A stretch of 64,000 bases of DNA, taken from NCBI GenBank assembly GCA_012932865.1, contig SAXG01000058.1, positions 1-64,000 on the forward strand, in the 5' to 3' direction. The notes under the pieces are model-generated. The model was not told the origin of the DNA. It saw only the letters and a list, made by a program, of their open reading frames with translations, and did no database searches. Source of the stretch: Amylostereum areolatum (taxonomy: Eukaryota; Basidiomycota; Agaricomycetes; Russulales; Stereaceae). This document shows, one piece after another, positions 1-64,000 of the stretch; the stretch's first letter is position 1, and each line of letters opens with the position of its first letter. Made by a program: the position numbers and the translations under genes.

Positions 1-781
1 TGGCGGTGTAGAGGGATCGACGTCGCGCGTAGAGTATATGTCGAAGTCTTCGCCTGGTGTGTGAGGTCTCTTGGACGAAGCGTGTGATGTGCTGGAGGAA
101 ACGGATGGGTCGGGGGTGGATGGCATGGAGGAATCGTCGAGTGGTGGGCTGTAGGACCCCTCATGGCCGGGGCCGGGGAGGCGTATGGTGGGTCGATGGC
201 CGCGGGGGGCATCAAATTTCAGCGGTCGGGGTGCAACGACGGGGATGGGGGAAGAAACAATGGCGGACGCATCTGGGATGGCGGAGGTTGCGGTGCAGGT
301 GTACGTGCCATCGCTGAGAGCTTTGCCGCGACCGAACAACTCTTTGCGGCTGGCGGCGAGCCAGTAGGCAAACACCTTGACCTCGGCTAGTGTGAACGTG
401 AACGTGAAAAAATGGAACGAGAGGAAGGAAAACGTACGGGGGTTGGGCGTGCCACACCGGGACGATCTCGGCGCTGAGGTCGGGGGCGGGGGCGGGGTCA
501 GATTCGGGACGTTTGAGGAATCGTTTCCAGGCACGCTTGAGGAAGTCGTGATGAGCGATCGTGCTGCGTATGACGGCTCTGGAGGTTGACGTTCGCGACG
601 GCTTCGAGGACGCTTGAGTGGACGTATGCGTAGATGGGTGAGGGACGCGGAGATAGAGATGTATGTATGTACCCTTTCCGACGTACGCGGTCTTGTCGCT
701 GTTGCAGAGCTCGACGGCCTTGTGGATTACGGTAGACGCGCCAGAGGGCACGGCAGCGTAGAAGCGGCTGTATGTGCACAT
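1..781 (-). CDS. hypothetical protein, 5' part only (runs off left edge)
   Basis: The gene reads leftwards and is cut by the window edge. The first exon starts at the ATG ending at 781 (MCTYSRFYAAVPSGAS) and stops at a GTACAT donor at about 672. A second exon, about 612-438, is bounded by a CAAG acceptor and a GTACGT donor. The third begins at about 386 after a CACTAG acceptor and stays open for some 128 codons to the edge, including the protein-like stretch EVKVFAYWLAASRKELFGRG followed by a Pro/Ser-rich tail. Both introns have fungal size (about 51 and 60 nt). I do not recognise the family. The reading frame of exon 2 is uncertain, because the most protein-like frame there (FLKRAWKRFLKRP) does not match the phase needed by exon 3. 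The gene is likely; the exact protein is not settled. Confidence 0.45.
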
Positions 782-1042
782 GTCGAGCCATGAACGAGAT
801 ATTTCGACCGCGGAAAACAGCTGGACGCACCCTCAAAGCTGCTCAACACTCCATGGACAGGTTCGGCTCCAGGCTTGCATCTCCACCGCCCGCGTCCCCA
901 GCACTGGCCTGGCCAGCACCCGAGACACCCCCGAGTGCGTCCCCCAGTCGCTTGCAGGTCGTCAGCTCGCGATGAACCGCGCTAGTGCCTTGGCGAGACT
1001 CATCCGCAGGTTCGCTGAAGAGCGTGACGACGGATCGAGGGC

Positions 1043-1560
1043 GTGGCAGCGGAAGAGGACTTGACCTTGACCTTGAGCGCTCAGGCGAGGGGGCTGACGC
1101 GACGGTTGGGACTTTGGGACACGGTGTCCCAAAACTCTGGATCTGATTGGTTGGCGTCTAAGCCACGGACCCGTGAGTCGTCTCGTCCTTCTGCAACTGA
1201 CTCTTCATCGACCGACATCCAGCCCCGTATCTCTCCCTTGTCCTTAATCTGGCGCCATTCACTTGGACAACATTGGGATTAGTCCACGGTCGTTGTCGAG
1301 TCGTCAACTCGTGACTTTGAAGACACTCGTTCACTGCCACTGTCTCGTTGCGCTCGCCGCCCTGACAATTGAACGAGTGCACGTCCAGCCTCAAACCACA
1401 AGGATATGCCGAGGATTTGACATACGAGATGGAACGGTCACAGGTGCATCGCTTGCTACGGTGGCTTCGTCTCCTGGTTGATAAACATCATGAAGTCCAC
1501 GTCCCACTCGACGCCGTATCGTACCAGGCGAGCAATTCTTGTTCACTCCGTTTCATTTCC
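1043..1560. repeat. dispersed repeat, copy 1 (related to 40060-40620)
   Basis: This stretch resembles 40060-40620 along most of its length. Shared blocks include GGGGGCTGACRCGACGGT, a palindrome (1113-1133), CTGATTGGTTG, and TTGAACGAGYRCACGTCCA. I see no convincing reading frame, so I treat it as an old dispersed repeat. The flanking 782-1042 and 1561-2046 contain nothing I can name, except that 1800-1930 resembles 47960-48080. Confidence 0.5.
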
Positions 1561-2046
1561 CTCAGAATTGACGGTGAGCTGTCCTATATATTCAGCCTGA
1601 CATTGCTCTACCGCAGGATTGTACTGCCAATGCCTTGGGCCTCGGTGCTCGCATCCTTTGACGTGTCCGTAACGCGTTTTCGACCCTTTCACTCGCCTCT
1701 TTTCTTCCCTCACCGATCGTCCCCCCCTGGCCATTTCATTTCCCCTCGTCTCCCCTCCCCTTCATCCATCCATCCTCCGTCCTCCTTGTCTTCCCCCCTT
1801 CTTCCCCTGTATCCCCTGACTTCACACCTGGCCACTACCGTCCGTGCGTCGCACGGGCATGTGGGCTCGGCGTGTACGCGCCGTGCGGTGGTGAGCGGGT
1901 GCGAGGCTCGAGCCTGCGAGGAGGTTCATGTCCCATGGCGAGGAGGATAGCGCGGTTCCGACTCGAATCATCGTCGTTGACGTAGGTGGTGCACGAGCGC
2001 ATTGGAGTTACACACTTCATATTCTTCAACCTGTACCTCTACATGC

Positions 2047-2832
2047 CTATGTGGTAGAATACGAAGGTACAATATACGGTGCTTGACCTTCAGCGCGCAG
2101 TTTCGAGATAAGAACCTCGTTCCGTCGCTTGATCATTTCATCGAGGAAGAACTCGAATCGATAAGGCAGCATTTCACGAACAATCGCAAGATACCCGTCA
2201 ATCCAAACATTGGCTTGTTTGGCAGCGGATGAGTTGAAGATCCACTGACCCTTCTCGTCGTGCAGCTCAGGAAACATGGCTGGATTGCAGTGCTTCTGGC
2301 AAAACTCGTCCATCTGTTTGTGCTTGGACTTGAAATGGAAGACGTCTACGGGGAGTATCATTCCAGCTTCGGAGAAAAAAGTATCCTTCTGCTTGTGAAT
2401 GTGCTCCTGAAACTGACAGTTACAGTCGTAGAACGCAACCTCTGGTGTATCCAAAGGGTCGGCTCGATAGACAGACTTGTAAAAATCCTGAGTCAAAGAT
2501 AAGGGTCAATGTACAAGACAAGTAAGCTGCTACGACGCACCTTCACTCCCGATATTGCCTCAGCACCGAACATGGTCGCCCGGGCGGCGATAACTCCACA
2601 GCAGCATACGATGAGTTGCTCGTTATGCGTGCGACGCCTACCAAACCTGGCGCGAAGCTTGCGGTTACTAGTGTCGGACTTCAGTGGACTGTCCGATTGG
2701 TCCGAGTTGTCCATGCTCGTCAGAAGTCCCAAGGAAACATCCAGTTCTTCGTTGTCGTCGACATTATCGGGAAGTACCTCCATGTCAGAAACTGCAAGGT
2801 GAGTGACACCGTTGCGTTTGAGTCGTTGCTGC
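2047..2832 (-). pseudogene. KDZ-associated CxC5/CxC6 gene, 3' (C-terminal) piece
   Basis: This is the C-terminal part of a transposon gene of the family with CxC5 and CxC6 cysteine clusters tied to KDZ transposases, common in Agaricomycetes. Reading leftwards, an exon carries FGRRRTHNEQLIV and ATMFGAEAISGVK, then an intron (GTGCGTCG to CTCAG), then an exon with DVFHFKSKHKQMDEFC, HCNPAMFPEL, WIFNSSAAKQ and FFLDEMIKRRN, ending at a stop at 2047-2049. These motifs are what I know from the end of such proteins. The piece is cut at 2832 by the LTR of element A. The other pieces lie at 13075-13417, 20512-21198 and 21749-22277; together they form one minus-strand gene. Confidence 0.85.
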
Positions 2833-3369
2833 TGTTAAGGACGGTCCTTATCACGTGACAAGCGGCTCAGGCTACAGTGCTTACGTGGATGAGAGGTGGG
2901 ATCAGGTGATCCAGACGTCTTAGTTATACGAAGTTAGAGGTCGATAAGCGAAGCAGTAAGTCTTCACGGAAGACTTAGGCGAGCTTTCGACTTAGTTACT
3001 TTAGGCTCTCTTTCGTATGCTTTAAGAGGAGGTTCTATTTAGAACAGTCCTGTATTTACAAAGAGAACGAGCTGGGGAATAGCGCGTTCGTTGAGCCTCC
3101 TTTTATAGGAAAGGAGGTTGAGTAAATATATGTACATTCGGCGACGGTTGCATCAAGTATCTACGGAGACGAACTGTGGCACCATCGAGGCTATGCCGTT
3201 GGGTCGGTGACGATCTATGGCACCGTCGAGGCTATGCCGTCGAGACGGTGATGATCTGTGGCAGCGTCGTTGAGACGGTTACGAACTGGGTACGGTCGTA
3301 ATCCGTCATTTAGCGACGTCCTTCCTAGTAAGGAAGTGGAAAATGAAATACCTTGGGCAAGTTGTAACA
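2833..3369 (-). repeat. element A copy 1, 3' LTR
   Basis: 537-bp LTR with TGTTA/TAACA ends. On the minus strand a TATAAAA box lies at 3107-3101 inside a short palindrome (CCTCC...GGAGG, 3096-3117). The U3 side (about 3165-3300) holds three to four imperfect copies of a roughly 45-bp unit of the type GTGGCACCRTCGAGGCTATG. This end also encodes the last 21 residues of accessory ORF5. Confidence 0.95.
3101..3107 (-). promoter_or_regulatory. LTR TATA box of element A
   Basis: TATAAAA on the minus strand, followed by GGAGG. The same box lies in the 5' LTR at 12806-12812, where it should drive the genomic RNA. No ATG occurs between the expected start site and the gag ATG. Confidence 0.65.
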
Positions 3370-3599
3370 CTATCCCCCTCTCTAGAATCTACGTCCCGTA
3401 GATTCCTGAATCGGAGTGGTTCTAGAGGAATGTCTTGAACGTGTTGTCGATCGTTCGCTCTTTGCCATTGGAGAAGGAATATAGTTGATGCGAGGAAGGT
3501 GAGGATTGTGAGTCCTACGATAACGCCGATGACGGGGATGAGCCAACGTGGAGTGGGCGTATTGGAGATCACGAGATTGGGAGGTTGTGTTGATTGCAT
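3306..3599 (-). CDS. element A accessory ORF5: small single-pass membrane protein
   Basis: A 97-residue protein starting at the ATG at 3599. It has a short polar N-terminus, one strongly hydrophobic segment at about residues 19-45 (WLIPVIGVIVGLTILTFLA, then STIFLLQW), and a basic, polar C-terminal tail (QRANDRQHVQ), which predicts the tail on the cytosolic side. There is no cleavable signal peptide. The last 21 residues are encoded by the 3' LTR. The second copy of the element has the same ORF (50685-50975) with the hydrophobic segment kept. A TATA-like box lies 37 bp upstream (3642-3636). I know no family for it. An envelope-like or budding role is only a guess, since it is far smaller than a retroviral envelope protein. 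Confidence 0.7.
   Translation of the reverse strand: MQSTQPPNLVISNTPTPRWLIPVIGVIVGLTILTFLASTIFLLQWQRANDRQHVQDIPLEPLRFRNLRDVDSREGDSVTTCPRYFIFHFLTRKDVAK
3370..3384 (-). other. polypurine tract of element A
   Basis: AGAGAGGGGGATAG on the minus strand abuts the 3' LTR, the expected place of plus-strand priming. It is kept in the second copy (50746-50760). No clear tRNA primer site ending in TGG is visible at the 5' LTR edge. Confidence 0.75.
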
Positions 3600-3635
3600 C
3601 GTGCTTCTGGATTTGTCGCTTTCTGATGTTCACTC

Positions 3636-3642
3636 TTTTATA
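3636..3642 (-). promoter_or_regulatory. TATA-like box upstream of accessory ORF5
   Basis: TATAAAA (within GATATAAAAG) on the minus strand, 37 bp before the ORF5 ATG. The second copy has GATAAAAG at the same place (51018-51012). Confidence 0.5.
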
Positions 3643-3675
3643 TCTTTGTTCGGACCTCAGCGATAGAATTCTACT

Positions 3676-4059
3676 CTATCGCTTTAACAACGCCTCTACT
3701 ACTTTCAGGTCCTCTTCGTCTATCGTAGTAGCCCCTAACCGATGTCCTATCCTCGCTGTCGTCGCATGATCCGGGCTCTTGAACCGAGGTCCGCGTTTTC
3801 GGAAGAGTCCCTTGATGCCGCATCTTCCCTTCGACTCTTGCATGGCTTCTTCGTCTAGGCTTCTCGGCCTCTTCATGGCGTGAGCGACGTCCAGACGGCT
3901 TAGGAGTTCCGTGACTCGTTTGAGATGACGAAGGAGTTCTTCGTCTTGTGGGTCGGGCGTGGGAGTGCGCGAGAGGACGGGTGAAGGGGGAGGAGTGGTG
4001 GGAGGGGTACAGTCGGTGGTGGAGAGGTTGCGTGAGGACGAGGTGAGAGTAGAAGACAT
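3676..4059 (-). CDS. element A accessory ORF4: small basic protein
   Basis: A 127-residue protein from the ATG at 4059. The N-terminal third is Ser/Thr/Pro-rich (TPPTTPPPSPVLSRTPTPDP). The middle is a probable helix (DEELLRHLKRVTELLSRL). A basic patch follows (MKRPRSLDEE, LFRKRGPRFKSPDH), and the protein ends DLKVVEALLKR. The second copy keeps both halves but has a frameshift between them. Roughly 70-80 bp upstream lies CATAAAAG, a TATA-like box. I do not recognise a family. The basic composition suggests nucleic acid or membrane binding, which is inference. Confidence 0.6.
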   Translation of the reverse strand: MSSTLTSSSRNLSTTDCTPPTTPPPSPVLSRTPTPDPQDEELLRHLKRVTELLSRLDVAHAMKRPRSLDEEAMQESKGRCGIKGLFRKRGPRFKSPDHATTARIGHRLGATTIDEEDLKVVEALLKR

Positions 4060-4132
4060 TTTGGTAGGTTTGGGTGGTGCGAGTGGGTTTTGTTAGACGA
4101 TGTCTGAGGATGTCGTTGTCGCTGTGGCTTTC

Positions 4133-4140
4133 CTTTTATG
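4133..4140 (-). promoter_or_regulatory. TATA-like box upstream of accessory ORF4
   Basis: CATAAAAG on the minus strand, about 75 bp before the ORF4 ATG. The second copy has GGATAAAAAG at 51516-51507. The rest of 4060-4473 shows no ORF I can support. Confidence 0.4.
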
Positions 4141-4473
4141 CTTGCGATGTGGAGGGGCAATGATGTAATCATTGCCGTCAATCGTAAGCGGGAATATCGT
4201 ACATAATCAAACACGAGTCGTAAGTAAGTGACGCGTCCAGCGCGTCGCAGGGAAATGTGCTAAAAGTTTCGCCTTCCTCATAGCGATAGGAACCCGTACA
4301 GTAGAGAAGTCCGAGGAAAATATGCGTGCGAGTGAGGGCGCAGTCCGTGATCAGTCCGAGGAGTATCGTAAGGAAAAATCGTAAAGGCGGTATGATGGGA
4401 GCGAGATGGAGACGTAAATGGTGATGGGAGAAATAGTCCGAGTGCGTGTGATGAGTGAAGTCTGTCCGCGTGC

Positions 4474-6388
4474 TTACCAGGGTTCCGGCCAGTGATCCTT
4501 CGACTCCTCCGCTTCCTGCAAGTCCCAATCTGCTTCCTTCCAGAAGAGATCGTCGACGCGCCAGGAGTGATTGAAGCGTGAGGGGGGTTCTCGTTGAGTG
4601 CGGAGCATTGCGTCCTCCCAATACAGCCACTGCTCAGTGGCGTGTTGGGCGGCTTCGTGCGTCAGGCTCTCGCGTCGCGTGAGGAATCCCAGAAGCTGCC
4701 TGTGGGCGCGGGCGGTAGCGTCGGTACGTCGGAGGTGGGGGTGGGACATCAGTGTTCCTGGACCGTAACTGATATCCGGACGGTTCGGGTGAGGGTGAGG
4801 AAGAGGAGTCTGTGGTCGGAGGGGATAGCAGGACCGAGATCGGGGGAAGTGAGGGGGAGCGCCCTTGCGACGGGGACAATCTCGGCGGAGATGGCCTCGC
4901 TTGCCGCATTTCCAGCAGCGTTTCCGCGGCTTCGAGGGAATCGCGTCCCACTTCTCTTGCGTCCACGTGGTTGGTTCGTCGTTCCATGGGTCCGAGGGAT
5001 TCTCGGCTACTTCCTTCGTTTGGTCGTTCGCCGGATCGTCCTCTTCCTCCACCGAATTGTTCAATTCCGTTGACTTGCACCCCTGTCTCCCGCGAGCTTG
5101 GATTTCCATCATCCTTTGGATTATCTCCTGGATCTTGTTGCAGTTCTTCATCGCCCGACTTATCGGGGAAGTCGACGTTTCTGATCCGCTTGAGTGATCT
5201 TCCGTCGGGGTCGACAGATTCATGTTTACGTCGCTGTGGGGTGACTCGGGGATCTTGGGCGACGGGATTTCGAGCGTAGTCGGGGTGCGGACGTGGGAAT
5301 GAGGGATAAGGGGCTGGGTTTCCGTGCCAAGGCATGGGAGCGTCGCTAGCAGATACCGGGAATGGAGTTGGCTGTCTAGGCACTGTGGACAGCCGAGGAG
5401 GTGTCCCAGGTATTGGTCGCGGATCGCTGGTCTGTTGTCTGGGCTTTGGGGGAGCCATGGGCTGTCCGGATAGCTCTCTTGGCAGGGGCTGTCTGAACTG
5501 CTCTCCGGGTAATCCATTTCCAGCGACGGGAGGCTGGACGGGGTTAAGCTGGGTGATGCCGGGGATGGGTAAGGATTCTGGTGGCGTAGGGGCGGTGACG
5601 GGTCGTGGAGGGGCGTTAGGAAGGAACGGGGGTCTGGTGAGGGTGGATGTGATGGGATCGGGTTGAACAGTGTAGCCCGGGGAGATGTGATGTCCATGGA
5701 AGATAAGGTCGATGTCGGGGCCTTCTTTCGAAGACATATGGGGAACTCCAGTAGTTTCCATTCGTCTTCGGAGGATTTCTCCTTCGTAGGCGGCGCGGAA
5801 GGTGTGTCTTTCCCAGTTAAGCCAGTTAACTCTGAGTCCGACTTCGGTAAGGAATCTCCGGAGTTCTGCGACGTTGAGTAAAGCCGCTGCGTTAGTTTCC
5901 TGAATCGTCGAAGGAGTTTGACCTCTCGTTCCTCCATTTCGGTCGAGAGCGTCATGTACCTCAAGTCCAGCTGATGGAGTTCTTCGTCGAGCATCTTGTT
6001 GTGGTCTTCCAGGATGCCCTGAACGTCGGCCGACTCCCTCCTGAGGTCGTCGATCCGTTGCCTGGCCTGCTCGATCGCTACTCCGGCTATCATGTGGGCT
6101 ATTTGATTCTCGAGTATCGGGGAATCGGGTGTTGGGACCTTCGTCGTTCCGGACGACGGGGATTGCGTTGGCACCTGTGAGGAATTCGGGTGCTTCAGTT
6201 AGGGTCCTTCTGTGTGCTTCCAATCGGCTTACCCCCTGTTCTTCCGTCTGGTCCTGACCTAGACGGAGGAGGTACTGACTTAATTGCGAAGATTGCTGCC
6301 AATCGAGCGATGAAGCAGTCTCCGCAGAGGGCGCGTTCCTGTTGAGAGTGGTGCACTTTGTTGCAGACGAGACGGATGCGGTCGACAT
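4474..6388 (-). CDS. element A accessory ORF3: coiled-coil and CCHC zinc-knuckle protein, spliced
   Basis: Model with two exons. Exon 1 runs from the ATG at 6388 to 6233 (52 residues, ending DQTEEQG). A 58-nt intron follows (6232-6175: GTAAGC donor, CTAAC branch site, CACAG acceptor). Exon 2 runs 6174-4474 (566 residues). The phases fit exactly. Exon 2 starts with a coiled coil (about residues 25-95: IDDLRRESADVQGILEDHNK and on), has a long Pro/Ser-rich middle, a CCHC zinc knuckle CWKCGKRGHLRRDC (about residues 420-433) and a Trp-rich tail ending DHWPEPW. The intron and both ends are kept in copy 2. In the middle (about 5250-5880) the -1 frame is the better conserved one, so the true product may switch frame or two proteins may overlap. 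The function is unknown; a second, gag-like RNA-binding protein is the simplest idea. Confidence 0.6.
4634..6388 (-). CDS. element A overlapping frame of ORF3 (unspliced reading, 584 codons)
   Basis: Starting from the same ATG at 6388, reading straight through the ORF3 intron stays open to a stop at 4634. The stretch LLNVAELRRFLTEVGLRVNW (about 5880-5810) and what follows (RRRMETTGVPHM, SPGYTVQPDP, and the basic QRRKHESVDPDGRSLKRIR) look like real protein. Between the two element copies six base changes in the VGLRVNW region are all silent in this frame and five of six alter the other frame. So this frame is coding at least there. Either an unspliced RNA makes this protein, or it is reached by a frameshift from the spliced frame. 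Confidence 0.5.
   Translation of the reverse strand: MSTASVSSATKCTTLNRNAPSAETASSLDWQQSSQLSQYLLRLGQDQTEEQGVSRLEAHRRTLTEAPEFLTGANAIPVVRNDEGPNTRFPDTRESNSPHDSRSSDRAGQATDRRPQEGVGRRSGHPGRPQQDARRRTPSAGLEVHDALDRNGGTRGQTPSTIQETNAAALLNVAELRRFLTEVGLRVNWLNWERHTFRAAYEGEILRRRMETTGVPHMSSKEGPDIDLIFHGHHISPGYTVQPDPITSTLTRPPFLPNAPPRPVTAPTPPESLPIPGITQLNPVQPPVAGNGLPGEQFRQPLPRELSGQPMAPPKPRQQTSDPRPIPGTPPRLSTVPRQPTPFPVSASDAPMPWHGNPAPYPSFPRPHPDYARNPVAQDPRVTPQRRKHESVDPDGRSLKRIRNVDFPDKSGDEELQQDPGDNPKDDGNPSSRETGVQVNGIEQFGGGRGRSGERPNEGSSRESLGPMERRTNHVDAREVGRDSLEAAETLLEMRQARPSPPRLSPSQGRSPSLPPISVLLSPPTTDSSSSPSPEPSGYQLRSRNTDVPPPPPTYRRYRPRPQAASGIPHATREPDARSRPTRH
6175..6232 (-). other. spliceosomal intron inside retrotransposon accessory ORF3
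   Basis: 58 nt with GTAAGC donor, CCCTAACTG branch region 20-30 nt from the acceptor, and CACAG acceptor. Copy 2 keeps all three signals (53605-53548, also 58 nt). Joining the flanks keeps an open frame. Confidence 0.65.
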
Positions 6389-6477
6389 TGTTGGGTGAGA
6401 TGGTTTGATTGGTAGAGGAGATGTTGGTTGCGTTCGGGGTGGTGGACATTGGTGATCTGTCTTGTTGAACCCGTAGG

Positions 6478-6486
6478 GTTTTTATC
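6478..6486 (-). promoter_or_regulatory. TATA-like box upstream of accessory ORF3
   Basis: GGATAAAAAC on the minus strand, about 95 bp before the ORF3 ATG at 6388 and about 30 bp before another ATG at 6449 in a different frame, which opens a short ORF with a CxxC (CGDC). It is kept in copy 2 at 53853-53861. Confidence 0.45.
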
Positions 6487-6531
6487 CCCCCCTTGTTGGC
6501 AGTGCATTCGCCTGAATGCTGTTGAGTCTCA

Positions 6532-9500
6532 CTAATGTCTCATTCTCGTCTTTCGTTTCTTTCGTCTTGTTGGTCTTCGTTCTCGCTGCGTCGCGTCGGT
6601 TTCGTCGCGATCAGTGGTTTCTGTGTTGGTATCTTTGATTGGCTGTGGTGGCAACTTCGGTGCCTTGGGGTTGTTTCGATGGAACTCTGCGATTGCATCT
6701 TTTGATCCCTCTAGATTAGATGCTGGTTCCCATGTGTTACCGGAGTCTGGGTATCCTTTCCATTTCACGAAGTAATGTAGCGGTTCTGAATATCGTTTGT
6801 CTAATTTTGAGGCTACTATCGTTTCTAGTTCGTAGAGTTCTTCGTCGTTTACTAGTTCTGGAGGTGGTCTTTCGTAAGCTTCGCCGTATTGTTCTGTTTC
6901 TTTGAATGGAATCAACAATGCTGCGTGGAATACTGGATGTATTTTCCACTTCGTTGGTAGTTCTAGACGGTAGGTTACCGGTCCTATAACCTTTTCGATT
7001 TTGAATGGGCCGAATCGTTTCGGTGCTAGTTTGGTTTTTGGGTATACCGTGTTAAGGTTTTTTCCGTCTAACCATACTTGGTCGCCTTGTTTGAGTTGAT
7101 TTCTTAGCGTGAACGTTTGATCATGCTGCATTTTCATTAATTTAGCAGCTATCTTCAGGCTTGCTTCTGCGTTGTCCCATGCGTTCTTAAGGTTCTTTAT
7201 TCTTTCTTCGGCTGTCGGTATTCGCGGATCGGTTGGTATTGCCGGATTGAAAACCGGTTGATACCCGTGTAGGAGTTCGAATGGGGAAGCTTTCGTAGCT
7301 GAATGTTGTCTTATGTTGTGTGCAAATTCTGCTTTTGGTAGGAGTTTCGCCCAATTCGTTTGATCTCCGTTGCAGAATGCTCGAAGATATTGTTCTAATT
7401 CTTGATTCACTCTTTCTGTTTCGCCATCCGTTTGTGGATGATACGCTGTACTGAGTGATGAGATAACTCCGAGGCTTTCGCAGATTGATTGGAATACTTT
7501 GGATGCGAATTGAGGACCTCTGTCCGATATCATTCTTTTCCATAGTCCAAATCGTCTGTAAACGTTGTCGATCAGAAGATCGGCTGTTTCTTCTGCGTTG
7601 ATCGTCTTTAGGCACGGTGTGAATACTGCGGTCTTGGTGAACCTATCGACGACTACGTTGATCGAATCGAATCCATTGGAGATCGGAAGATCTGTAATGA
7701 AGTCTGATGTGATTGTTTCCCATGGTCGTTCTGGTATTTCCGTAGGTTGTAATGGGTGTTTCGCCGGATGCGTGACATTCTTCGTTGACTGGCATATGGG
7801 ACATCCTTGAACGTAATCTTTTACGAAGGAAATCATCTTTGGCCACCAAAAGTTTCTTTGTACTAGTTCTAGAGTTTTCATTTCGCCTGGATGTCCAATC
7901 GTTTCTAGATCGTGATGCGATTTTAGGATCATGCGCCTGAGTTCGAGATTCTGTGGTACGTAGATCTTTCCTTTTCTGATGATCAGATCATTCTCGAAGT
8001 TCCAATCTTCGATTCCTTTTGCGAGGGTGCGTGGTCCCGATCTTTTGATCGTATCTAACGCCGTCCAAACTTCATCATCTAGGTGTGAGAAGTTTCTTAG
8101 CTCTTTGAGGAGTTCTTTGTCTCCGACTGCTTCGACTGTTCCTCTTCCGGTGGCTCTAGCTCTGAAAACCGAAGGGTGAAGCAGGATGCGGTCGTCGTTG
8201 TCTGGAATGTCTTCCTTATGATCTGGTCTTCTAGAAAGTCCATCTGCCTTGTTTGTACTTCCTGGTTTGTGTACCAAGGTGTAGTCGAAACGGGACAGAT
8301 ACGAGCTCCATCGTGCTTGCCGTCGATTGAGTTTCTGAGCTGTTGTGAAATATTCTAGATTTTTATGATCTGTCCAGATTTCGACTTTGTGGTTCGCTCC
8401 TTCTAGATAGTGTCGCCAGTGTTCTAAGGCTTTCACTACTCCTAAGAGTTCTTTGTCGTATATCTCGTAATTTTGTTCCGCGGAAGATAGTGATTTGGAT
8501 AGGTACGCGACCGGATGCCATCTTTCGATCTCATCTGGCTGCGATAGGATGGCTCCGTACGCAAAATCGGAGGCGTCACTCTCTATGCGGAATGGTTTGT
8601 TTTCATCGGGCATGATTAAGATTGGGGACGATGTGAATTCTCGTTTCAGTCTTTCGAAGGTACGTTCACATTCGGCCGTCCAGTTCCATTCGTGGTCTTT
8701 CTTTGTGAGCTGGAATAGGGGTCTGGCGATCTTGGAATAGTCTTTGATGAAGCGTCGATAGAAATTTCCAAATCCGAGGAATGATTGGACTTCTTTTACT
8801 TTCCTCGGTGTGGGCCATTCGGCTAGTCCTTGGACTTTGACCGGATCCATCTGTACCTTGTTGTGCGTGATTATCACGCCTAGGTATTCGATCGATGGTT
8901 GTTCGAAGAAGCACTTCTCTGGTTTGAGGAATAGATCGTTCCGTTCTAGAAGTTGGAGGGCTTCTTTCATCAGTTTTCTATGTTCGTCGAGTGTTTCTGT
9001 GAATATCAGTATGTCATCCATATAGACCACTACTTTTCCGGTGTCTATTAATTCTTTGAACAGTGCGTTCATCATTGCTTGGAATGTTGCGGGTGAGTTG
9101 GTTAGTCCGAAGAACATTACCATTGGTTCGAAAAGGCCTCTGTTTGTTTTGAACGCAGCTTTCCATTGATCTCCTTCTTTGATCCGAACATTGTTGTATC
9201 CCCATCGGAGATCGAGCTTTGAAAAGATCTTAGCGCCTTTTAATTTGTCGATGAGATCTGAGATGAGTGGTATCGGGTATTCATTTTTGACCGTGATCGA
9301 GTTAAGATAGCGATAGTCCTGTACTGGTCGAAGAGATCCATCTTTCTTCTTGATAAAGAAGAAGGGCGATGATATCTCTGATTTTGATTCTCGGATGTAC
9401 CCTTTTCGTAGATGTTCGTCTATGAATGTGTCCAGTTCCTTCCGTTCTGGTACCGTCATTGGGTACACTTTGCAATTTCGAGGTTTCCATCCTTCAGTTA

Positions 9501-10419
9501 GGTCTATCGCGTGATCCCAAGGTCTGCTGATTGGGAAGCGTTCCGACGCTTTCTTTTCGAATACCTTATGATACTGTTTGTAACTAGATGGAATCATCTC
9601 GTCGAGTGTCTTCTTCTTCTCTCCTATGGCCGCTCTTTCTGCGAGTTCTTGTGCCTTGGTTGCTCTTGCTGTTATCCAAATACCGGGTTCGTTTGCTTCT
9701 TTTGCAATCGGCATCGTTTCTACGTCAGTTTTTCCATGGAACGTTCTGACTATCCTGATATCGGTGAGATCGGAGTTGGATTCGGGGTCTTCTTGTTCTT
9801 CTATCGTCGCGTGATGGTTGATCTTCTGTTCTTCGAATGATTGTAGAGAGTGTTCGTCTTTTCCTTGGACGATCATTGTTTTACTGGTAGTGAAGCACGT
9901 ACCTGGACATGTTTGTAGTGTAATCTGTCTCTTTCTCCAATCGATATGAGGATTGTGTTTCTTGAGCCAAGGGGTTCCTAAGATTACTTCGTCTCCTCCC
10001 AGGGCTGTGACGAACAATCCTAAGTTTTCGCGGTGAATTTCTCCGTTGATCCCTGCTATCGTCATTGGAAGGTACACTTTCTGTTTGATCTCTCCTAGAG
10101 TGTTCTTAGATCCATCAACGTTATATATCGGTATTGGCTTCTTCAGTTGGATCAGATTCATCTTGTGTTTTCGTACGAAATCTGGATGGATCAGGGTGCT
10201 GCTTGCTCCGCTATCTAGCAGTGCCTTTGCGGCGGCTTTACGGAACTTTCCATGAAACGTAACAGGTATATGAATTGACGGAGCGTGCGTTGCTCCATCT
10301 TGGTATGACCTTATATACACTGTTCTATTTACGTCATCTCTTGTGTCCTGCACAGGAGATCGATTTGAAAAGTTCATTGTCTGTGTCCTTTCAACAGCCG
10401 CGGTTGAAGGACGATTCAA
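6532..10419 (-). CDS. pol: element A copy 1 Pol polyprotein (PR-RT-RNaseH-INT-chromodomain)
   Basis: About 1295 codons, open, in the -1 frame relative to gag and overlapping its stop. Order: aspartic protease (LLDSGASSTLIH, residues 67-78), reverse transcriptase with KDGSLRPVQDYR and YMDDILIF (about 465), RNase H (ESDASDFAYGAILS, TDHKNLEYF), integrase with an HHCC zinc finger (HHDLETIGHPGEMKT to CPICQSTK), the DDE core ([29 protein letters not shown]), and a C-terminal chromodomain (FVKWKGYPDSGNTWEPASNL). That order and the chromodomain place it in the chromoviruses of Ty3/gypsy. There is no AUG at its start; it should be made as Gag-Pol. Confidence 0.95.
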   Translation of the reverse strand: MNRPSTAAVERTQTMNFSNRSPVQDTRDDVNRTVYIRSYQDGATHAPSIHIPVTFHGKFRKAAAKALLDSGASSTLIHPDFVRKHKMNLIQLKKPIPIYNVDGSKNTLGEIKQKVYLPMTIAGINGEIHRENLGLFVTALGGDEVILGTPWLKKHNPHIDWRKRQITLQTCPGTCFTTSKTMIVQGKDEHSLQSFEEQKINHHATIEEQEDPESNSDLTDIRIVRTFHGKTDVETMPIAKEANEPGIWITARATKAQELAERAAIGEKKKTLDEMIPSSYKQYHKVFEKKASERFPISRPWDHAIDLTEGWKPRNCKVYPMTVPERKELDTFIDEHLRKGYIRESKSEISSPFFFIKKKDGSLRPVQDYRYLNSITVKNEYPIPLISDLIDKLKGAKIFSKLDLRWGYNNVRIKEGDQWKAAFKTNRGLFEPMVMFFGLTNSPATFQAMMNALFKELIDTGKVVVYMDDILIFTETLDEHRKLMKEALQLLERNDLFLKPEKCFFEQPSIEYLGVIITHNKVQMDPVKVQGLAEWPTPRKVKEVQSFLGFGNFYRRFIKDYSKIARPLFQLTKKDHEWNWTAECERTFERLKREFTSSPILIMPDENKPFRIESDASDFAYGAILSQPDEIERWHPVAYLSKSLSSAEQNYEIYDKELLGVVKALEHWRHYLEGANHKVEIWTDHKNLEYFTTAQKLNRRQARWSSYLSRFDYTLVHKPGSTNKADGLSRRPDHKEDIPDNDDRILLHPSVFRARATGRGTVEAVGDKELLKELRNFSHLDDEVWTALDTIKRSGPRTLAKGIEDWNFENDLIIRKGKIYVPQNLELRRMILKSHHDLETIGHPGEMKTLELVQRNFWWPKMISFVKDYVQGCPICQSTKNVTHPAKHPLQPTEIPERPWETITSDFITDLPISNGFDSINVVVDRFTKTAVFTPCLKTINAEETADLLIDNVYRRFGLWKRMISDRGPQFASKVFQSICESLGVISSLSTAYHPQTDGETERVNQELEQYLRAFCNGDQTNWAKLLPKAEFAHNIRQHSATKASPFELLHGYQPVFNPAIPTDPRIPTAEERIKNLKNAWDNAEASLKIAAKLMKMQHDQTFTLRNQLKQGDQVWLDGKNLNTVYPKTKLAPKRFGPFKIEKVIGPVTYRLELPTKWKIHPVFHAALLIPFKETEQYGEAYERPPPELVNDEELYELETIVASKLDKRYSEPLHYFVKWKGYPDSGNTWEPASNLEGSKDAIAEFHRNNPKAPKLPPQPIKDTNTETTDRDETDATQRERRPTRRKKRKTRMRH

Positions 10420-11735
10420 AAACCCTGATTGTCTTTGAACATGTTGGCAGTGCGTGCGAACGTCTCACTGTCCATCTTGTTCACAAGCTTGGTGATCTGA
10501 TCAATCGGGGATTCTTCTTCTGTTAGATTCGCCGTTCGTGCATTGATCGTTGTTTGGGTACGTTTCTCTGGGCAGTTCCTGGAGATGTGTCCTGGCTTCC
10601 GGCAATAGAAGCATGATCCTGACTTCTGGAGTTCAGTACGTTCTTGCGGGGTAAGGCGTCTGAAGTTTCGGCCGTTGTTCCCTGTTTGTGCCGCTCTGGC
10701 GGTGGTCGCGTTTCCTTTATTCCCATTTCCTTTTCTGAATGGAATATATGTCTGTGGTTTCTTGTATAGGAGCGTGAGATCACTCGTCGGGTTCATTGGT
10801 CTCGTGTAATGTCGTTGGAACGCTTGCGCTTCTCTCCAGTTATTGTCAATGCGTAACGCGAGTTCGTACCATTCATCAATATCGTTCGAGATGTGGTCTC
10901 TCTTGAGGATCTCAACCACGATATCATTGCGCAGTCCTCTCTTGAATTGGTCGATTAGTGCCTTATGATCGTAACCTGCTTCCATGGCGTAGTCCCTGAA
11001 GATTGTAATATAATCTTTGGTTTCCATAGTCCCTTGTTCTAGGCGCTGTATATTGAATCTAGCGTCTCTTCCTGGGTCTATTTCTCCGAAGGTCTCTAAG
11101 AAGGCGTCGCGGAATGCCGTCCATGGGAGGTATACTTCTGGATCTAGACCGCGATCTCGTATCTTATCGATCTTACTTATTAAGAGGGACGCCCAGTGGA
11201 GGGCTGGTCCATCGGTGAGATGCGAGAGTACAAAGGTTATCTTACGCATGTTGGCTGCATACGCGTTGGGAAAGGCTATGAAGCGAAGTACGCATTGTTC
11301 TATGAACTTTGCTGCTTTCGCTCGATCTCTTCCGTCGTATACTCCCAGTGCGTTTAGTTTGAATCCTTTGTCCTTATCATCGGGTTTTGATCCGATTGTG
11401 CCTGTTCCTCCTGGTGGGGAATTCCCTGGTGGGTGCTTCGATTCTTTCGGAAGATCCGCGGTTGCTCCTCTCCCGAAGACGTAGTCTCTGACTTCTTTTC
11501 CCTTTTTGTTATTTATTGATTGGTTGGAGAGTGATGGTGATGGTGGCGTTAGCGTTCTCCATCTTATTGGGTCGGTCGTGCCAAGTCCTAGGGGGAATCG
11601 AGTCTCATGTCTCGGTTTCGCGGGATCGGCTGGTGTTGGAGTTGCAGGCGTCTGGCGCGGTATATTAGTCTCTCCAGGGGGAACATTGCTAAGTGTGGTG
11701 GCGGGGTTGGGTATCGAGGCGGCGGCGTCTCCCAT
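10416..11735 (-). CDS. gag: element A copy 1 Gag
   Basis: 439 residues from the ATG at 11735 to the TGA at 10416-10418. The N-terminal third is Pro/Ser-rich; the Ty3-type capsid region spans about residues 150-330 (TFVLSHLTDGPALHWASLLI, FLETFGEIDPGRDARF, and LIDQFKRGLRNDIV). One zinc knuckle, CFYCRKPGHISRNC, lies at about 375-388. The frame is open a further 266 codons upstream of this ATG without any other ATG (see the leader entry), so the real Gag may be longer. The gag stop is directly preceded by GGGTTTT. Confidence 0.93.
   Translation of the reverse strand: MGDAAASIPNPATTLSNVPPGETNIPRQTPATPTPADPAKPRHETRFPLGLGTTDPIRWRTLTPPSPSLSNQSINNKKGKEVRDYVFGRGATADLPKESKHPPGNSPPGGTGTIGSKPDDKDKGFKLNALGVYDGRDRAKAAKFIEQCVLRFIAFPNAYAANMRKITFVLSHLTDGPALHWASLLISKIDKIRDRGLDPEVYLPWTAFRDAFLETFGEIDPGRDARFNIQRLEQGTMETKDYITIFRDYAMEAGYDHKALIDQFKRGLRNDIVVEILKRDHISNDIDEWYELALRIDNNWREAQAFQRHYTRPMNPTSDLTLLYKKPQTYIPFRKGNGNKGNATTARAAQTGNNGRNFRRLTPQERTELQKSGSCFYCRKPGHISRNCPEKRTQTTINARTANLTEEESPIDQITKLVNKMDSETFARTANMFKDNQGF
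10419..10425 (-). promoter_or_regulatory. -1 ribosomal frameshift site, element A copy 1
   Basis: G GGT TTT in the gag frame, directly before the TGA. It fits the X XXY YYZ rule, and a -1 slip enters the pol frame. The same heptamer is at 57801-57807 in copy 2. Confidence 0.75.
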
Positions 11736-12537
11736 TGTTGTGACGTTCTCGGATTTTCCAAATAGATTTCCTTGTCTTCCTCTTGTGGTTCCGAAGATGT
11801 CGTCAGGTGATTGGGATCTTGTTGAGTTCTTTGTATGTTCTTCCGTTTCTGCTGCGCTCGATGGGCTGCCTTCTCGACTTCCTCCGGGATCGGACTTAAT
11901 TTGGGGGTTTGATATAGTTCTCTTAGGTTCTGTCGCGGTTTCCTCTGGAGGTGGTGCGGCTGTTGCGGGTTCTTGAGGATGCTGGGGTTCGGTTCGAGGA
12001 TTCTGTGGTTCGGTTGTCGTATCGGCTGTGTCGGTATCTGGATCAAATTCCCAGTAGTCCTTAATATTCCCGGTGTAAGGCTTCTCTTCGACTTTCTGTG
12101 CGTCCGGATGTTTCCAGAGTTCTTCTGATGAGAGGGGCCCGATATGAGGTCTTGAATAATCTGGGCGCTTCCAATGTGAATTGTCGTAGCTTCCGTCTTC
12201 CTTTTCTCTTTTGGATCTATCTATGAAATATTCTGCTGCTGGGGGAAGGTTGTATCTGTATATGGGCGGGTTCCACTGGTATGCGTATGTTCCTTTGCTT
12301 TCTTTCGCGACGAGGGCTCCGTCGTAGTAAAAAAGGAGATGATAGGGGTCAAATGTCCAGCGATGATCTTCGTTTCCGTTAGGGAATTCTCGACTGCAGT
12401 TTGATTGGAGTTGAGGGATTTCAAAATCTGATGGTCTCTTTTCAGCGGGTTGTTCCGCTGACTCCGTGGTGGGTGTTTCGTTTGACGCTCTGCGCCAAAC
12501 TGTAGGGTGAGCTAGTGTAGAGGAGAGCTCGTTCTAG
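11736..12537 (-). other. AUG-free open leader of element A, in frame with gag
   Basis: From a TAG at the LTR edge the gag frame is open for 266 codons up to the gag ATG, yet the sense strand of these 802 nt contains no ATG in any frame; the antisense strand has many. The translated leader looks like protein (FYYDGALVAKESKGTYAYQW, PPIYRYNLPPAAEY, DRSKREKE) and copy 2 conserves these residues (59780-59600) despite frameshifts. So the leader is probably translated as an N-terminal part of Gag from a non-AUG codon, or lost its AUGs so that scanning reaches the gag AUG. Confidence 0.6.
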
Positions 12538-13074
12538 TGTTAAGGACGGTCCTTATCACGTGACAAGCGGCTCAGGCTACAGTGCTTACGTGGATGAGAG
12601 GTGGGATCAGGTGATCCAGACGTCTTAGTTATACGAAGTTAGAGGTCGATAAGCGAAGCAGTAAGTCTTCACGGAAGACTTAGGCGAGCTTTCGACTTAG
12701 TTACTTTAGGCTCTCTTTCGTATGCTTTAAGAGGAGGTTCTATTTAGAACAGTCCTGTATTTACAAAGAGAACGAGCTGGGGAATAGCGCGTTCGTTGAG
12801 CCTCCTTTTATAGGAAAGGAGGTTGAGTAAATATATGTACATTCGGCGACGGTTGCATCAAGTATCTACGGAGACGAACTGTGGCACCATCGAGGCTATG
12901 CCGTTGGGTCGGTGACGATCTATGGCACCATCGAGGCTATGCCGTCGAGACGGTGACGATCTGTGGCAGCGTCGTTGAGACGGTTACGAACTGGGTACGG
13001 TCGTAATCCGTCATTTAGCGACGTCCTTCCTAGTAAGGAAGTGGAAAATGAAATACCTTGGGCAAGTTGTAACA
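12538..13074 (-). repeat. element A copy 1, 5' LTR
   Basis: 537 bp, differing from the 3' LTR at two positions by eye (an A for G at about 12930 and a C for T at about 12957 in plus-strand terms). The TATA box is at 12806-12812. Confidence 0.95.
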
Positions 13075-13417
13075 GCTGCAGCTGAAAGAACACCTTGCCA
13101 CGGGCATCGCGGTACGCTTCGAGAGCCATATGGTCGGGATGGGTGCATGTGCGATAGCCGGAACGAACAGGCTCTTTGCATGCAATGACAGCGCAGAGTG
13201 ACGACTCCGTCGCATGATCTTCACAAAAATGGTGGCGGTTGTTGATGAGAGGCTTGGTGCAATTGTGCACAGCGCAGCAGGGATGTCCGATCGACACCCC
13301 GTCAGAAACAACAGCTCGGAGAGAGCCTACAACATACAATAGAGTCAGTAAATATATGTGGGAAATCTAACGGCAGCAACGACGTACGGAGACCAAGATA
13401 CCCCTCACCTGTGTCGC
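13075..13417 (-). pseudogene. KDZ-associated gene, CxC6 piece
   Basis: The minus strand carries the CxC6-type zinc-chelating cluster: AVVSDGVSIGHPCCAVHNC, HHFCEDHA, CAVIACKEPVRSGYRTC, then ALEAYRDARGKVFFQLQ. An intron (GTGAGG to TTGTAG) sits at its upstream end. The left edge meets element A at the duplication GCTGC and the right edge meets element B at GTCGC. Across both joins the reading frame continues into the neighbouring pieces when one duplication copy is dropped. Confidence 0.85.
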
Positions 13418-13837
13418 TGTCACGGATCGCTCCATTTCTCTCTTCGTTTGCAGACCTCGTACACGCGACGTGTCACGGCACATGACTTTCCCTTGCATCA
13501 CATGCTTCAACGACGTCATTGCCCGGACTTCCGAGCGGGGTTCCGCATCCTTATCTATGACATCACTGCTCCGGACCTTCGTCCTCCGCCCCATGACTCC
13601 TTTCCTATTGTTCCCCCCACTCGCACCACTATCGCATCACATCGCACCATCGTTCCCACTTGTATATAAGGACAGTGTTTCTCCTCCCTTTTCCCTAGAC
13701 TGTCCATCTCGTCATACGGTACTGTAGCGCACGTTGCACTACCCTAGACCCCGGCACTCTTGAATCTATTTTCTTCTCGCTCCTCCCATCGTCGCGACTT
13801 AGGCGGTTCATCGGTCTCATAAACTGCGTTTCTGACA
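13418..13837 (+). repeat. element B copy 1, 5' LTR
   Basis: 420 bp, TGTCACGG to CTGACA. A TATA box, TATATAAG, lies at 13663-13670. Directly after the LTR comes CCTGGACAGTC; the TGG two bases in could start a primer site, but I cannot match it to a tRNA. Confidence 0.93.
13663..13670 (+). promoter_or_regulatory. LTR TATA box of element B
   Basis: TATATAAG in the 5' LTR, repeated in the 3' LTR at about 20337-20344. Confidence 0.65.
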
Positions 13838-14454
13838 CCTGGACAGTCTACCCCTACGCCTACCTCGCACCCCTCTCTCCATCTACCTCTGCCGTCTCTA
13901 CGACGTTAAAAACTCCCACCACGGACCTCCCGAACGCACCGGTTTTCCTCCCGTTCAACGGAAAGCCGATCACCCCCCGCGACGACGCACCACTCCCCTA
14001 CCCTTGGTCCGACGCCGTCACCGTCAACTGCCTCGTCCCCGTACAGAACCTCTGCAAGAAAGATCCCTGGACCGCGCATGGCCTCAACTTCCGCATCTTC
14101 GAGTGGAGGTGGCACAAGGATCACGGTACTGTCGTCCTCGCCCTATACGTCCGGATCACTACGTGCATCAACGTAGATCTCGAACGCCTTGAATTCACCC
14201 TCCACGCCCCCACCTACCACACATACCTCATCCAAGACGCCCCCAACCCGATCCTCCAAACCAGTTTCACCTCCGTTTCCCAGTTTAACCGCCGGACCCC
14301 CGAATCCACCCCGCCACCAGTCCTCCGTCCCACCATCAAGGGTAAGACCCTTCGTCGCCGCCACCACGAACATAAGATCCGCCAGGCAGTAAAAGCCGGC
14401 TACCTCACCAAGAAACTCCTCGGCCGTCGCCCCATCGCGGCGGACTTCTTCTAG
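13699..14454 (+). other. element B leader frame without AUG, ending in a conserved TAG
   Basis: One frame is open from 13699, close to the expected transcription start, to a TAG at 14452-14454. It has no ATG in that frame, and the whole leader to gag has only one ATG, out of frame at 14078. The predicted product looks real (FLPFNGKPITPRDDAPLPYP, LNFRIFEWRWHKDHG, RRRHHEHKIRQAVKAG). Copy 2 keeps the frame and the TAG (61811-61813). I do not recognise the domain. It may be a separate leader protein made from a non-AUG start, or part of Gag reached by readthrough. Confidence 0.5.
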
Positions 14455-15045
14455 ACCATCATCACGTCCTCCACAGCCCCTCGTCCCCCCACCCCGAACC
14501 TTCCCCCAGGCGTCTTTCGAGACTACTGTCCCGAAGAATACTATATCCTCACCTCGCAGCAGACTAAGGAATCCGTACGTTGGCTGCACGACGAACCAAA
14601 CCGGCAACGTCGAGACTGGTACTTCGACGACCGCGACGAACAACCCTACGTCGAAGAATCGGATTTTGCCACCGCTGCGGACGTTCTACAGCGCTTCCTG
14701 AACCCCCCTCCGACCCACTCGCCCCCACCCCGTCGACGTACTGTAATCGAAGTCCCAGAAGGGATCAACCACAACGACACAACTGGGAAGTGGTACGCCT
14801 ATAGACGAAACAAGAACGGAACCCCAGGACGATCAGTAGTTGAGTGGCAGCCCACTTCGTTCAGCCCCGTCCAAGATCACTGGTCGTGGCATCATAACCA
14901 GCAATTCCTCACCCCCGCCGACTTCCTTGTCGCAAAACAAGTTGAGGACGAAGTTGAAGAAGCAGAAGAACGCCGACAAGAAACCCTACGCCGCCTTGAT
15001 CAAGAACTCGCCCAATCCCTCACCGTCCCCCTCCCCTTCGACAAG
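14455..15045 (+). other. element B open N-terminal extension of Gag without AUG
   Basis: After the TAG at 14452 the same frame stays open into gag, again with no ATG (CPEEYYILTSQQTKESVRW, WYFDDRDEQPYVEESDF, GKWYAYRRNKNGTPGRSVVE). Differences to copy 2 are mostly at third positions, for example in YVEESDFATAAD, which indicates coding constraint. Copy 2 lacks two bases just after the TAG (near 61824), so leader and gag are not in one frame there. Confidence 0.5.
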
Positions 15046-16071
15046 ATGTCCGACGCCGAATCCAAACCTGCCGTCTCCAAGCGAGAGATCGGCCCCAAGC
15101 CAAAGCCATTCAAAGGCGATAGACGCGACACCCTCCGGTTCTCCCTCGAGCTCCGCATGTTCCTGCGCGTTAACAAGGATGTTTATGCCACAGATGACGC
15201 CAAGATGATGCTCCTCCTCAGCCTGATGGAGGACGACACGGCGAAAGCCTGGGCCACGCATCGCCGCATGGAACTCTTCGCCGATGAAGACGAGAAGGAA
15301 GACGCCGAAACCCTCGACCCCACGCCCCCAACACTCCACTATAACTCCTACAAAGAGCTCTTCGAGAGGTTTGGCAAAGACTTCGTGCCCGTCGATCCGA
15401 AGATAGAGGCTCAGCGCAAGATCAACGAGCTCGCAATGACCACCCGGGACGTCACTGACTTTATCACCAAGTTTGAGATGCTGGCAACCATGTCAGCGTA
15501 CGACGACGAGGCGCTAATCCACTTTTTCAAGAAGGGACTTCAGCGTGACCTCGGCAAGCAGGTGGCCCGGTCGTACCCGTTCCCCACCAAGCTCGCGGAG
15601 TGGAAGGAGCACGCCCGCCGCATCAACCACCAGTGGCTCGAAGAGAACCCGGAGAGGAAGAGCAGTCAGTCCAAGGGGGCTGTCGCGCTCACCTCGAACG
15701 GTTCGACCAACGACTCCTCGTCGCGCCGAGTCGGCGCCTTCACCAACACCTCGACCCGCCCTGCAAAGCTGACGGACGACGAGCGCGCAAAGATGATGCG
15801 TGAAGGCAAGTGCTTCATGTGTCGACAAGCCGGTCACGTCTCTCGTGACTGCCCCAACCGCGACTCGAGCGCGCGACGGGTGGGCGCAGTAGAGACTGGG
15901 TCCAAGGCCCCTCCCCTGCCGACGAACACGGCTCCGTCCACTGCGAAAGCAGCTCCCGACCCATCCAAAACCATCGCGGCGATCACTCGCCAGCTGAAGG
16001 ATCTGGACGCGGAAGGCAAGGAGCAGGCAGTAGCGCTGTTGAAGGACATCCTGGAATCGCAGGATTTTTGA
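15046..16071 (+). CDS. gag: element B copy 1 Gag
   Basis: 341 residues from the ATG at 15046. The capsid region (DTLRFSLELRMFLRVNKDVY, LLLSLMEDDTAKAWA, LIHFFKKGLQRDLGKQV) is followed by one zinc knuckle, CFMCRQAGHVSRDC (about 256-269), and a C-terminal helix ending LLKDILESQDF. The first ATG of the frame is at 15046, but the frame is open far upstream. The stop TGA (16069-16071) directly follows GGATTTT. Confidence 0.93.
   Translation: MSDAESKPAVSKREIGPKPKPFKGDRRDTLRFSLELRMFLRVNKDVYATDDAKMMLLLSLMEDDTAKAWATHRRMELFADEDEKEDAETLDPTPPTLHYNSYKELFERFGKDFVPVDPKIEAQRKINELAMTTRDVTDFITKFEMLATMSAYDDEALIHFFKKGLQRDLGKQVARSYPFPTKLAEWKEHARRINHQWLEENPERKSSQSKGAVALTSNGSTNDSSSRRVGAFTNTSTRPAKLTDDERAKMMREGKCFMCRQAGHVSRDCPNRDSSARRVGAVETGSKAPPLPTNTAPSTAKAAPDPSKTIAAITRQLKDLDAEGKEQAVALLKDILESQDF
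16062..16068 (+). promoter_or_regulatory. -1 ribosomal frameshift site, element B copy 1
   Basis: G GAT TTT in the gag frame, next to the TGA. GGAUUUU is a known -1 slippery heptamer of plant dianthoviruses. Copy 2 has the same at 63419-63425. Confidence 0.7.
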
Positions 16072-19000
16072 AACGCCCCCCAGTCACGTCGTCTGGTGGA
16101 GGCAAAGGACTTTTGGTATCATCGTCGAATCGTTTCGCTGTATTATCATCCATGCATACCTGTGAGCAATCGTATCCCCCGTGTTTGTATCTGTCTACTG
16201 TCACCAAGAACAGGCAAACACCATCGATCACGCTCAAAGTCAAGCTGATCGGACGAGTTACCAAAAGAGAAATCGACGCAGACGCGCTGCTTGATAGCGG
16301 CGCAGAAGGAATTATCCTGAACCGAAGCTTCGTTGAACGCAAGAAGCTCACCACAAGAAAACTAGAAAACCCGTTCCCCGTGCGTAATGTGGATGGCACC
16401 GAGAACGTCATGGGCTGGGTACGCGACACAACGACCCAGCGGATCCGGATATACTCGCAAGATTCAAAGGCATACCATGAGGAAGAGGCTGAGTTCTTCA
16501 TCACCGACATTGGCGATCATGACATGATCCTTGGAACAGACTGGCTCGACGAGCACAATCCCACCATAGACTGGCAACGAGACCGTGTTGACATGCTCCG
16601 CTGCCCTCCCTCGTGCACTCTGTCCAAACCTCCTGTGACGAACCTTGCAACCAAGCCACGGAAACCATCATCGGTCCAATCACAGCGTAAGGTTGAAGCA
16701 GGTAAAACCCCGAGGACACCTCTCGTCGTGGACGATCCCTTCCCAGAGCCGACATATGTGTCCTGGACCCCAGTCCCCACTTATGTTATTCCTGCACGCA
16801 GAGTCAAAGGTGTTCGCGTCCGCACGGTCCATCGCTCCCCTCTACCCGCACGACTCTTCACTGAAGACGACGACGAGCGGCCCATGGTATTCCGAGACTG
16901 GGAGATCAATGGACTACGCCGCGCCGGAATCCTCCCTGAAACCGATGGTCCTAATCCAGATGCAATACCCATCCGCGCAGGCTTTACAAAAGCGCAGGAG
17001 CTTGCAGAGCATTCAAAAGAGAATGCACGCCCGCAAACCTTTGAAGACTTAGTCCCCCCGCCGTACCGCGACTTTGCGCCTGTATTCGACAAGAAAACCT
17101 CCGAGCGACTTCCTGACCGACGACCATGGGACCATGCTATCGACATGAAAGACGGCTTTGAACCCAAACCGTGCAAGATCTACCCCCTCTCACCTTCCGA
17201 GCAGATCGAACTCGACACCTTCCTCGATGACCACCTGAAGAAGGGCTATATCCGCCCATCGAAGTCACCTCAGGCGAGTCCGTTCTTCTTTGTGAAGAAA
17301 AAGGATGGAAAGCTGCGTCCCGTACAGGACTATCGAGAATTAAACAAGGGCACTGTCAAGAATGAATACCCCTTGCCACTGATCTCTGAAATTGTCGACC
17401 GCCTCAAAGGTGCAAAGATCTTCTCCAAGATGGATGTTCGCTGGGGCTACAACAATGTCCGCATCAAGGAAGGCGACGAGTGGAAGGCTGCGTTCAAGAC
17501 GAATCGTGGTCTCTTCGAACCTACGGTGATGTTTTTTGGGCTTATGAACTCCCCTACAACATTTCAGGCAATGATGAATGAACTGTTCAAGGATCTCATC
17601 GACTCAGGCAAGGTCATCATCTACATGGACGACATCTTGGTGTTCACTCGCACCATGGACGAACACCGTGCCATAGTGCGGCAGGTTCTGCAGCGTTTGC
17701 AAGACAACGACCTCTTCCTCAAACCGGAGAAATGCGTCTTTGAGCAAGACTCTGTCGAATACCTCGGACTCATCATCTCGCACGACAAGATCGCTATGGA
17801 CCCCGTCAAGGTAGCAGGTATTCAGGACTGGCCGGCACCACGAACGGTCAAAGATGTGCAATCCTTCCTCGGCTTTGGCAACTTCTACCGACGTTTCATC
17901 AAGGACTTCTCCAAGGTTGCACGGCCCCTATTTGATCTGACAAAGAAGGACTGCACATGGGACTGGTCGACGGACTGCCAAACTGCGTTTGACGCACTGA
18001 AAGCTGCGTTTACTTCCTCCCCCGTCTTAGTCATGCCTGACCCAAAGAAGCCTTACCTCGTTGAAGTCGATGCCTCGGACTTTGCTACTGGAGGTATACT
18101 CTCGCAGAAAGGCGACGACGGTCACTGGCATCCAGTGGCGTATCTGTCCAAGGCCCTATCGGAACCGGAACGGAACTACGACATCTACGACAAGGAGCTG
18201 CTTGCGATCATCCGTGCGCTTGAAGCCTGGCGCCACTACCTCGAAGGCGCCCCCGACACCGTCGAAATCTGGACAGATCACAAGAACCTGGAGCACTTCA
18301 AGACGGCACAGAAGCTGAGCCGCCGACAGGCACGTTGGGCTCTATTCCTCACTCGATTTGACTTCTCGCTCGTTCATAAACCAGGAATTTCCCACCGCCC
18401 AGATCCAATGTCTCGACGACCCGATCACAAGGATGGTGTTGAAAACGACAACAAGGAACGCGTCTTGCTTGACCCCAAGTACTTCCAAGTACGCGCAACA
18501 AGGCCAGGAGCAGTAACCTCCCTCGGTGATGTCGAACTCCGACGACGTATCCGCGACTGCAAAACCAAGGACATCGAGGTCGTTCAAGCCCTGGACGCCA
18601 TCTTACGAAATGGACCACGTACACTCGTCAAGAACCTTCAAGAGTGGAACTACGAAGAAGGCCTGGTCCTGTTTAGAGGAAAGGTATATGTCCCTGCAGA
18701 TGACGAGTTGCGACGCGACATTGTCAAAATGTACCATGAATCGCCCCTGGCTGGACACCCCGGTCGCTTCAAGACTTACGAGCTTGTGAGTCGTGAATAT
18801 TGGTGGCCTGGCATGTCTGTCTTTGTCCGCGACTTTGTAGCAGGATGCGCAACCTGCCAGTCGACGAAGACACAGAGCAGCCGACGCCACGTCGACATGA
18901 TCCCAAACGAAGTACCCGATCGACCATTTGGCATCATCTCCACCGACTTCATCGTCGAACTCCCTGACTGCGAAGGCTATAACACCGTCAATGTCGTGGT

Positions 19001-20159
19001 TGATCGCCTCACCAAGATGGTGGTTACCACCCCATGTACAACGAAGATCACCAGTGATGGCACGGCTGACATTCTCTTCGACAAGGTATACCAACACTAC
19101 GGCTTAGCAGACAAGATCATCTCGGATCGTGGACCCCAATTTGCTGGACAGGTGATGCGTACACTCAACGAGAAGCTCGGGATCAAGTCCGCCCTCAGCA
19201 CAGCGTATCACCCACAGACAGACGGCCAAACCGAACGCGAGAACCAGAACCTCGAGCAGTTTCTGCGAGTATTCTGCAACTACCGTCAAGACGACTGGGT
19301 GAAGTGGTTGCCCTTCTTCGAGTTTTCTCACAACTCTCGCACCCATGCAGCTACTGGAAAGGCTCCCTTTGAAGTCCTCTACGGCTTCCTCCCCAGGATG
19401 TACCCGTCCGTAAACCCGTCCTCAAAGGTCCCTGCAGTTGAAGAACGCCTCCGTCAACTTGAAGAAGTCCGACAAGAGATCAAAGCCAGCCTTGCCCTCG
19501 CATCTGACTTAATGAAGCACTACAATGGTGACACGATCAGCAAATCGACACTGTTCGCCGTTGGAGACAAGGTCTGGCTCGAAGGCAAAAACCTGAAGAC
19601 GACGAGGCCGAAAGCTAAGCTTGCTGCCAAACGATTTGGACCCTTCGAGATCGTTGACGTCATTAGCCCAGTGAATTACCGCCTGAAGCTGCCGAAGACG
19701 TGGAGAATCCACCCAGTCTTCCATGCTTCGCTGCTCACCGCATACAAGGAGACAACGGCACATGGTCCAAACTATGAACAACCGCCGCCTGACCTCGTTG
19801 ATGACGAAGAAGAATATGACGTTGAAGACATCATCGACTCGAAGCCGACCCGCAACAAGAAAGGCATACAATACCTCGTCAAGTGGGTAGGCTATCCTGA
19901 CTCCGAGAATACCTGGCTCCCTCGCTCCTCGCTCTCAAAGGTCACCGACATGATCGACGCCTTCCACAAACGCCATCCAAACGCGCCCCGCCCTGTGCGT
20001 TCCCTCGGCATCTCCTTTGATGATTTTCTCGCATCTACCCTTGCAGATGACATCGCGCTCCAGGCGAAAGCGCGTCTTAAAGGGGGGGTAATGTCACGGA
20101 TCGCTCCATTTCTCTCTTCATTTGCAGACCTCGTACACGCGACGTGTCACGGCACATGA
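16068..20159 (+). CDS. pol: element B copy 1 Pol polyprotein (PR-RT-RNaseH-INT-chromodomain)
   Basis: About 1363 codons, in the -1 frame relative to gag, with no own AUG at its start. Protease LLDSGAEGIILNRSF lies near the N-terminus; RT has KDGKLRPVQDYRELN and YMDDILVF (about residue 519); RNase H has VDASDFATGGILSQ and TDHKNLEHF; integrase has the HHCC finger (YHESPLAGHPGRFKT to CATCQSTK) and the core ([30 protein letters not shown]). A chromodomain (LVKWVGYPDSENTWLPRSSL) lies at about 1266-1300. The last 22 or so codons run into the 3' LTR. Intact, so possibly functional. Confidence 0.95.
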   Translation: MKRPPVTSSGGGKGLLVSSSNRFAVLSSMHTCEQSYPPCLYLSTVTKNRQTPSITLKVKLIGRVTKREIDADALLDSGAEGIILNRSFVERKKLTTRKLENPFPVRNVDGTENVMGWVRDTTTQRIRIYSQDSKAYHEEEAEFFITDIGDHDMILGTDWLDEHNPTIDWQRDRVDMLRCPPSCTLSKPPVTNLATKPRKPSSVQSQRKVEAGKTPRTPLVVDDPFPEPTYVSWTPVPTYVIPARRVKGVRVRTVHRSPLPARLFTEDDDERPMVFRDWEINGLRRAGILPETDGPNPDAIPIRAGFTKAQELAEHSKENARPQTFEDLVPPPYRDFAPVFDKKTSERLPDRRPWDHAIDMKDGFEPKPCKIYPLSPSEQIELDTFLDDHLKKGYIRPSKSPQASPFFFVKKKDGKLRPVQDYRELNKGTVKNEYPLPLISEIVDRLKGAKIFSKMDVRWGYNNVRIKEGDEWKAAFKTNRGLFEPTVMFFGLMNSPTTFQAMMNELFKDLIDSGKVIIYMDDILVFTRTMDEHRAIVRQVLQRLQDNDLFLKPEKCVFEQDSVEYLGLIISHDKIAMDPVKVAGIQDWPAPRTVKDVQSFLGFGNFYRRFIKDFSKVARPLFDLTKKDCTWDWSTDCQTAFDALKAAFTSSPVLVMPDPKKPYLVEVDASDFATGGILSQKGDDGHWHPVAYLSKALSEPERNYDIYDKELLAIIRALEAWRHYLEGAPDTVEIWTDHKNLEHFKTAQKLSRRQARWALFLTRFDFSLVHKPGISHRPDPMSRRPDHKDGVENDNKERVLLDPKYFQVRATRPGAVTSLGDVELRRRIRDCKTKDIEVVQALDAILRNGPRTLVKNLQEWNYEEGLVLFRGKVYVPADDELRRDIVKMYHESPLAGHPGRFKTYELVSREYWWPGMSVFVRDFVAGCATCQSTKTQSSRRHVDMIPNEVPDRPFGIISTDFIVELPDCEGYNTVNVVVDRLTKMVVTTPCTTKITSDGTADILFDKVYQHYGLADKIISDRGPQFAGQVMRTLNEKLGIKSALSTAYHPQTDGQTERENQNLEQFLRVFCNYRQDDWVKWLPFFEFSHNSRTHAATGKAPFEVLYGFLPRMYPSVNPSSKVPAVEERLRQLEEVRQEIKASLALASDLMKHYNGDTISKSTLFAVGDKVWLEGKNLKTTRPKAKLAAKRFGPFEIVDVISPVNYRLKLPKTWRIHPVFHASLLTAYKETTAHGPNYEQPPPDLVDDEEEYDVEDIIDSKPTRNKKGIQYLVKWVGYPDSENTWLPRSSLSKVTDMIDAFHKRHPNAPRPVRSLGISFDDFLASTLADDIALQAKARLKGGVMSRIAPFLSSFADLVHATCHGT
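20080..20091 (+). other. polypurine tract of element B
   Basis: AAAGGGGGGGTAA directly before the 3' LTR, inside the end of pol. Confidence 0.7.
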
Positions 20160-20511
20160 CTTTCCCTTGCATCACATGCTTCAACGACGTCATTGCCCGG
20201 ACTTCCGAGCGGGGTTCCGCATCCTTATCTATGACATCACTGCTCCGGACCTTCGTCCTCCGCCCCATGACTCCTTTCCTATTGTTCCCCCCGCTCGCAC
20301 CACTATCGCATCACATCGCACCATCGTTCCCACTTGTATATAAGGACAGTGTTTCTCCTCCCTTTTCCCTAGACTGTCCATCTCGTCATACGGTACTGTA
20401 GCGCACGTTGCACTACCCTAGACCCCGGCACTCTCGAATCTATTTTCTTCTCGCTCCTCCCATCGTCGCGACTTAGGCGGTTCATCGGTCTCATAAACTG
20501 CGTTTCTGACA
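20092..20511 (+). repeat. element B copy 1, 3' LTR
   Basis: 420 bp, nearly identical to the 5' LTR (three differences by eye). Confidence 0.93.
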
Positions 20512-21198
20512 GTCGCTCGGAATAAATCGCTCACAAGTCATGCACGCGTGCATCTTGTGCGGCTGACCAGCCTCGATCATGCGTACATTCCGAGCTTCCA
20601 TTGCTTCCTGCAGGCGCGGCTCATGCTGTCCCTTGTCGGAGAGAGTGAGGCATATGCCTAGCTCAGCGTGGTCGCGCAACAAGGCATTGAGTGCGAAAAC
20701 ATGCCAGGCTTGCTCGGAGCTGAATGTAAACGTATTTGGCCAGTCATTGGGCTGCGCGTGCTTCGGTTTGGAAAGTGCTGCATTGTAAATCTTCGCACAG
20801 TTCTGCCCAGAGACCCTGTACAACATACGAGTAAGGAGAAAACGAGAGAGAACTCGATCTGACACACCACGCAAATAGCATACACATAGTGAACAGCTCA
20901 CAAAGCTCACCCTCAATGAACGCGTGCTTTTCGAAGTGAATCGCGTCGGGTACGCCGCCATAATAGCATCGTAAGCCATCAACGATGTAGTAGTTCAGAT
21001 GGTAACATATATTACAACCTAGAAGCTAGATGAGCGTTGAATGAAATGAGGGTCATGAATATAACTCACCGGTACATAGAAGAGAAGTCGTATATGCTGC
21101 ACGGGCACCGCGATCACGTGTGTAGTACACCACTGGATATCGTGAGCCTCATTTGAGAAGGGAAGCGCACTTGTCGCAGGTGTAGACGGGGGGGGTAA
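20512..21198 (-). pseudogene. KDZ-associated gene, CxC5 and linker piece
   Basis: The minus strand holds the cysteine-cluster part near the solo LTR (VYTCDKCASLLK, then an in-frame TGA, then GSRYPVVYYTRDRGARAAYT), an intron (GTGAGTT to TTCTAG), NICYHLNYYIVDGLRCYYGG, a second intron (GTGAGC to TACAG) and an exon with FTFSSEQAWHVFALNALLRD, MEARNVRMIEAGQPHKMHAC and CERFIPSD. The single TGA in LLK-stop-GSRYP is a nonsense mutation in an otherwise open frame. Element B cuts the piece at 20512, the solo LTR at 21198. Confidence 0.8.
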
Positions 21199-21748
21199 TG
21201 TTAAGGACGGTCCTTATCACGTGACAAGCGGCTCAGGCTACAGTACTCGTGCGTGTGAGAAGTGGGATCAGGTGATCCAGACGTCTCGGTTATACGAAGG
21301 TTGAAGTCGATAAGCGAAGCAGTAAGTCTTCACGGAAGACTTAGGCGAGCTTTCGACTTAGTTACTTTGGGTTCTCTTTAATAGTTTTCAAGAGGAGGTT
21401 CTATTTAGAACAGTCCTGTATTTACAAAGAGAACGAGCTGGGGAATAGCTCGTTCGTTGAGCCTCCTTTTATAAGAAAGGAGGTCGAGTAAACATATGTA
21501 CATTGAGCGACGGTTGTATCAAGTATCTACGGGGACGAGACTGTGGCACCGTCATGGCTATGCCGTTGAGACGGTGACGATCTACGGCACCGTCGTGGCT
21601 ATGCCGTGGAGACGGTGACAATCTGTGGCACTGTCGTGGTCGCGTCGTTGAGACTGTTATGAACTGGGGCACAGTCGTAATCCGTCGTTTAGCGACGTCC
21701 TTCCGAGTAAGGTAAGGGAAAATGAGATACCTTATCGGAGTTGTGACA
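21199..21748 (-). repeat. solo LTR of element A family
   Basis: About 550 bp, TGTTAAGG to TGTGACA, clearly homologous to the element A LTR but diverged. It is flanked by GGTAA on both sides (21194-21198 and 21749-21753), so it is a true insertion that lost its interior by LTR-LTR recombination. Confidence 0.92.
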
Positions 21749-22277
21749 GGTAAAAGATGTGATCGCCTAGTAAACATGAGATCAGATGAGGATGTGTATG
21801 GTGAGTAGACATGGACGCACTGATAAGATCCATCCCTCGTGTATCGGAACCCATCCTGCCATACTTTTGAAAGTCTTCGGCCTCCTTCGGCGACAGTTCC
21901 GTGGGGCCATCCAGCCATACAACATCTTTCAGTGAAACCCAATAGGTAAGCACAGTTTCGATGTTGGGTGCAGAGAGCATGTTGCGAAGAAATTCGAGGA
22001 GGTGGTGTGGAAGAAGGACAGGAGGGTGATCTGTGCCGATGCCACCATGGGCATGAAGGACAATCTCACGCTTCAGTCGGCGAGCGTAACAGACGAAGCG
22101 CTCGACATCGTGAAACGTGAAGTCACCTCCACCTGCAAGGGAAAGATTCTGACTGAGTGTGTGGAACGTTGCCATTGTAGCTTTTGTTGGATTCTGGAGT
22201 CTGGACGGTCTGGACGGCGATCCGACGATAGATAATCGGAGGGAGGGGAGGGGACGGAGGGGGGACGAAAGACTCAT
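21749..22277 (-). pseudogene. KDZ-associated gene, 5' (N-terminal) piece
   Basis: From the ATG at 22277 (or the internal MATFHTLSQNLSLAGG) the minus strand reads VERFVCYARRLKREIVLHAH, HPPVLLPHHLLEFL, TYWVSLKDVVWLDGPTELS and FQKYGRMGSD, the N-terminal part expected of a CxC5/CxC6 protein. An intron (GTGCGTCC to TTACTAG) follows. The next exon (GDHIFY) is cut by the solo LTR and continues as PPVYTCDKC on the other side. Confidence 0.8.
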
Positions 22278-23660
22278 GGCATACTGCCTTTATACCTTCC
22301 GACAGTTCTCAGCAAACAGTTTTATTGTTGTGGAACATAATGAACTCGGAGACGTGAGTGGCCTCAAGGCAAAACAATACCTTAGATCAGCGTTACAGGG
22401 TGTCACACAGACATCAGGAAAACTCCTGGTACTTGAGCCATACTTGGACTTGACAGAACAACTTGGACTTGGAGATTATACTTGGACAGGACTTGGACTG
22501 GAAGAAAAAGACTTGGAAACTTGGTCAGATAGAAGGACATTGGGAGTTTACTTGGGCATATAGTAGTTTACTTGGACATGTAGTAGTTTACTTTCGTGAC
22601 TTGGGTTGAATATGCAAGTACTTACAGTTCTAATGCAAAATCACGACTTAGTGGATTTCGAGAACAAAGGTCACGTGACTTGTCAGTTTTATCGACGCTC
22701 AACGCCGCGTCGACTCCTTGTCCTCAACCACGACATCAGTCGCTGTTGGGGACCCGGCCTCGTCGCCGTCGTCGTCGTCATCGACGTTGCCGTCGCCTTT
22801 GACGACTATCCCTTCGTCACCGTCAACAGCTGCGCCCGCCTTGCACTCATCGCCATGAACGCCCTCACCCTCGTCGCGCCACCCGGTGCTTTCGACGCCA
22901 CGTCACCGTCGCCGTCAACGCCAGCGCACGCCGTCAACACCAATGGCCACCTTCAACTCTCCCGTCCCCATCCCCGTCCCCGTCCCCGTCCCCGTCCCCG
23001 TCCCCGTCCCCGTCAATGCCCACGCCCGTGCCCGCTTCACTCCCGCACCCTCAACGCCGTCGCCCTGGTTGTGTCACCCGGCGCTGTCGACGCCACGTCA
23101 CCGTCGCCGTCACCCGTCATCCGTCACCTCCTTCAACGCTCCCGTCCCCGTCCCCGTCCCCATTAATGCCCACACCCGCGCCCGCTTCACTCACGCACTC
23201 TCAACGCCGTCGCCCTGGTCGCGTCACCCGGCGCTGACGACGCCAAGTCTTCATTGTCATCAACGTCTGCGCACGCCCTCAACACCGGTTGCCTCCTTCA
23301 ATGCTCCCGTCCCCTTCGCCCTCAACACCCCCGCCTCTGCTGCTTCAATACCCACGCGCCCATCGCGCTCAATGCCTAGTCCCCTGTCCCCTCAAATGCC
23401 CGGTCCCTCATCACTTCCAACATCCACAACCCCCTCACCCCCACGCTGGCGTCGTCGTCACCCCCAACGCCCACACCCCGTCACATTGACATCCACGCCC
23501 TCGTCTCCTCCGTCGCACTCAATGCCAGTGTGGGCTTGCGCTCAAGAGTGGTTTCTCCTCACCCCATCCCTTCCGCTCAGTCCATCCCTCCCCTCCTCTC
23601 CCGCCCCCCTGCGCCTGTTCCTGCCCTCGTGCCTCGGAGATTGTGCTGAAATCGTGCGAG
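22278..23660. other. non-coding stretch with simple repeats
   Basis: No gene supported. 22380-22600 is rich in ACTTGGA words. 22960-23015 is a run of CCCCGT units, echoed at 23140-23160, within a long pyrimidine-rich strand (22680-23640) full of CGTC and CACCC words. The open frames here are by-products of that composition. Confidence 0.6.
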
Positions 23661-23999
23661 GTAAGTAAATACGCCCTCTACACATTCATGGTCACTCACC
23701 TCGTCCGCCCAGTCCATTGCTCGCTCTCCCTCGCTGCTGCACCGACGGAAACGTTGTCGCTCCCAAGCACCTCGTTGCGTGCCGCCGGCCGGCCCGTGCT
23801 GACGACGGCTGCCAGGCGCGCTGCGCTGTGGCCGCGACGCCCGATCTTCGCAATGCTCATCTCATCTTCCTTGATGCCTGTGCTTCTATTCACCTCTATA
23901 CATACTATACATATCGTAATTGTACTTAATACTGGTTGTACTTCTATTGGTAGTATTCAGTATTCAGTATAAACAAATAAAAATATGTTTTATGACAAC

Positions 24000-24260
24000 C
24001 ATAATATGTCCTTGAGTGCAGCTTTCAGAGAGCTTGGGGCTCCTGGGATGGATCATTAACCTGCCTTGAGAGTACATGGTCTTGAACTGGGTATGTTTGG
24101 TGAGTGACTTGAGGTTCCTTGAGGGCGACCTTGGAGACCTTGGGCAAGTAGATATGTACTTGGCCCAGTAAGTGGCCCGGCTTGGCGAAGGTACATGTTA
24201 CTGGGTACTTGGGGCCTTGGGGGTACTTGCCCAAGGACCCCAAGTCACTGTCAAGTACTG
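24000..24260 (+). repeat. dispersed repeat with CTTGGG/CTTGAG words, copy 1
   Basis: Contains GGCCCAGTAAGTGGCCCGGC and ACATGTTACTGGGTACTTGG. An inverted relative lies at 60499-60720, directly at the edge of element A copy 2. The neighbouring 23661-23999 has nothing I can name. Confidence 0.55.
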
Positions 24261-24283
24261 GGAGTTTTCCTGATGGAGGGTCT

Positions 24284-24362
24284 GAACCAGTTCCGAGCCC
24301 AGTTCAGAACCAGGTTCAGAACCGAGTTCAGAACCGGTTCAGAACCTGGTTCAGAACTCGTG
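24284..24362. repeat. minisatellite, 12-15 bp unit
   Basis: Five to six copies of a unit like CCRRGTTCAGAA. From 24380 to 24990 the DNA is AT-rich and without a gene. Confidence 0.7.
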
Positions 24363-25075
24363 GGCTCCAGTGTCGAAGTCCTCGGAAGATCAAGGGTAGT
24401 GTTGCACAAATACAAATAAATATCTTGAGGAGCCATATTATAATGGATACAAAAAAATATGAGTATGGAGAGAAGGATATTTATTCATGTCCGTATTTAA
24501 TCATATTTACTTTGTATTTACTCCCACATTTCCTGTCTCCAAATCACTCCAAATCAGGTCTATCCTCGGACATGTAATGGATGAAATGACAGGACATGAT
24601 TGTATATCAGTACTTCTGAAGTGTTATATGTATACAAGCTCTCACTAAAGCCTCCCCAAACTCGTCAACATGCTTTGAGATGACTGGGAGATGGCTGTCC
24701 ACAGTGTAAACATGAGAAAGTCAATGTCAATGTTATATCTGCTGGCTCTATTGGGGAAATTGACCTTAGAGAACAGATGTATAGCCAAGGACTGACTCCT
24801 TGTAAGCTGTGATCCAGCTGCAATGACATAGGAGTAAATATATTATATTATGTAGCCCATATCTAATCATATCTTGTGATTATGATTATGGGCAACCCTA
24901 TATCTAATAGTATTTTTGCATATTATTATGATTATATTTGAATATATTCTATAATTTGTTCAACACTAATCAAGGGAGTCGGGACTGAGAGTCTGAGACT
25001 AGACTGAGGGAGAGCCCGAAGAGTTAGAGCCTTACTTAGAGCCTTCGGGTAAAAAAGGAAGGCAAGACCTGCGAA

Positions 25076-25168
25076 CGACACCAGCAGGATTTGAACCTGC
25101 GCTCCCAGAGGGAAACAGATGAGACTTAGAATTCGAATCTGTCGCCGTAACCACTTGGCTATAGTGTC
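25076..25168 (-). tRNA. tRNA-Ser(CGA) with an 11-nt intron
   Basis: Class II tRNA on the minus strand. Acceptor GACACTA pairs with TGGTGTC, discriminator G. The anticodon stem ACAGA/TCTGT encloses TT-CGA-A, an 11-nt intron (TTCTAAGTCTC) at the canonical position after base 37, and the final loop A. The long variable arm is TTTCCCTCTGGGA and the T arm GCAGGTTCAAATCCTGC. The serine variable arm and CGA anticodon read UCG codons. Confidence 0.88.
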
Positions 25169-25618
25169 TTGTTTGGTAGCCCACCGGAGAACACCGTCGC
25201 AGTGTCCTACGTAGTCTCTGCGGTCAGCGGCGACTGGCGTCTTCCAAGATGCAAACCTTTATCTTCGCCGCTGCGGTACGTAGCATGCTCGGTCCCGCAT
25301 GCAGGTATCCATCGCAAGCGCACGTCGTCAAAGCGCCAGGGCTCGAGCGAAAACGGCCTAGGATGGACGATGACGCGGGTAGTCGGAAGACGAGGGCCAG
25401 GTGAGACGGCCACTCCAAAGCCTGGAGCGGGAACGGTTGGGGCAGCTTTCGCTCACTGGTCACTGTGGCCCAACTGTGGCCGCAAGTTGCAACACCTCCT
25501 GGTCCCAGCGGGCGATGACATCACCCTGACGTCGCCGCCCTCTTCCCGTCCTCTGCGCCCTCTTATAACCCGCCCGCCCTCTTCCTCGCCTCCTTACCTA
25601 CAACTCACTCACCCCACC

Positions 25619-28577
25619 ATGTCCCTCCCCCCCGCCACCAAAGACACCTCCGAACACCCCGGCAAGCTCTCCGTCGCCTCCCCCGTCGACAAGCACGCCA
25701 AGGACGCCGACGTCGATCGCAAGGTGCGTCTCCCTCGCCCTTTCCCCCGCTTCCCGGCCCGTCTCACCCTTCCCCCAGCTCCGTTTTTACGGCGTGATCG
25801 AGGCCTTCCGCCAAGGTCGCTACCCCGACAACGCCCAGATCGACAAAACCCTCAAATACGTCCTCGACAATTCCCCCGTCGACCAGTCCAAGCTCTCCTC
25901 CGACGGCCGCAGACTCATCCAGGACACCCGCGACGTCATCGAGACCGCCCGTCTGCTCGTCAAGCACAAGAACGCCAACGAGCTCTTCCAGAACTTCTTA
26001 TGGTCCTCCCGCTCCATCGACCCGTCCAAGGCCAAGAAGGATCCCAACGAGGTCCTTCCCGTCGACAGCGGGAAAGCCGTCCAGGACCGTGACCAGGGTC
26101 CGTCTTCTTCTTCCACACCCCCATCCGCTTTTCTGCTGACTTTTTCCTGCGCATACAGCCACTAAACACCTTCGCACCTTGCTCAACCTCGTCGCCACCA
26201 ACTCGGAAGCACGCAAACTCCTCTCCGATTTCTCCGTTCTCGGGCGCGACGTCCTCGCCCGTACCGTCACACACGCCGCCGACGCCATCCGTCCCGACCA
26301 GGACGCCCTCGCCAACGTAGATCAGTCTGCACCCGCCGATCAGTTCGACTCGGCCGGGAACCGCAAGGCCGGGCCCAACGAAACTCCCGTCGCCGAGCTC
26401 AACATCCCTGGCGTGAATGGTAGTATCCAGCATCACCCCGAGCAGGGTACCCAGATCCACCATAATGGACAGCAAGTCCCTGCCGGCGAGGCCGTCGACC
26501 GCGCGCGCTCTGCCGCCGCCGACGAGGCCAACAGGGCCGTCGAGTAAGTCTCGCTGCTCTTTCTTTCGTGCTCGTGTCTGACGGCCCGTCCTCAGTGAAC
26601 TCGACGACGATACCGTCGACTCAGAGACGAAGAAGACGGGCTTGAGGAGTCGCATCCAGGGTTTCCGAGTATGTATCCGTCTCATGTGTCGATGTATGCC
26701 CTAACCTTTGTCTTCTAGGATGGTTTCATGGACCGTATCCCTCAGGACAACAAGGACAGCGCGCGAGAGAAACTCGATCATGGTCGTCGCGTCCTCGCGG
26801 AAGAATACTTCCCTGAGGAACGTCGCGATCAGTTTATCTACCGCGGTAAAAAGGTATGCGTTGCCTGTATGCGTTCGTATATCAAAACTGACGCGCGTTC
26901 AGGTCATCATCGAGTGCCAGAAGCATGATGATTACCAGGAAAGTATAAACTGGCTCCTCGCCTTCATCGAAGAGTACGCCGGCCACGGCAAGACCATCGC
27001 TGCCCACGGCAAGGACTCCCATGGAAAATTGACCAGCGTATGTTTGTCTTCTTTCTTTGTTGTATATCGTCTCATTCGCTTTCTCAGGACGCCAATTTGC
27101 AAGACGCCTGGAGCGGCCTCCGCCTCCTTCTCGAGCGCTTCGCCAACGGTCAAAGCATGGATCCCATCTTCGACGCCGTTAGCCGCCTCATCGAGGACGC
27201 GCGCAATGACGAAGAGTTCCGTGACTGGTTCAAGTCTGTCGACGCGTACTCCCGCAAAGTCCTCCTCGAGCCCGGCTTCGTTCTCGAGCCCGTGTGCAAC
27301 ACCGAGGGTGCCCAGATCCGCGAGTCCGGCCGCCGCTTCTACGACGAGAAGTACCGCGCGCACTTCGATAATTTGTTCAGCACGATCGGCAACTGGTTCA
27401 AGGCAATGGGCGAGGATCCGCTCAACAAACGGTTCGGCGACGACTGGGCGCGGCTCACTCGCGACTTGCTGTTCGATAGCGAGGGCAGCCTCAAGTTCAA
27501 ACCCGACCTTTGGTTGGACATTCGCAAAGTTATCCTTCCGACGCTCGTCGACCAGGTAATTCCCCGTACGCATCCTTTCTTTCTTTCTTTCTGTACTCAT
27601 ATTGTCACGACAAGGTTGGATACATTCCCATCCCGCGCATCGAGTACACCGACGACGCTCTCGACCTCGTCGTGGAGAACCTCACGCTTCAGGGCCGCAA
27701 CATCTTCCCCAACATCGTCTCGCTCGAGACCCACAACTTTGTCAAGTTCTCCCCTTACAACGCCATCACGGACGAGCACCACCACGAGTTCACGCTCACG
27801 CTGGGGCACATACAGGCGGACATGCGCGACGTTGCGTTTTACTTTCGCAAGAAGACTGGTATCCCCAAGTTGACGGACTCGGGTCTCGCGGACGTCTTGC
27901 TCGGTGGGCAGGGCCTTACCGTGCGTTCTTTCTGTTTTTCTCGTCTCTACAATCTCCTTACTCATGTCGTTTGATAGGCTACTATCCATCTCGTCTCGGC
28001 GGACAAGGACAAGTCGTCCGTGTTCAAGGTCAAGAACGTCAATGTCAAGGTCGACTCGCTCAAGTTCTCCATCCGCGACTCAAAGCACGACATTCTCTAC
28101 AAGACCCTCCGTCCGCTCGCGACCGGCCTGATCAAGAAGCAGATTCAAAAGGCGGTTGCGGACGCGATTACGACGGGCATGGAGTACGTCGATGGCCAGC
28201 TCGTCGCCGTACGCGATCGGTACCAGGAGGCGTCGAGCGAGGACGAGACCACGCGAACGGAAGCGCTCCGGCGCGCGTTCACGCGCAAACGGGACGACGG
28301 CGCGAGCACGGAGACCGCGAGTGTGGGCGGTAAGAGCAGCGGCGCGTCGACGGCGGGGACGAAGCGGAATTCGCAGTTCAAGCTGGTGGCGAAGCGGGAT
28401 TCGGCGATCGTGCAGGCGGGGCACGAGAGCGGGTGGGCGGGCAAGGCGCAGGAGAAGGCGGAGGTCGCGAGCAAGGGCGAGGGCTGGAGGTCGGACGCGT
28501 GAGTTCTTTTCTTTCTCGCTTGACGTTATCCATGGGGCTGACTTGACCTGAATTTGGACAGGTTCGCGATTGTGTGA
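25619..28577 (+). CDS. HAM1-like protein (HAM1_N/HAM1_C type)
   Basis: Ten exons: 25619-25723, 25779-26097, 26159-26543, 26596-26668, 26719-26853, 26903-27037, 27088-27555, 27615-27920, 27978-28498, 28562-28577, giving about 820 residues with every phase fitting; introns are 49-63 nt with GT-AG ends. The N-terminal half has YGVIEAFRQGRYPDNAQIDK, LLNLVATNSEARKLLSDFSV and a coiled Glu/Arg-rich part; the second half has SRLIEDARNDEEFRDWF and the beta-rich IEYTDDALDLVVENLTLQGR and HHHEFTLTLGHIQADMRDV. The tail is Ser/Lys-rich. This matches the fungal HAM1-like family as I remember it; the beta-rich part suggests a lipid-binding fold, which is inference. A TATAA motif is at 25563. Cytosolic or membrane-attached; no signal peptide. 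Confidence 0.8.
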
Positions 28578-30668
28578 ACCACCGATGTACTGCATATGGG
28601 AACGAGACGCCCTCCTTGCCTCCGCGCCACGTCTTCCTTACTTGTTGCTGTTCCGAAAGGACTTGTTTACCGTGCGTGGTTGTACGATACGATTTACCGA
28701 GTGGTGGGAACTGCTCCGCTCCGACGATACCTCGATCGCGTGTTTGGCACATTTGTATACTAGCTTCGACTTTTGCCTCTCTCTTTCTCTCCTCTTCTAA
28801 TATCGTCTCCTTCGACTGCTTTTGTGGAGTAGCGATAGTGTACGCCTTTGTCGTTGGCTAGGGGCCAACGTATCGGTAATGGATGTATTGCACGGCTTTG
28901 TTTCGATGGGTCCATGTCTGCAGGAGTGGTAGTTGAGGCGTGCAGCTCTTCCGTTTGGACGATCATGTCTGTTTCGGAAAACAAAACGACGCGTCGTTCA
29001 TCCTTCCACCTTGCAACGCAACGGGCGATAAGCCGATGGCATCGCCTCGCGCATATCCACAAACCGCGCCCACACGCCGTCGTATGTGGATGTAACAAAT
29101 CGTAATGATATATATTATACTAGCATAGACCCATGCATTGCACTCATTCAAGTAGCAAGGCTGTGGTGATTGTATTCAAATAAGCAACAAATAAGCATAA
29201 CTAAGTACTAAGCATGAAGTGTAGAAGATTCAACTCGCAGTCCGATAGTAGGAAAACTGTAGCCGGGATGCCTAGAGGGGTTTGTGACGGTCCCAAATGC
29301 TCTCGCTCGTGTCGGGCTCTCTTGGCAATCTGCCATTTCGATAGCAGAGTGGGTTGTTCTGTTCCTTGAGGGTTCAGAGCTGGAGTCCTTGGGGGCGTAG
29401 GAAGCAAGTCGCTGAGGGCCGAGTAGGCCTGCGAATATGCAATGTCGATGAGGACATATCACCTGTGATATGGATAACAAAAGGATCAGTAAAGCCTTTA
29501 CTATCACATTGATTGATACTGTATGCACGTACCATCTATGAAAGCTCCGTTCGAGGCTTGCTGGTTGGTTGGGTTCTTGCATTATCGTGTCGCCTGTCGT
29601 TGATTCGGACGTGGACGACACAATACAATGCTGTTGCGGACCTTCAGGATCCTGAGGATGTCGTTGTGCTCGCACTCAAGACCGGCGGTGGCCAATGGCG
29701 TCAGCCGAGGAAAGCTGTAGACAACAATATAGTAAGCAAGGACATTGATCAGTTTGTTAAGGTCAGTCATACCTGGACGGCCGTGTTCTCGTTCGCTTGC
29801 GAGGAGGTTGAATGGGCACTGTTTCTGGGGGCTGCATCTTGGACGGAATCAGTGGACCTGCGTTCCTGCTCGGTGCACCATCCCAATGGCCAGCCAATGT
29901 CACCCCCAACTCGCATAGATTCTTCTGCACAAATAGTACATGTCAGTTCGTCTCGCAAGAGAGAAAGAAAATGCGCACATGATCCAGATGAATGCACCGA
30001 GATGCACTGGATGCAGATGACAGGGTGTGCTGTACTGTGTCGTGTCGGGTCGTGTCGTGTCGTACATCACTCGAGCTCGGGACCACCACGCCTCATCCGA
30101 GCACCGAGGAAATTTCCCGAAAAATCTCTAGATATATAAATAAATCCAATCAGGGGGGGTGGGAGCGACGCGGTCATCGTGACCGAAGCGACAAAACACG
30201 TCCGTGTTGCTGCACAAACATTGCTTTGGAGGAAAATTGATTTGAATTTGTTTTCTGATATACAAAGTAAAAGGTATAAGTAGGGCTGTGCCATGGAGGC
30301 TACTTTGACGCTAACGGCGGTGCGTAGAGGTGCCATAGAGAGTGGGAAGGTATGACGGTGGCCAAGTACGTGGTGGAGGTCAAGACGAAGAGCGACGCGG
30401 CGACCCGGCCGACGCGCAAGCCTAGGATGACGCAAGCAGCCACGTGCATTTGTCAACGCGACCTGTCACGTGTCGCGTTACGATGACGTGGCTGTTGTCC
30501 CACAACCAATCAGAAAGCTCACTTGTCTCGCGGTTTGTGTCGTGACGTGACGCAGCGCTCCACCGCGTCTCTCTTTGTATTAAAGGATATTATATGTACC
30601 GAACTGCGTGAAGGTAATTTAAAAAATCAAGAAAGAAGGGGAAAAACACTGCAGGAACGCTCTGGAGG
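28578..30668. other. intergenic, no supported gene
   Basis: Several medium open frames on both strands between 29200 and 30140, none with a recognisable domain or clear splice pattern. The minus frame near 29582-29770 (FPRLTPLATAGLECEHNDIL) could be an exon scrap. 30440-30560 has CACGTG, CACGTGTC and an inverted CCAAT pair, which look promoter-like. Confidence 0.4.
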
Positions 30669-30750
30669 CGACGCCAGCAGGACTCGAACCTGCGCTCCCA
30701 AAGGGAAACAGATTTCTAATCTGTCGCCGTAACCACTTGGCTATAGCGCC
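30669..30750 (-). tRNA. tRNA-Ser(AGA)
   Basis: 82-nt class II tRNA on the minus strand. Acceptor GGCGCTA/TGGCGTC, discriminator G; D arm AGCCAAGTGGTTACGGC; anticodon stem ACAGA/TCTGT around TTAGAAA; variable arm TTTCCCTTTGGGA; T arm GCAGGTTCGAGTCCTGC. No intron. Most of it is identical to the tRNA-Ser(CGA) 5.5 kb away in the same orientation. Confidence 0.92.
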
Positions 30751-32251
30751 GTACAGGTTGGTGCGGGCGGAGTGGATATCCGCCCGGGGGTGGGGGGGGG
30801 GGGGCAGGGTTGACTTCGGACTGCCAGCTGGGTTCAATCAAGGTTCACTGGCAATTGCGCGGCCGTCGACGCCAACTCGATCGGGTTCGAGGTCAGGCCT
30901 CAGGCGTGGACGTGTCCCCCGTGTGCGGCGTTGGGATGGCGCGGGAGTGTGGGTAAGGAACTGGGAAGTGGACGGAAGGAAGGAGCGTCGTGCGTGGTCC
31001 AATATTCAATTTTCGGCGGAGACTTGGGACTTTGAGTTTGGGACGCGGTGTCCCAAAAGCTCTGGTTGGCGGCGCGTTCACACAAGCTAGCTTTCCTCGT
31101 CGTTTGCCGACGGCGAGCTCCATGGCCATGGGTGATAGGCTAGTCTCCCAGAGGCAGACGCGATGATTCGTCGACGCTTCTCAAGTCCGGGATCCCATGG
31201 GCGCACGGCGCACGCTAACCTGATGTCACGGTAAGGAAAGGTAAGCGCTTCCCTCTGGAGTCTCAAGCTGCACGTCTCGAGCGGCTTCGATTTATGTTAA
31301 TGTAGGTTCGCCCGACCGACTCTGCGGCGCCTCGGGCACGTTTGACACTGACGGCCTGCACTGCCAGCGGCGGGAGACATTCGAAACCGAGGCGGCCAGG
31401 CCGGATGGGCGTAAATGCCATGGGACCGTCGAAAGGTCGACGGTATACTTACAGGCTTACGCGTACGACGCAGGCCGGCGGTGGCGCGGGAGAGGCGGTC
31501 GGTTCGCGCGGTGAGTCCGAGCGGGGGGATTCGGTTCTTCTGGGACGTTGTTTGCTCATGAGCATGAACCCTTTCTTTTTTTCCCAGGATGTTTTCAGGC
31601 GGAGCCGTCCAGCTTGCGTTCGTGCGGCGGCGTCGATAGGTTTCGCGTCGCGAGTCGCTACACTAAGGGTACGCGTACATACTCCGAGTCGGTACACACA
31701 ATGCAAACTCCTGGTCGTTGGTCCTCGGTCCTCGGTCCTTTCGCGCCCTCGCGCGATGCTTCCAATGACACTGACCCTGCCGCATGGACACCGTGCTGAC
31801 AGGCCACGCGTGCTAGAGCGGACGCGCGAACGTAACGGTGCTCCGCGAAATTATCGCGATGGCATGGAACCCGCAACCGGGGAGGCCCTCCATCGAAAGT
31901 TTGAACCCCACCTTGCCGATTTTTCCCCTACCGTCCTTTGGCACTCGCTCGCGCTTGACGTGAGAGCTCCCTCTGCACGTCCACCCAATACATTTCCGCC
32001 CTGCCTCTCGCGCAACGAGGCGGATCCGCGCTTCTGGTGTCCTTTTTTTGGTTTGTTTCCTTGGACGCGTGGGCAGGGGAGCTCGCGGCGACGACGGATT
32101 CGGCCTCCGTCGGGGACGGAAGGCGCGACTTGGGTTCGTGCAGCGGCGAAGTTCCTCGAGATGTACATAAAAGCTAATTGGTGACACCCCCGGAGCAGCC
32201 TCGTTGCCTTCCCTCCGTACCTCTGCCCCTCCCTCCCCCGATTTTCGAAAA
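30751..32251. other. intergenic with a G-tract and a palindrome
   Basis: A run of 14 G bases interrupted once is at about 30787-30804. A 21-bp palindrome lies at 31037-31057 (arms TTTGGGACGC/GTGTCCCAAA). The plus frame 31342-32184 is open for 280 codons but starts without an ATG and has no recognisable domain, so I do not call it a gene. Confidence 0.45.
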
Positions 32252-33886
32252 ATGGATGCAGCTGTTTTACTGGATACTCTCCTCAACAACCCAAGAATCC
32301 TGGAAGACATGGCCACTCAATATGAAGCCGCCACCAGTGGCAGGGCCTCCCGCGAAGTATATTCTATGTTGTTGTTGCTTATTTATTCTCTGGTAGGCTG
32401 ACACGTAGAATATAGGCCCGCAACGCGGCCTTCGTCGCGCTGCTCCTTGACAGGCCTAACCTTCTGGCCGAGTTGTCGGACGCCGTCGCTGCGGTGGCGT
32501 CCTCCCGTCTGGTACGTGTGTATTTCCTTTCCGGATATCTTCGATCGCGTCCGCGCCGCTGAGCGTGGTATTCATTCGATTTAGGAAACCCCACAGGCCG
32601 AAAGTCTGGCTATAAGAAGCCCCCTGCCCGCCCGCGCACCTTCCCCGGCTCCTCGCCTTTCGCCGCCCCCTCAAGAGGCTTTCCCCCCAACCCCGCTCAG
32701 GCTCCCGACCCGCACGTCCACCGCCGCCCCTGCGTCCACCGCCGCCCCTGTGTCCACCGCCGCCCCTACGTCGACCCTCGCGCGCGTCCCTCCTTCGCAA
32801 GATGCGATCGTCGTCGACTTCCCGCTGGCCATGCATCGGTGGAGCAGCGCCGTCACCCACGGCGCGTTCGGCGGAAACTGGCGCCTCCCGCGCGTGCATG
32901 TCCCTGCCCGCCGCGCCACCGAGACGGGGCACGACAGCTTTCTGCTGCTCCGGCACGCGCACCAGCCGTACGCGCCGACGGACATCGGCGGCGAAGGTGT
33001 ATATCTGAGCCCGTGCGACAGGGAGGAGGATTGGCCAAAGGTTGAGCGGGTGTTCGCGTCGGAGTCGGTCGAGACCTTCGCAAGCGACTGGCTCTACCTC
33101 GGCGATTACGAGCTCGTCCGTGCCCAGCCGCTGAGCGTCGGGGAGATCAGATCGCTTCCAAAAGACGTACGTCGACTTCTACCTTTTTTTTTTCATCACT
33201 CGATTGACTCCCAGACACTCGAGCACTGGGTCAGACACCTGAAAGATAAGAAGACTCAGGACTCCTGGATTCGGGAGCTCCACGCGCGCGTCGCCCTCCG
33301 GGCACAAGCTGGTGGACACCGCACGCCAAGCGCGGCGGAGGTCCAAGAGTTCCTCAGGATGGCTCCGGACCTCCCTGCCCTTCAAATGTCCGAATACAGA
33401 CGTGCGCTGTTGAACGGTGACGAGGTACGTGCGCATTCATGTTTACCCCGCTTTTACATGCTGGTGACCCCGTACCGCTAGAAATTGTACACTTTCGCGA
33501 TGCGTTGTGTGCGCTACCAGAAGAAAATTCCGACCCAGCTACTGGAAGCGGAGCGGGAGGGTCTAGACGACTCGGAGCCTGGGGGTAGCATCAACATCAG
33601 CAGTTTAGATGGCCGTCTCTCTGGCCTCCTGGGGGAAGATTCGGTGAGGGTGGCGCCCATCCGTCGTCTTCCTGCGCGGTTCCGCCCCCAACCCTACAAT
33701 GTCGAGGACCACCAAACTCGGCGGAACACATCGCAGTGTTCGACTGCGAGCTCCTTGCGCTCCCAGCCTCCGTCCAGTGTCGTCGCCGGCCCGAGCCGCT
33801 CGCAAGCTGTACCCAACTTCCAGGATTGCTTTCTCTTCAACTCGCCATCCTCGGAAAATGAGATTGAGGTGATTGTCATTGATTAG
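32252..33886 (+). CDS. basidiomycete protein resembling DUF6697 proteins
   Basis: Five exons: 32252-32356, 32416-32511, 32585-33166, 33215-33424, 33482-33886; 465 residues, all phases zero. The N-terminus is helical (LLDTLLNNPRILEDMATQYE), followed by a Pro/Ala-rich linker with repeated TSTAAPAS-like units (about 32715-32775). The core has AFGGNWRLPRVHVPARRATE, GVYLSPCDREEDWPKVERVF and ASDWLYLGDYELVRAQPLS, which resembles the WxYxGxYE-type motif of fungal DUF6697 proteins. A helical part (LEHWVRHLKDKKTQDSWIRE) and a Ser-rich tail follow. Function unknown. No signal peptide. The exon model is firm; the family name is tentative. Confidence 0.7.
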
Positions 33887-33980
33887 TAGAAGGTATGTTC
33901 TAACTCATTCTCCCCTTGAACACTTAGGAAGATTGACACTTTTTTTCTGAAGATAACACCTCAGATAGTAGACCAGTGCT

Positions 33981-34105
33981 CTACCCATTCGAGGGAGTAT
34001 TTATCCTCCTCGGATGTATACATCTCAGTCTCTGAGCCTTTGGTGTGTACAGAGTTGAGGTGAATACATTTCGAGGAGGATAAATACTCCGTGGGGTGGG
34101 TATAG
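33981..34105. repeat. imperfect inverted repeat (possible foldback)
   Basis: A perfect 19-bp inverted repeat, GGAGTATTTATCCTCCTCG at 33994-34012 and its complement at 34072-34090, lies within a weaker inverted similarity reaching 33981 and 34105. It sits in the gap between two tail-to-tail genes. Confidence 0.65.
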
Positions 34106-34335
34106 CTTTGTTCTATGGTATGATGATCTTGAATGACTCGGATTCTCTGCACTGTAGTCTTGTTGCTCCCCAATGATAAATGTTTTCTGACTCCTGCTTT
34201 TTCTGTGCATGTCTACTCTGAGAAGATCAATTTTTGGATCATTTCCATACTAACTGTACATAGATACAGAAAAGGAATGCTACATAGATTCTCTAAGGAT
34301 AACACTTCCTGGCAGCAGCCGCTCCATCCTACCTC

Positions 34336-35257
34336 TCATCCCACATCAACATCTCCAATCTTGACTATAATACTCAAGGGGAAGGGGGAGATCTCTTGGT
34401 TCGTGATTGCGGGAACGGCCGCGCGGCCGCGCTCTGATGCGGTATGGGTAACCATTGTATGAAGGGACTTCGTGAGTGTGGTGGAGAGCGCTTGGTTAAA
34501 TGTTTGACGCTCTTTCGATGTAGGTGCGGTAAGAACATGAGAAAGCTGTAAAGACAAAGGGTGGGCATCGCCTCACCTTGCTCGGAGCGCAACTGACGTA
34601 TTTCGATGTTGATAACCCTGAGACGGAGGTGGGTGATGGGTTACAACGAGAATGATCGCGAGAGGATGGAGGGGGCAAACCATTGTTCCCAAGGAACCTC
34701 ATCCTGGAACGGGAATTAGGAAGGCTGCTGACGTGCAGAAAGTGAAAACGTACTTCGACCGTTAGCCCGAAAGGCCAGGTTTTTCGTTGGCGCTTGTCGG
34801 AGAGCGTTAATGTTATCTGACCGCGACGTTCAGACCGTCAGTGGGATTACGGCGGGTGGGTGAGCAAGAGAGAACGCACGCGACCTCGCTTGTTCGCTCC
34901 ATTCTCCATTCCTTTCCAAAAGGCGTCCACCTTCTCATCCACAAGCCTCTCCATTGCAGGATCCGCCACGCCCGGCTGCCATCGAAAGCAGATGCAGTCA
35001 GGATCTCCGATGCGAGGAGAGCGAAACAAAAGCACGCACCATTGTGACGTCTAAGACCTCGAACGTTCGCGGTTTGACGGTTCCCAGGAGCCGGTGGAAG
35101 AGAATCGCGTGCAGGAGGGCCCGGAGGACATCGCGGGTGTTGTGGCGGTCTAGGATCTGGAACGTCGGAATTCTTCCGTTCTTTGGGGCGGAATGGCGAG
35201 AGCGCGGGGACGTACGATGTCGATGGTGATCGTCGCGTGCGTTGCGGATGGGTTCAT
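34336..35257 (-). CDS. ATG101: autophagy protein ATG101
   Basis: Seven small exons on the minus strand, all out of sight of simple ORF finding: 35257-35216, 35156-35040, 34975-34880, 34816-34754, 34703-34681, 34617-34577, 34511-34336; 185 residues with all phases fitting. Family hallmarks are clear: VLRALLHAILFHRLLGTVKP, RTFEVLDVTMPGVADP, VDEKVDAFWKGMENG, KRGR, SDKRQRKTW, DEVPWEQWVINIEIRQLRSE, and RGRAAVPAITNQEISPFPL near the C-terminus. ATG101 is a HORMA-domain partner of Atg13 in the starvation-induced Atg1 kinase complex of fungi that lack Atg29/Atg31. The last intron (acceptor CGAAAG) is the least certain. It is divergent from DPH4, with 138 bp between the start codons. Confidence 0.9.
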
Positions 35258-35395
35258 GGTGGATGAGAGAAAGCAAACAGCGACATCCGACTCGACGCCG
35301 GGTCACGCTCGTCACCTTCAGTGTCAGGCGTGACTTGGCGTGACTTTTCGTCTGCCGCAGACCACATCCTCGGATTCGCGTCGATACATGGTGGA
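35258..35395. promoter_or_regulatory. short divergent promoter between ATG101 and DPH4
   Basis: 138 bp between two start codons on opposite strands must hold both promoters. I see no TATA box; two imperfect TCAGGCGTGACTTGGCGTGAC-like direct repeats lie at about 35322-35345. Confidence 0.5.
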
Positions 35396-35399
35396 ATGA
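35388..35399 (+). promoter_or_regulatory. 3-codon upstream ORF overlapping the DPH4 start
   Basis: ATG GTG GAA TGA: the stop TGA overlaps the DPH4 ATG as ATGA, a layout suited to reinitiation control. Confidence 0.5.
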
Positions 35400-35848
35400 C
35401 GACAGACGGGACCGACTATTACACCCTCCTCGACGTTCCGCGCGAGTCCGCCGCCCCTCCCTCGGTGCTCAAAGCCGCGTACCATCGCGCCCTTCTGCGC
35501 GCCCACCCCGACAAACGATCGCCCAATACACCCAAAACCCAATTCGCCGACGTCGATCACGTACGGGACGCCTACCGCACGCTTTCCGACCCCATACTTC
35601 GCGCCGCATACGACCGTACGCTGTCCATAACCCCCGACGCCAAACATCCGCGGCCGGCCCAGGTGATCTCACTCGAGGACTTCGACGAAGGCGCGGACGG
35701 GTATGCCTACGCGTGTCGGTGTGGAGGGACGTACAGGATCGGAGAGGAGGAGATGGAGACGGGGGTACATTTGGTCGGGTGCGGGAGCTGCTCGGAGGTA
35801 ATCTGGATCGGATACGAAGTTTTGGAGGAAGAGGGGTCGGGGGATTAG
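35396..35848 (+). CDS. DPH4: diphthamide biosynthesis protein 4 (J domain plus CSL zinc finger)
   Basis: Single exon, 150 residues from the ATG at 35396. Residues 5-75 form a J domain with the HPD motif (LLRAHPDKRSP) that stimulates Hsp70. The C-terminal part is a CSL zinc finger with paired cysteines (ACRCGGTYRIGEEE and VGCGSCSEVIWIGYE). This pairing of domains is the mark of Dph4 (Jjj3), which takes part in the first step of diphthamide formation on elongation factor 2, in the cytosol. Length fits the family. A short upstream ORF overlaps the start. The gene ends overlapping the stop of the convergent gene by three bases. Confidence 0.9.
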   Translation: MTTDGTDYYTLLDVPRESAAPPSVLKAAYHRALLRAHPDKRSPNTPKTQFADVDHVRDAYRTLSDPILRAAYDRTLSITPDAKHPRPAQVISLEDFDEGADGYAYACRCGGTYRIGEEEMETGVHLVGCGSCSEVIWIGYEVLEEEGSGD

Positions 35849-36594
35849 GCGGAGGTCGTGCTGGACCGCGAGCTGAGGACTTCGATTTGCGGGCGGGCGC
35901 GTCGGGGGAGGGGGCGGGTCGGTCGACTGGAACGCATGATGGCGGAGATCAGGTCGTCAGAGGAGGAGGAAGAGTCCGAATCCGAGTCCGAGTCCGAACT
36001 GGAATCGGAATCGGAGGACGAAGAGGAAGAGGAAGAGGTGCTCTCTTCGTCGTTGGATAGAGGAGATGTTGAGCTTGATGAGGCAGACGAGGACCTTGGC
36101 CGTCGCTCTTCGAGCACGCCGAGGCCGAGGTTCTGCGAGGGTGTCAGGCTGGGATTTTCACGGGGGGGGTGAAGCATGCGCACCATACGAATGTAACGCG
36201 GGTCGTCGGGCTCTATGTGCTCAATATCGATACTCCTCGGGTCGCGCTGAAGGAGTTCCGCGTTGGATGTTTCGATCGCTGGCAAGAACGCGTGCAGGCG
36301 GGCCATGACTGCGAAATAGACGTCGATTTGGGCGGGAGTCAAACGGGGAAGAAAAACGCGCACGTTCTGCCGGAGGTTCAATAGGACCGGGTACTCCGTT
36401 TTCTGGATCAAATGGAGGGAGAACGGGAGGTGGGGGAACAGATGCTTGTGTGCTTGCGTTCAGAGATTCGAGTATGGATTCTACGAAAATCTCAGAGGCT
36501 TGTTCACGCGCTCAAAGCGGGAGGACGTACGAAGTCGTTGCTCCCTTTCCTCCGGGCTTTCAACCTCAAGGACCTGGGGTTTCGTTGCAGACAT
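35845..36594 (-). CDS. NOPCHAP1-like (DUF4598) protein
   Basis: Two-exon model. Exon 1 starts at the ATG at 36594 (MSATKPQVLEVESPEEREQR, LRTSSRFE). Exon 2 is open from about 36402 (acceptor GATCCAG) to the TAA at 35845. It contains VMARLHAFLPAIETSNAELL, SIDIEHIEPDDPRYIRM and LGLGVLEERR, which match the NOPCHAP1/DUF4598 pattern, then a long acidic Ser/Asp/Glu tract and a basic tail. NOPCHAP1 family members help box C/D snoRNP assembly with the R2TP complex; that role here is by family. The donor is not certain; GTGAAC after FER gives a matching phase. If exon 1 is wrong, the ATG at 36306 would give 153 residues. Confidence 0.6.
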
Positions 36595-36673
36595 GACAAA
36601 ATGAATGCGATGGAAAAGTCTAAAACCGTCGGGTTGGACGAAGGCTACGACTCCGCTGTGAAGTTTTGATTTA

Positions 36674-37061
36674 CAGTGCCTTGCATATATTTCTGGAGGT
36701 CGCGTCCTCGAGATTCTTTGTTTGTTACGACCAAACAAATCCTTAACAGGCAACTCCGGGACGGTCCGAGTTGAAGAGTGATGGGTGTTACATGCATGCT
36801 CACGTCCTGCAGGGATCCATGCTCACAAGGTAACACAAACCTTGGATTTGTGAGTGGTTTCAAATGATGATAAGAGGGTGTCGGAGGGAAGAGGGAGGAG
36901 GAACAATGTCAAGGAAGGATTTAGGCAGTGAGCCTCTCGCCAGGCATCACGTAATAGTCACGGAGAGTCACCCGTTACGACTGCAGCCTCATATGGAAGT
37001 GTCTGGTTGAACAAACAAAGAATCTTCCGACGCGACCTCCAGAAATATATGCAAGGCACTG
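36674..37061. mobile_element. Tc1/mariner-type MITE (388 bp)
   Basis: Terminal inverted repeats of about 50 bp begin CAGTGCCTTGCATATATTTC and run through TGGAGGTCGCGTC and GATTCTTTGTTTGTT, with small differences between the ends. TA flanks both ends (36672-36673 and 37062-37063). The CAGTGCCTTGCA terminus and TA target are typical of Tc1/mariner. There is no transposase inside, so it depends on a source elsewhere. It lies between the NOPCHAP1-like gene and DUS1. Confidence 0.85.
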
Positions 37062-37252
37062 TACAGTATTGCCGTTTTGGGATTTGAAGAGGCTCTTGCC
37101 AAACACGCGCAAACAACGTCGACAATCCGCCGTCGCAAACTCTTCCTTCGCCGTTCCCGGGCCGCTTAGCCTCTTCCATCGCCCACCCCCGTCCTGATAT
37201 CTCCACAATAAAGCTCTCACCCTCCCGCGCATTGCGCTCTGCGCTTGTAAAC

Positions 37253-39123
37253 ATGACCATATCTACCACCCCCGCGCCCAGGAAGAAGCTGCAAGGATAC
37301 GAGTTTTATCGGCAGGTTCTCGGCAGTCCAAAACATGTCGTAGCGCCGATGGTCGACCAGAGCGAGCTCGTGCGTGCTTTTCTTCTTTTTCTCCAATTCC
37401 AGAAACCGACAATATTCTTTCATAGGCGTGGAGGACATTGTCCAGGCGATATGGTGCTCAGGTGAGCGTGGTCGGCTCACGGACGGTCGCCCCTGCTCAA
37501 CACGTCTCAAGCTAGTTTATACACCCATGATCAATGCGAAGGTGCGTGGCTGACACAATACCCCGAAACCCTGCCGTCTGTCTCCGCGAAGCGCGATGAC
37601 CGCCCTCGTCTCCATCGACACTCGGTTTTTATCTTGGGCCTACGTCGACATCTCCTCACACCTTTCCTCCCGTAGATGTATGCCGACAACGAGCGCAAAT
37701 CTTACCGCGAACTCCAATTCAACACCCAGTTCGGCGAAGAGGGTGGTCCGGCTGACCGCCCGCTCATCGTCCAGTTCTGCGCCAACGACCCCGACAAGCT
37801 GCTCGCCGCCGCCAAGGCGCTCGAGCCCCACTGCGACGCGGTCGACATCAACCTCGGGTGCCCGCAGGACATCGCCAAGCGCGGACACTACGGCGCGTTC
37901 CTGCAGGACGACTGGGACCTCATCTACAACCTCAGTACGTGGACGATCACCCCCGCTCGCGACGACGGACGATGCGCTGACGGCTTTCGGTGGACACAGT
38001 CCACACCCTGCACGAGAACTTGTCCGTGCCCGTGACCGCCAAGTTTCGCGTCTTTCCGACCGTGGAGAAGACGGTCGCGTACGCGCAGATGCTCGAGCGC
38101 GCCGGGGCGCAGATCCTCGCCTGCCACGGCCGTCTGCGCGAGCAGCGCGGGCAAAACGCGGTGCGTTCCTCTCCCCCCTCCCTCTGTGCCCCTTCACTGC
38201 GCCCTCTCCTCACCGCTTTCCCCCTCAGGGTCTGGCGGACTGGGACAAAATCCGCGCCGCCAAGCAGGCCGTCTCCGTTCCCGTGTTCGCGAACGGCAAC
38301 ATCCTGTTTCATTCCGATATCGCGCGCTGTTTGGAGGCGACGGGCGCGGACGCGGTCATGTCCGCCGAGGGCCAGCTGTACAACGCCGCGCTCTTCGCGC
38401 CGGCCGCCCCTCTCCCGCCACTCTCCTCCTCCTCCTCCCCCTCCCCTTCTTCTTCTTCTTCCTCCGCATCCACCACCGCCTCTCCATCGACCCCGCCCAC
38501 GCCTTCCAATCTTCTCACTGCCCCTTACGACACAGGCCTGCACCCCCGGCTGGCCGCGCTCGCACACGAATACCTCACCATTGTCTCCTCCCAAAAAACG
38601 CCCACGTCCCCCAGCGCGATCAAGGGCCACCTTTTCAAGACACTGCTCCCCGCTCTCGCCGTGCACACCGACCTGCGCGCGCGTCTCGGGCGCGTCTCGG
38701 GGACGCTGGGGGACATGTTACCAGTCTGTTTTGCGATCGTGCGGGAGGTGGAGGAGCGGATGGAGGCGGACGAGCGGAGGGCGGTGGAGGAGGGGAGGGT
38801 GTGGGAGGAGGAGAAGAGCGTAGTGGAGGGCACGGGCGTGAAGAAGCTCCCGCATTGGCTCGCGCAGCCGTACGTGCGCCCGCCGCCCAAAGCGAAGGCG
38901 GCACCAGCGGAAGGCGAGTGTTTCCGCTGAACCGTCTCCGCGTCGCGACTGACCGTCGGGAGTAGATCGTGCGGCGACGGCGAAGACCCAGGCGGCGGCG
39001 GGGGAGAAGCGCGCGCGTTCGGAACGCACGCCCGAGCTGGAGGGGGGCGAGGACGAGCTGAAGCGGGCGAGGGTCGAGGCGGACGTTCCTCCGGAGGCGA
39101 CACCGGGAGTGGTCTACGGCTAG
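37253..39123 (+). CDS. DUS1: tRNA-dihydrouridine synthase 1
   Basis: Seven exons: 37253-37369, 37426-37461, 37512-37541, 37676-37934, 38000-38160, 38229-38913, 38966-39123; about 481 residues. Hallmarks in order: [54 protein letters not shown], the FMN/substrate signature [67 protein letters not shown] and MSAEGQLYN. Dus1 reduces U16/U17 in the tRNA D loop using FMN and NADPH. A Ser/Pro run (38407-38510) interrupts the C-terminal part. The last intron appears to be of the GC-AG kind (38914-38965); without it the protein ends at a TGA at 38928-38930. Confidence 0.9.
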
Positions 39124-39358
39124 GCGTACAGACTACGGTCGATTTCCTCGTAACTACATGTTATGAGAAGCCACACATCGCTCGCATACATCCAAAGCGT
39201 GAACGACCCGCATCAAAGAGCGCGAACGTCGATGGAAAGAAGTAGTATTTGGATTACAGGTAGCAAGCATCGTATGGAAGGACACGATCCAAGCTGGAGC
39301 CGCACACGAGAACAAGGAGCAGGGGGTAAGTGATACGCTATTCACGCATCCTGCCGAT

Positions 39359-39715
39359 ATGGCGGCTACGCAGCCCCGTTTCATTCTGACTTTCCATTTC
39401 CCTTACCTCAATCATCAAAAGGATGGCTCTACGCTTTCACCCCGTCCTTCTTCCCTCGGAATGCCATCCAGTGACGTCCTCGCAGATGCCCCCGGCGAAT
39501 GCTGCATCCAGATCGTCCCCCACGAAGACGAGGCCCACAGCATCTTCATTGATCCCAGCGGACTTCAAACTGACGTCTCGCCCCCACCTCAGACTGGTCC
39601 CTCCGCACTCGAGCCTGCACGGTACGACAGGATCCTGTTCGTGTTCTCCAATGTCTTTAGTCCCTTTTCCGCAACAAGGAAAAGCGGCCATGAAACAGGG
39701 GGGTCCACACCATAA
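39359..39715 (+). CDS. orphan ORF, 118 residues
   Basis: ATG to TAA, single exon (MAATQPRFILTFHFPYLNHQ, later DAPGECCIQIVPHEDEAHS and RILFVFSNVFSP). No family recognised and no second copy for comparison. It may be chance. 39124-39358 is probably the DUS1 3' end; 39716-40059 shows nothing. Confidence 0.25.
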   Translation: MAATQPRFILTFHFPYLNHQKDGSTLSPRPSSLGMPSSDVLADAPGECCIQIVPHEDEAHSIFIDPSGLQTDVSPPPQTGPSALEPARYDRILFVFSNVFSPFSATRKSGHETGGSTP

Positions 39716-40059
39716 ACCTCACGTTGGATGACCTTGTGGCAATAGTCCGACAAAGCACGACAGGCTATGTAGTCACACGCCCCCTGATCCTAGGATGGGA
39801 TGCAATCATCAGTATAAGTATAAGGTAGGTTGTGATAGGACTTACGTGAAGTGCGAAAGCTGCCTCAAGGTACCGTACGCCGGAAGGCCGTGGCTCGATT
39901 TCACTTTCCAATCCTCCATTCATGATTTCACTTTCCGCTATTCGTCACGTGCACGTAGACTGCAGCCAATGAGAACGAATTCCAATCCGATTCCAACTCT
40001 CGCTCACTCTAGGGACCGTGAAGGAACCTTGGGGGGAAGGTAGGCCGGGTCAAGCATAG

Positions 40060-40620
40060 GGAGGTGAGGGGGCTGACACGACGGTGCCGGGACAGGGTTG
40101 GGATTTTGGGACACCGTGTCCCAAAGTTCTGATTGGTTGACGACCACCGCACACGCGCCCCACTGGCGCCCCGACTTGTGAGTCCTCCTTCAGTAGCTCC
40201 TCTTCATTGAACGACGCTCACGACTCTCATTTACGCGTCATATCCTTCTCCTTTACAGAACTTTCCAAGCACTCGGACAACGACAGTGTCGGACCACGGT
40301 CATTGCTTATTCCCCACCTCGCAACTTTCAAGACGCTCGTCGTTCTTCGCCGCCCCGACAATTGAACGAGCACACGTCCAACCTCAAACCCCACGGATGT
40401 GCCGGGGATTTCATGACTGCAGATACTTACGAGGGCGGCTGGTAGATTGCCGCAGGTGCGTCACTTGCTACAGTGTCTCTGTCTCCTGGCTGACGAACAT
40501 CGTGAAGTCTGCATCCCGCTCTATGGTAAATTGTACCAAGATACGACTTGTCACCATCACCCTCATCTCGTCATCCAATCGTCTATGGTGAGCTGTCCCG
40601 TTTATTCAGTGCGATGCCGG
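40060..40620. repeat. dispersed repeat, copy 2 (related to 1043-1560)
   Basis: Parallels copy 1: GGGGGCTGACACGACGGT, the palindrome at 40105-40125 (arms TTTGGGACAC/GTGTCCCAAA), CTGATTGGTTG, then CAATTGAACGAGCACACGTC. No coding function seen. Confidence 0.5.
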
Positions 40621-42323
40621 TTCATCTTATTCTTCAAACACAAGGTTCGTACTACTGACACGTCGGTGTTTCCCACCCTTCCGACGTGTTCCCCGTCCTT
40701 ACGCCCCCATCTTCGATCCCCTCTCATGTAGTAAACCACACCTTATCAATTCTATTCCTTTCCAATGTGTAGAACAACGCGAAAAAGAGCCCTGTACCGC
40801 CGGCGCGCCCCATACACATTTACTTCCGCTACCCGCGTCGGGTGTGCTATTCCCTGTGCCCCTGTCTTCAAAAGTCTCTTTCCGACGTCCATCCAAACGC
40901 GCCTTCCTTTTCATGGTTTCCGAATTGACAAGCCAATTAAGGGTCAAGTTATCGACGACAAGTTAAATTTCCTAGACTTGCCAGGGTAGGTCCATTCATC
41001 TCCCACCTACATTTCAGTACTGCACTCGACAGATTCTGGCTTGCTCGCTGCCTGGACTCGCTGGCCACGCGATGCCAATTCACCAACACTTGCTGGATAT
41101 CGTTCTGAAGAATACGGAGTACTCAAACCTTGATAGCGATAGACTGCGTGCCTGGTCTGTAACGTCGGGATTTGTACTGTCCAGGTGGCGCGCTCTGGTT
41201 CTGCGCGGTGCCGCCTGAATGTCCTGCACGGGCGCGATGCTTCAAATGTGCGGGTCAGGATCTGCGACATAAGTGATGATAGGGGAGCAGAAACGCAGGA
41301 CGTGACGGTCCCTCTTCGCAATTCTCCTCTTCCTCCTTGCATGCTTGGGCACTTGCACATGGTGCTCTTCGTGCGCTTGGGCGGGGGCGACTGGAGTAAT
41401 AGACAAAATTTAGCCATCCAAATATGCATCTAGTATGCAGGAGAAAGACGCACTGAGAGGAAGAGAAGCAAGACCGCCTTGCTAGTGCACGAACATCAAC
41501 CGCCTCTCCCAAATGCATGTGCGACGCGACACGCACATGGATAAAATGTTTGTACAGTTGAAAAGAGAAGGGGTTGTGAAAAGAGGGAAAGCCTGAGGGG
41601 CGCGGATGGCGGGGCTTGACCAAATTGATCTGCATTGTGCGTTGGAGGAATACAACTCGAAGTGATAGGATATGGTACACACCTGGCTACTTGTTTCCCT
41701 GCGCATATAGTAGTTCCACCTGACTGGAGCTCAATGCAACACTTTAGGTAAGTCAGCAGTACAACTTGAAACAAAGAACATTGTCAGCGTAGTAGGTTAC
41801 GAACGAACCTTGGCCAACACTTGTTCTAAGCACAGATCCAGGGTAAAACCTGGCGAAAGTCGTTTCAGTCGCGAAAGACCATATCAGAAGTCAGATCAAG
41901 CAAACAGAATAAACCCCATTTGCTTGATTTGCGTGGTGAGCTTTAACAAAGATACCAGCGATCGTGAGGATACAGTATGCATGAATGTCGCATACTGGCA
42001 GCCGGAGATGTTATCGTTTGAAGAACAACATGAGAGTGCGAAAAGGACAAGGGTAAAGAGAACATTCGTTGAAGGTCGTGGTCCGTGGGGGTTGTGGGCA
42101 CAGGACAAGGGATGGAACGACAATGAGTGACGCGTGGACACTGGACACGAACTTTAAGAATGCGAAATTCTCATGCTCATCAGCTCAGCTCGATGCTTAC
42201 GACCCCACCAGATCCTTGTAGCCACAAGCCTCACAAGGTGTTCGAAAAGTACATGTACATTTTAGGCCCTCGCGTACAACATTAGTTATACAAAAACAAA
42301 ACACGGACGAACATAGAGCCAAC
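40621..42323. other. intergenic, no supported gene
   Basis: Short frames on both strands without recognisable domains, ATGs in good context or matching splice sites. The plus frame ending FRIDKPIKGQVIDDKLNFLD near 40985 is the only protein-like fragment. Confidence 0.4.
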
Positions 42324-44863
42324 TCAAGCCTCCTCTCCAACGACCCCATCCTCCGGTTCTTTGTCGCTTTCATAAATACTATCCTCGTCGTCCGAAATAG
42401 TTGGCTGTGAGCGCCGATGCTTTCGCCGCACAACTGCACATGCACGCAATCCCAAACTCTCGCACTTGGCATTGCATATGTGCTGCGAGATGAAGGCATC
42501 AATGCCCGATTGCCCATGGTCACCTACACCGGAATTGCTGGGAGATGTCAGAGAAAGCAAGAACGGCACATCTGAGAGAGCCCTCACCCTTCCGGTGTAT
42601 GGGTCATGATATCGAAAATCACAAGTGATGGGTTCATGTTGTTTCCGACAATGGTGGGTGTAGCTTTTGATATATAGTCAGTGTTGCACGCAGTAGAACT
42701 TCAAACATCACGTACATTGAATGTCAGCAATCACGACCTCATAGTTACTGTACTCAAAGACGAAGTGAGAAAATGCCGCGATGGTCATGCCCTGACGTCC
42801 TTGGAGGTTCCTATCTGAATGATTCATGGTGCCGGTCCACTTGCGTACGGACTGTGCACGACGTGGTTCCAGAAACCAATATGCACCGGCCTTCTCTGGC
42901 TCGGGATCAGCATCTACACCTTCGTCAGTAACACCCGACGCCGCAGAATATCCACCAGACACTGCGGGGACTTCCTTGGCCATGTACGCTTCAGTAAAGC
43001 AGAATGCTGGTGAAAATTGTCAGTCCTCAACCCATAAACAAAACAAAATCACCAAGTTTACCTTTATCGACATCAACCCCTTTGGCGTCGGCCAAATGAT
43101 AAAACCGGTCCAAGAACCATTGTCCAACTTTGGCTCTCCAGAGCTCATGATACAGGTTTTGGTAGTTCTCGGATGGCAAGACACTATTCTCGCCCTTCCC
43201 GACATCAAAAAACCGCTTGGCCACGAAGGTTTTTCCATTAAGAATCATCTATGATAAACTAAGCATCAGAAGAGGGGGATACTATGTACTATAGAGACCC
43301 AAGGACGCACTTTGTAGACATTCTTTGTTCTTCCTGCAGCCATCTTCGTTGTACCCATCTTGGCGGAAGTGTTGCCTTCATCATCAGCCCATGAGACGTC
43401 AATTTCCCCTGAGTCATTGTCGACGATGGTCGTCGCCAAAGTGAGTTTGACAGAGGTCACTGCATCTACCACGGCTGTTGCTGTGCTCGACCGGCTGAAT
43501 GAAGACTTCGGGATGCCACCACCATCTTGTACGTGTTGTTAGCACCATGTGTAGAAATAAACATTTGGCAAGTGCGTACCGTTTCGTGCGCGCTTGGAAG
43601 GAATATAGTCAGGGGGAGGCATGTTGTTGTGTGCAGCCCGCTTGCGCGATGCCGGTGTCACCACCTTTGAAACTGTCGACATGCTAGTCGTTGGCTCGAC
43701 ATCAACACGAGCGTTGTACTGAAATCGAACGCTTCAGTGCCAGTAGACATAGACAAGAAAGAACGGCGTACCAAATCCAAGTCAACGAATAACTCGAGCG
43801 CCATGAATGGCCCTTTCATCACGACACCGCTGACCTTCGGCAACTTCCCAACATAGATATCTTTTTTATCTCCGGTGGTATGGGCACGAAAAAAATCAGC
43901 CAGCGTGCTGTAGCTACTTCCCATAATGGGCTCTTTGTTGTCCTTCAGGCGCAAATTAACATCTTGTCTATATGATATGAATATGTTCAGTGCTCCCATC
44001 ATGGCTCGTTCGCAAAAAGCCATACCTGAGAAGGGGCTGAGGATACTTCGCTATCCATGTCGGGTTCCAGCCTCGGACAACTTCTTCGATGATATCTAGG
44101 GAAAAGCGGTAAATAATGAGCCAGGACTAGCCACAAGTTGCGACGCACCTTCCATCATCATGTCCTCGGGATATGACTGATAGCGGCTGCCCAGACGTTG
44201 TTCCAGCTTCTTGGGGGTGAGCCGAGCCATGAACTGAAGCCAGATATTCCGGACACTTAGGGCGGCAGTAGAGGTGCTGTTCGTTTCACTGTTGGTTCGA
44301 TTGCGACGTGCTGCATTCAGTGTCTCTGTCGTCATAGGCATGGTCGGCGTAGCAGCAAAACGCGCGATGGATTCGTCCTGAGCAGCCGGGCCCTGGGACA
44401 AGAGTCGAGAGGCACGTCCAGCTGTTGGTGACTTCATCCGAGTCTGAAATGCTTCGGAGCGAAGTGCTGTCGCCGTTGCCACAGACTCGTGAACCAGTCC
44501 GACAGCCTAACCGGAAGGCAACATTGAGTGACGGAAAGCATGTTGATGTTTATGCTGCTTACCTGTCGGCACATTCCACAGAGTTTTTCTGACATACGCG
44601 GCGCCACTGCCCCACACTCGGTGCATTGGATCCAGCCCTATCAGAACCATGAGTATTTGAAGCAAATTCAAAGAAACCGTGGACCAATATAAGCATACCA
44701 ATTTCCTTTGGTACTCCAAAGAGCCCTCTTCGAGGTTGGCAAGCAACTTGCATTTCATGCATGGTCCAGGGTTGTCTTTACGAGGGAAAACACTAGTACA
44801 GAAGTTGCCCGTGCCATCGTCTTCACACACGGTTATGTTGGGTGTGTTAGTCGCGTCAGACAT
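42324..44863 (-). CDS. alpha-kinase-like protein with N-terminal cysteine clusters
   Basis: Multi-exon gene on the minus strand. First exons 44863-44699, 44637-44563 and 44506-44149, then several more down to the TGA at 42324. The N-terminus has zinc-type clusters (CMKCKLLANLEEGSLEYQRK, WIQCTECGAVAPRMSEKLCG, MCRQ), as in fungal relatives. The C-terminal half matches alpha-type kinases: FVAKRFFDVGKGENSV, ENYQNLYHELWRAKVGQWFL, AAFSHFVFEYSNYEVVIADI, then NNMNPSLVIFDIMTHTPEG, SGVGDHGQSGIDAFISQHIC and NAKCESLGL. The tail is acidic. Alpha kinases phosphorylate Ser/Thr; the zinc-binding end (GIDAFISQHIC...C) is their usual C-terminal finger. Such genes are often amplified in basidiomycetes; the substrate is unknown. 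Exon edges in the middle are approximate. Confidence 0.8.
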
Positions 44864-45589
44864 GGTGGATGCAGATCGGGGATGGGGGGAAATTGAGCGT
44901 CCGCGTACATTAGCAACAGATATATATATGCTGGTGATTCATTCATACCTTTTGGCCATGGGTGGCGCCGCAAACCCAGGCCATAGTGCATTGTCATACA
45001 TCTACCTGAGGCAATCTTATTTGAATCGTGGCACAGACACACGTATTTTGTGAGAGATGGCCGGTGGCCAGTTGAGCGGCCAATAACCGTGATTGTTGGA
45101 TGTTGGAATATTGAAGCTTTGAGACATGCACAGTGGAAGACGGTGGTAGAATTCTCTATGTACCACACACGACATGCGCTGGACTTTGGCTGGACAGATT
45201 CCGAGCAGTCCCTCGTACACGTAGGGAAATTCCAGCGTGGACATCGCCGGGATGTCAACGTCAGTGGTGTGAGTGCAGCGTAGCCGCGCGGATTCCTGTG
45301 GCGTTAGATTAGATTGGTTTTCTCCCCAAACACAAGGAGGATCACTGACCAACCAAGAACTGTCCCGCATGTGGGCGAGTTTGTGTTTATGCGACATGGA
45401 TGAGTTTGTGCTCATCATCTGCGCAAGGATCCCTCTCCCACGTTGCAGTGTCGGGGATTGCTGTTCGCCTCCTGGGCAAACACGACGGACGCTGTGGCCG
45501 CATGCGAGGCACGGGCGGACACCGTCTGTCGCGTACAGGTCGGGGAGGGAACCTTGCGGCTCGGGGTTGGGTGGACTGGAATGGTTCTG

Positions 45590-46860
45590 TAGGAGGGAAA
45601 AGCCTGCCAATCCTCGTAGATCAAATACCCAGGCGTGAACATGTTCCCCACATTCATGCCGAGGTCCATCAGCTGCGACTTGTTGCTGGGCCCAAGCGCC
45701 TCGGCCATGATGAGCGCGGCGTAGTTCACGGGGCCGACAGTCCACTGCTGGAATGTGGACTGGTTTGTCGGCGGGGACGTAAACGGGTTGTACTACGCGC
45801 TGTGCACGCCGGTGTGGAAGAGCGCGCTGGAGAAGTTGTTGAACGCCATCGTCATCGCCCAGTCGAGTGACCAGAGCGCGGCACCGAAGCTGTTGCTGAT
45901 CCCGGGGAACCCGGAGCAGGACGCGGTGTTCGTCTTGAACATGATGAACTCCTTGCTGACGCTTTGGGTGTAGGCGGTGGAGTTGATGTACGGCGCGATG
46001 AGCGTCTGGGCGGAGGTGTGGTCCAGATAGTTGGGGAACTTGGTTTGTGGGTCAAGGACGGGGCCTCCCATGGCGTACAAGGCTGCGCAGTTGTTCTCCG
46101 GGTAGCTGCGGCAGCCGTCAGAGAGGGGGGATAGCACAAAGGCAATCACGACACCGACTGTTCGACCGTGAGCACGGCGATGCTGCTCTCAAAGGTGTCG
46201 AGGATCCCGGTGTTGAACACGGACTCGGGGCTCCAGTTCGTCAACACGCTGGGGACGAGGATGAAATTGTTCGGGCTCTTGATGTTGGCATCTTGACTGA
46301 TCTGGGTGACCAGGTTGCTGATTTCCCCGAAGTAGTCGAGTTGGGAGTAGAACTGTCCAGACAGTCAGCCAGCATGCCCCGGGGACCGACGAGATCGAGC
46401 GAACGTACGGCTTTGCGGCGGTCGCAGTCGGTGTACAGATCGGGCTCATTCCCGGCTTGGAACCCGAGCAGCATGTCCCCGAGGATTGCCTGGCCCTGCT
46501 CGACGATCTCCAACGCGAACGGATCGGTGACGTAGAAGGGAAGACCTGCAGGACGAGCACGTGCATTGTGAGTTAGAGCTTCCCGTCGAGGCAGGGCCAG
46601 CGCACGTACCCTGAGCATGACGGCGGAAAGGTGGAAGGGTGCGGAACGTACGTGTTAATATCCACGTTCGATGTGGCGGGAACAAGAATTTTGTGGAGTA
46701 ACTTTGACACCTGCACGGTCCCTTATTTGGGAATGGAGTAGTGCTTGAGGGCCACGTACGAGATATGGATTCTGGGTTTGAAGAGCCAGAGCTAGGTCGA
46801 GACGGAGATGAAGTTCCCTTCGACACTGACAATCTACGTGGGTACATACCAAAAGGCGAG
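45590..46860 (-). pseudogene. GH79-type beta-glucuronidase-like pseudogene
   Basis: The minus strand shows ILGDMLLGFQAGNEPDLYTD, FYSQLDYFGEISNLVTQISQ, NNFILVPSVLTNWSPESVFN and IAVLTVE, then after an intron HYPENNCAALYA, TNTASCSGFPGISNSFGAAL, WSLDWAMTMAFNNFSSALFH, a TAG in place of a tyrosine codon (HSA-stop-YNPF, 45793-45795), and YYAALIMAEALG-like sequence. These fit secreted basidiomycete GH79 glycosidases. The frame is lost at about 45580, and the N-terminal region above 46600 cannot be assembled. So it is a broken gene, not long dead. Confidence 0.75.
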
Positions 46861-47467
46861 GGCGCTCCTCTCGTCAAGGACGAAAAAGTGGTATGTTGCA
46901 TGCGCTTGTGCTAACTCGATCATGTCCTCCACAATAAACACGGACAATGGTATATGGCAGGGTCTGGAAGCATGAGTATGGCTCATCAAATCAATTGTGA
47001 GAGAAATGGGACTCACTCAGCTGTTGGACTGACGGGTCGAAGAGCATACTTCATCAGTCGATAGACTGATGCTGTCTACCCCCCTTCTGCCCATCACGTC
47101 CGTGGGGATTGTGCGGTTCGTGGTATCGCCTGGGGTAAAGTAAGTACGACGAGACGTGCATGGTTTGTTGCAGGCGTGGGAATAAATTGCCTTCGCGGCA
47201 GATCAGCCTCTAAGGTAGGCGCTGGATTGTTTGGATTACAAAGGTCGATTAATGACCTCATATCCACCCCATATATGGGATTTGGCTAGATATAAGTCCT
47301 ATGTATAGAGCAAAAATACATAGGGCGAGAAAAGGATAATAGAAATGTGCTGGAGCTTCAAGCGGACGAAAGTCAACTGAGGGTCATGTGACTCTAATGT
47401 GCGTCGGCTTCAACTTACCATTTCAATCCAAATTTAATCATTCTCAGTCACTACTTCGGTGCGGGGG

Positions 47468-47626
47468 TTTCACTTCGACACCCATCACTTCGTCCAGCGT
47501 CTGGAACGAGAAAATTTGAAGCGGGCGCAGGCGGAAGGTATAATGTCAGCTATGACGGAAGTCATTTACGAGAGCATTCGAAATATGACGAGTAACATGG
47601 TCACGAAAGCCGACCAGGAGCCTAAG
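47468..47626 (+). pseudogene. single-exon fragment of a DUF1640 (Fmp32/MCUR1-type) gene
   Basis: FDTHHFVQRLERENLKRAQ, then EGIMSAMTEVIYESIRNMTS, NMVTKADQEPK, then a GTGCGT donor. This is the coiled-coil start of the DUF1640 family (mitochondrial Fmp32/MCUR1 relatives). No other exon of such a gene is found on either side, so it is a displaced fragment. 46861-47467 has nothing else. 47800-48110 resembles 1740-1950. Confidence 0.65.
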
Positions 47627-48499
47627 GTGCGTCCTTCTCGTCTCGTCACCCTATTCAATACACTCTCGCCTCAGAGCGTTCAAATGAGCGACCTTCAAGG
47701 TGATCAGGATATTCAGCTCGCATACATGAACGGCGGAAATGACGACTTTAATCTCCCTTGTTGGCAGACCCACGTCCCCTCCGCTCCGCCGCCGTGACTC
47801 CCGCGACGAACTCCCCCTCCTATCATTACTCTCCCAACTCCCAATCCCGCCCTCCCCGTTGCATCATTCAGCTCATCGACGAGGACACCGGCCCCTCTCT
47901 CCCCCTCTCTCCCCCTCACCATCTCCCCGCTCTCCCCCGGCCCCCCTCGGCCCCTGCCCGCTTTCCTCCCCTGACACCCAGCCACACGCCTAGCTGCCGC
48001 TGCTCGCGCGTCACGTGGGCACGTGCGCTGGGCGTGTATGCGCCGTGTGGATGGGGCTGTGTGCATGCGTACGCGGGTGGGGAGCGTTTTTAGGGTGAGC
48101 ACGTAAGGTTGTTGCGCGGGCGGACGTGTGGGTGCGAGTTGTGGAGGCGAGTGGAATGGGGAGCGGTCGACAGTGTCGGAGGTGCACAGCGTCCAACCCG
48201 CGCACTTGTCGCCCTGTCCGTGCTCGAACTGTTACCGGGCACACGCTGACAAGGCAGACATAACTCATGCGTCAGGTTAGTACAATCATTGGGTGCCACT
48301 CTCCTACTAAAAGTTAACAATAGGACGCCTTGCTGCATTGCCATTATGTGGCAGCCTTTCAGTGGCAAGGCTATTGCATCAAATAAAACATATAAGGAGA
48401 CCTTTCTCAACACCGCGCCACGACCCGACCCCCACAACACCCACACCTTAGTACTCGTGCTACTCTTCTCTCGCTAGCCCCTTCTACACTCGTACAAAC

Positions 48500-50197
48500 A
48501 TGCCTCATAACCCTCTCCTCAAAAACCGGCCATCATCTAGCAACAATTCCACAGGGAAGAATGGCAATGATAACGGAGAATGTTCGTGGTTGATCTTATG
48601 TCATGTTTTCTCAATACTCAACTGTTCTGACGACCGCAGGGCCCAAAGAGGATGTTCTTCGCAAGGCTTTATATCTGTACTCCAAGGAACAGCTCCCTTT
48701 GGCACGCCGTCTGGGTCGACTCAAAGACGAGTTTGGTCTCGAAATAAAGTGAGTCTGTTCGACCAAACCACCTTTTGTGTTTCCCGCTCACCATTAATCT
48801 GTACTGTTATAGGCTCACGACGCTGAAGAATTTAAACAAGCATTTCAACGTTCCATCTTCCCGCAAGGCCGTTAAAGGTGTAGAGGCGACGCAGTTAGTT
48901 CTGTTGCAAATGGCGGATGATCCCAACGGCCGACGAGGTACAGGTGCGATTCAGGCAAAGTTGGCGATTCAGGGGACACCTTTGCCTCGGTGCGAGTGTA
49001 TTCTTTACTTTACAGCTGTAATTCCTGATGCTCACTGGCAATGTTTATTCTAGTCGTGTCATCCGTGCTGTCCTCCTCGCTAATGACCCTGATGGTGTAG
49101 CTTTGCGTTATCCTGGCAAGAAGCCTACTCCAATTCCTCGTGGGCATTTGAACGTCATAGGACCGATGTTCGAGATCCACTGCGACGGGCACGATAAATT
49201 GGGAGCCTTGGCGCTGCAAATGGGAGGAGTCGCAATTCCTATGTATGCATACAAGGATGGTGCTTCTAGCGGCGTACTGTATTTCAGATGCATCCCAAAC
49301 AACCGAAAACCCGAAGTTGTAGACCATACGTTTGCGGACCTCGTTGAGGAGTTGGGTGGTGCGTCCAGTCCACATTACTTACCCTATATTGTCACATTTT
49401 CGTTCTAACTAATCCTTGCCTCTGCAGCTACCGGCATGCAGATCAGCACGGACCATGGCACCGAAATCGGCGGCATCAAAGCCATGCAAACCAGTCTCAG
49501 GTTCATTCAGTTTCTCTTGTGAATGTGGATTGCTGAAGTCTCGCTTATCTTACTCTCCACTCTAGGATGACATACGCGCCGGATATCTGCATGGACGAGT
49601 ATCCGCCTCATATGGCTATGAAAAGTGTTCATAACACGCCGATCGAGAGCATGTGGCATTGGTTTCTTCATCACAACGGGCGAAATCTCAAGGACTTGAT
49701 CACCCTCGGTCAAGCGAGTGGCATTTTCCACTCAGGCGACGAACTGCATGTGTACGTCCATATGGTCGTCTATCATGATTGAGAAGTTTGCTGATTCGTA
49801 TGGGCAACGTAGAAAATTGTTTTACTGCATCTGGCCTACAGCGGTTCAGGCTGAGCTGGACAAGTTCGTGTTCTTCTGGAACTCGCACAAAATTCGCCCA
49901 CAAGCTGAGAAGAAGATGCCATCTGGGACGACTCCTCGTGATATTTTCACGTCACCCCAGACGTACGGTATGGAGCGTGCTGGCATCCCTGTCCCTCGAG
50001 AGGCTATTCAGGCGATGAGAGATACATTCCCGCTCACTCGCGAAGAGGCTTACCAGTGGGTTGAACCGGAATTCTCGGATTTGGTTTTAGAGGCCTGGGA
50101 CAGAATCGGGGCACCGGAGTTGACAATGTTCAACGGTTGGGATATCTTCCAGCATCTGGAACCTGTTGTCCGAGCTCGTTACACCTACAGCACTTAG
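48500..50197 (+). CDS. integrase-core (DDE) domain protein, transposon-derived
   Basis: Multi-exon plus-strand gene from the ATG at 48500 to the TAG at 50195-50197. The N-terminus has LYLYSKEQLPLARRLGRL. The core contains GPMFEIHCDGHDKLGALAL (first Asp), MQISTDHGTEIGGIKAMQ (second Asp) and SVHNTPIESMWHWFL (Glu), the DDE order of retroviral-type integrases, followed by FYCIWPTAVQAELDKFVFFW, KMPSGTTPRDIF and a C-terminal domain ending YTYST. Such stand-alone integrase genes are widespread in basidiomycetes. An intron before YGQRRKLFYCIWP is implied but its ends are approximate. All three catalytic residues are present. Its stop is 7 bp from the LTR of element A copy 2. Confidence 0.75.
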
Positions 50198-50204
50198 TTC
50201 TCTC

Positions 50205-50745
50205 TGTTAAGGACGGTCCTTATCACGTGACAAGCGGCTCAGGCTACAGTATTCGTGTAGATGAGAGGTGGGATCAGGTGATCCAGACGTCTCGGTGATA
50301 CGAAGGTTGAGGTCGGTAAGCGAAGCAGTAAGTCTTCACGGAAGACTTAGGCGAGCTTTCGACTTAGTTACTTTGGGCTCTCTTTAGTATACTTAAGAGG
50401 AGGTTCTTTAGTTAGAACAGTCCTGTATTTACAAAGAGAACGAGCTGAGGAATGGCTCGTTCGATGAGCCTCCTTTTATAAGAAAGGAGGTCGAGTAAAT
50501 ATATGTACATTGAGCGACGGTCGCATCAAGTATCTACGGGGATGAGACTGTGGCACCGTCGCGGCTGTGCCGTCGAGACGGTGACGATCTGTGGCACTGT
50601 CGTCGGGACGGTGACAATCTGTGGCACTGTCGTTGTTGCGTCGTTGAGACGGTTACGAACTGGGGCACAGTCGTAATCCGTCGTTTAGCGACTGTCCTTC
50701 CTAATAAGGCAATGGAAAATGAAGTACCTTGGACAAGTTGTAACA
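50205..50745 (-). repeat. element A copy 2, left (3') LTR
   Basis: 541 bp, TGTTAAGG to TGTAACA, directly after the integrase-core gene. Confidence 0.92.
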
Positions 50746-50975
50746 CTATCCCCCTCTCTAGAATCTACGTCTCGTAGATTCCTGAATCGAAGCGGTTCTA
50801 GAGGGATCTCTTGAACATGCTGTCGATCGCTCGCTCTTCGCCATTGGAGGAGGAATATTGTTGATGCGAGGAAGGTGAGGATCGTAAGTCCTACGATGAT
50901 GCTGATGACGGCGATGAGCCAGCGTGGAGTGGGCGTATTGAAAATCGCGAGATCGGGCGACTGAGTGGGCTGCAT
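50685..50975 (-). CDS. element A copy 2 accessory ORF5 (membrane protein)
   Basis: 96 residues from the ATG at 50975 (MQPTQSPDLAIFNTPTPRWL). The hydrophobic segment VISIIVGLTILTFLASTIF is kept, and changes relative to copy 1 are conservative. The C-terminus again lies in the LTR and has drifted at the very end (LIRKDSR). Same unknown role as in copy 1. Confidence 0.65.
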   Translation of the reverse strand: MQPTQSPDLAIFNTPTPRWLIAVISIIVGLTILTFLASTIFLLQWRRASDRQHVQEIPLEPLRFRNLRDVDSREGDSVTTCPRYFIFHCLIRKDSR

Positions 50976-51044
50976 CACGCTTCTGAGTCCTCATGTTTTG
51001 ATGTTCACTCCTTTTATCCTTATCCGGAATCGAGCGATAGAATT

Positions 51045-51434
51045 CTATTCTACCGCTTCAGTAACGCCTCTACTACTTTTACGTCCTCTTCGTCCATCGT
51101 GGGAGACCCTAGTCGATGCCCTATCCTCGCCGTCGTCGCGTGGTCCGGGCTTTTGAACCGGGGTCCGTGCTTCCGGAAAATCCCTCTGACAGCCGCATCT
51201 TCCCTTCGATTCCCGCATGGCTTCTTCGTCAAGGCTTCTCGGCCTCTTCATGGCGCGAGCGACGTCCGGACGGCCTAGGAGTTCCGTGACTCTCTTGAGA
51301 TGACGAAGGAGTTCTTCGTCTTGTGGGTCGGGCGTGGGAGTGCGCGAGAGGACGGGCGAGGGAGGAGGAGTGGTAGGGGGAGTGTGGTCGGTGGTGGAGA
51401 GGTTGCGCGATGAGGAGGTGAGGGTGGAAGACAT
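51045..51434 (-). pseudogene. element A copy 2 accessory ORF4, frameshifted
   Basis: From the ATG at 51434 it reads as copy 1 up to RESKGRCG, then shifts frame. The proper end (FRKHGPRFKSPDHATTARI to VVEALLKR) continues in another frame to 51050. Confidence 0.65.
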
Positions 51435-51824
51435 TTGGTTGGTGTGGGTGGTGCGAGTGGGTTTGTTTAGACGATGTCTGAGGATGTTGTGGTCTTTGTA
51501 GCTTTCCTTTTTATCCTTACGATGCGGGGGGGGCAATGATGTAATCATTGCCAGCAATCGTAAGCGATGATTCGTACATAATCAAAACTGAGTCGTAAGC
51601 AGGCGACGCGTCCAGCGCGTCGCGGAGAGAATATCAAGCGTCTCGCCTTCCTCATAGCGATAGAAACCGGTATAGTAGAGAAGTCCGAGGAAAATATGCG
51701 TGCGGATGAGGGCGCAGTCCATGATTAGTCCGAGAAGTATCGTGACGATAGATGCGAGAGCGTAATGATGGGGGAAGAGAGAAAGTCCGAGTGCATGATG
51801 ATGGGTAAAAGTTCGTCCGCGTAC

Positions 51825-53824
51825 TTACCAGGGTTCCGGCCAGTGATCCTTCGACTCCTCCGCTTCCTGCAAGTCCCAATCTGCTTCCTTCCAGAAGAGA
51901 TCGTCGACGCGCCAGGAGTGATTGAAGCGTGAGGGGGGTTCTCGTTGAGTGCGGAGCATTGCGTCCTCCCAGTACAGCCACTGCTCAGTGGCGTGTTGGG
52001 CGGCTTCGTGCGTCAGGCTCTCGCGTCGCGTGAGGAATCCCAGAAGCTGCCTGTGGGCGCGGGCGGTAGCGTCGGTACGTCGGAGGTGGGGGTGGGACAT
52101 CAGTGTTCCTGGACCGTAACTGATATCCGGACGGTCCGGGCGAGGGTGAGGAAGAGGAGTCTGTGGTCGGAGGGGATAGCAGGACCGAGATCGGGGGAAG
52201 TGAGGGGGAGCGCTCTTGCGACGGGGACAATCTCGGCGGAGATGGCCTCGCTTGCCGCATTTCCAGCAGCGTTTCCGCGGCTTCGAGGGAATTGCGTCCC
52301 ACTTCTCTTGCGTCCACGTGGTTGGTTCGTCGCTCCATGGGTCCGAGGGATTCTCGGCTACTTCCTTCGTCCTGTCGTCCTTCTCCGATTTGTCCGCCGA
52401 GCTGTCCGATTCGTCCGCTGAACTGTTCGACTCGTTCGTTAGGTTGAGTTCCTGTCTCCTGCGGGCGTGGTCTTCCATCATTCGATCGACTATCTTCTTG
52501 AGCTCCTTGAAGTTCTTCCTCACCCGATGCATTGGGGAGTCTGAACTCTCTGATCCGCTTGAACGGTCTTCCGTCGGGGTCGACAGATTCATGTTTACGT
52601 CGCTGTGAGGCGACTCGGGGATTCTGGGCGATGGAATCTCGATCGTGGTCGGAGTGCGAATGTAGGAACGAGGGATAAGCAGGGGGGCCTCCGTGCCATG
52701 GCATGGGAGTGTCGCTAGCAGATACCGGGAATGGAGTTGGCGGTCTAGGCACTGTGGGCAGCCGAGGAGATGTCCCAGGTATTGGTCGCGGATCGCTGGT
52801 CTGTTGTCTGGGCTCTGGGGGAGCCATGGGCTGTCCGGATAGCTCTCTTGGCAGGGGCTGTCTGAACTGCTCTCCGGGTAATCCGTTTCTAGCGACGGGA
52901 GGCTGGACGGGGTTAATCTGGGTGATGCCGGGGATGGGTAAGGATCCTGGTGGCGTGGGGGCGGTGACGGGTCGTGGAGGGGCGTTAGGAAGGAACGGGG
53001 GTCTGGTGAGGGCGGATGCGATGGGATCGGGTCGAACAGTATAGCCCGGGGAGATGTGATGTCCATGGAAGATGAGGTCGATGTCGGGGCCTTCGCGTGA
53101 CGACATATGGGGAACTCCGGTAGTTTCCATTCGTCTTCGGAGGATTTCTCCTTCGTAGGCGGCACGGAAGGTATGTCTTTCCCAGTTGAGCCAGTTGACT
53201 CGGAGTCCGACTTCAGTGAGGAACTTTCGGAGTTCTGCGACGTTGAGTATAGCCACTGCGCTAGCTTCCTGAATCGTCGAAGGAGCTTGACCTCTCGTTC
53301 CTCCATTTCGGTCGAGAGCGTCAGGTACCTCAGGTCCAGCTGGTGGAGTTCTTCGTCGAGCATCTTGTTGTGGTCCTCCAGGATGCCCTGGACGTCGGCC
53401 GACTCCCTCCTGAGGTCGTCGATCCGCTGTCTGGCCTGCTCTATCGCTACTCCGGCTATCATGCTGGGCTATTTGATTCTCGAGTATCGGGGAATCGGGT
53501 GTTGGGACCTTCCGTCGCTCCGGGACCACGGGGATTGCATTAGGCACCTGTGAGGAATCCGGGTGCTTCAGTTAGGGTTCTTCTGTATGCTTCTAATCGG
53601 CTTACCCCCTGTTCTTCCATCTGGTCCTGACCTAGACGGAGGAGGTACTGACTTAATTGCGAAGATTGCTGCCGATCGAGCGATGAAGCAGTCTCCACAG
53701 AGGGTGCGTTCCTGCTGAGTGTGGTGTGCTTTGTTACAGACGAGGCGGATGCGTTCGACATTGTTGGGATGAGACTGGTCTGATTGGTAGAGGAGGTGTT
53801 GGTTGCGTTCGGGGTGGTGGACAT
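51825..53824 (-). pseudogene. element A copy 2 accessory ORF3, frameshifted
   Basis: Exon 1 from the ATG at 53824 (MSTTPNATNTSSTNQTSLIP) runs to EEQG and the conserved 58-nt intron (53605-53548). Exon 2 has small indels near 53465-53545, then is open 53462-51825 with the coiled coil and the zinc knuckle CWKCGKRGHLRRDC. Its exon 1 start shows that the ATG 61 bp further up than in copy 1 may be the original one. The overlapping -1 frame is also largely open (51985-53547). Confidence 0.6.
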
Positions 53825-53888
53825 TGGTGATCTGTCTTGTTGAACCCGTAGGGTTTTTATCCCCCCCTTGTTGGCAGTGCATTCGCCT

Positions 53889-56800
53889 GAATGCCGTTGA
53901 GTCTCACTAAGTGTCTCACTTTCGTCTTGCGTTTCTTTCGTCTCGTTGGTCTTCGTTCTCGCTGCGTTGCATCGGTTTCGTCGCGATCAGTGGCTTCTGT
54001 GTTGGTATCTTTGATTGGCTGTGGCGGCAAGCTTCGGTGCCTTGGGGTTATTCCGATGGAACTCTGCGATCGCATCTTTTGATCCCTTCGAGATTAGATG
54101 CTGGTTCCCATGTGTTACCGGAATCTGGGTAGCCTTTCCATTTTACGAAATAATGTAATGGTTCGGAATATCGTTTGTCTAGTTTCGAGGCTATTATTGT
54201 TTCTAGTTCATAGAGTTCTTCGTCGTTTACTAGTTCCGGGGGCGGTTTTTCGTAAGCTTCTCCATATTGTTCTGTTTCTTTGAACGGAATTAATAGTGCC
54301 GCGTGAAATACCGGATGTATTTTCCATTTCGCCGGTAGTTCTAAGCGATAGGTTACTGGTCCTATTACCTTTTCGATTTTGAATGGGCCAAATCGCTTTG
54401 GTGCTAGTTTAGTTTTCGGGTATACCGTGTTAAGATTTTTCCCATCTAGCCATACTTGGTCACCCCTGTTTGAGTTGGTCTCGCAGTGTGGACGTTTGAT
54501 CGTGCTGCATTTTCATCAATTTGGCAGCTATTTCCAGACTTCGCTTCTGCGTTGTCCCATGCGTCCTTAAGGTTCTTTATTCTTTCTTCGGCTGTCGGTA
54601 TTCGCGGATCGGTTGGTATTGCCGGGTTGAAAACCGGTTGATACCCGTGTAGGAGTTCAAATGGGGAAGCTTTCGTAGCTGAATGTTGTCTTATATTGTG
54701 TGCAAATTCTGCTTTTGGTAGAAGTTTTGCCCAATTCGTTTGATCTCCGTTGCAGAATGCTCGAAGGATATTGTTCTAACTCTTGATTCACTCTTTCTGT
54801 TTCGCCATCCGTTTGGGGATGATACGCTGTACTGAGCGATGAGATAACTCCGAGGCTTTCGCATATGGATTGGAATACTTTGGATGCGAATTGAGGCCCT
54901 CTGTCCGATATCATTCTTTTCCATAGTCCAAATCCGTCTGTAAACATTGTCGATCAGAAGATCAGCTGTTTCTTCTGCGTTGATCGTCTTTAGGCACGGC
55001 GTGAATACTGCGGTTTTGGTGAACCTGTCGACGACTACGTTGATCGAATCGAATCCGTTGGAGATCGGAAGATCTGTAATGAAATCTGATGTGATTGTTT
55101 CCCATGGTCGTTCTGGTATTTCCGTAGGTTGTAATGGATGTTTCGCCGGATGCGTGACATTCTTCGTTGACTGGCATACGGGACATCCTTGAACATAACC
55201 TTTTACGAAGGAAATCATCTTTGGCCACCAAAAGTTTCTTTGTACTAGCTCCAGAGTTTTCATTTCGCCTGGATGTCCAATCGTTTCTAGATCATGATGC
55301 GATTTTAGGATCGTGCGCCTGAGTTCGAGATTCTGTGGCACATAGATCTTTCCTTTTCTGATGATCAGATCGTTCTCGAAGTTCCAATCTTCGATTCCTT
55401 TTGCGAGAGTGCGTGGTCCCGATCTTTTGATCGTATCTAACGCCGTCCAAACTTCATCATCTAGGTGTGAGAAGTTTCTTAGTTCTTTGAGAAGTTCTTT
55501 GTCTCCGACTGCTTCGACTGTCCCTCTTCCGGTGGCTCTAGCCCTGAAAACCGAAGGGTGAAGCAGGATGCGGTCGTCGTTGTCTGGAATATCTTCCTTA
55601 TGATCTGGTCTTCTAGAAAGTCCATCTGCTTTGTTTGTACTTCCTGGTTTGTGCACCAAGGTGTAGTTGAAACGGGACAGATACAAGCTCCATCGTGCTT
55701 GTCGTCGATTAAGTTTCTGAGCTGTTGTGAAATATTCTAGATTTTTGTGATCTGTCCAGATTTCGACTTTGTGGTTCGCTCCTTCTAGATAGTGTCGCCA
55801 GTGTTCTAAGGCTTTCACTACTCCTAAGAGTTCTTTGTCGTATATCTCGTAATTTTGTTCCGCGGGAGATAGTGATTTGGATAGGTACGCGACCGGATGC
55901 CATCTTTCGATCTCGTCTGGCTGCGATAGGATGGCTCCGTACGCAAAATCGGAGGCGTCACTCTCTATGCGGAATGGTTTGTTTTCATCGGGCATGATCA
56001 AGATCGGGGACGATGTGAATTCTTGTTTCAGTCTTTCGAAGGTACGTTCACATTCGGCCGTCCAGTTCCATTCGTGGTCTTTCTTTGTGAGCTGGAATAG
56101 GGGTCTGGCGATCTTGGAATAGTCTTTGATGAAGCGTCGATAGAAATTTCCAAATCCGAGGAATGATTGGACTTCTTTTACTTTCCTCGGTGTGGGCCAT
56201 TCGGCTAGCCCTTGGACTTTGACCGGATCCATCTGTACCTTGTTGTGCGTGATTATCACGCCTAGGTACTCGATCGATGGTTGTTCGAAGAAGCACTTTT
56301 CCGGTTTGAGGAATAGATCGTTCCGTTCTAGAAGTTGGAGGGCTTCTTTCATCAGTCTTCTATGTTCGTCGAGTGTTTCTGTAAATATCAGTATGTCATC
56401 CATATAGACCACTACTTTTCCGGTGTCTATTAATTCTTTGAATAGTGCGTTCATCATTGCTTGGAATGTTGCGGGTGAGTTGGTTAGTCCGAAGAACATC
56501 ACCATTGGTTCGAAAAGGCCTCTGTTTGTTTTGAACGCAGCTTTCCATTGATCTCCTTCTTTGATCCGAACATTGTTGTATCCCCATCGGAGATCGAGCT
56601 TTGAGAAGATTTTAGCGCCTTTTAATTTGTCGATGAGATCTGAAATGAGCGGTATCGGGTATTCGTTTTTGACCGTTATCGAGTTAAGATAGCGATAGTC
56701 CTGTACTGGTCGGAGAGATCCATCTTTCTTCTTGATAAAGAAGAAGGGTGACGATATCTCTGATTTTGATTCTCGGATGTACCCTTTTCGTAGATGTTCG

Positions 56801-57801
56801 TCTATGAATGTGTCCAGTTCCTTTCGTTCTGGTACCGTCATTGGGTATACTTTGCAATTTCGAGGTTTCCATCCTTCAGTCAGGTCTATCGCGTGATCCC
56901 AAGGTCTGCTGATTGGGAAGCGTTCCGACGCTTTCTTTTCGAATACCTTCTGATACTGTTTGTAACTAGATGGAATCATCTCATCGAGTGTCTTCTTCTT
57001 CTCTCCTATGGCCGCTCTTTCTGCGAGTTCTTGTGCCTTGGTTGCTCTTGCTGTTATCCAGATACCGGGTTCGTTTGCTTCTTTTGCAATCGGCATTGTT
57101 TCTACGTCCGTTTTTCCATGGAACGTTCTGACCATCCTGATATCGGCGAGATCGGAGTTGGATTCGGGATCTTCTTGTTCTTCTACCGTTGCGTGATGGT
57201 TGATCTTCTGTTCTTCGAATGATTGTAGAGAGTGTTCGTCTTTTCCTTGGACGATCATTGTTCTGCTGGTAGTGACGCACGTACCTGGACATGTCTGTAG
57301 TGTAATCTGTCTCTTTCTCCAATCAATATGAGGATTGTGTTTCTTGAGCCAAGGGGTTCCTAAGATTACTTCGTCTCCTCCCAGGGCTGTGACGAACAAT
57401 CCTAAGTTTTCGCGGTGAATTTCTCCGTTGATTCCTTCCATCGTCATTGGAAGGTACACTTTCTGTTTGATCTCTCCTAGAGTGTTCCTAGATCCATCAA
57501 CGTTGTATATCGGTATTGGCTTCTTTAGTTGGATCAGATTCATCTTGTGTTTTCGTACGAAATCTGGATGGATCAGGGTGCTGCTTGCTCCGCTATCTAG
57601 CAGTGCCCTTGCGGCGGCTTTACGGAACTTTCCATGAAACGTAACAGGTATATGAATTGATGGAGCGTGCGTTGCTCCATCTTGGTATGACCTTATATAC
57701 ACTGTTCTATTTACGTCGTCTCTTGTGTCCTGCACAGGAGATCGATTTGAAAAGTTCATTGTCTGTGTCCTTTCAACAGCCGCGGTTGAAGGACGATTCA
57801 A
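53889..57801 (-). pseudogene. element A copy 2 pol, frameshifted near its end
   Basis: Open from 57801 to 54691, with protease, RT (YMDDILIF), RNase H and the integrase zinc finger and first core Asp intact. Single-base insertions at about 54935, 54768 and 54466 then throw the integrase core end and chromodomain out of frame. The chromodomain remains readable at about 54180-54090. Confidence 0.85.
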
Positions 57802-59126
57802 AAACCCTGATTGTCTTTGAACATGTTGGCAGTGCGTGCGAACGTCTCACTGTCCATCTTGTTCACAAGCTTGGTGATCTGATCAATCGGGGATTCTTCT
57901 TCTGTTAGATTCGCCGTTCGTGCATTGATCGTTGTTTGGGTACGTTTCTCTGGGCAGTTCCTGGAGATGTGTCCTGGCTTCCGGCAATAGAAGCATGATC
58001 CCGATTTCTGAAGTTCTGTACGTTCTTGCGGGGTAAGGCGTCTGAAGCTTCGGTTGTTGTTTACGGTCTGAGCGGCTCTGGCGGTAGTAACATTCCCTTT
58101 ATTTCCGTTTCCTCTTCGGAATGGGACGTACGGCTGCGGTTTCTTGTATAGGAGGGTGAGATCACTCGTCGGGTTCATTGGTCTCGTATAATGTCGTTGG
58201 AATGCTTGAGCTTCTCGCCAGTTATTATCGATGCGCAATGCGAGTTCATACCATTCGTCAATATCGTTCGAGATGTGATCTCTCTTGAGGATCTCAACTA
58301 CGATATCATTGCGCAGTCCTCTCTTGAATTGGTCGATCAATGCTTTATGATCGTAGCCTGCTTCCATGGCGTAGTCCCTGAAGATTGTAATATAATCTTT
58401 GGTTTCCATCGTGCCTTGTTCCAGGCGCTGTATGTTGAATCTAGCGTCTCTTCCGGGGTCTATTTCTCCAAAGGTTTCTAAGAAGTAGTCGCGGAATCCC
58501 GTCCATGCAAGGTATACTTCTGGATCTAGACCGCGATCTCGTATCTTATCGATCTTGCTTATTAAAATGGACGCCCAGTGGAGGGCCGGGTCCTTCGGTG
58601 AGATGCGAGAGTACAAAGGTTATCTTACGCATGTTGGCTTGCATACGCATTGGGGAAAGGCTATGAAGCGAAGTACGCATTGTTCTATGAACTTTGCTGC
58701 TTTCGCTCGATCTCTTCCGTTCGTATACTCCCAGTGCGTTTAGTTTGAATCCTTGTCCCCTATCATCGGGTTTCGATCCGATTGTGCCTGTTCCTCCTGG
58801 TGGGGAATTCCCTGGTGGATGCTTCGATTCTTTCGGAAGATCCGCGGTTGCTCCTCTCCGAAGACGTAGTCTCTGACTTTCTTTTCCCTTTTTGTTATCT
58901 ACTGATTGGTTGGAGAAGCTGGTGATGGTGGCGTTAGCGTTCTCCATCCTATTGGGTCGGTCGTGCCAAGTCCTAGGGAGAATCGAGTCTCATGTCTCGG
59001 TTTTGCGGGATCGGCTGGTGTTGGAGTTTGCAGGCGTCTGGCCGCGGTACATTAGTCTCTCCAGGGGGGACATTGCCCAAGTGCCGGTGGCGGGGTTGGG
59101 TATCGAGGTGGCGGTGTCTCCCCATT
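57798..59126 (-). pseudogene. element A copy 2 gag, frameshifted
   Basis: The C-terminal half with zinc knuckle CFYCRKPGHISRNC is open (57798-58590). Upstream, several single-base indels between 58590 and 59130 break the frame. The GGGTTTT slip site is kept at 57801-57807. Confidence 0.85.
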
Positions 59127-59959
59127 GGATGCGATGTTTTCGGGTTTTCCGAATAGATTTCCCTTTTCTTCCTTTTGTGGTTCCGAAGATGGGTCGTCAA
59201 GTGATTGGGATTCTTGTTGGGTTCTCTGTATGTTCTTCCGTTCCTGCTGCGCTACGATGGGCTGCCTTCTCGGAACTTCCTCCGGATCCGGACTATAATT
59301 GGGGGCTTGATATAGTTCTCTCAGGTTCTGGGCGGTTTCTTCTGGAGGTTGGTGCGGCTGTTTGCGGGTTCTTGAGGATGCTGGAGGTCGACGCCGCTTC
59401 GAGGGTTGCTGGTGGTTCGGGTTGGTCCGTAGTCGTCTGTGTCGGTATCGGGGATCAGAATTCCCAGTAGTCCTTAATATTCCCGGGGTAAGGGTTTCTC
59501 TTCGACTTTCTGTGCGTCCGAGGTTGGTTCCGGAGAGTTTCTTCTGATGAGAGGGGGCCCGATATGAGGTCGTTGGACTAAATCTGGGCCTTCCAATGTG
59601 AATTGTCGTAGATTCCGTCTTCTTTTCTCTTTTGGATCTATCTTTGTAGTATTCTGCGGCTGGGGGAAGGTTGTATCTGTATATGGGTGGGCTCCACTGA
59701 TATTCGTATGTCCCTTTGTTTCTCTTTGCAGTGAGGACTCCGTCGTAGTAAAGTGAGGAGATAAATGGGATCAAATGTCCAGTGATGGTCTTCGTTTCTG
59801 TTGGGAAGCTCTTCTTATAGTTTGATCGGATATAAGGACTTCGAAGTCTGATGGTCTTTCTCAGCGGGTTGTTCCGCTGAGCTCCGTGGTGGGTGTTTCT
59901 TGTTTGACGCTCTGCGCCAAACTGTAGGGTGAGCTAGTGTAGAGGAGAGCTCGTTCTAG

Positions 59960-60498
59960 TGTTAAGGACGGTCCTTATCACGTGACAAGCGGCTCAGGCT
60001 ACAGTATTCGTGTAGATGAGAGGTGGGATCAGGTGATCCAGACGTCTCGGCTGATACGAAGTTAGAGGTCGATAAGCGAAGCAGTAAGTCTTCACGGAAG
60101 ACTTAGGCGAGCTTTCGACTTAGTTACTTTATGCTCTCTTTAGTAGCTTTAAGAGGAGGTTCTATTCAGAACAGTCCTGTATTTACAAAGAGAACGAGCT
60201 GAGGAATGGCTCGTTCGATGAGCCTCCTTTTATAAGAAAGGAGGTCGAGTAAATATATGTACATTGAGCGACGGTCGCATCAAGTATCTACGGGGATGAG
60301 ACTGTGGCACCGTCGCGGCTGTGCCGTCGAGACGGTGACAATCTGTGGCACTGTCGTCGGGACGGTGACAATCTGTGGCACTGTCGTTGTCGCGTCGTTG
60401 AGACGGTTACGGACTGGGGCACCGTCGTAATCCGTCGTTTAGCGACGTCCTTCCTAATAAGGCAATGGAAAATGAAGTACCTTGGACAAGTTGTAACA
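59960..60498 (-). repeat. element A copy 2, right (5') LTR
   Basis: 539 bp, TGTTAAGG to TGTAACA. Followed by CAAGTAACATG of a dispersed repeat. Confidence 0.92.
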
Positions 60499-60720
60499 CA
60501 AGTAACATGCGCCTTGCCCAAGCCGGGTCACTTACTGGCCCAAGGTCACATTTGCCTTGGGAGGAGCCTTGGGTCCACTTGGCAAGTAGGCCTCAAGGTC
60601 ATAAAGGTTGTAATCCAGAAGCCCCAAGCTAGGTTTGGATGCCCAAGGACATGCTCAAGTAGCCTCAGATTCTGCAAGGAGCTCCCAAGACATATCCAAG
60701 TTGTTTTGTGCACATATTTT
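60499..60720 (-). repeat. dispersed repeat with CTTGGG words, copy 2 (inverted relative to 24000-24260)
   Basis: AGTAACATGCGCCTTGCCCA and GGGTCACTTACTGGCCC match the complement of 24150-24210. The 5' LTR of element A copy 2 abuts it. Confidence 0.55.
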
Positions 60721-60796
60721 AGGGTTTAAGAAATAATTATTCATCATTCTATAGATGGGGTACATGGGTTACACTATCAGATGTAGGTACAGGTAC

Positions 60797-61102
60797 TGTC
60801 ACGGTTCGCCCTTTTGCTCCGCTTTTTCCTTGCTTTCTCGCGCTATCTGATCTCACACCTGTGGATCAATCCCCTTTGATGGCATCGCTGATGTGCCTCT
60901 TGGTCTGTGCACATCCCCTCCCTAGTATATATAGCTGGCCTGCATGTATCTAGTTCCTTAGTCTTTCCTCCTAGTCTTTACCGGCTTAGAGTGCAATGTA
61001 CTGTTCTCCCTTTGTTCCCTGATTCCCCCTTCCTCTGAGCCACTGCCTGTGTCGCGACTTAGAAGGCTATTGGATGCATTCCTTAGTCGGTCGTTCTTGA
61101 CA
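60797..61102 (+). repeat. LTR of a third family (C), related to LTR B
   Basis: 306 bp, TGTCACGGTTCGCCC to GTTCTTGACA, with TATATATAG at about 60932. Its start (TGTCACGG) and its end (GCGACTTAG, then TTGACA) resemble LTR B. No target duplication (GGTAC before, CCTAG after). Confidence 0.7.
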
Positions 61103-61197
61103 CCTAGACCCCGGCACTCTCGAATCTATTTTCTTCTCGCTCCTCCCATCGTCGCAACTTAGGCGGTTCATCGGTCTCATAAACTGTGTTTCTGACA
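61103..61197 (+). repeat. element B copy 2, truncated 5' LTR (last 95 bp)
   Basis: CCTAGACCCCGGCACTCTCG to CTGACA matches the last part of LTR B. The rest, with its promoter, is replaced by LTR C. Confidence 0.85.
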
Positions 61198-62402
61198 CCT
61201 GGACAGTCTACCCTACGCCTACCTCGCACGCCTCTCTCCATCTACCTCTGCCGTCTCTACGACGTTAAAAACTCCCACCACGGACCTCCCGAACGCACCG
61301 GTTTTCCTCCCGTTCAACGGAAAGCCGATCACCCCCCGCAACGACGCACCACTCCCCTACCCTTGGTCCGACGCCGTCACCGTCAACTGCCTCATCCCCG
61401 TACAGAACCTCTGCAAGAAAGATCCCTGGACCGCGCACGGCCTCAACTTCCGCATCTTCGAGTGGAGGTGGCACAAGGATCACGGTACAGTCGTCCTCGC
61501 CCTATACGTCCGGATCACTACGTGCATCAACGTAGATCTCGAACGCCTTGAATTCACCCTCCACGCCCCCACCTACCACACATACCTCATCCAGGACGCC
61601 CCCAACCCGATCCTCCAAACCAGTTTCACCTCTGTCTCCCAGTTTAACCGCCGGACCCCTGAATCCACCCCGCCACCAGTCCTCCGTCCCACCATCAAGG
61701 GTAAGACCCTTCGTCGCCGCCACCACGAACATAAGATCCGCCAGGCAGTAAAAGCCGGCTACCTCACCAAGAAACTCCTCGGCCGTCGCCCCATCGCGGC
61801 GGACTTCTTCTAGACCATCATCACCCTCCACAGCCCCTCGTCCCCCCACTCCGAACCTCCCCCCAGGCGTTTTTCGAGACTACTGTCCCAAAGAATACTA
61901 TATCCTCACCTCGCAGCAGACTAAGGAATCCGTACATTGGCTGCACGACGAACCAAACCGGCAACGTCGAGACTGGTACTTCGACGACCGCGACGAACAA
62001 CCCTACGTTGAAGAATCGGACTTTGCCACTGCTGCGGACGTTCTACAGCGCTTCCTGAACCCCCCTCCGACCAACTCGCCCCCACCCCGTCGACGTACTG
62101 TAATCGAAGTCCCAGAAGGGATCAACCACAACGACACAACTGGGAAGTGGTACGCCTATAGACGGAACAATAACGGAACCCCAGGACGATCAGTAGTTGA
62201 GTGGCAGCCCACTTCGTTCAGTCCCGTCCAAGATCACTGGTCGTGGCATCATAACCAGCAATTCCTCACCCCCGCCGACTTCCTTGTCGCAAAACAAGTT
62301 GAGGACGAAGTTGAAGAAGCAGAAGAACGCCGACGAGAAACCCTACGCCGCCTTGATCAAGAACTCGCCCAATCCCTCACCGTCCCCCTCCCCTTCGACA
62401 AG
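61198..62402 (+). other. element B copy 2 leader, no ATG at all
   Basis: About 1.2 kb in which I find no ATG in any frame on the sense strand. It keeps the leader frame ending in TAG (61811-61813) and the downstream Gag extension, the two now separated by a 2-base deletion just after the TAG. Confidence 0.6.
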
Positions 62403-63428
62403 ATGTCCGACGCCGAATCCAAACCTGCCATCTCCAAGCGGGAGATCGGCCCCAAGCCAAAGCCATTCAAAGGCGATAGACGTGACACCCTCCGGTTCTC
62501 CCTCGAGCTCCGCATGTTCCTGCGCGTTAACAAGGATGTTTATGCCACAGATGACGCCAAGATGATGCTCCTCCTCAGCCTGATGGAGGACGACACGGCG
62601 AAAGCCTGGGCCATGCATCGCCGCATGGAACTCTTCGCCGACGAAGACGAGAAGGAAGATGCCAAAACCCTCGACCCCACGCCCCCAACACTCCACTATA
62701 GCTCCTACAAAGAGCTCTTTGAGAGGTTTGGCAAAGACTTCGTGCCCGTCGATCCGAAGATAGAGGCTCAGCGTAAGATCAACGAGCTCGCAATGACCAC
62801 CCGGGACGTCACTGACTTTATCACCGAGTTTGAGATGCTGGCAACCATGTCAGCGTACGACGACGAGGCGCTAATCCACTTTTTCAAGAAGGGACTTCAG
62901 CGTGACCTCGGCAAGCAGGTGGCCCGGTCGTACCCGTTCCCTACCAAGCTCGCGGAGTGGAAGGAGCGCGCCCGCCGCATCAATGACCAGTGGCTCGAAG
63001 AGAACCCGGAGAGGAAGAGCAGTCAGTCCAAGGGGGCTGTCGCGCTCACCTCGAACGGTTCAACCAACGACTCCTCGTCGCGCCGAGTCGGCGCCTTCAC
63101 CAACACCTCGACCCGCCCTGCAAAGCTGACGGACGACGAGCGCGCAAAGATGATGCGCGAAGGCAAGTGCTTCATGTGTCGACAAGCCGGTCACGTCTCT
63201 CGCGACTGCCCCAACCGCGACTCAAGCGCGCGATGGGTGGGCGCAGTAGAGACTGGGTCCAAGGCCCCTCCCCTGCCAACGAACACGGCTCCGTCCACTG
63301 CAAAAGCAGCTCCCGACCCATCCAAAACCATCGCGGCGATCACTCGCCAGCTGAAGGATCTGGATGCAGAAGGCAAGGAGCAGGCAGTAGCACTGCTGAA
63401 GGACATCCTGGAATCGCAGGATTTTTGA
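62403..63428 (+). CDS. gag: element B copy 2 Gag
   Basis: 341 residues from the ATG at 62403, intact, differing from copy 1 at few residues (for example AMHRR for ATHRR). The zinc knuckle CFMCRQAGHVSRDC is kept. Confidence 0.93.
   Translation: MSDAESKPAISKREIGPKPKPFKGDRRDTLRFSLELRMFLRVNKDVYATDDAKMMLLLSLMEDDTAKAWAMHRRMELFADEDEKEDAKTLDPTPPTLHYSSYKELFERFGKDFVPVDPKIEAQRKINELAMTTRDVTDFITEFEMLATMSAYDDEALIHFFKKGLQRDLGKQVARSYPFPTKLAEWKERARRINDQWLEENPERKSSQSKGAVALTSNGSTNDSSSRRVGAFTNTSTRPAKLTDDERAKMMREGKCFMCRQAGHVSRDCPNRDSSARWVGAVETGSKAPPLPTNTAPSTAKAAPDPSKTIAAITRQLKDLDAEGKEQAVALLKDILESQDF
63419..63425 (+). promoter_or_regulatory. -1 ribosomal frameshift site, element B copy 2
   Basis: GGATTTT next to the gag TGA, as in copy 1. 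Confidence 0.7.
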
Positions 63429-64000
63429 AACGCCCCTCAGTCATGTCGTCTGGTGGAGGCAAAGGACTTTTGGTATCATCGTCGAATCGTTTCGCTGTAT
63501 TATCATCCATGCATACCTGTGAGCAATTGTATCCCCCGTGTTTGTATCTGTCTACTGTCACCAAGAACAGGCAAACAGCATCAATCACGCTCAAGGTCAA
63601 GCTGATCAGACGAGTTACCAAAAGAGAAATTGACGCAGACGCGCTGCTTGATAGCGGCGCAGAAGGAATTATCCTGAACCGAAGCTTCGTTGAACGCAAG
63701 AAGCTTACCACAAGAAGACTAGAAAACCCGTTCCCCGTGCGTAATGTGGACGGCACCGAGAACATCATGGGCTGGGTACGCGACACAGCGACCCAGCGGA
63801 TCCGGATATACTTGCAAGATTCAAAGGCGTACCATGAGGAAGAAGCTGAGTTCTTCATCACCGACATCAGCGATCATGACATGATCCTTGGAACAGACTG
63901 GCTCGACGAGCACAATCCCACCATAGACTGGCAACAAGACCGTGTTGACATGCTCCGCTGCCCCCCCTCATGCACTCTGTCCAAACCTCCTGTGACAAAC
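63425..64000 (+). CDS. pol: element B copy 2 Pol, N-terminal part
   Basis: Open to the window edge in the -1 frame, with protease LLDSGAEGIILNRSF and DHDMILGTDWLDEHNPTIDW. The rest lies outside the window. Confidence 0.9.
   Translation, partial: MKRPSVMSSGGGKGLLVSSSNRFAVLSSMHTCEQLYPPCLYLSTVTKNRQTASITLKVKLIRRVTKREIDADALLDSGAEGIILNRSFVERKKLTTRRLENPFPVRNVDGTENIMGWVRDTATQRIRIYLQDSKAYHEEEAEFFITDISDHDMILGTDWLDEHNPTIDWQQDRVDMLRCPPSCTLSKPPVTN

Follow-up and report, generated by a model that had tools for sequence, protein, structure and literature searches.

An accessory gene module with a selected overlapping gene pair behind pol in a chromovirus of Amylostereum areolatum

Long overlapping genes are best known in viruses. 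In the pX region of HTLV, a single bicistronic mRNA that is spliced twice encodes both Tax and Rex (PMC6714889). Extra proteins have also been described for LTR retrotransposons. The cited sections report that CERV, the extra protein of the C. elegans element Cer1, is made from a spliced mRNA, is needed to export unspliced genomic RNA and has a Cys-rich candidate RNA-binding loop (PMC10309623), and that the plant elements Retand and Grande have about 2.9-6.6 kb with conserved extra ORFs between pol and the 3' LTR, gene23 of Grande having its own promoter (PMC11963269, PMC7264820). In most fungal elements at full length, Gag and Pol are encoded by one frame or by two; the section concerned names a dUTPase as the sole extra domain, and a figure legend notes one additional ORF with its function unstated (PMC2864245).

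The element described here (element A) is like the fungal chromoviruses of that section in the order of gag and pol, the chromodomain and the polypurine tract, and differs from them by four extra frames behind pol (PMC2864245). It shares with Retand and Grande the kilobases with extra ORFs before the 3' LTR, but the extra ORFs of those elements are antisense (PMC11963269, PMC7264820), whereas the selected frames found in element A are all sense, two of them overlapping, with no antisense ORF of the Retand type (TRP28) among them. LTR elements of bdelloid rotifers likewise carry extra ORFs of coiled-coil and membrane types behind pol; these are described as one ORF3 per family, and the passages concerned do not mention overlap, in contrast to the overlapping pair of element A (PMC5408684). 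Boty-like elements of Botrytis are also fungal retrotransposons with an extra gene, which, judged by the title of a reference in PMC7264820, is a single antisense gene, brtn.

The element and its accessory module

The window, i.e., the whole stretch of 64,000 nucleotides that was analyzed, contains element A, a chromodomain Ty3/gypsy element on the minus strand (2833-13074). Its LTRs (537 bp each) have 2 mismatches between them, and a 5-bp target duplication, GCAGC, flanks it on either side. The pol protein comprises PR (62-171), RT (356-517), RNase H (605-711), H2C2 (826-881), rve (897-995) and chromo (1196-1248) domains, that is, the PR-RT-RH-IN order of chromoviruses, in which the integrase ends in a chromodomain. 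Element A is a recent insertion of a high-copy fungal chromovirus family. The element and its comparison copies have the following features:

12538..13074, minus strand: 5' LTR, 537 bp, TG...CA (2 mismatches to the 3' LTR)
10416..11735, minus strand: gag, with Retrotrans_gag domain and CCHC knuckle (domain search)
6532..10419, minus strand: pol, with protease, RT, RNase H, integrase and C-terminal chromodomain (domain search)
6478..6499, minus strand: purine run and ATAAAA box just past pol (sequence; putative role)
3370..3383, minus strand: polypurine tract AGAGAGGGGGATAG, abutting the 3' LTR (sequence inspection)
2833..3369, minus strand: 3' LTR (LTR comparison)
13418..20507, plus strand: element C, a related chromovirus without the accessory region, used for comparison (sequence comparison)
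50644..53910, minus strand: accessory region of copy B, its frames damaged by small insertions (comparison with element A)

Judged by its sequence, the RT of element A is ordinary. Its RT-RNase H region is 71% identical to that of the plain chromovirus element C and 73% identical to the best of 120 listed database relatives, so the undescribed lineage that the initial annotation had thought possible is unsupported by RT. Element A forms its own branch in an RT tree that was built from database relatives, few of them named, and without named reference clades. The purine run just past pol resembles AAAGGGGGGGTAA, the polypurine tract that abuts the LTR in the sister element C; the run is a candidate ancestral polypurine tract and a possible promoter for the accessory mRNA.

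In element A, 3.1 kb separates pol from the 3' LTR, and the following features were assigned there:

6233..6449, minus strand: accessory exon 1, predicted from conserved signals; frames z and y both possibly coding
6175..6232, minus strand: predicted 58-nt intron, GTAAGC...CTAAC...CACAG (conserved signals in copies)
4474..6174, minus strand: frame X, with coiled coil, CCHC zinc knuckle and conserved C-terminus; C-terminal part of the predicted protein P2 (zf-CCHC, model, copies)
4634..6174, minus strand: frame Y, C-terminal part of the predicted protein P1 (selection counts)
5522..5899, minus strand: Y core, the best-conserved stretch of Y (column identity)
4134..4139, minus strand: ATAAAA box about 80 nt upstream of ORF3, inexact in some copies (putative role)
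3676..4059, minus strand: ORF3, a basic protein of 127 aa (omega 0.31; stop-free copies)
3636..3642, minus strand: TATAAAA box about 40 nt upstream of ORF4 (putative role)
3306..3599, minus strand: ORF4, a single-pass membrane protein of 75-97 aa (omega, hydropathy)

The initial annotation had placed three proteins at 3306..6388. All three are present, while the boundaries had to be moved and one further frame added: the module begins at 6449 and not at 6388, 3306-3369 lies inside the LTR, and the ATG at 6388 opens an overlapping frame of 584 codons (4634-6388) that had been missed. The same region is indeed present in the diverged copy B (50644-53910, 88.9% identical).

Among the best-scoring 150 pol ends of the host genome, 140 have an accessory frame at most 2 kb behind them, and purifying selection acts on no fewer than four protein frames of the sense strand (X, Y, ORF3 and ORF4). 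Since the region recurs behind pol, is selected and gives no sign of host capture, it is the element's own gene set, as had been proposed, and a real accessory gene module of the chromovirus family. Neither loss of the ORFs from other copies, nor dN/dS near 1 throughout, nor a captured host sequence was found. The genome matches of X are all close: the 77 listed are each at least 80% identical, a distant host paralogue being possible beyond them, and the X frame is stop-free in 68 of these 77.

No relatives of X and Y were found among 5.8 billion proteins; the same database yielded 2,011 relatives of pol. A search of viral contigs returned none for X, pol or the Y core, the miss of pol making that collection uninformative here. 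Long chance open frames are common in GC-rich DNA, which together with the lack of relatives would suit captured host sequence or non-coding filler with chance open frames. Such an origin is nevertheless very improbable, given the frame-specific selection and the recurrence behind 140 of 150 pol ends; the selection tests rule out chance open frames and already contradict this explanation for X, the Y core, ORF3 and ORF4.

Selection on the overlapping frames X and Y

The alignment comprised 26 copies, of which 22 were the top of one DNA search and four (L030-L033) were diverged copies picked from the X matches, and 20 short loci were likewise picked as diverged. Each minority base per column was counted as one event, and the p-values ignore shared ancestry. 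Copy B was excluded from the overlap and X C-terminus counts and included when changes in ORF3 and ORF4 and changes by phase were counted.

Frames X and Y overlap by about 1.5 kb and both are selected, which makes them a pair of selected genes in overlapping sense frames upstream of the 3' LTR, as in pX. In 25 copies, stop-creating changes across q427-1905 numbered 4 in X (15.5 expected) and 5 in Y (18.7 expected), a nearly fourfold depletion in both frames. The favoured phase of changes switches from segment to segment. Changes by phase in q721-900 (10, 4 and 34; p=1.4e-7) follow the pattern of Y, where omega was 0.17 in Y against 2.27 in X, and those in q1261-1440 (36, 9 and 22) and q1968-2127 (30, 12 and 7) follow the pattern of X. 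The omega of X was 0.45-0.63 in q427-720 and q1081-1440 and 0.21 at its C-terminus. Selection on Y was clear in q721-900 and weaker in q901-1080 and q1801-1905; in q901-1080 the two frames gave 0.55 and 0.71, both tending to constraint.

This switching would also be expected of a single protein in which unseen introns or frameshifts change the reading twice, near q720 into Y and near q1080 into X again, with no dual-coded base: q721-900 is constrained in Y only, q427-720 and q1081-1440 are constrained mainly in X, and a branch-like CTAAC lies near both switch points (q706, q982). We regard a single protein as rather improbable, however. Two switches are beyond the reach of one intron, the candidate GT/AG pairs checked by hand failed to restore the needed frame, both frames tend to constraint in q901-1080, and Y remains open in q427-720 plus q1081-1620 (5 stop changes seen against 15.5 expected). 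X is open across the Y segment too, but this carries little weight with 1.5 stop changes expected.

The Y core has a mean column identity of 96% (19 different proteins), is at least 83% identical across the 150 copies listed and, at 5522-5866, has no stop in 136 of 150 genome copies among the matches listed. Identity drops to 63% in the Y frame just upstream of the core (a separate listing of 150 copies); in a copy present in both listings (C120:180610-182343), the values were 87% for the core and 64% for the preceding Y frame. Many copies carry one TGA in the final piece of Y, which ends at q1929, q1937 or q1965 unless cut earlier (26 copies), and we read this late TGA as a moving natural end, its position having been located in part of the copies. 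Early Y stops as a sign of decay were set aside, the end of Y varying among copies. Codon usage correlates with that of gag-pol at r 0.54 for Y and at r 0.33 for X; the nearness of Y would make X the younger frame, but this is too weak to lean on.

Frame X contains a zf-CCHC domain (Pfam, E=1.7e-5) and matched zinc knuckles in a PDB profile search (best E=4.2e-4), which gave no match for the Y core. The AlphaFold model of X is reliable for the coil alone (helix 19-105), and that of the Y core is poor (pLDDT 44.8).

Predicted exon 1 and intron, and the start codons

We propose that one short spliced mRNA from an internal TATA-like box would make both P1 and P2. The ATG at 6449 lies in frame z in a weak context (C at -3 in 44/44 copies) and opens a sequence with the motif C-x3-HH-x8-C-x2-C; initiation there would give P1, a zinc-binding-like head joined to Y. 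Ribosomes skipping it would reach the ATG at 6388 in frame y, in a strong context (A or G at -3 in 44/44), and make P2, with the coiled coil, CCHC knuckle and conserved tail. Both ATGs are kept in 44/44 copies, and the intron signals are kept as well: donor GTAAGC in 43, branch CCTAAC in 40 and acceptor CACAG in all of the 44. The conserved predicted 58-nt intron and the weak and strong ATGs could thus let one mRNA make both proteins. The predicted lengths in undamaged copies are about 563-595 residues for P1 and 608-632 for P2; P1 is full-length in 19 of 26 copies, P2 in 21 and both in 16. A single splice from a 5' splice site at q326 to X (101 nt) was rejected, its donor being altered in L037, L038, L039 and L047.

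Changes by phase in q213-368 were 9/24/24. Frame z had an omega of 0.50 (p=0.015) in q213-325, but over the terminal 43 nt of predicted exon 1 (q326-368) its omega was 1.86, from 10 changes. Frame y was weakly constrained in this exon (p=0.098). P1 needs a constrained frame z up to the exon end, so the lack of constraint there speaks against a spliced P1. In addition, five copies (L011, L024, L030, L031 and L032), including the two with the lowest identity to element A, have P1 cut by a stop and P2 intact, so P1 may be dispensable or may reach its core otherwise.

In view of the lack of constraint on frame z in q326-368, we gave slightly less weight to the spliced module and to its reading as a convergent pX region, and added weight to the alternative that the same gene pair is expressed with the 58-nt intron retained, Y being read through from 6388, z alone giving an 85-aa protein and X starting at the internal ATG at q508. 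This ATG is kept in 44/44 copies, and most of the 46 copies aligned have no Y stop within the intron, where frame y is weakly constrained when the splice signals are excluded (omega 0.46, p=0.068). Moreover, none of the 46 lacks the intron, whereas spliced genomic RNA would yield intronless copies. The retention route is nonetheless the less likely one, though not negligible, in our judgement: the splice signals are conserved, Y meets an in-frame TGA inside the intron in 4 of the 46 copies (L013, L023, L027 and L034), and X residues upstream of q508 are conserved (e.g., ILExQIA), although the X-frame constraint there is not significant (p=0.093). Since frame y may be constrained inside the intron too, unspliced RNA could be the source of part of the Y protein.

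ORF3, ORF4 and the proposed role of the module

ORF3 (omega 0.31) has no stop in 143 of 150 copies among the matches listed, and ORF4 (omega 0.51, constrained part about 3375-3599) has none at 3373-3599 in 139 of 150, likewise among those listed; for the three frames of a non-coding gap, which served as the control, omega was 0.84, 0.95 and 1.15. The final codons of ORF4 overlap the polypurine tract and the open frame continues into the LTR, but no frame-specific pattern was seen beyond the LTR start (q3241-3330). Each of the two genes may be expressed from its own box. Other copies have TATAAAG or GATAAAAGG as the ORF4 box. Element A contains four ATAAAA boxes, of which three fall in the gaps that precede accessory starts (three gaps, 576 of 9,168 nt), the motif, which is inexact in some copies, having been chosen after inspection of the sequence; with 4.36 boxes expected by chance, the four seen are no excess.

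ORF4 has a single hydrophobic stretch (best 19-residue Kyte-Doolittle mean 2.41, windows stepped by three), and this one membrane span and the location behind pol would fit an envelope-type gene set of an infectious, errantivirus-like element. That explanation appears far-fetched: no envelope family was matched in Pfam at E<=1 by X, Y, z, ORF3 or ORF4, and the roughly 75 constrained residues of ORF4 are too few for any known type of fusion protein.

We consider it probable that the region is a spliced accessory module, combining the selected X/Y overlap with one spliced mRNA, two starts, boxes for ORF3 and ORF4 and a role in RNA control. P2 would oligomerize by its coil and bind the element's RNA by its knuckle, and, by analogy with Rex and CERV, would most likely control export, splicing or packaging of unspliced genomic RNA; P1 and ORF3 may act as regulators in the nucleus, and ORF4 as a small helper protein in the membrane. 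Element A resembles Cer1 as an LTR retrotransposon with an additional protein, here predicted, that is made from spliced mRNA, but CERV, compared here by description alone, is one protein with three predicted structured domains, unlike X/Y (PMC10309623). The HTLV tax and rex genes overlap in two sense frames as X and Y do (PMC8227390, PMC6714889); in element A no env was found, an internal promoter is suggested and splicing and start use are predicted, the comparison being one of arrangement. The retrovirus-like layout noted in the initial annotation is thus closer than claimed there, owing to the overlapping gene pair, and, with no envelope found, is a likeness of layout only.

What is new is a long selected overlapping gene pair among four extra frames in a fungal chromovirus, accessory genes of LTR elements being already known; its function is proposed by analogy. 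The 75-150 genome copies listed per protein search form a natural data set of two proteins evolving on shared bases, and the predicted intron, which a spliced template would lose but which none of the 46 aligned copies lacks, bears on the way in which introns persist in retroelements. An overlap of about 1.5 kb in a retrotransposon also hints that elements lacking an envelope are able to evolve accessory gene regions. More tentatively, the module may be an independently evolved retrovirus-like regulatory region, with a bicistronic spliced mRNA, leaky scanning and control of genomic RNA. If so, two proteins would be dual-coded over about 1.5-1.7 kb, two small genes, each with a promoter of its own, would follow, and this gene set would control the fate of the intron-containing genomic RNA, as a convergent pX region without an envelope.

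Element A and its neighbours

The initial annotation had proposed that element A, a chromodomain Ty3/gypsy element, carries extra genes between pol and the 3' LTR (the module). The relevant features are listed below; q numbers follow the sense strand of element A (q1 = window position 6600, descending; window position = 6601 - q).

2833-13074, minus strand: element A
13074-12538 and 3369-2833, minus strand: LTRs of element A, 537 bp each, differing at two places
6233-6449, minus strand: predicted exon 1, with frames z (ATG at 6449) and y (ATG at 6388)
4474-6174, minus strand: X, coiled-coil/CCHC frame
4634-6174, minus strand: Y, overlapping frame (Y core, 5522-5899)
3676-4059, minus strand: ORF3, basic protein
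3306-3599, minus strand: ORF4, membrane protein
50644-53910: copy B of the same region
13418-20507, plus strand: element C, chromovirus with a long open gag (341 aa), pol (1363 aa), and LTRs of 416 bp

The gag and pol of element A were ordinary, with protease, RT, RNase H, integrase, and chromodomain in pol; a 5-bp duplication (GCAGC) was found on both sides of the element, and a polypurine tract preceded its 3' LTR. The RT-RNase H region was 71% identical to that of element C and 73% identical to the best of 120 listed relatives. Element C had no accessory region, and its RT-RNase H was 94% identical to database protein P0095 and close to a Dentipellis fragilis protein. A second copy of its gag frame was located at the window end (62403-63428). 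In element C, the tract AAAGGGGGGGTAA stood directly before the LTR, at the pol end. Behind the pol of element A lies the tract-like AAGGGGGGGATAAAA, with the true tract of A 3.1 kb further on; the most straightforward explanation would be gain of the module between an old tract and the LTR.

A 41-bp unit was repeated in tandem within LTRs (3164-3269, 12869-12974, and 21531-21677) and might form a regulatory array. The diverged LTR at 21199-21749 (92% over 300 nt) is probably a solo LTR, since the repeat list attaches no element to it.

Selection on the accessory frames

There is good support for a real module that belongs to the element and has four or more frames under selection, two of which overlap. 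In an alignment of 26 copies (element A, B, and 24 genome copies; L026, which is copy B itself, was dropped), variable sites were strongly uneven by codon phase, and the favoured phase shifted along the region. Changes by phase were 10, 4, and 34 in q721-900 (p=1.4e-7), the free position being the third codon position of Y, and the third position of X was free in q1261-1440 (36, 9, and 22; p=2.8e-4) and q1968-2127 (30, 12, and 7; p=1.7e-4). The phase bias was not significant in q507-720, q901-990, q991-1080, q1441-1620, and q1621-1800, and phases were even in the control non-coding gap q2128-2541 (71, 66, and 82; p=0.40).

With expectations computed by mutation type, the omega values in q721-900 were 0.17 (Y) and 2.27 (X), those in q427-720 were 0.45 (X) and 1.29 (Y), and those in q901-1080 were 0.55 (X) and 0.71 (Y); neither frame was constrained in q1441-1620 (1.07 and 1.38), and the X C-terminus gave 0.21. 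Stop-creating changes in q427-1905, with B left out, numbered 4 versus 15.5 expected in X and 5 versus 18.7 expected in Y.

ORF3 (104, 43, and 33 changes by phase) and ORF4 (27, 71, and 44) had omega values of 0.31 and 0.51, and their wrong frames gave 1.27-2.07. Stop-creating changes were depleted in ORF4 (2 versus 7.2 expected) and not in ORF3 (2 versus 3.0). The ORF4 protein has one hydrophobic span, and its sequences in the listed genome copies fell into two classes, with 80% or more versus about 55-75% identity to A, which could reflect either module exchange or fast evolution.

Genome copies and relatives

A search of the genome (57 Mb, 182 contigs) revealed at least 42 DNA matches to the accessory region (40 of 389 candidates scored). 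Protein searches listed at least 77 copies of X and at least 75 of whole Y; for each of three Y pieces, for ORF3, for ORF4, and for the pol end, the number was at least 150. An accessory frame lay within 2 kb downstream of 140 of the 150 listed pol ends, and four of the other 10 had accessory Y pieces downstream (C126:339015, C39:22041, C1:1462696, and C124:323399). Listed copies were stop-free in 68 of 77 cases for X, 133 of 150 for the Y piece just before the core, 136 of 150 for the Y core, 143 of 150 for ORF3, 139 of 150 for ORF4, and 118 of 150 for the pol end; the whole Y frame as in element A was stop-free in 32 of 75. Identity was at least 83% throughout the 150 listed copies of the Y core and fell to 63% in those of the piece before it. 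Stops in listed Y copies were nearly all TGA (17 of 17 stop-bearing copies for the piece before the core), the pattern that CGA to TGA changes would give and a possible sign of C-to-T mutation acting on methylated or targeted repeats.

In a large protein database, X and Y had no relatives at E<=0.001, and pol had at least 2,011 among 7,988 scored. The named pol relatives among the matches listed came from Lyophyllum, Sparassis, and Dentipellis, all of them Agaricomycetes, a class to which the host probably belongs as well. Among the titles and abstracts listed in searches of open-licence PubMed Central, none described overlapping accessory genes in an LTR element of a fungus. A figure legend in a fungal survey (PMC2864245) cites an additional ORF of unknown function, so that, judging from this legend, some form of extra ORF in these fungal elements has been published already.

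Expression model and possible functions

The X frame has no start codon at its 5' end. A predicted 58-nt intron (6175-6232) would link the ATG 6449 frame to Y (P1, z head plus Y) and the ATG 6388 frame to X (P2, y start plus X). Its signals were conserved in 44 copies (the 26 aligned copies minus B, which has insertions, and 20 short loci minus L047, unalignable upstream): GTAAGC in 43, CCTAAC in 40, and CACAG in all. Position -3 was C at the first ATG and A or G at the second in 44 of 44; in general, a purine there gives an ATG a strong context, and ribosomes frequently skip a first ATG whose context is weak. Under the predicted splice, P1 was full length in 19 of 26 copies (counting copy B, despite insertions swapping its frames), P2 in 21, and both in 16. 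In L011, L024, L030, L031, and L032, a stop truncated P1 and left P2 intact; in L016 and L020, both ended early.

Changes by phase in q213-368 (9, 24, and 24) were as expected from two overlapping coding frames, with weak frame tests (z, p=0.050; y, p=0.098). Frame z showed constraint in q213-325 (omega 0.50, p=0.015) and none in q326-368 (omega 1.86, on 10 changes), which counts against P1 as drawn; the expression route is a hypothetical model with one result against it. The predicted intron was missing from none of the 46 aligned copies. Copies made from spliced genomic RNA would have lost it; should the intron be real, the element would have to copy unspliced RNA or make spliced mRNA separately.

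ATAAAA boxes, a motif picked post hoc after inspection, preceded exon 1, ORF3, and ORF4 in element A, with a fourth inside pol; their number was at chance level (4 versus 4.36 expected), and the three gaps holding three of them comprise 576 of 9,168 nt. The box was inexact in some copies (TATAAAG or GATAAAAGG before ORF4; L018 before ORF3; L032 before exon 1).

The Y core had no matches in Pfam, the protein database, or PDB. The P1 head contains a conserved C-x3-HH-x8-C-x2-C pattern, which may bind zinc. X has a predicted helix over residues 19-105 (pLDDT block means of 80 to 93 for residues 31 to 100), a CCHC knuckle with matches to Pfam and to nucleocapsid knuckles in PDB, and a conserved tail. 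By analogy, the function of the module might be likened to those of Rex and CERV.
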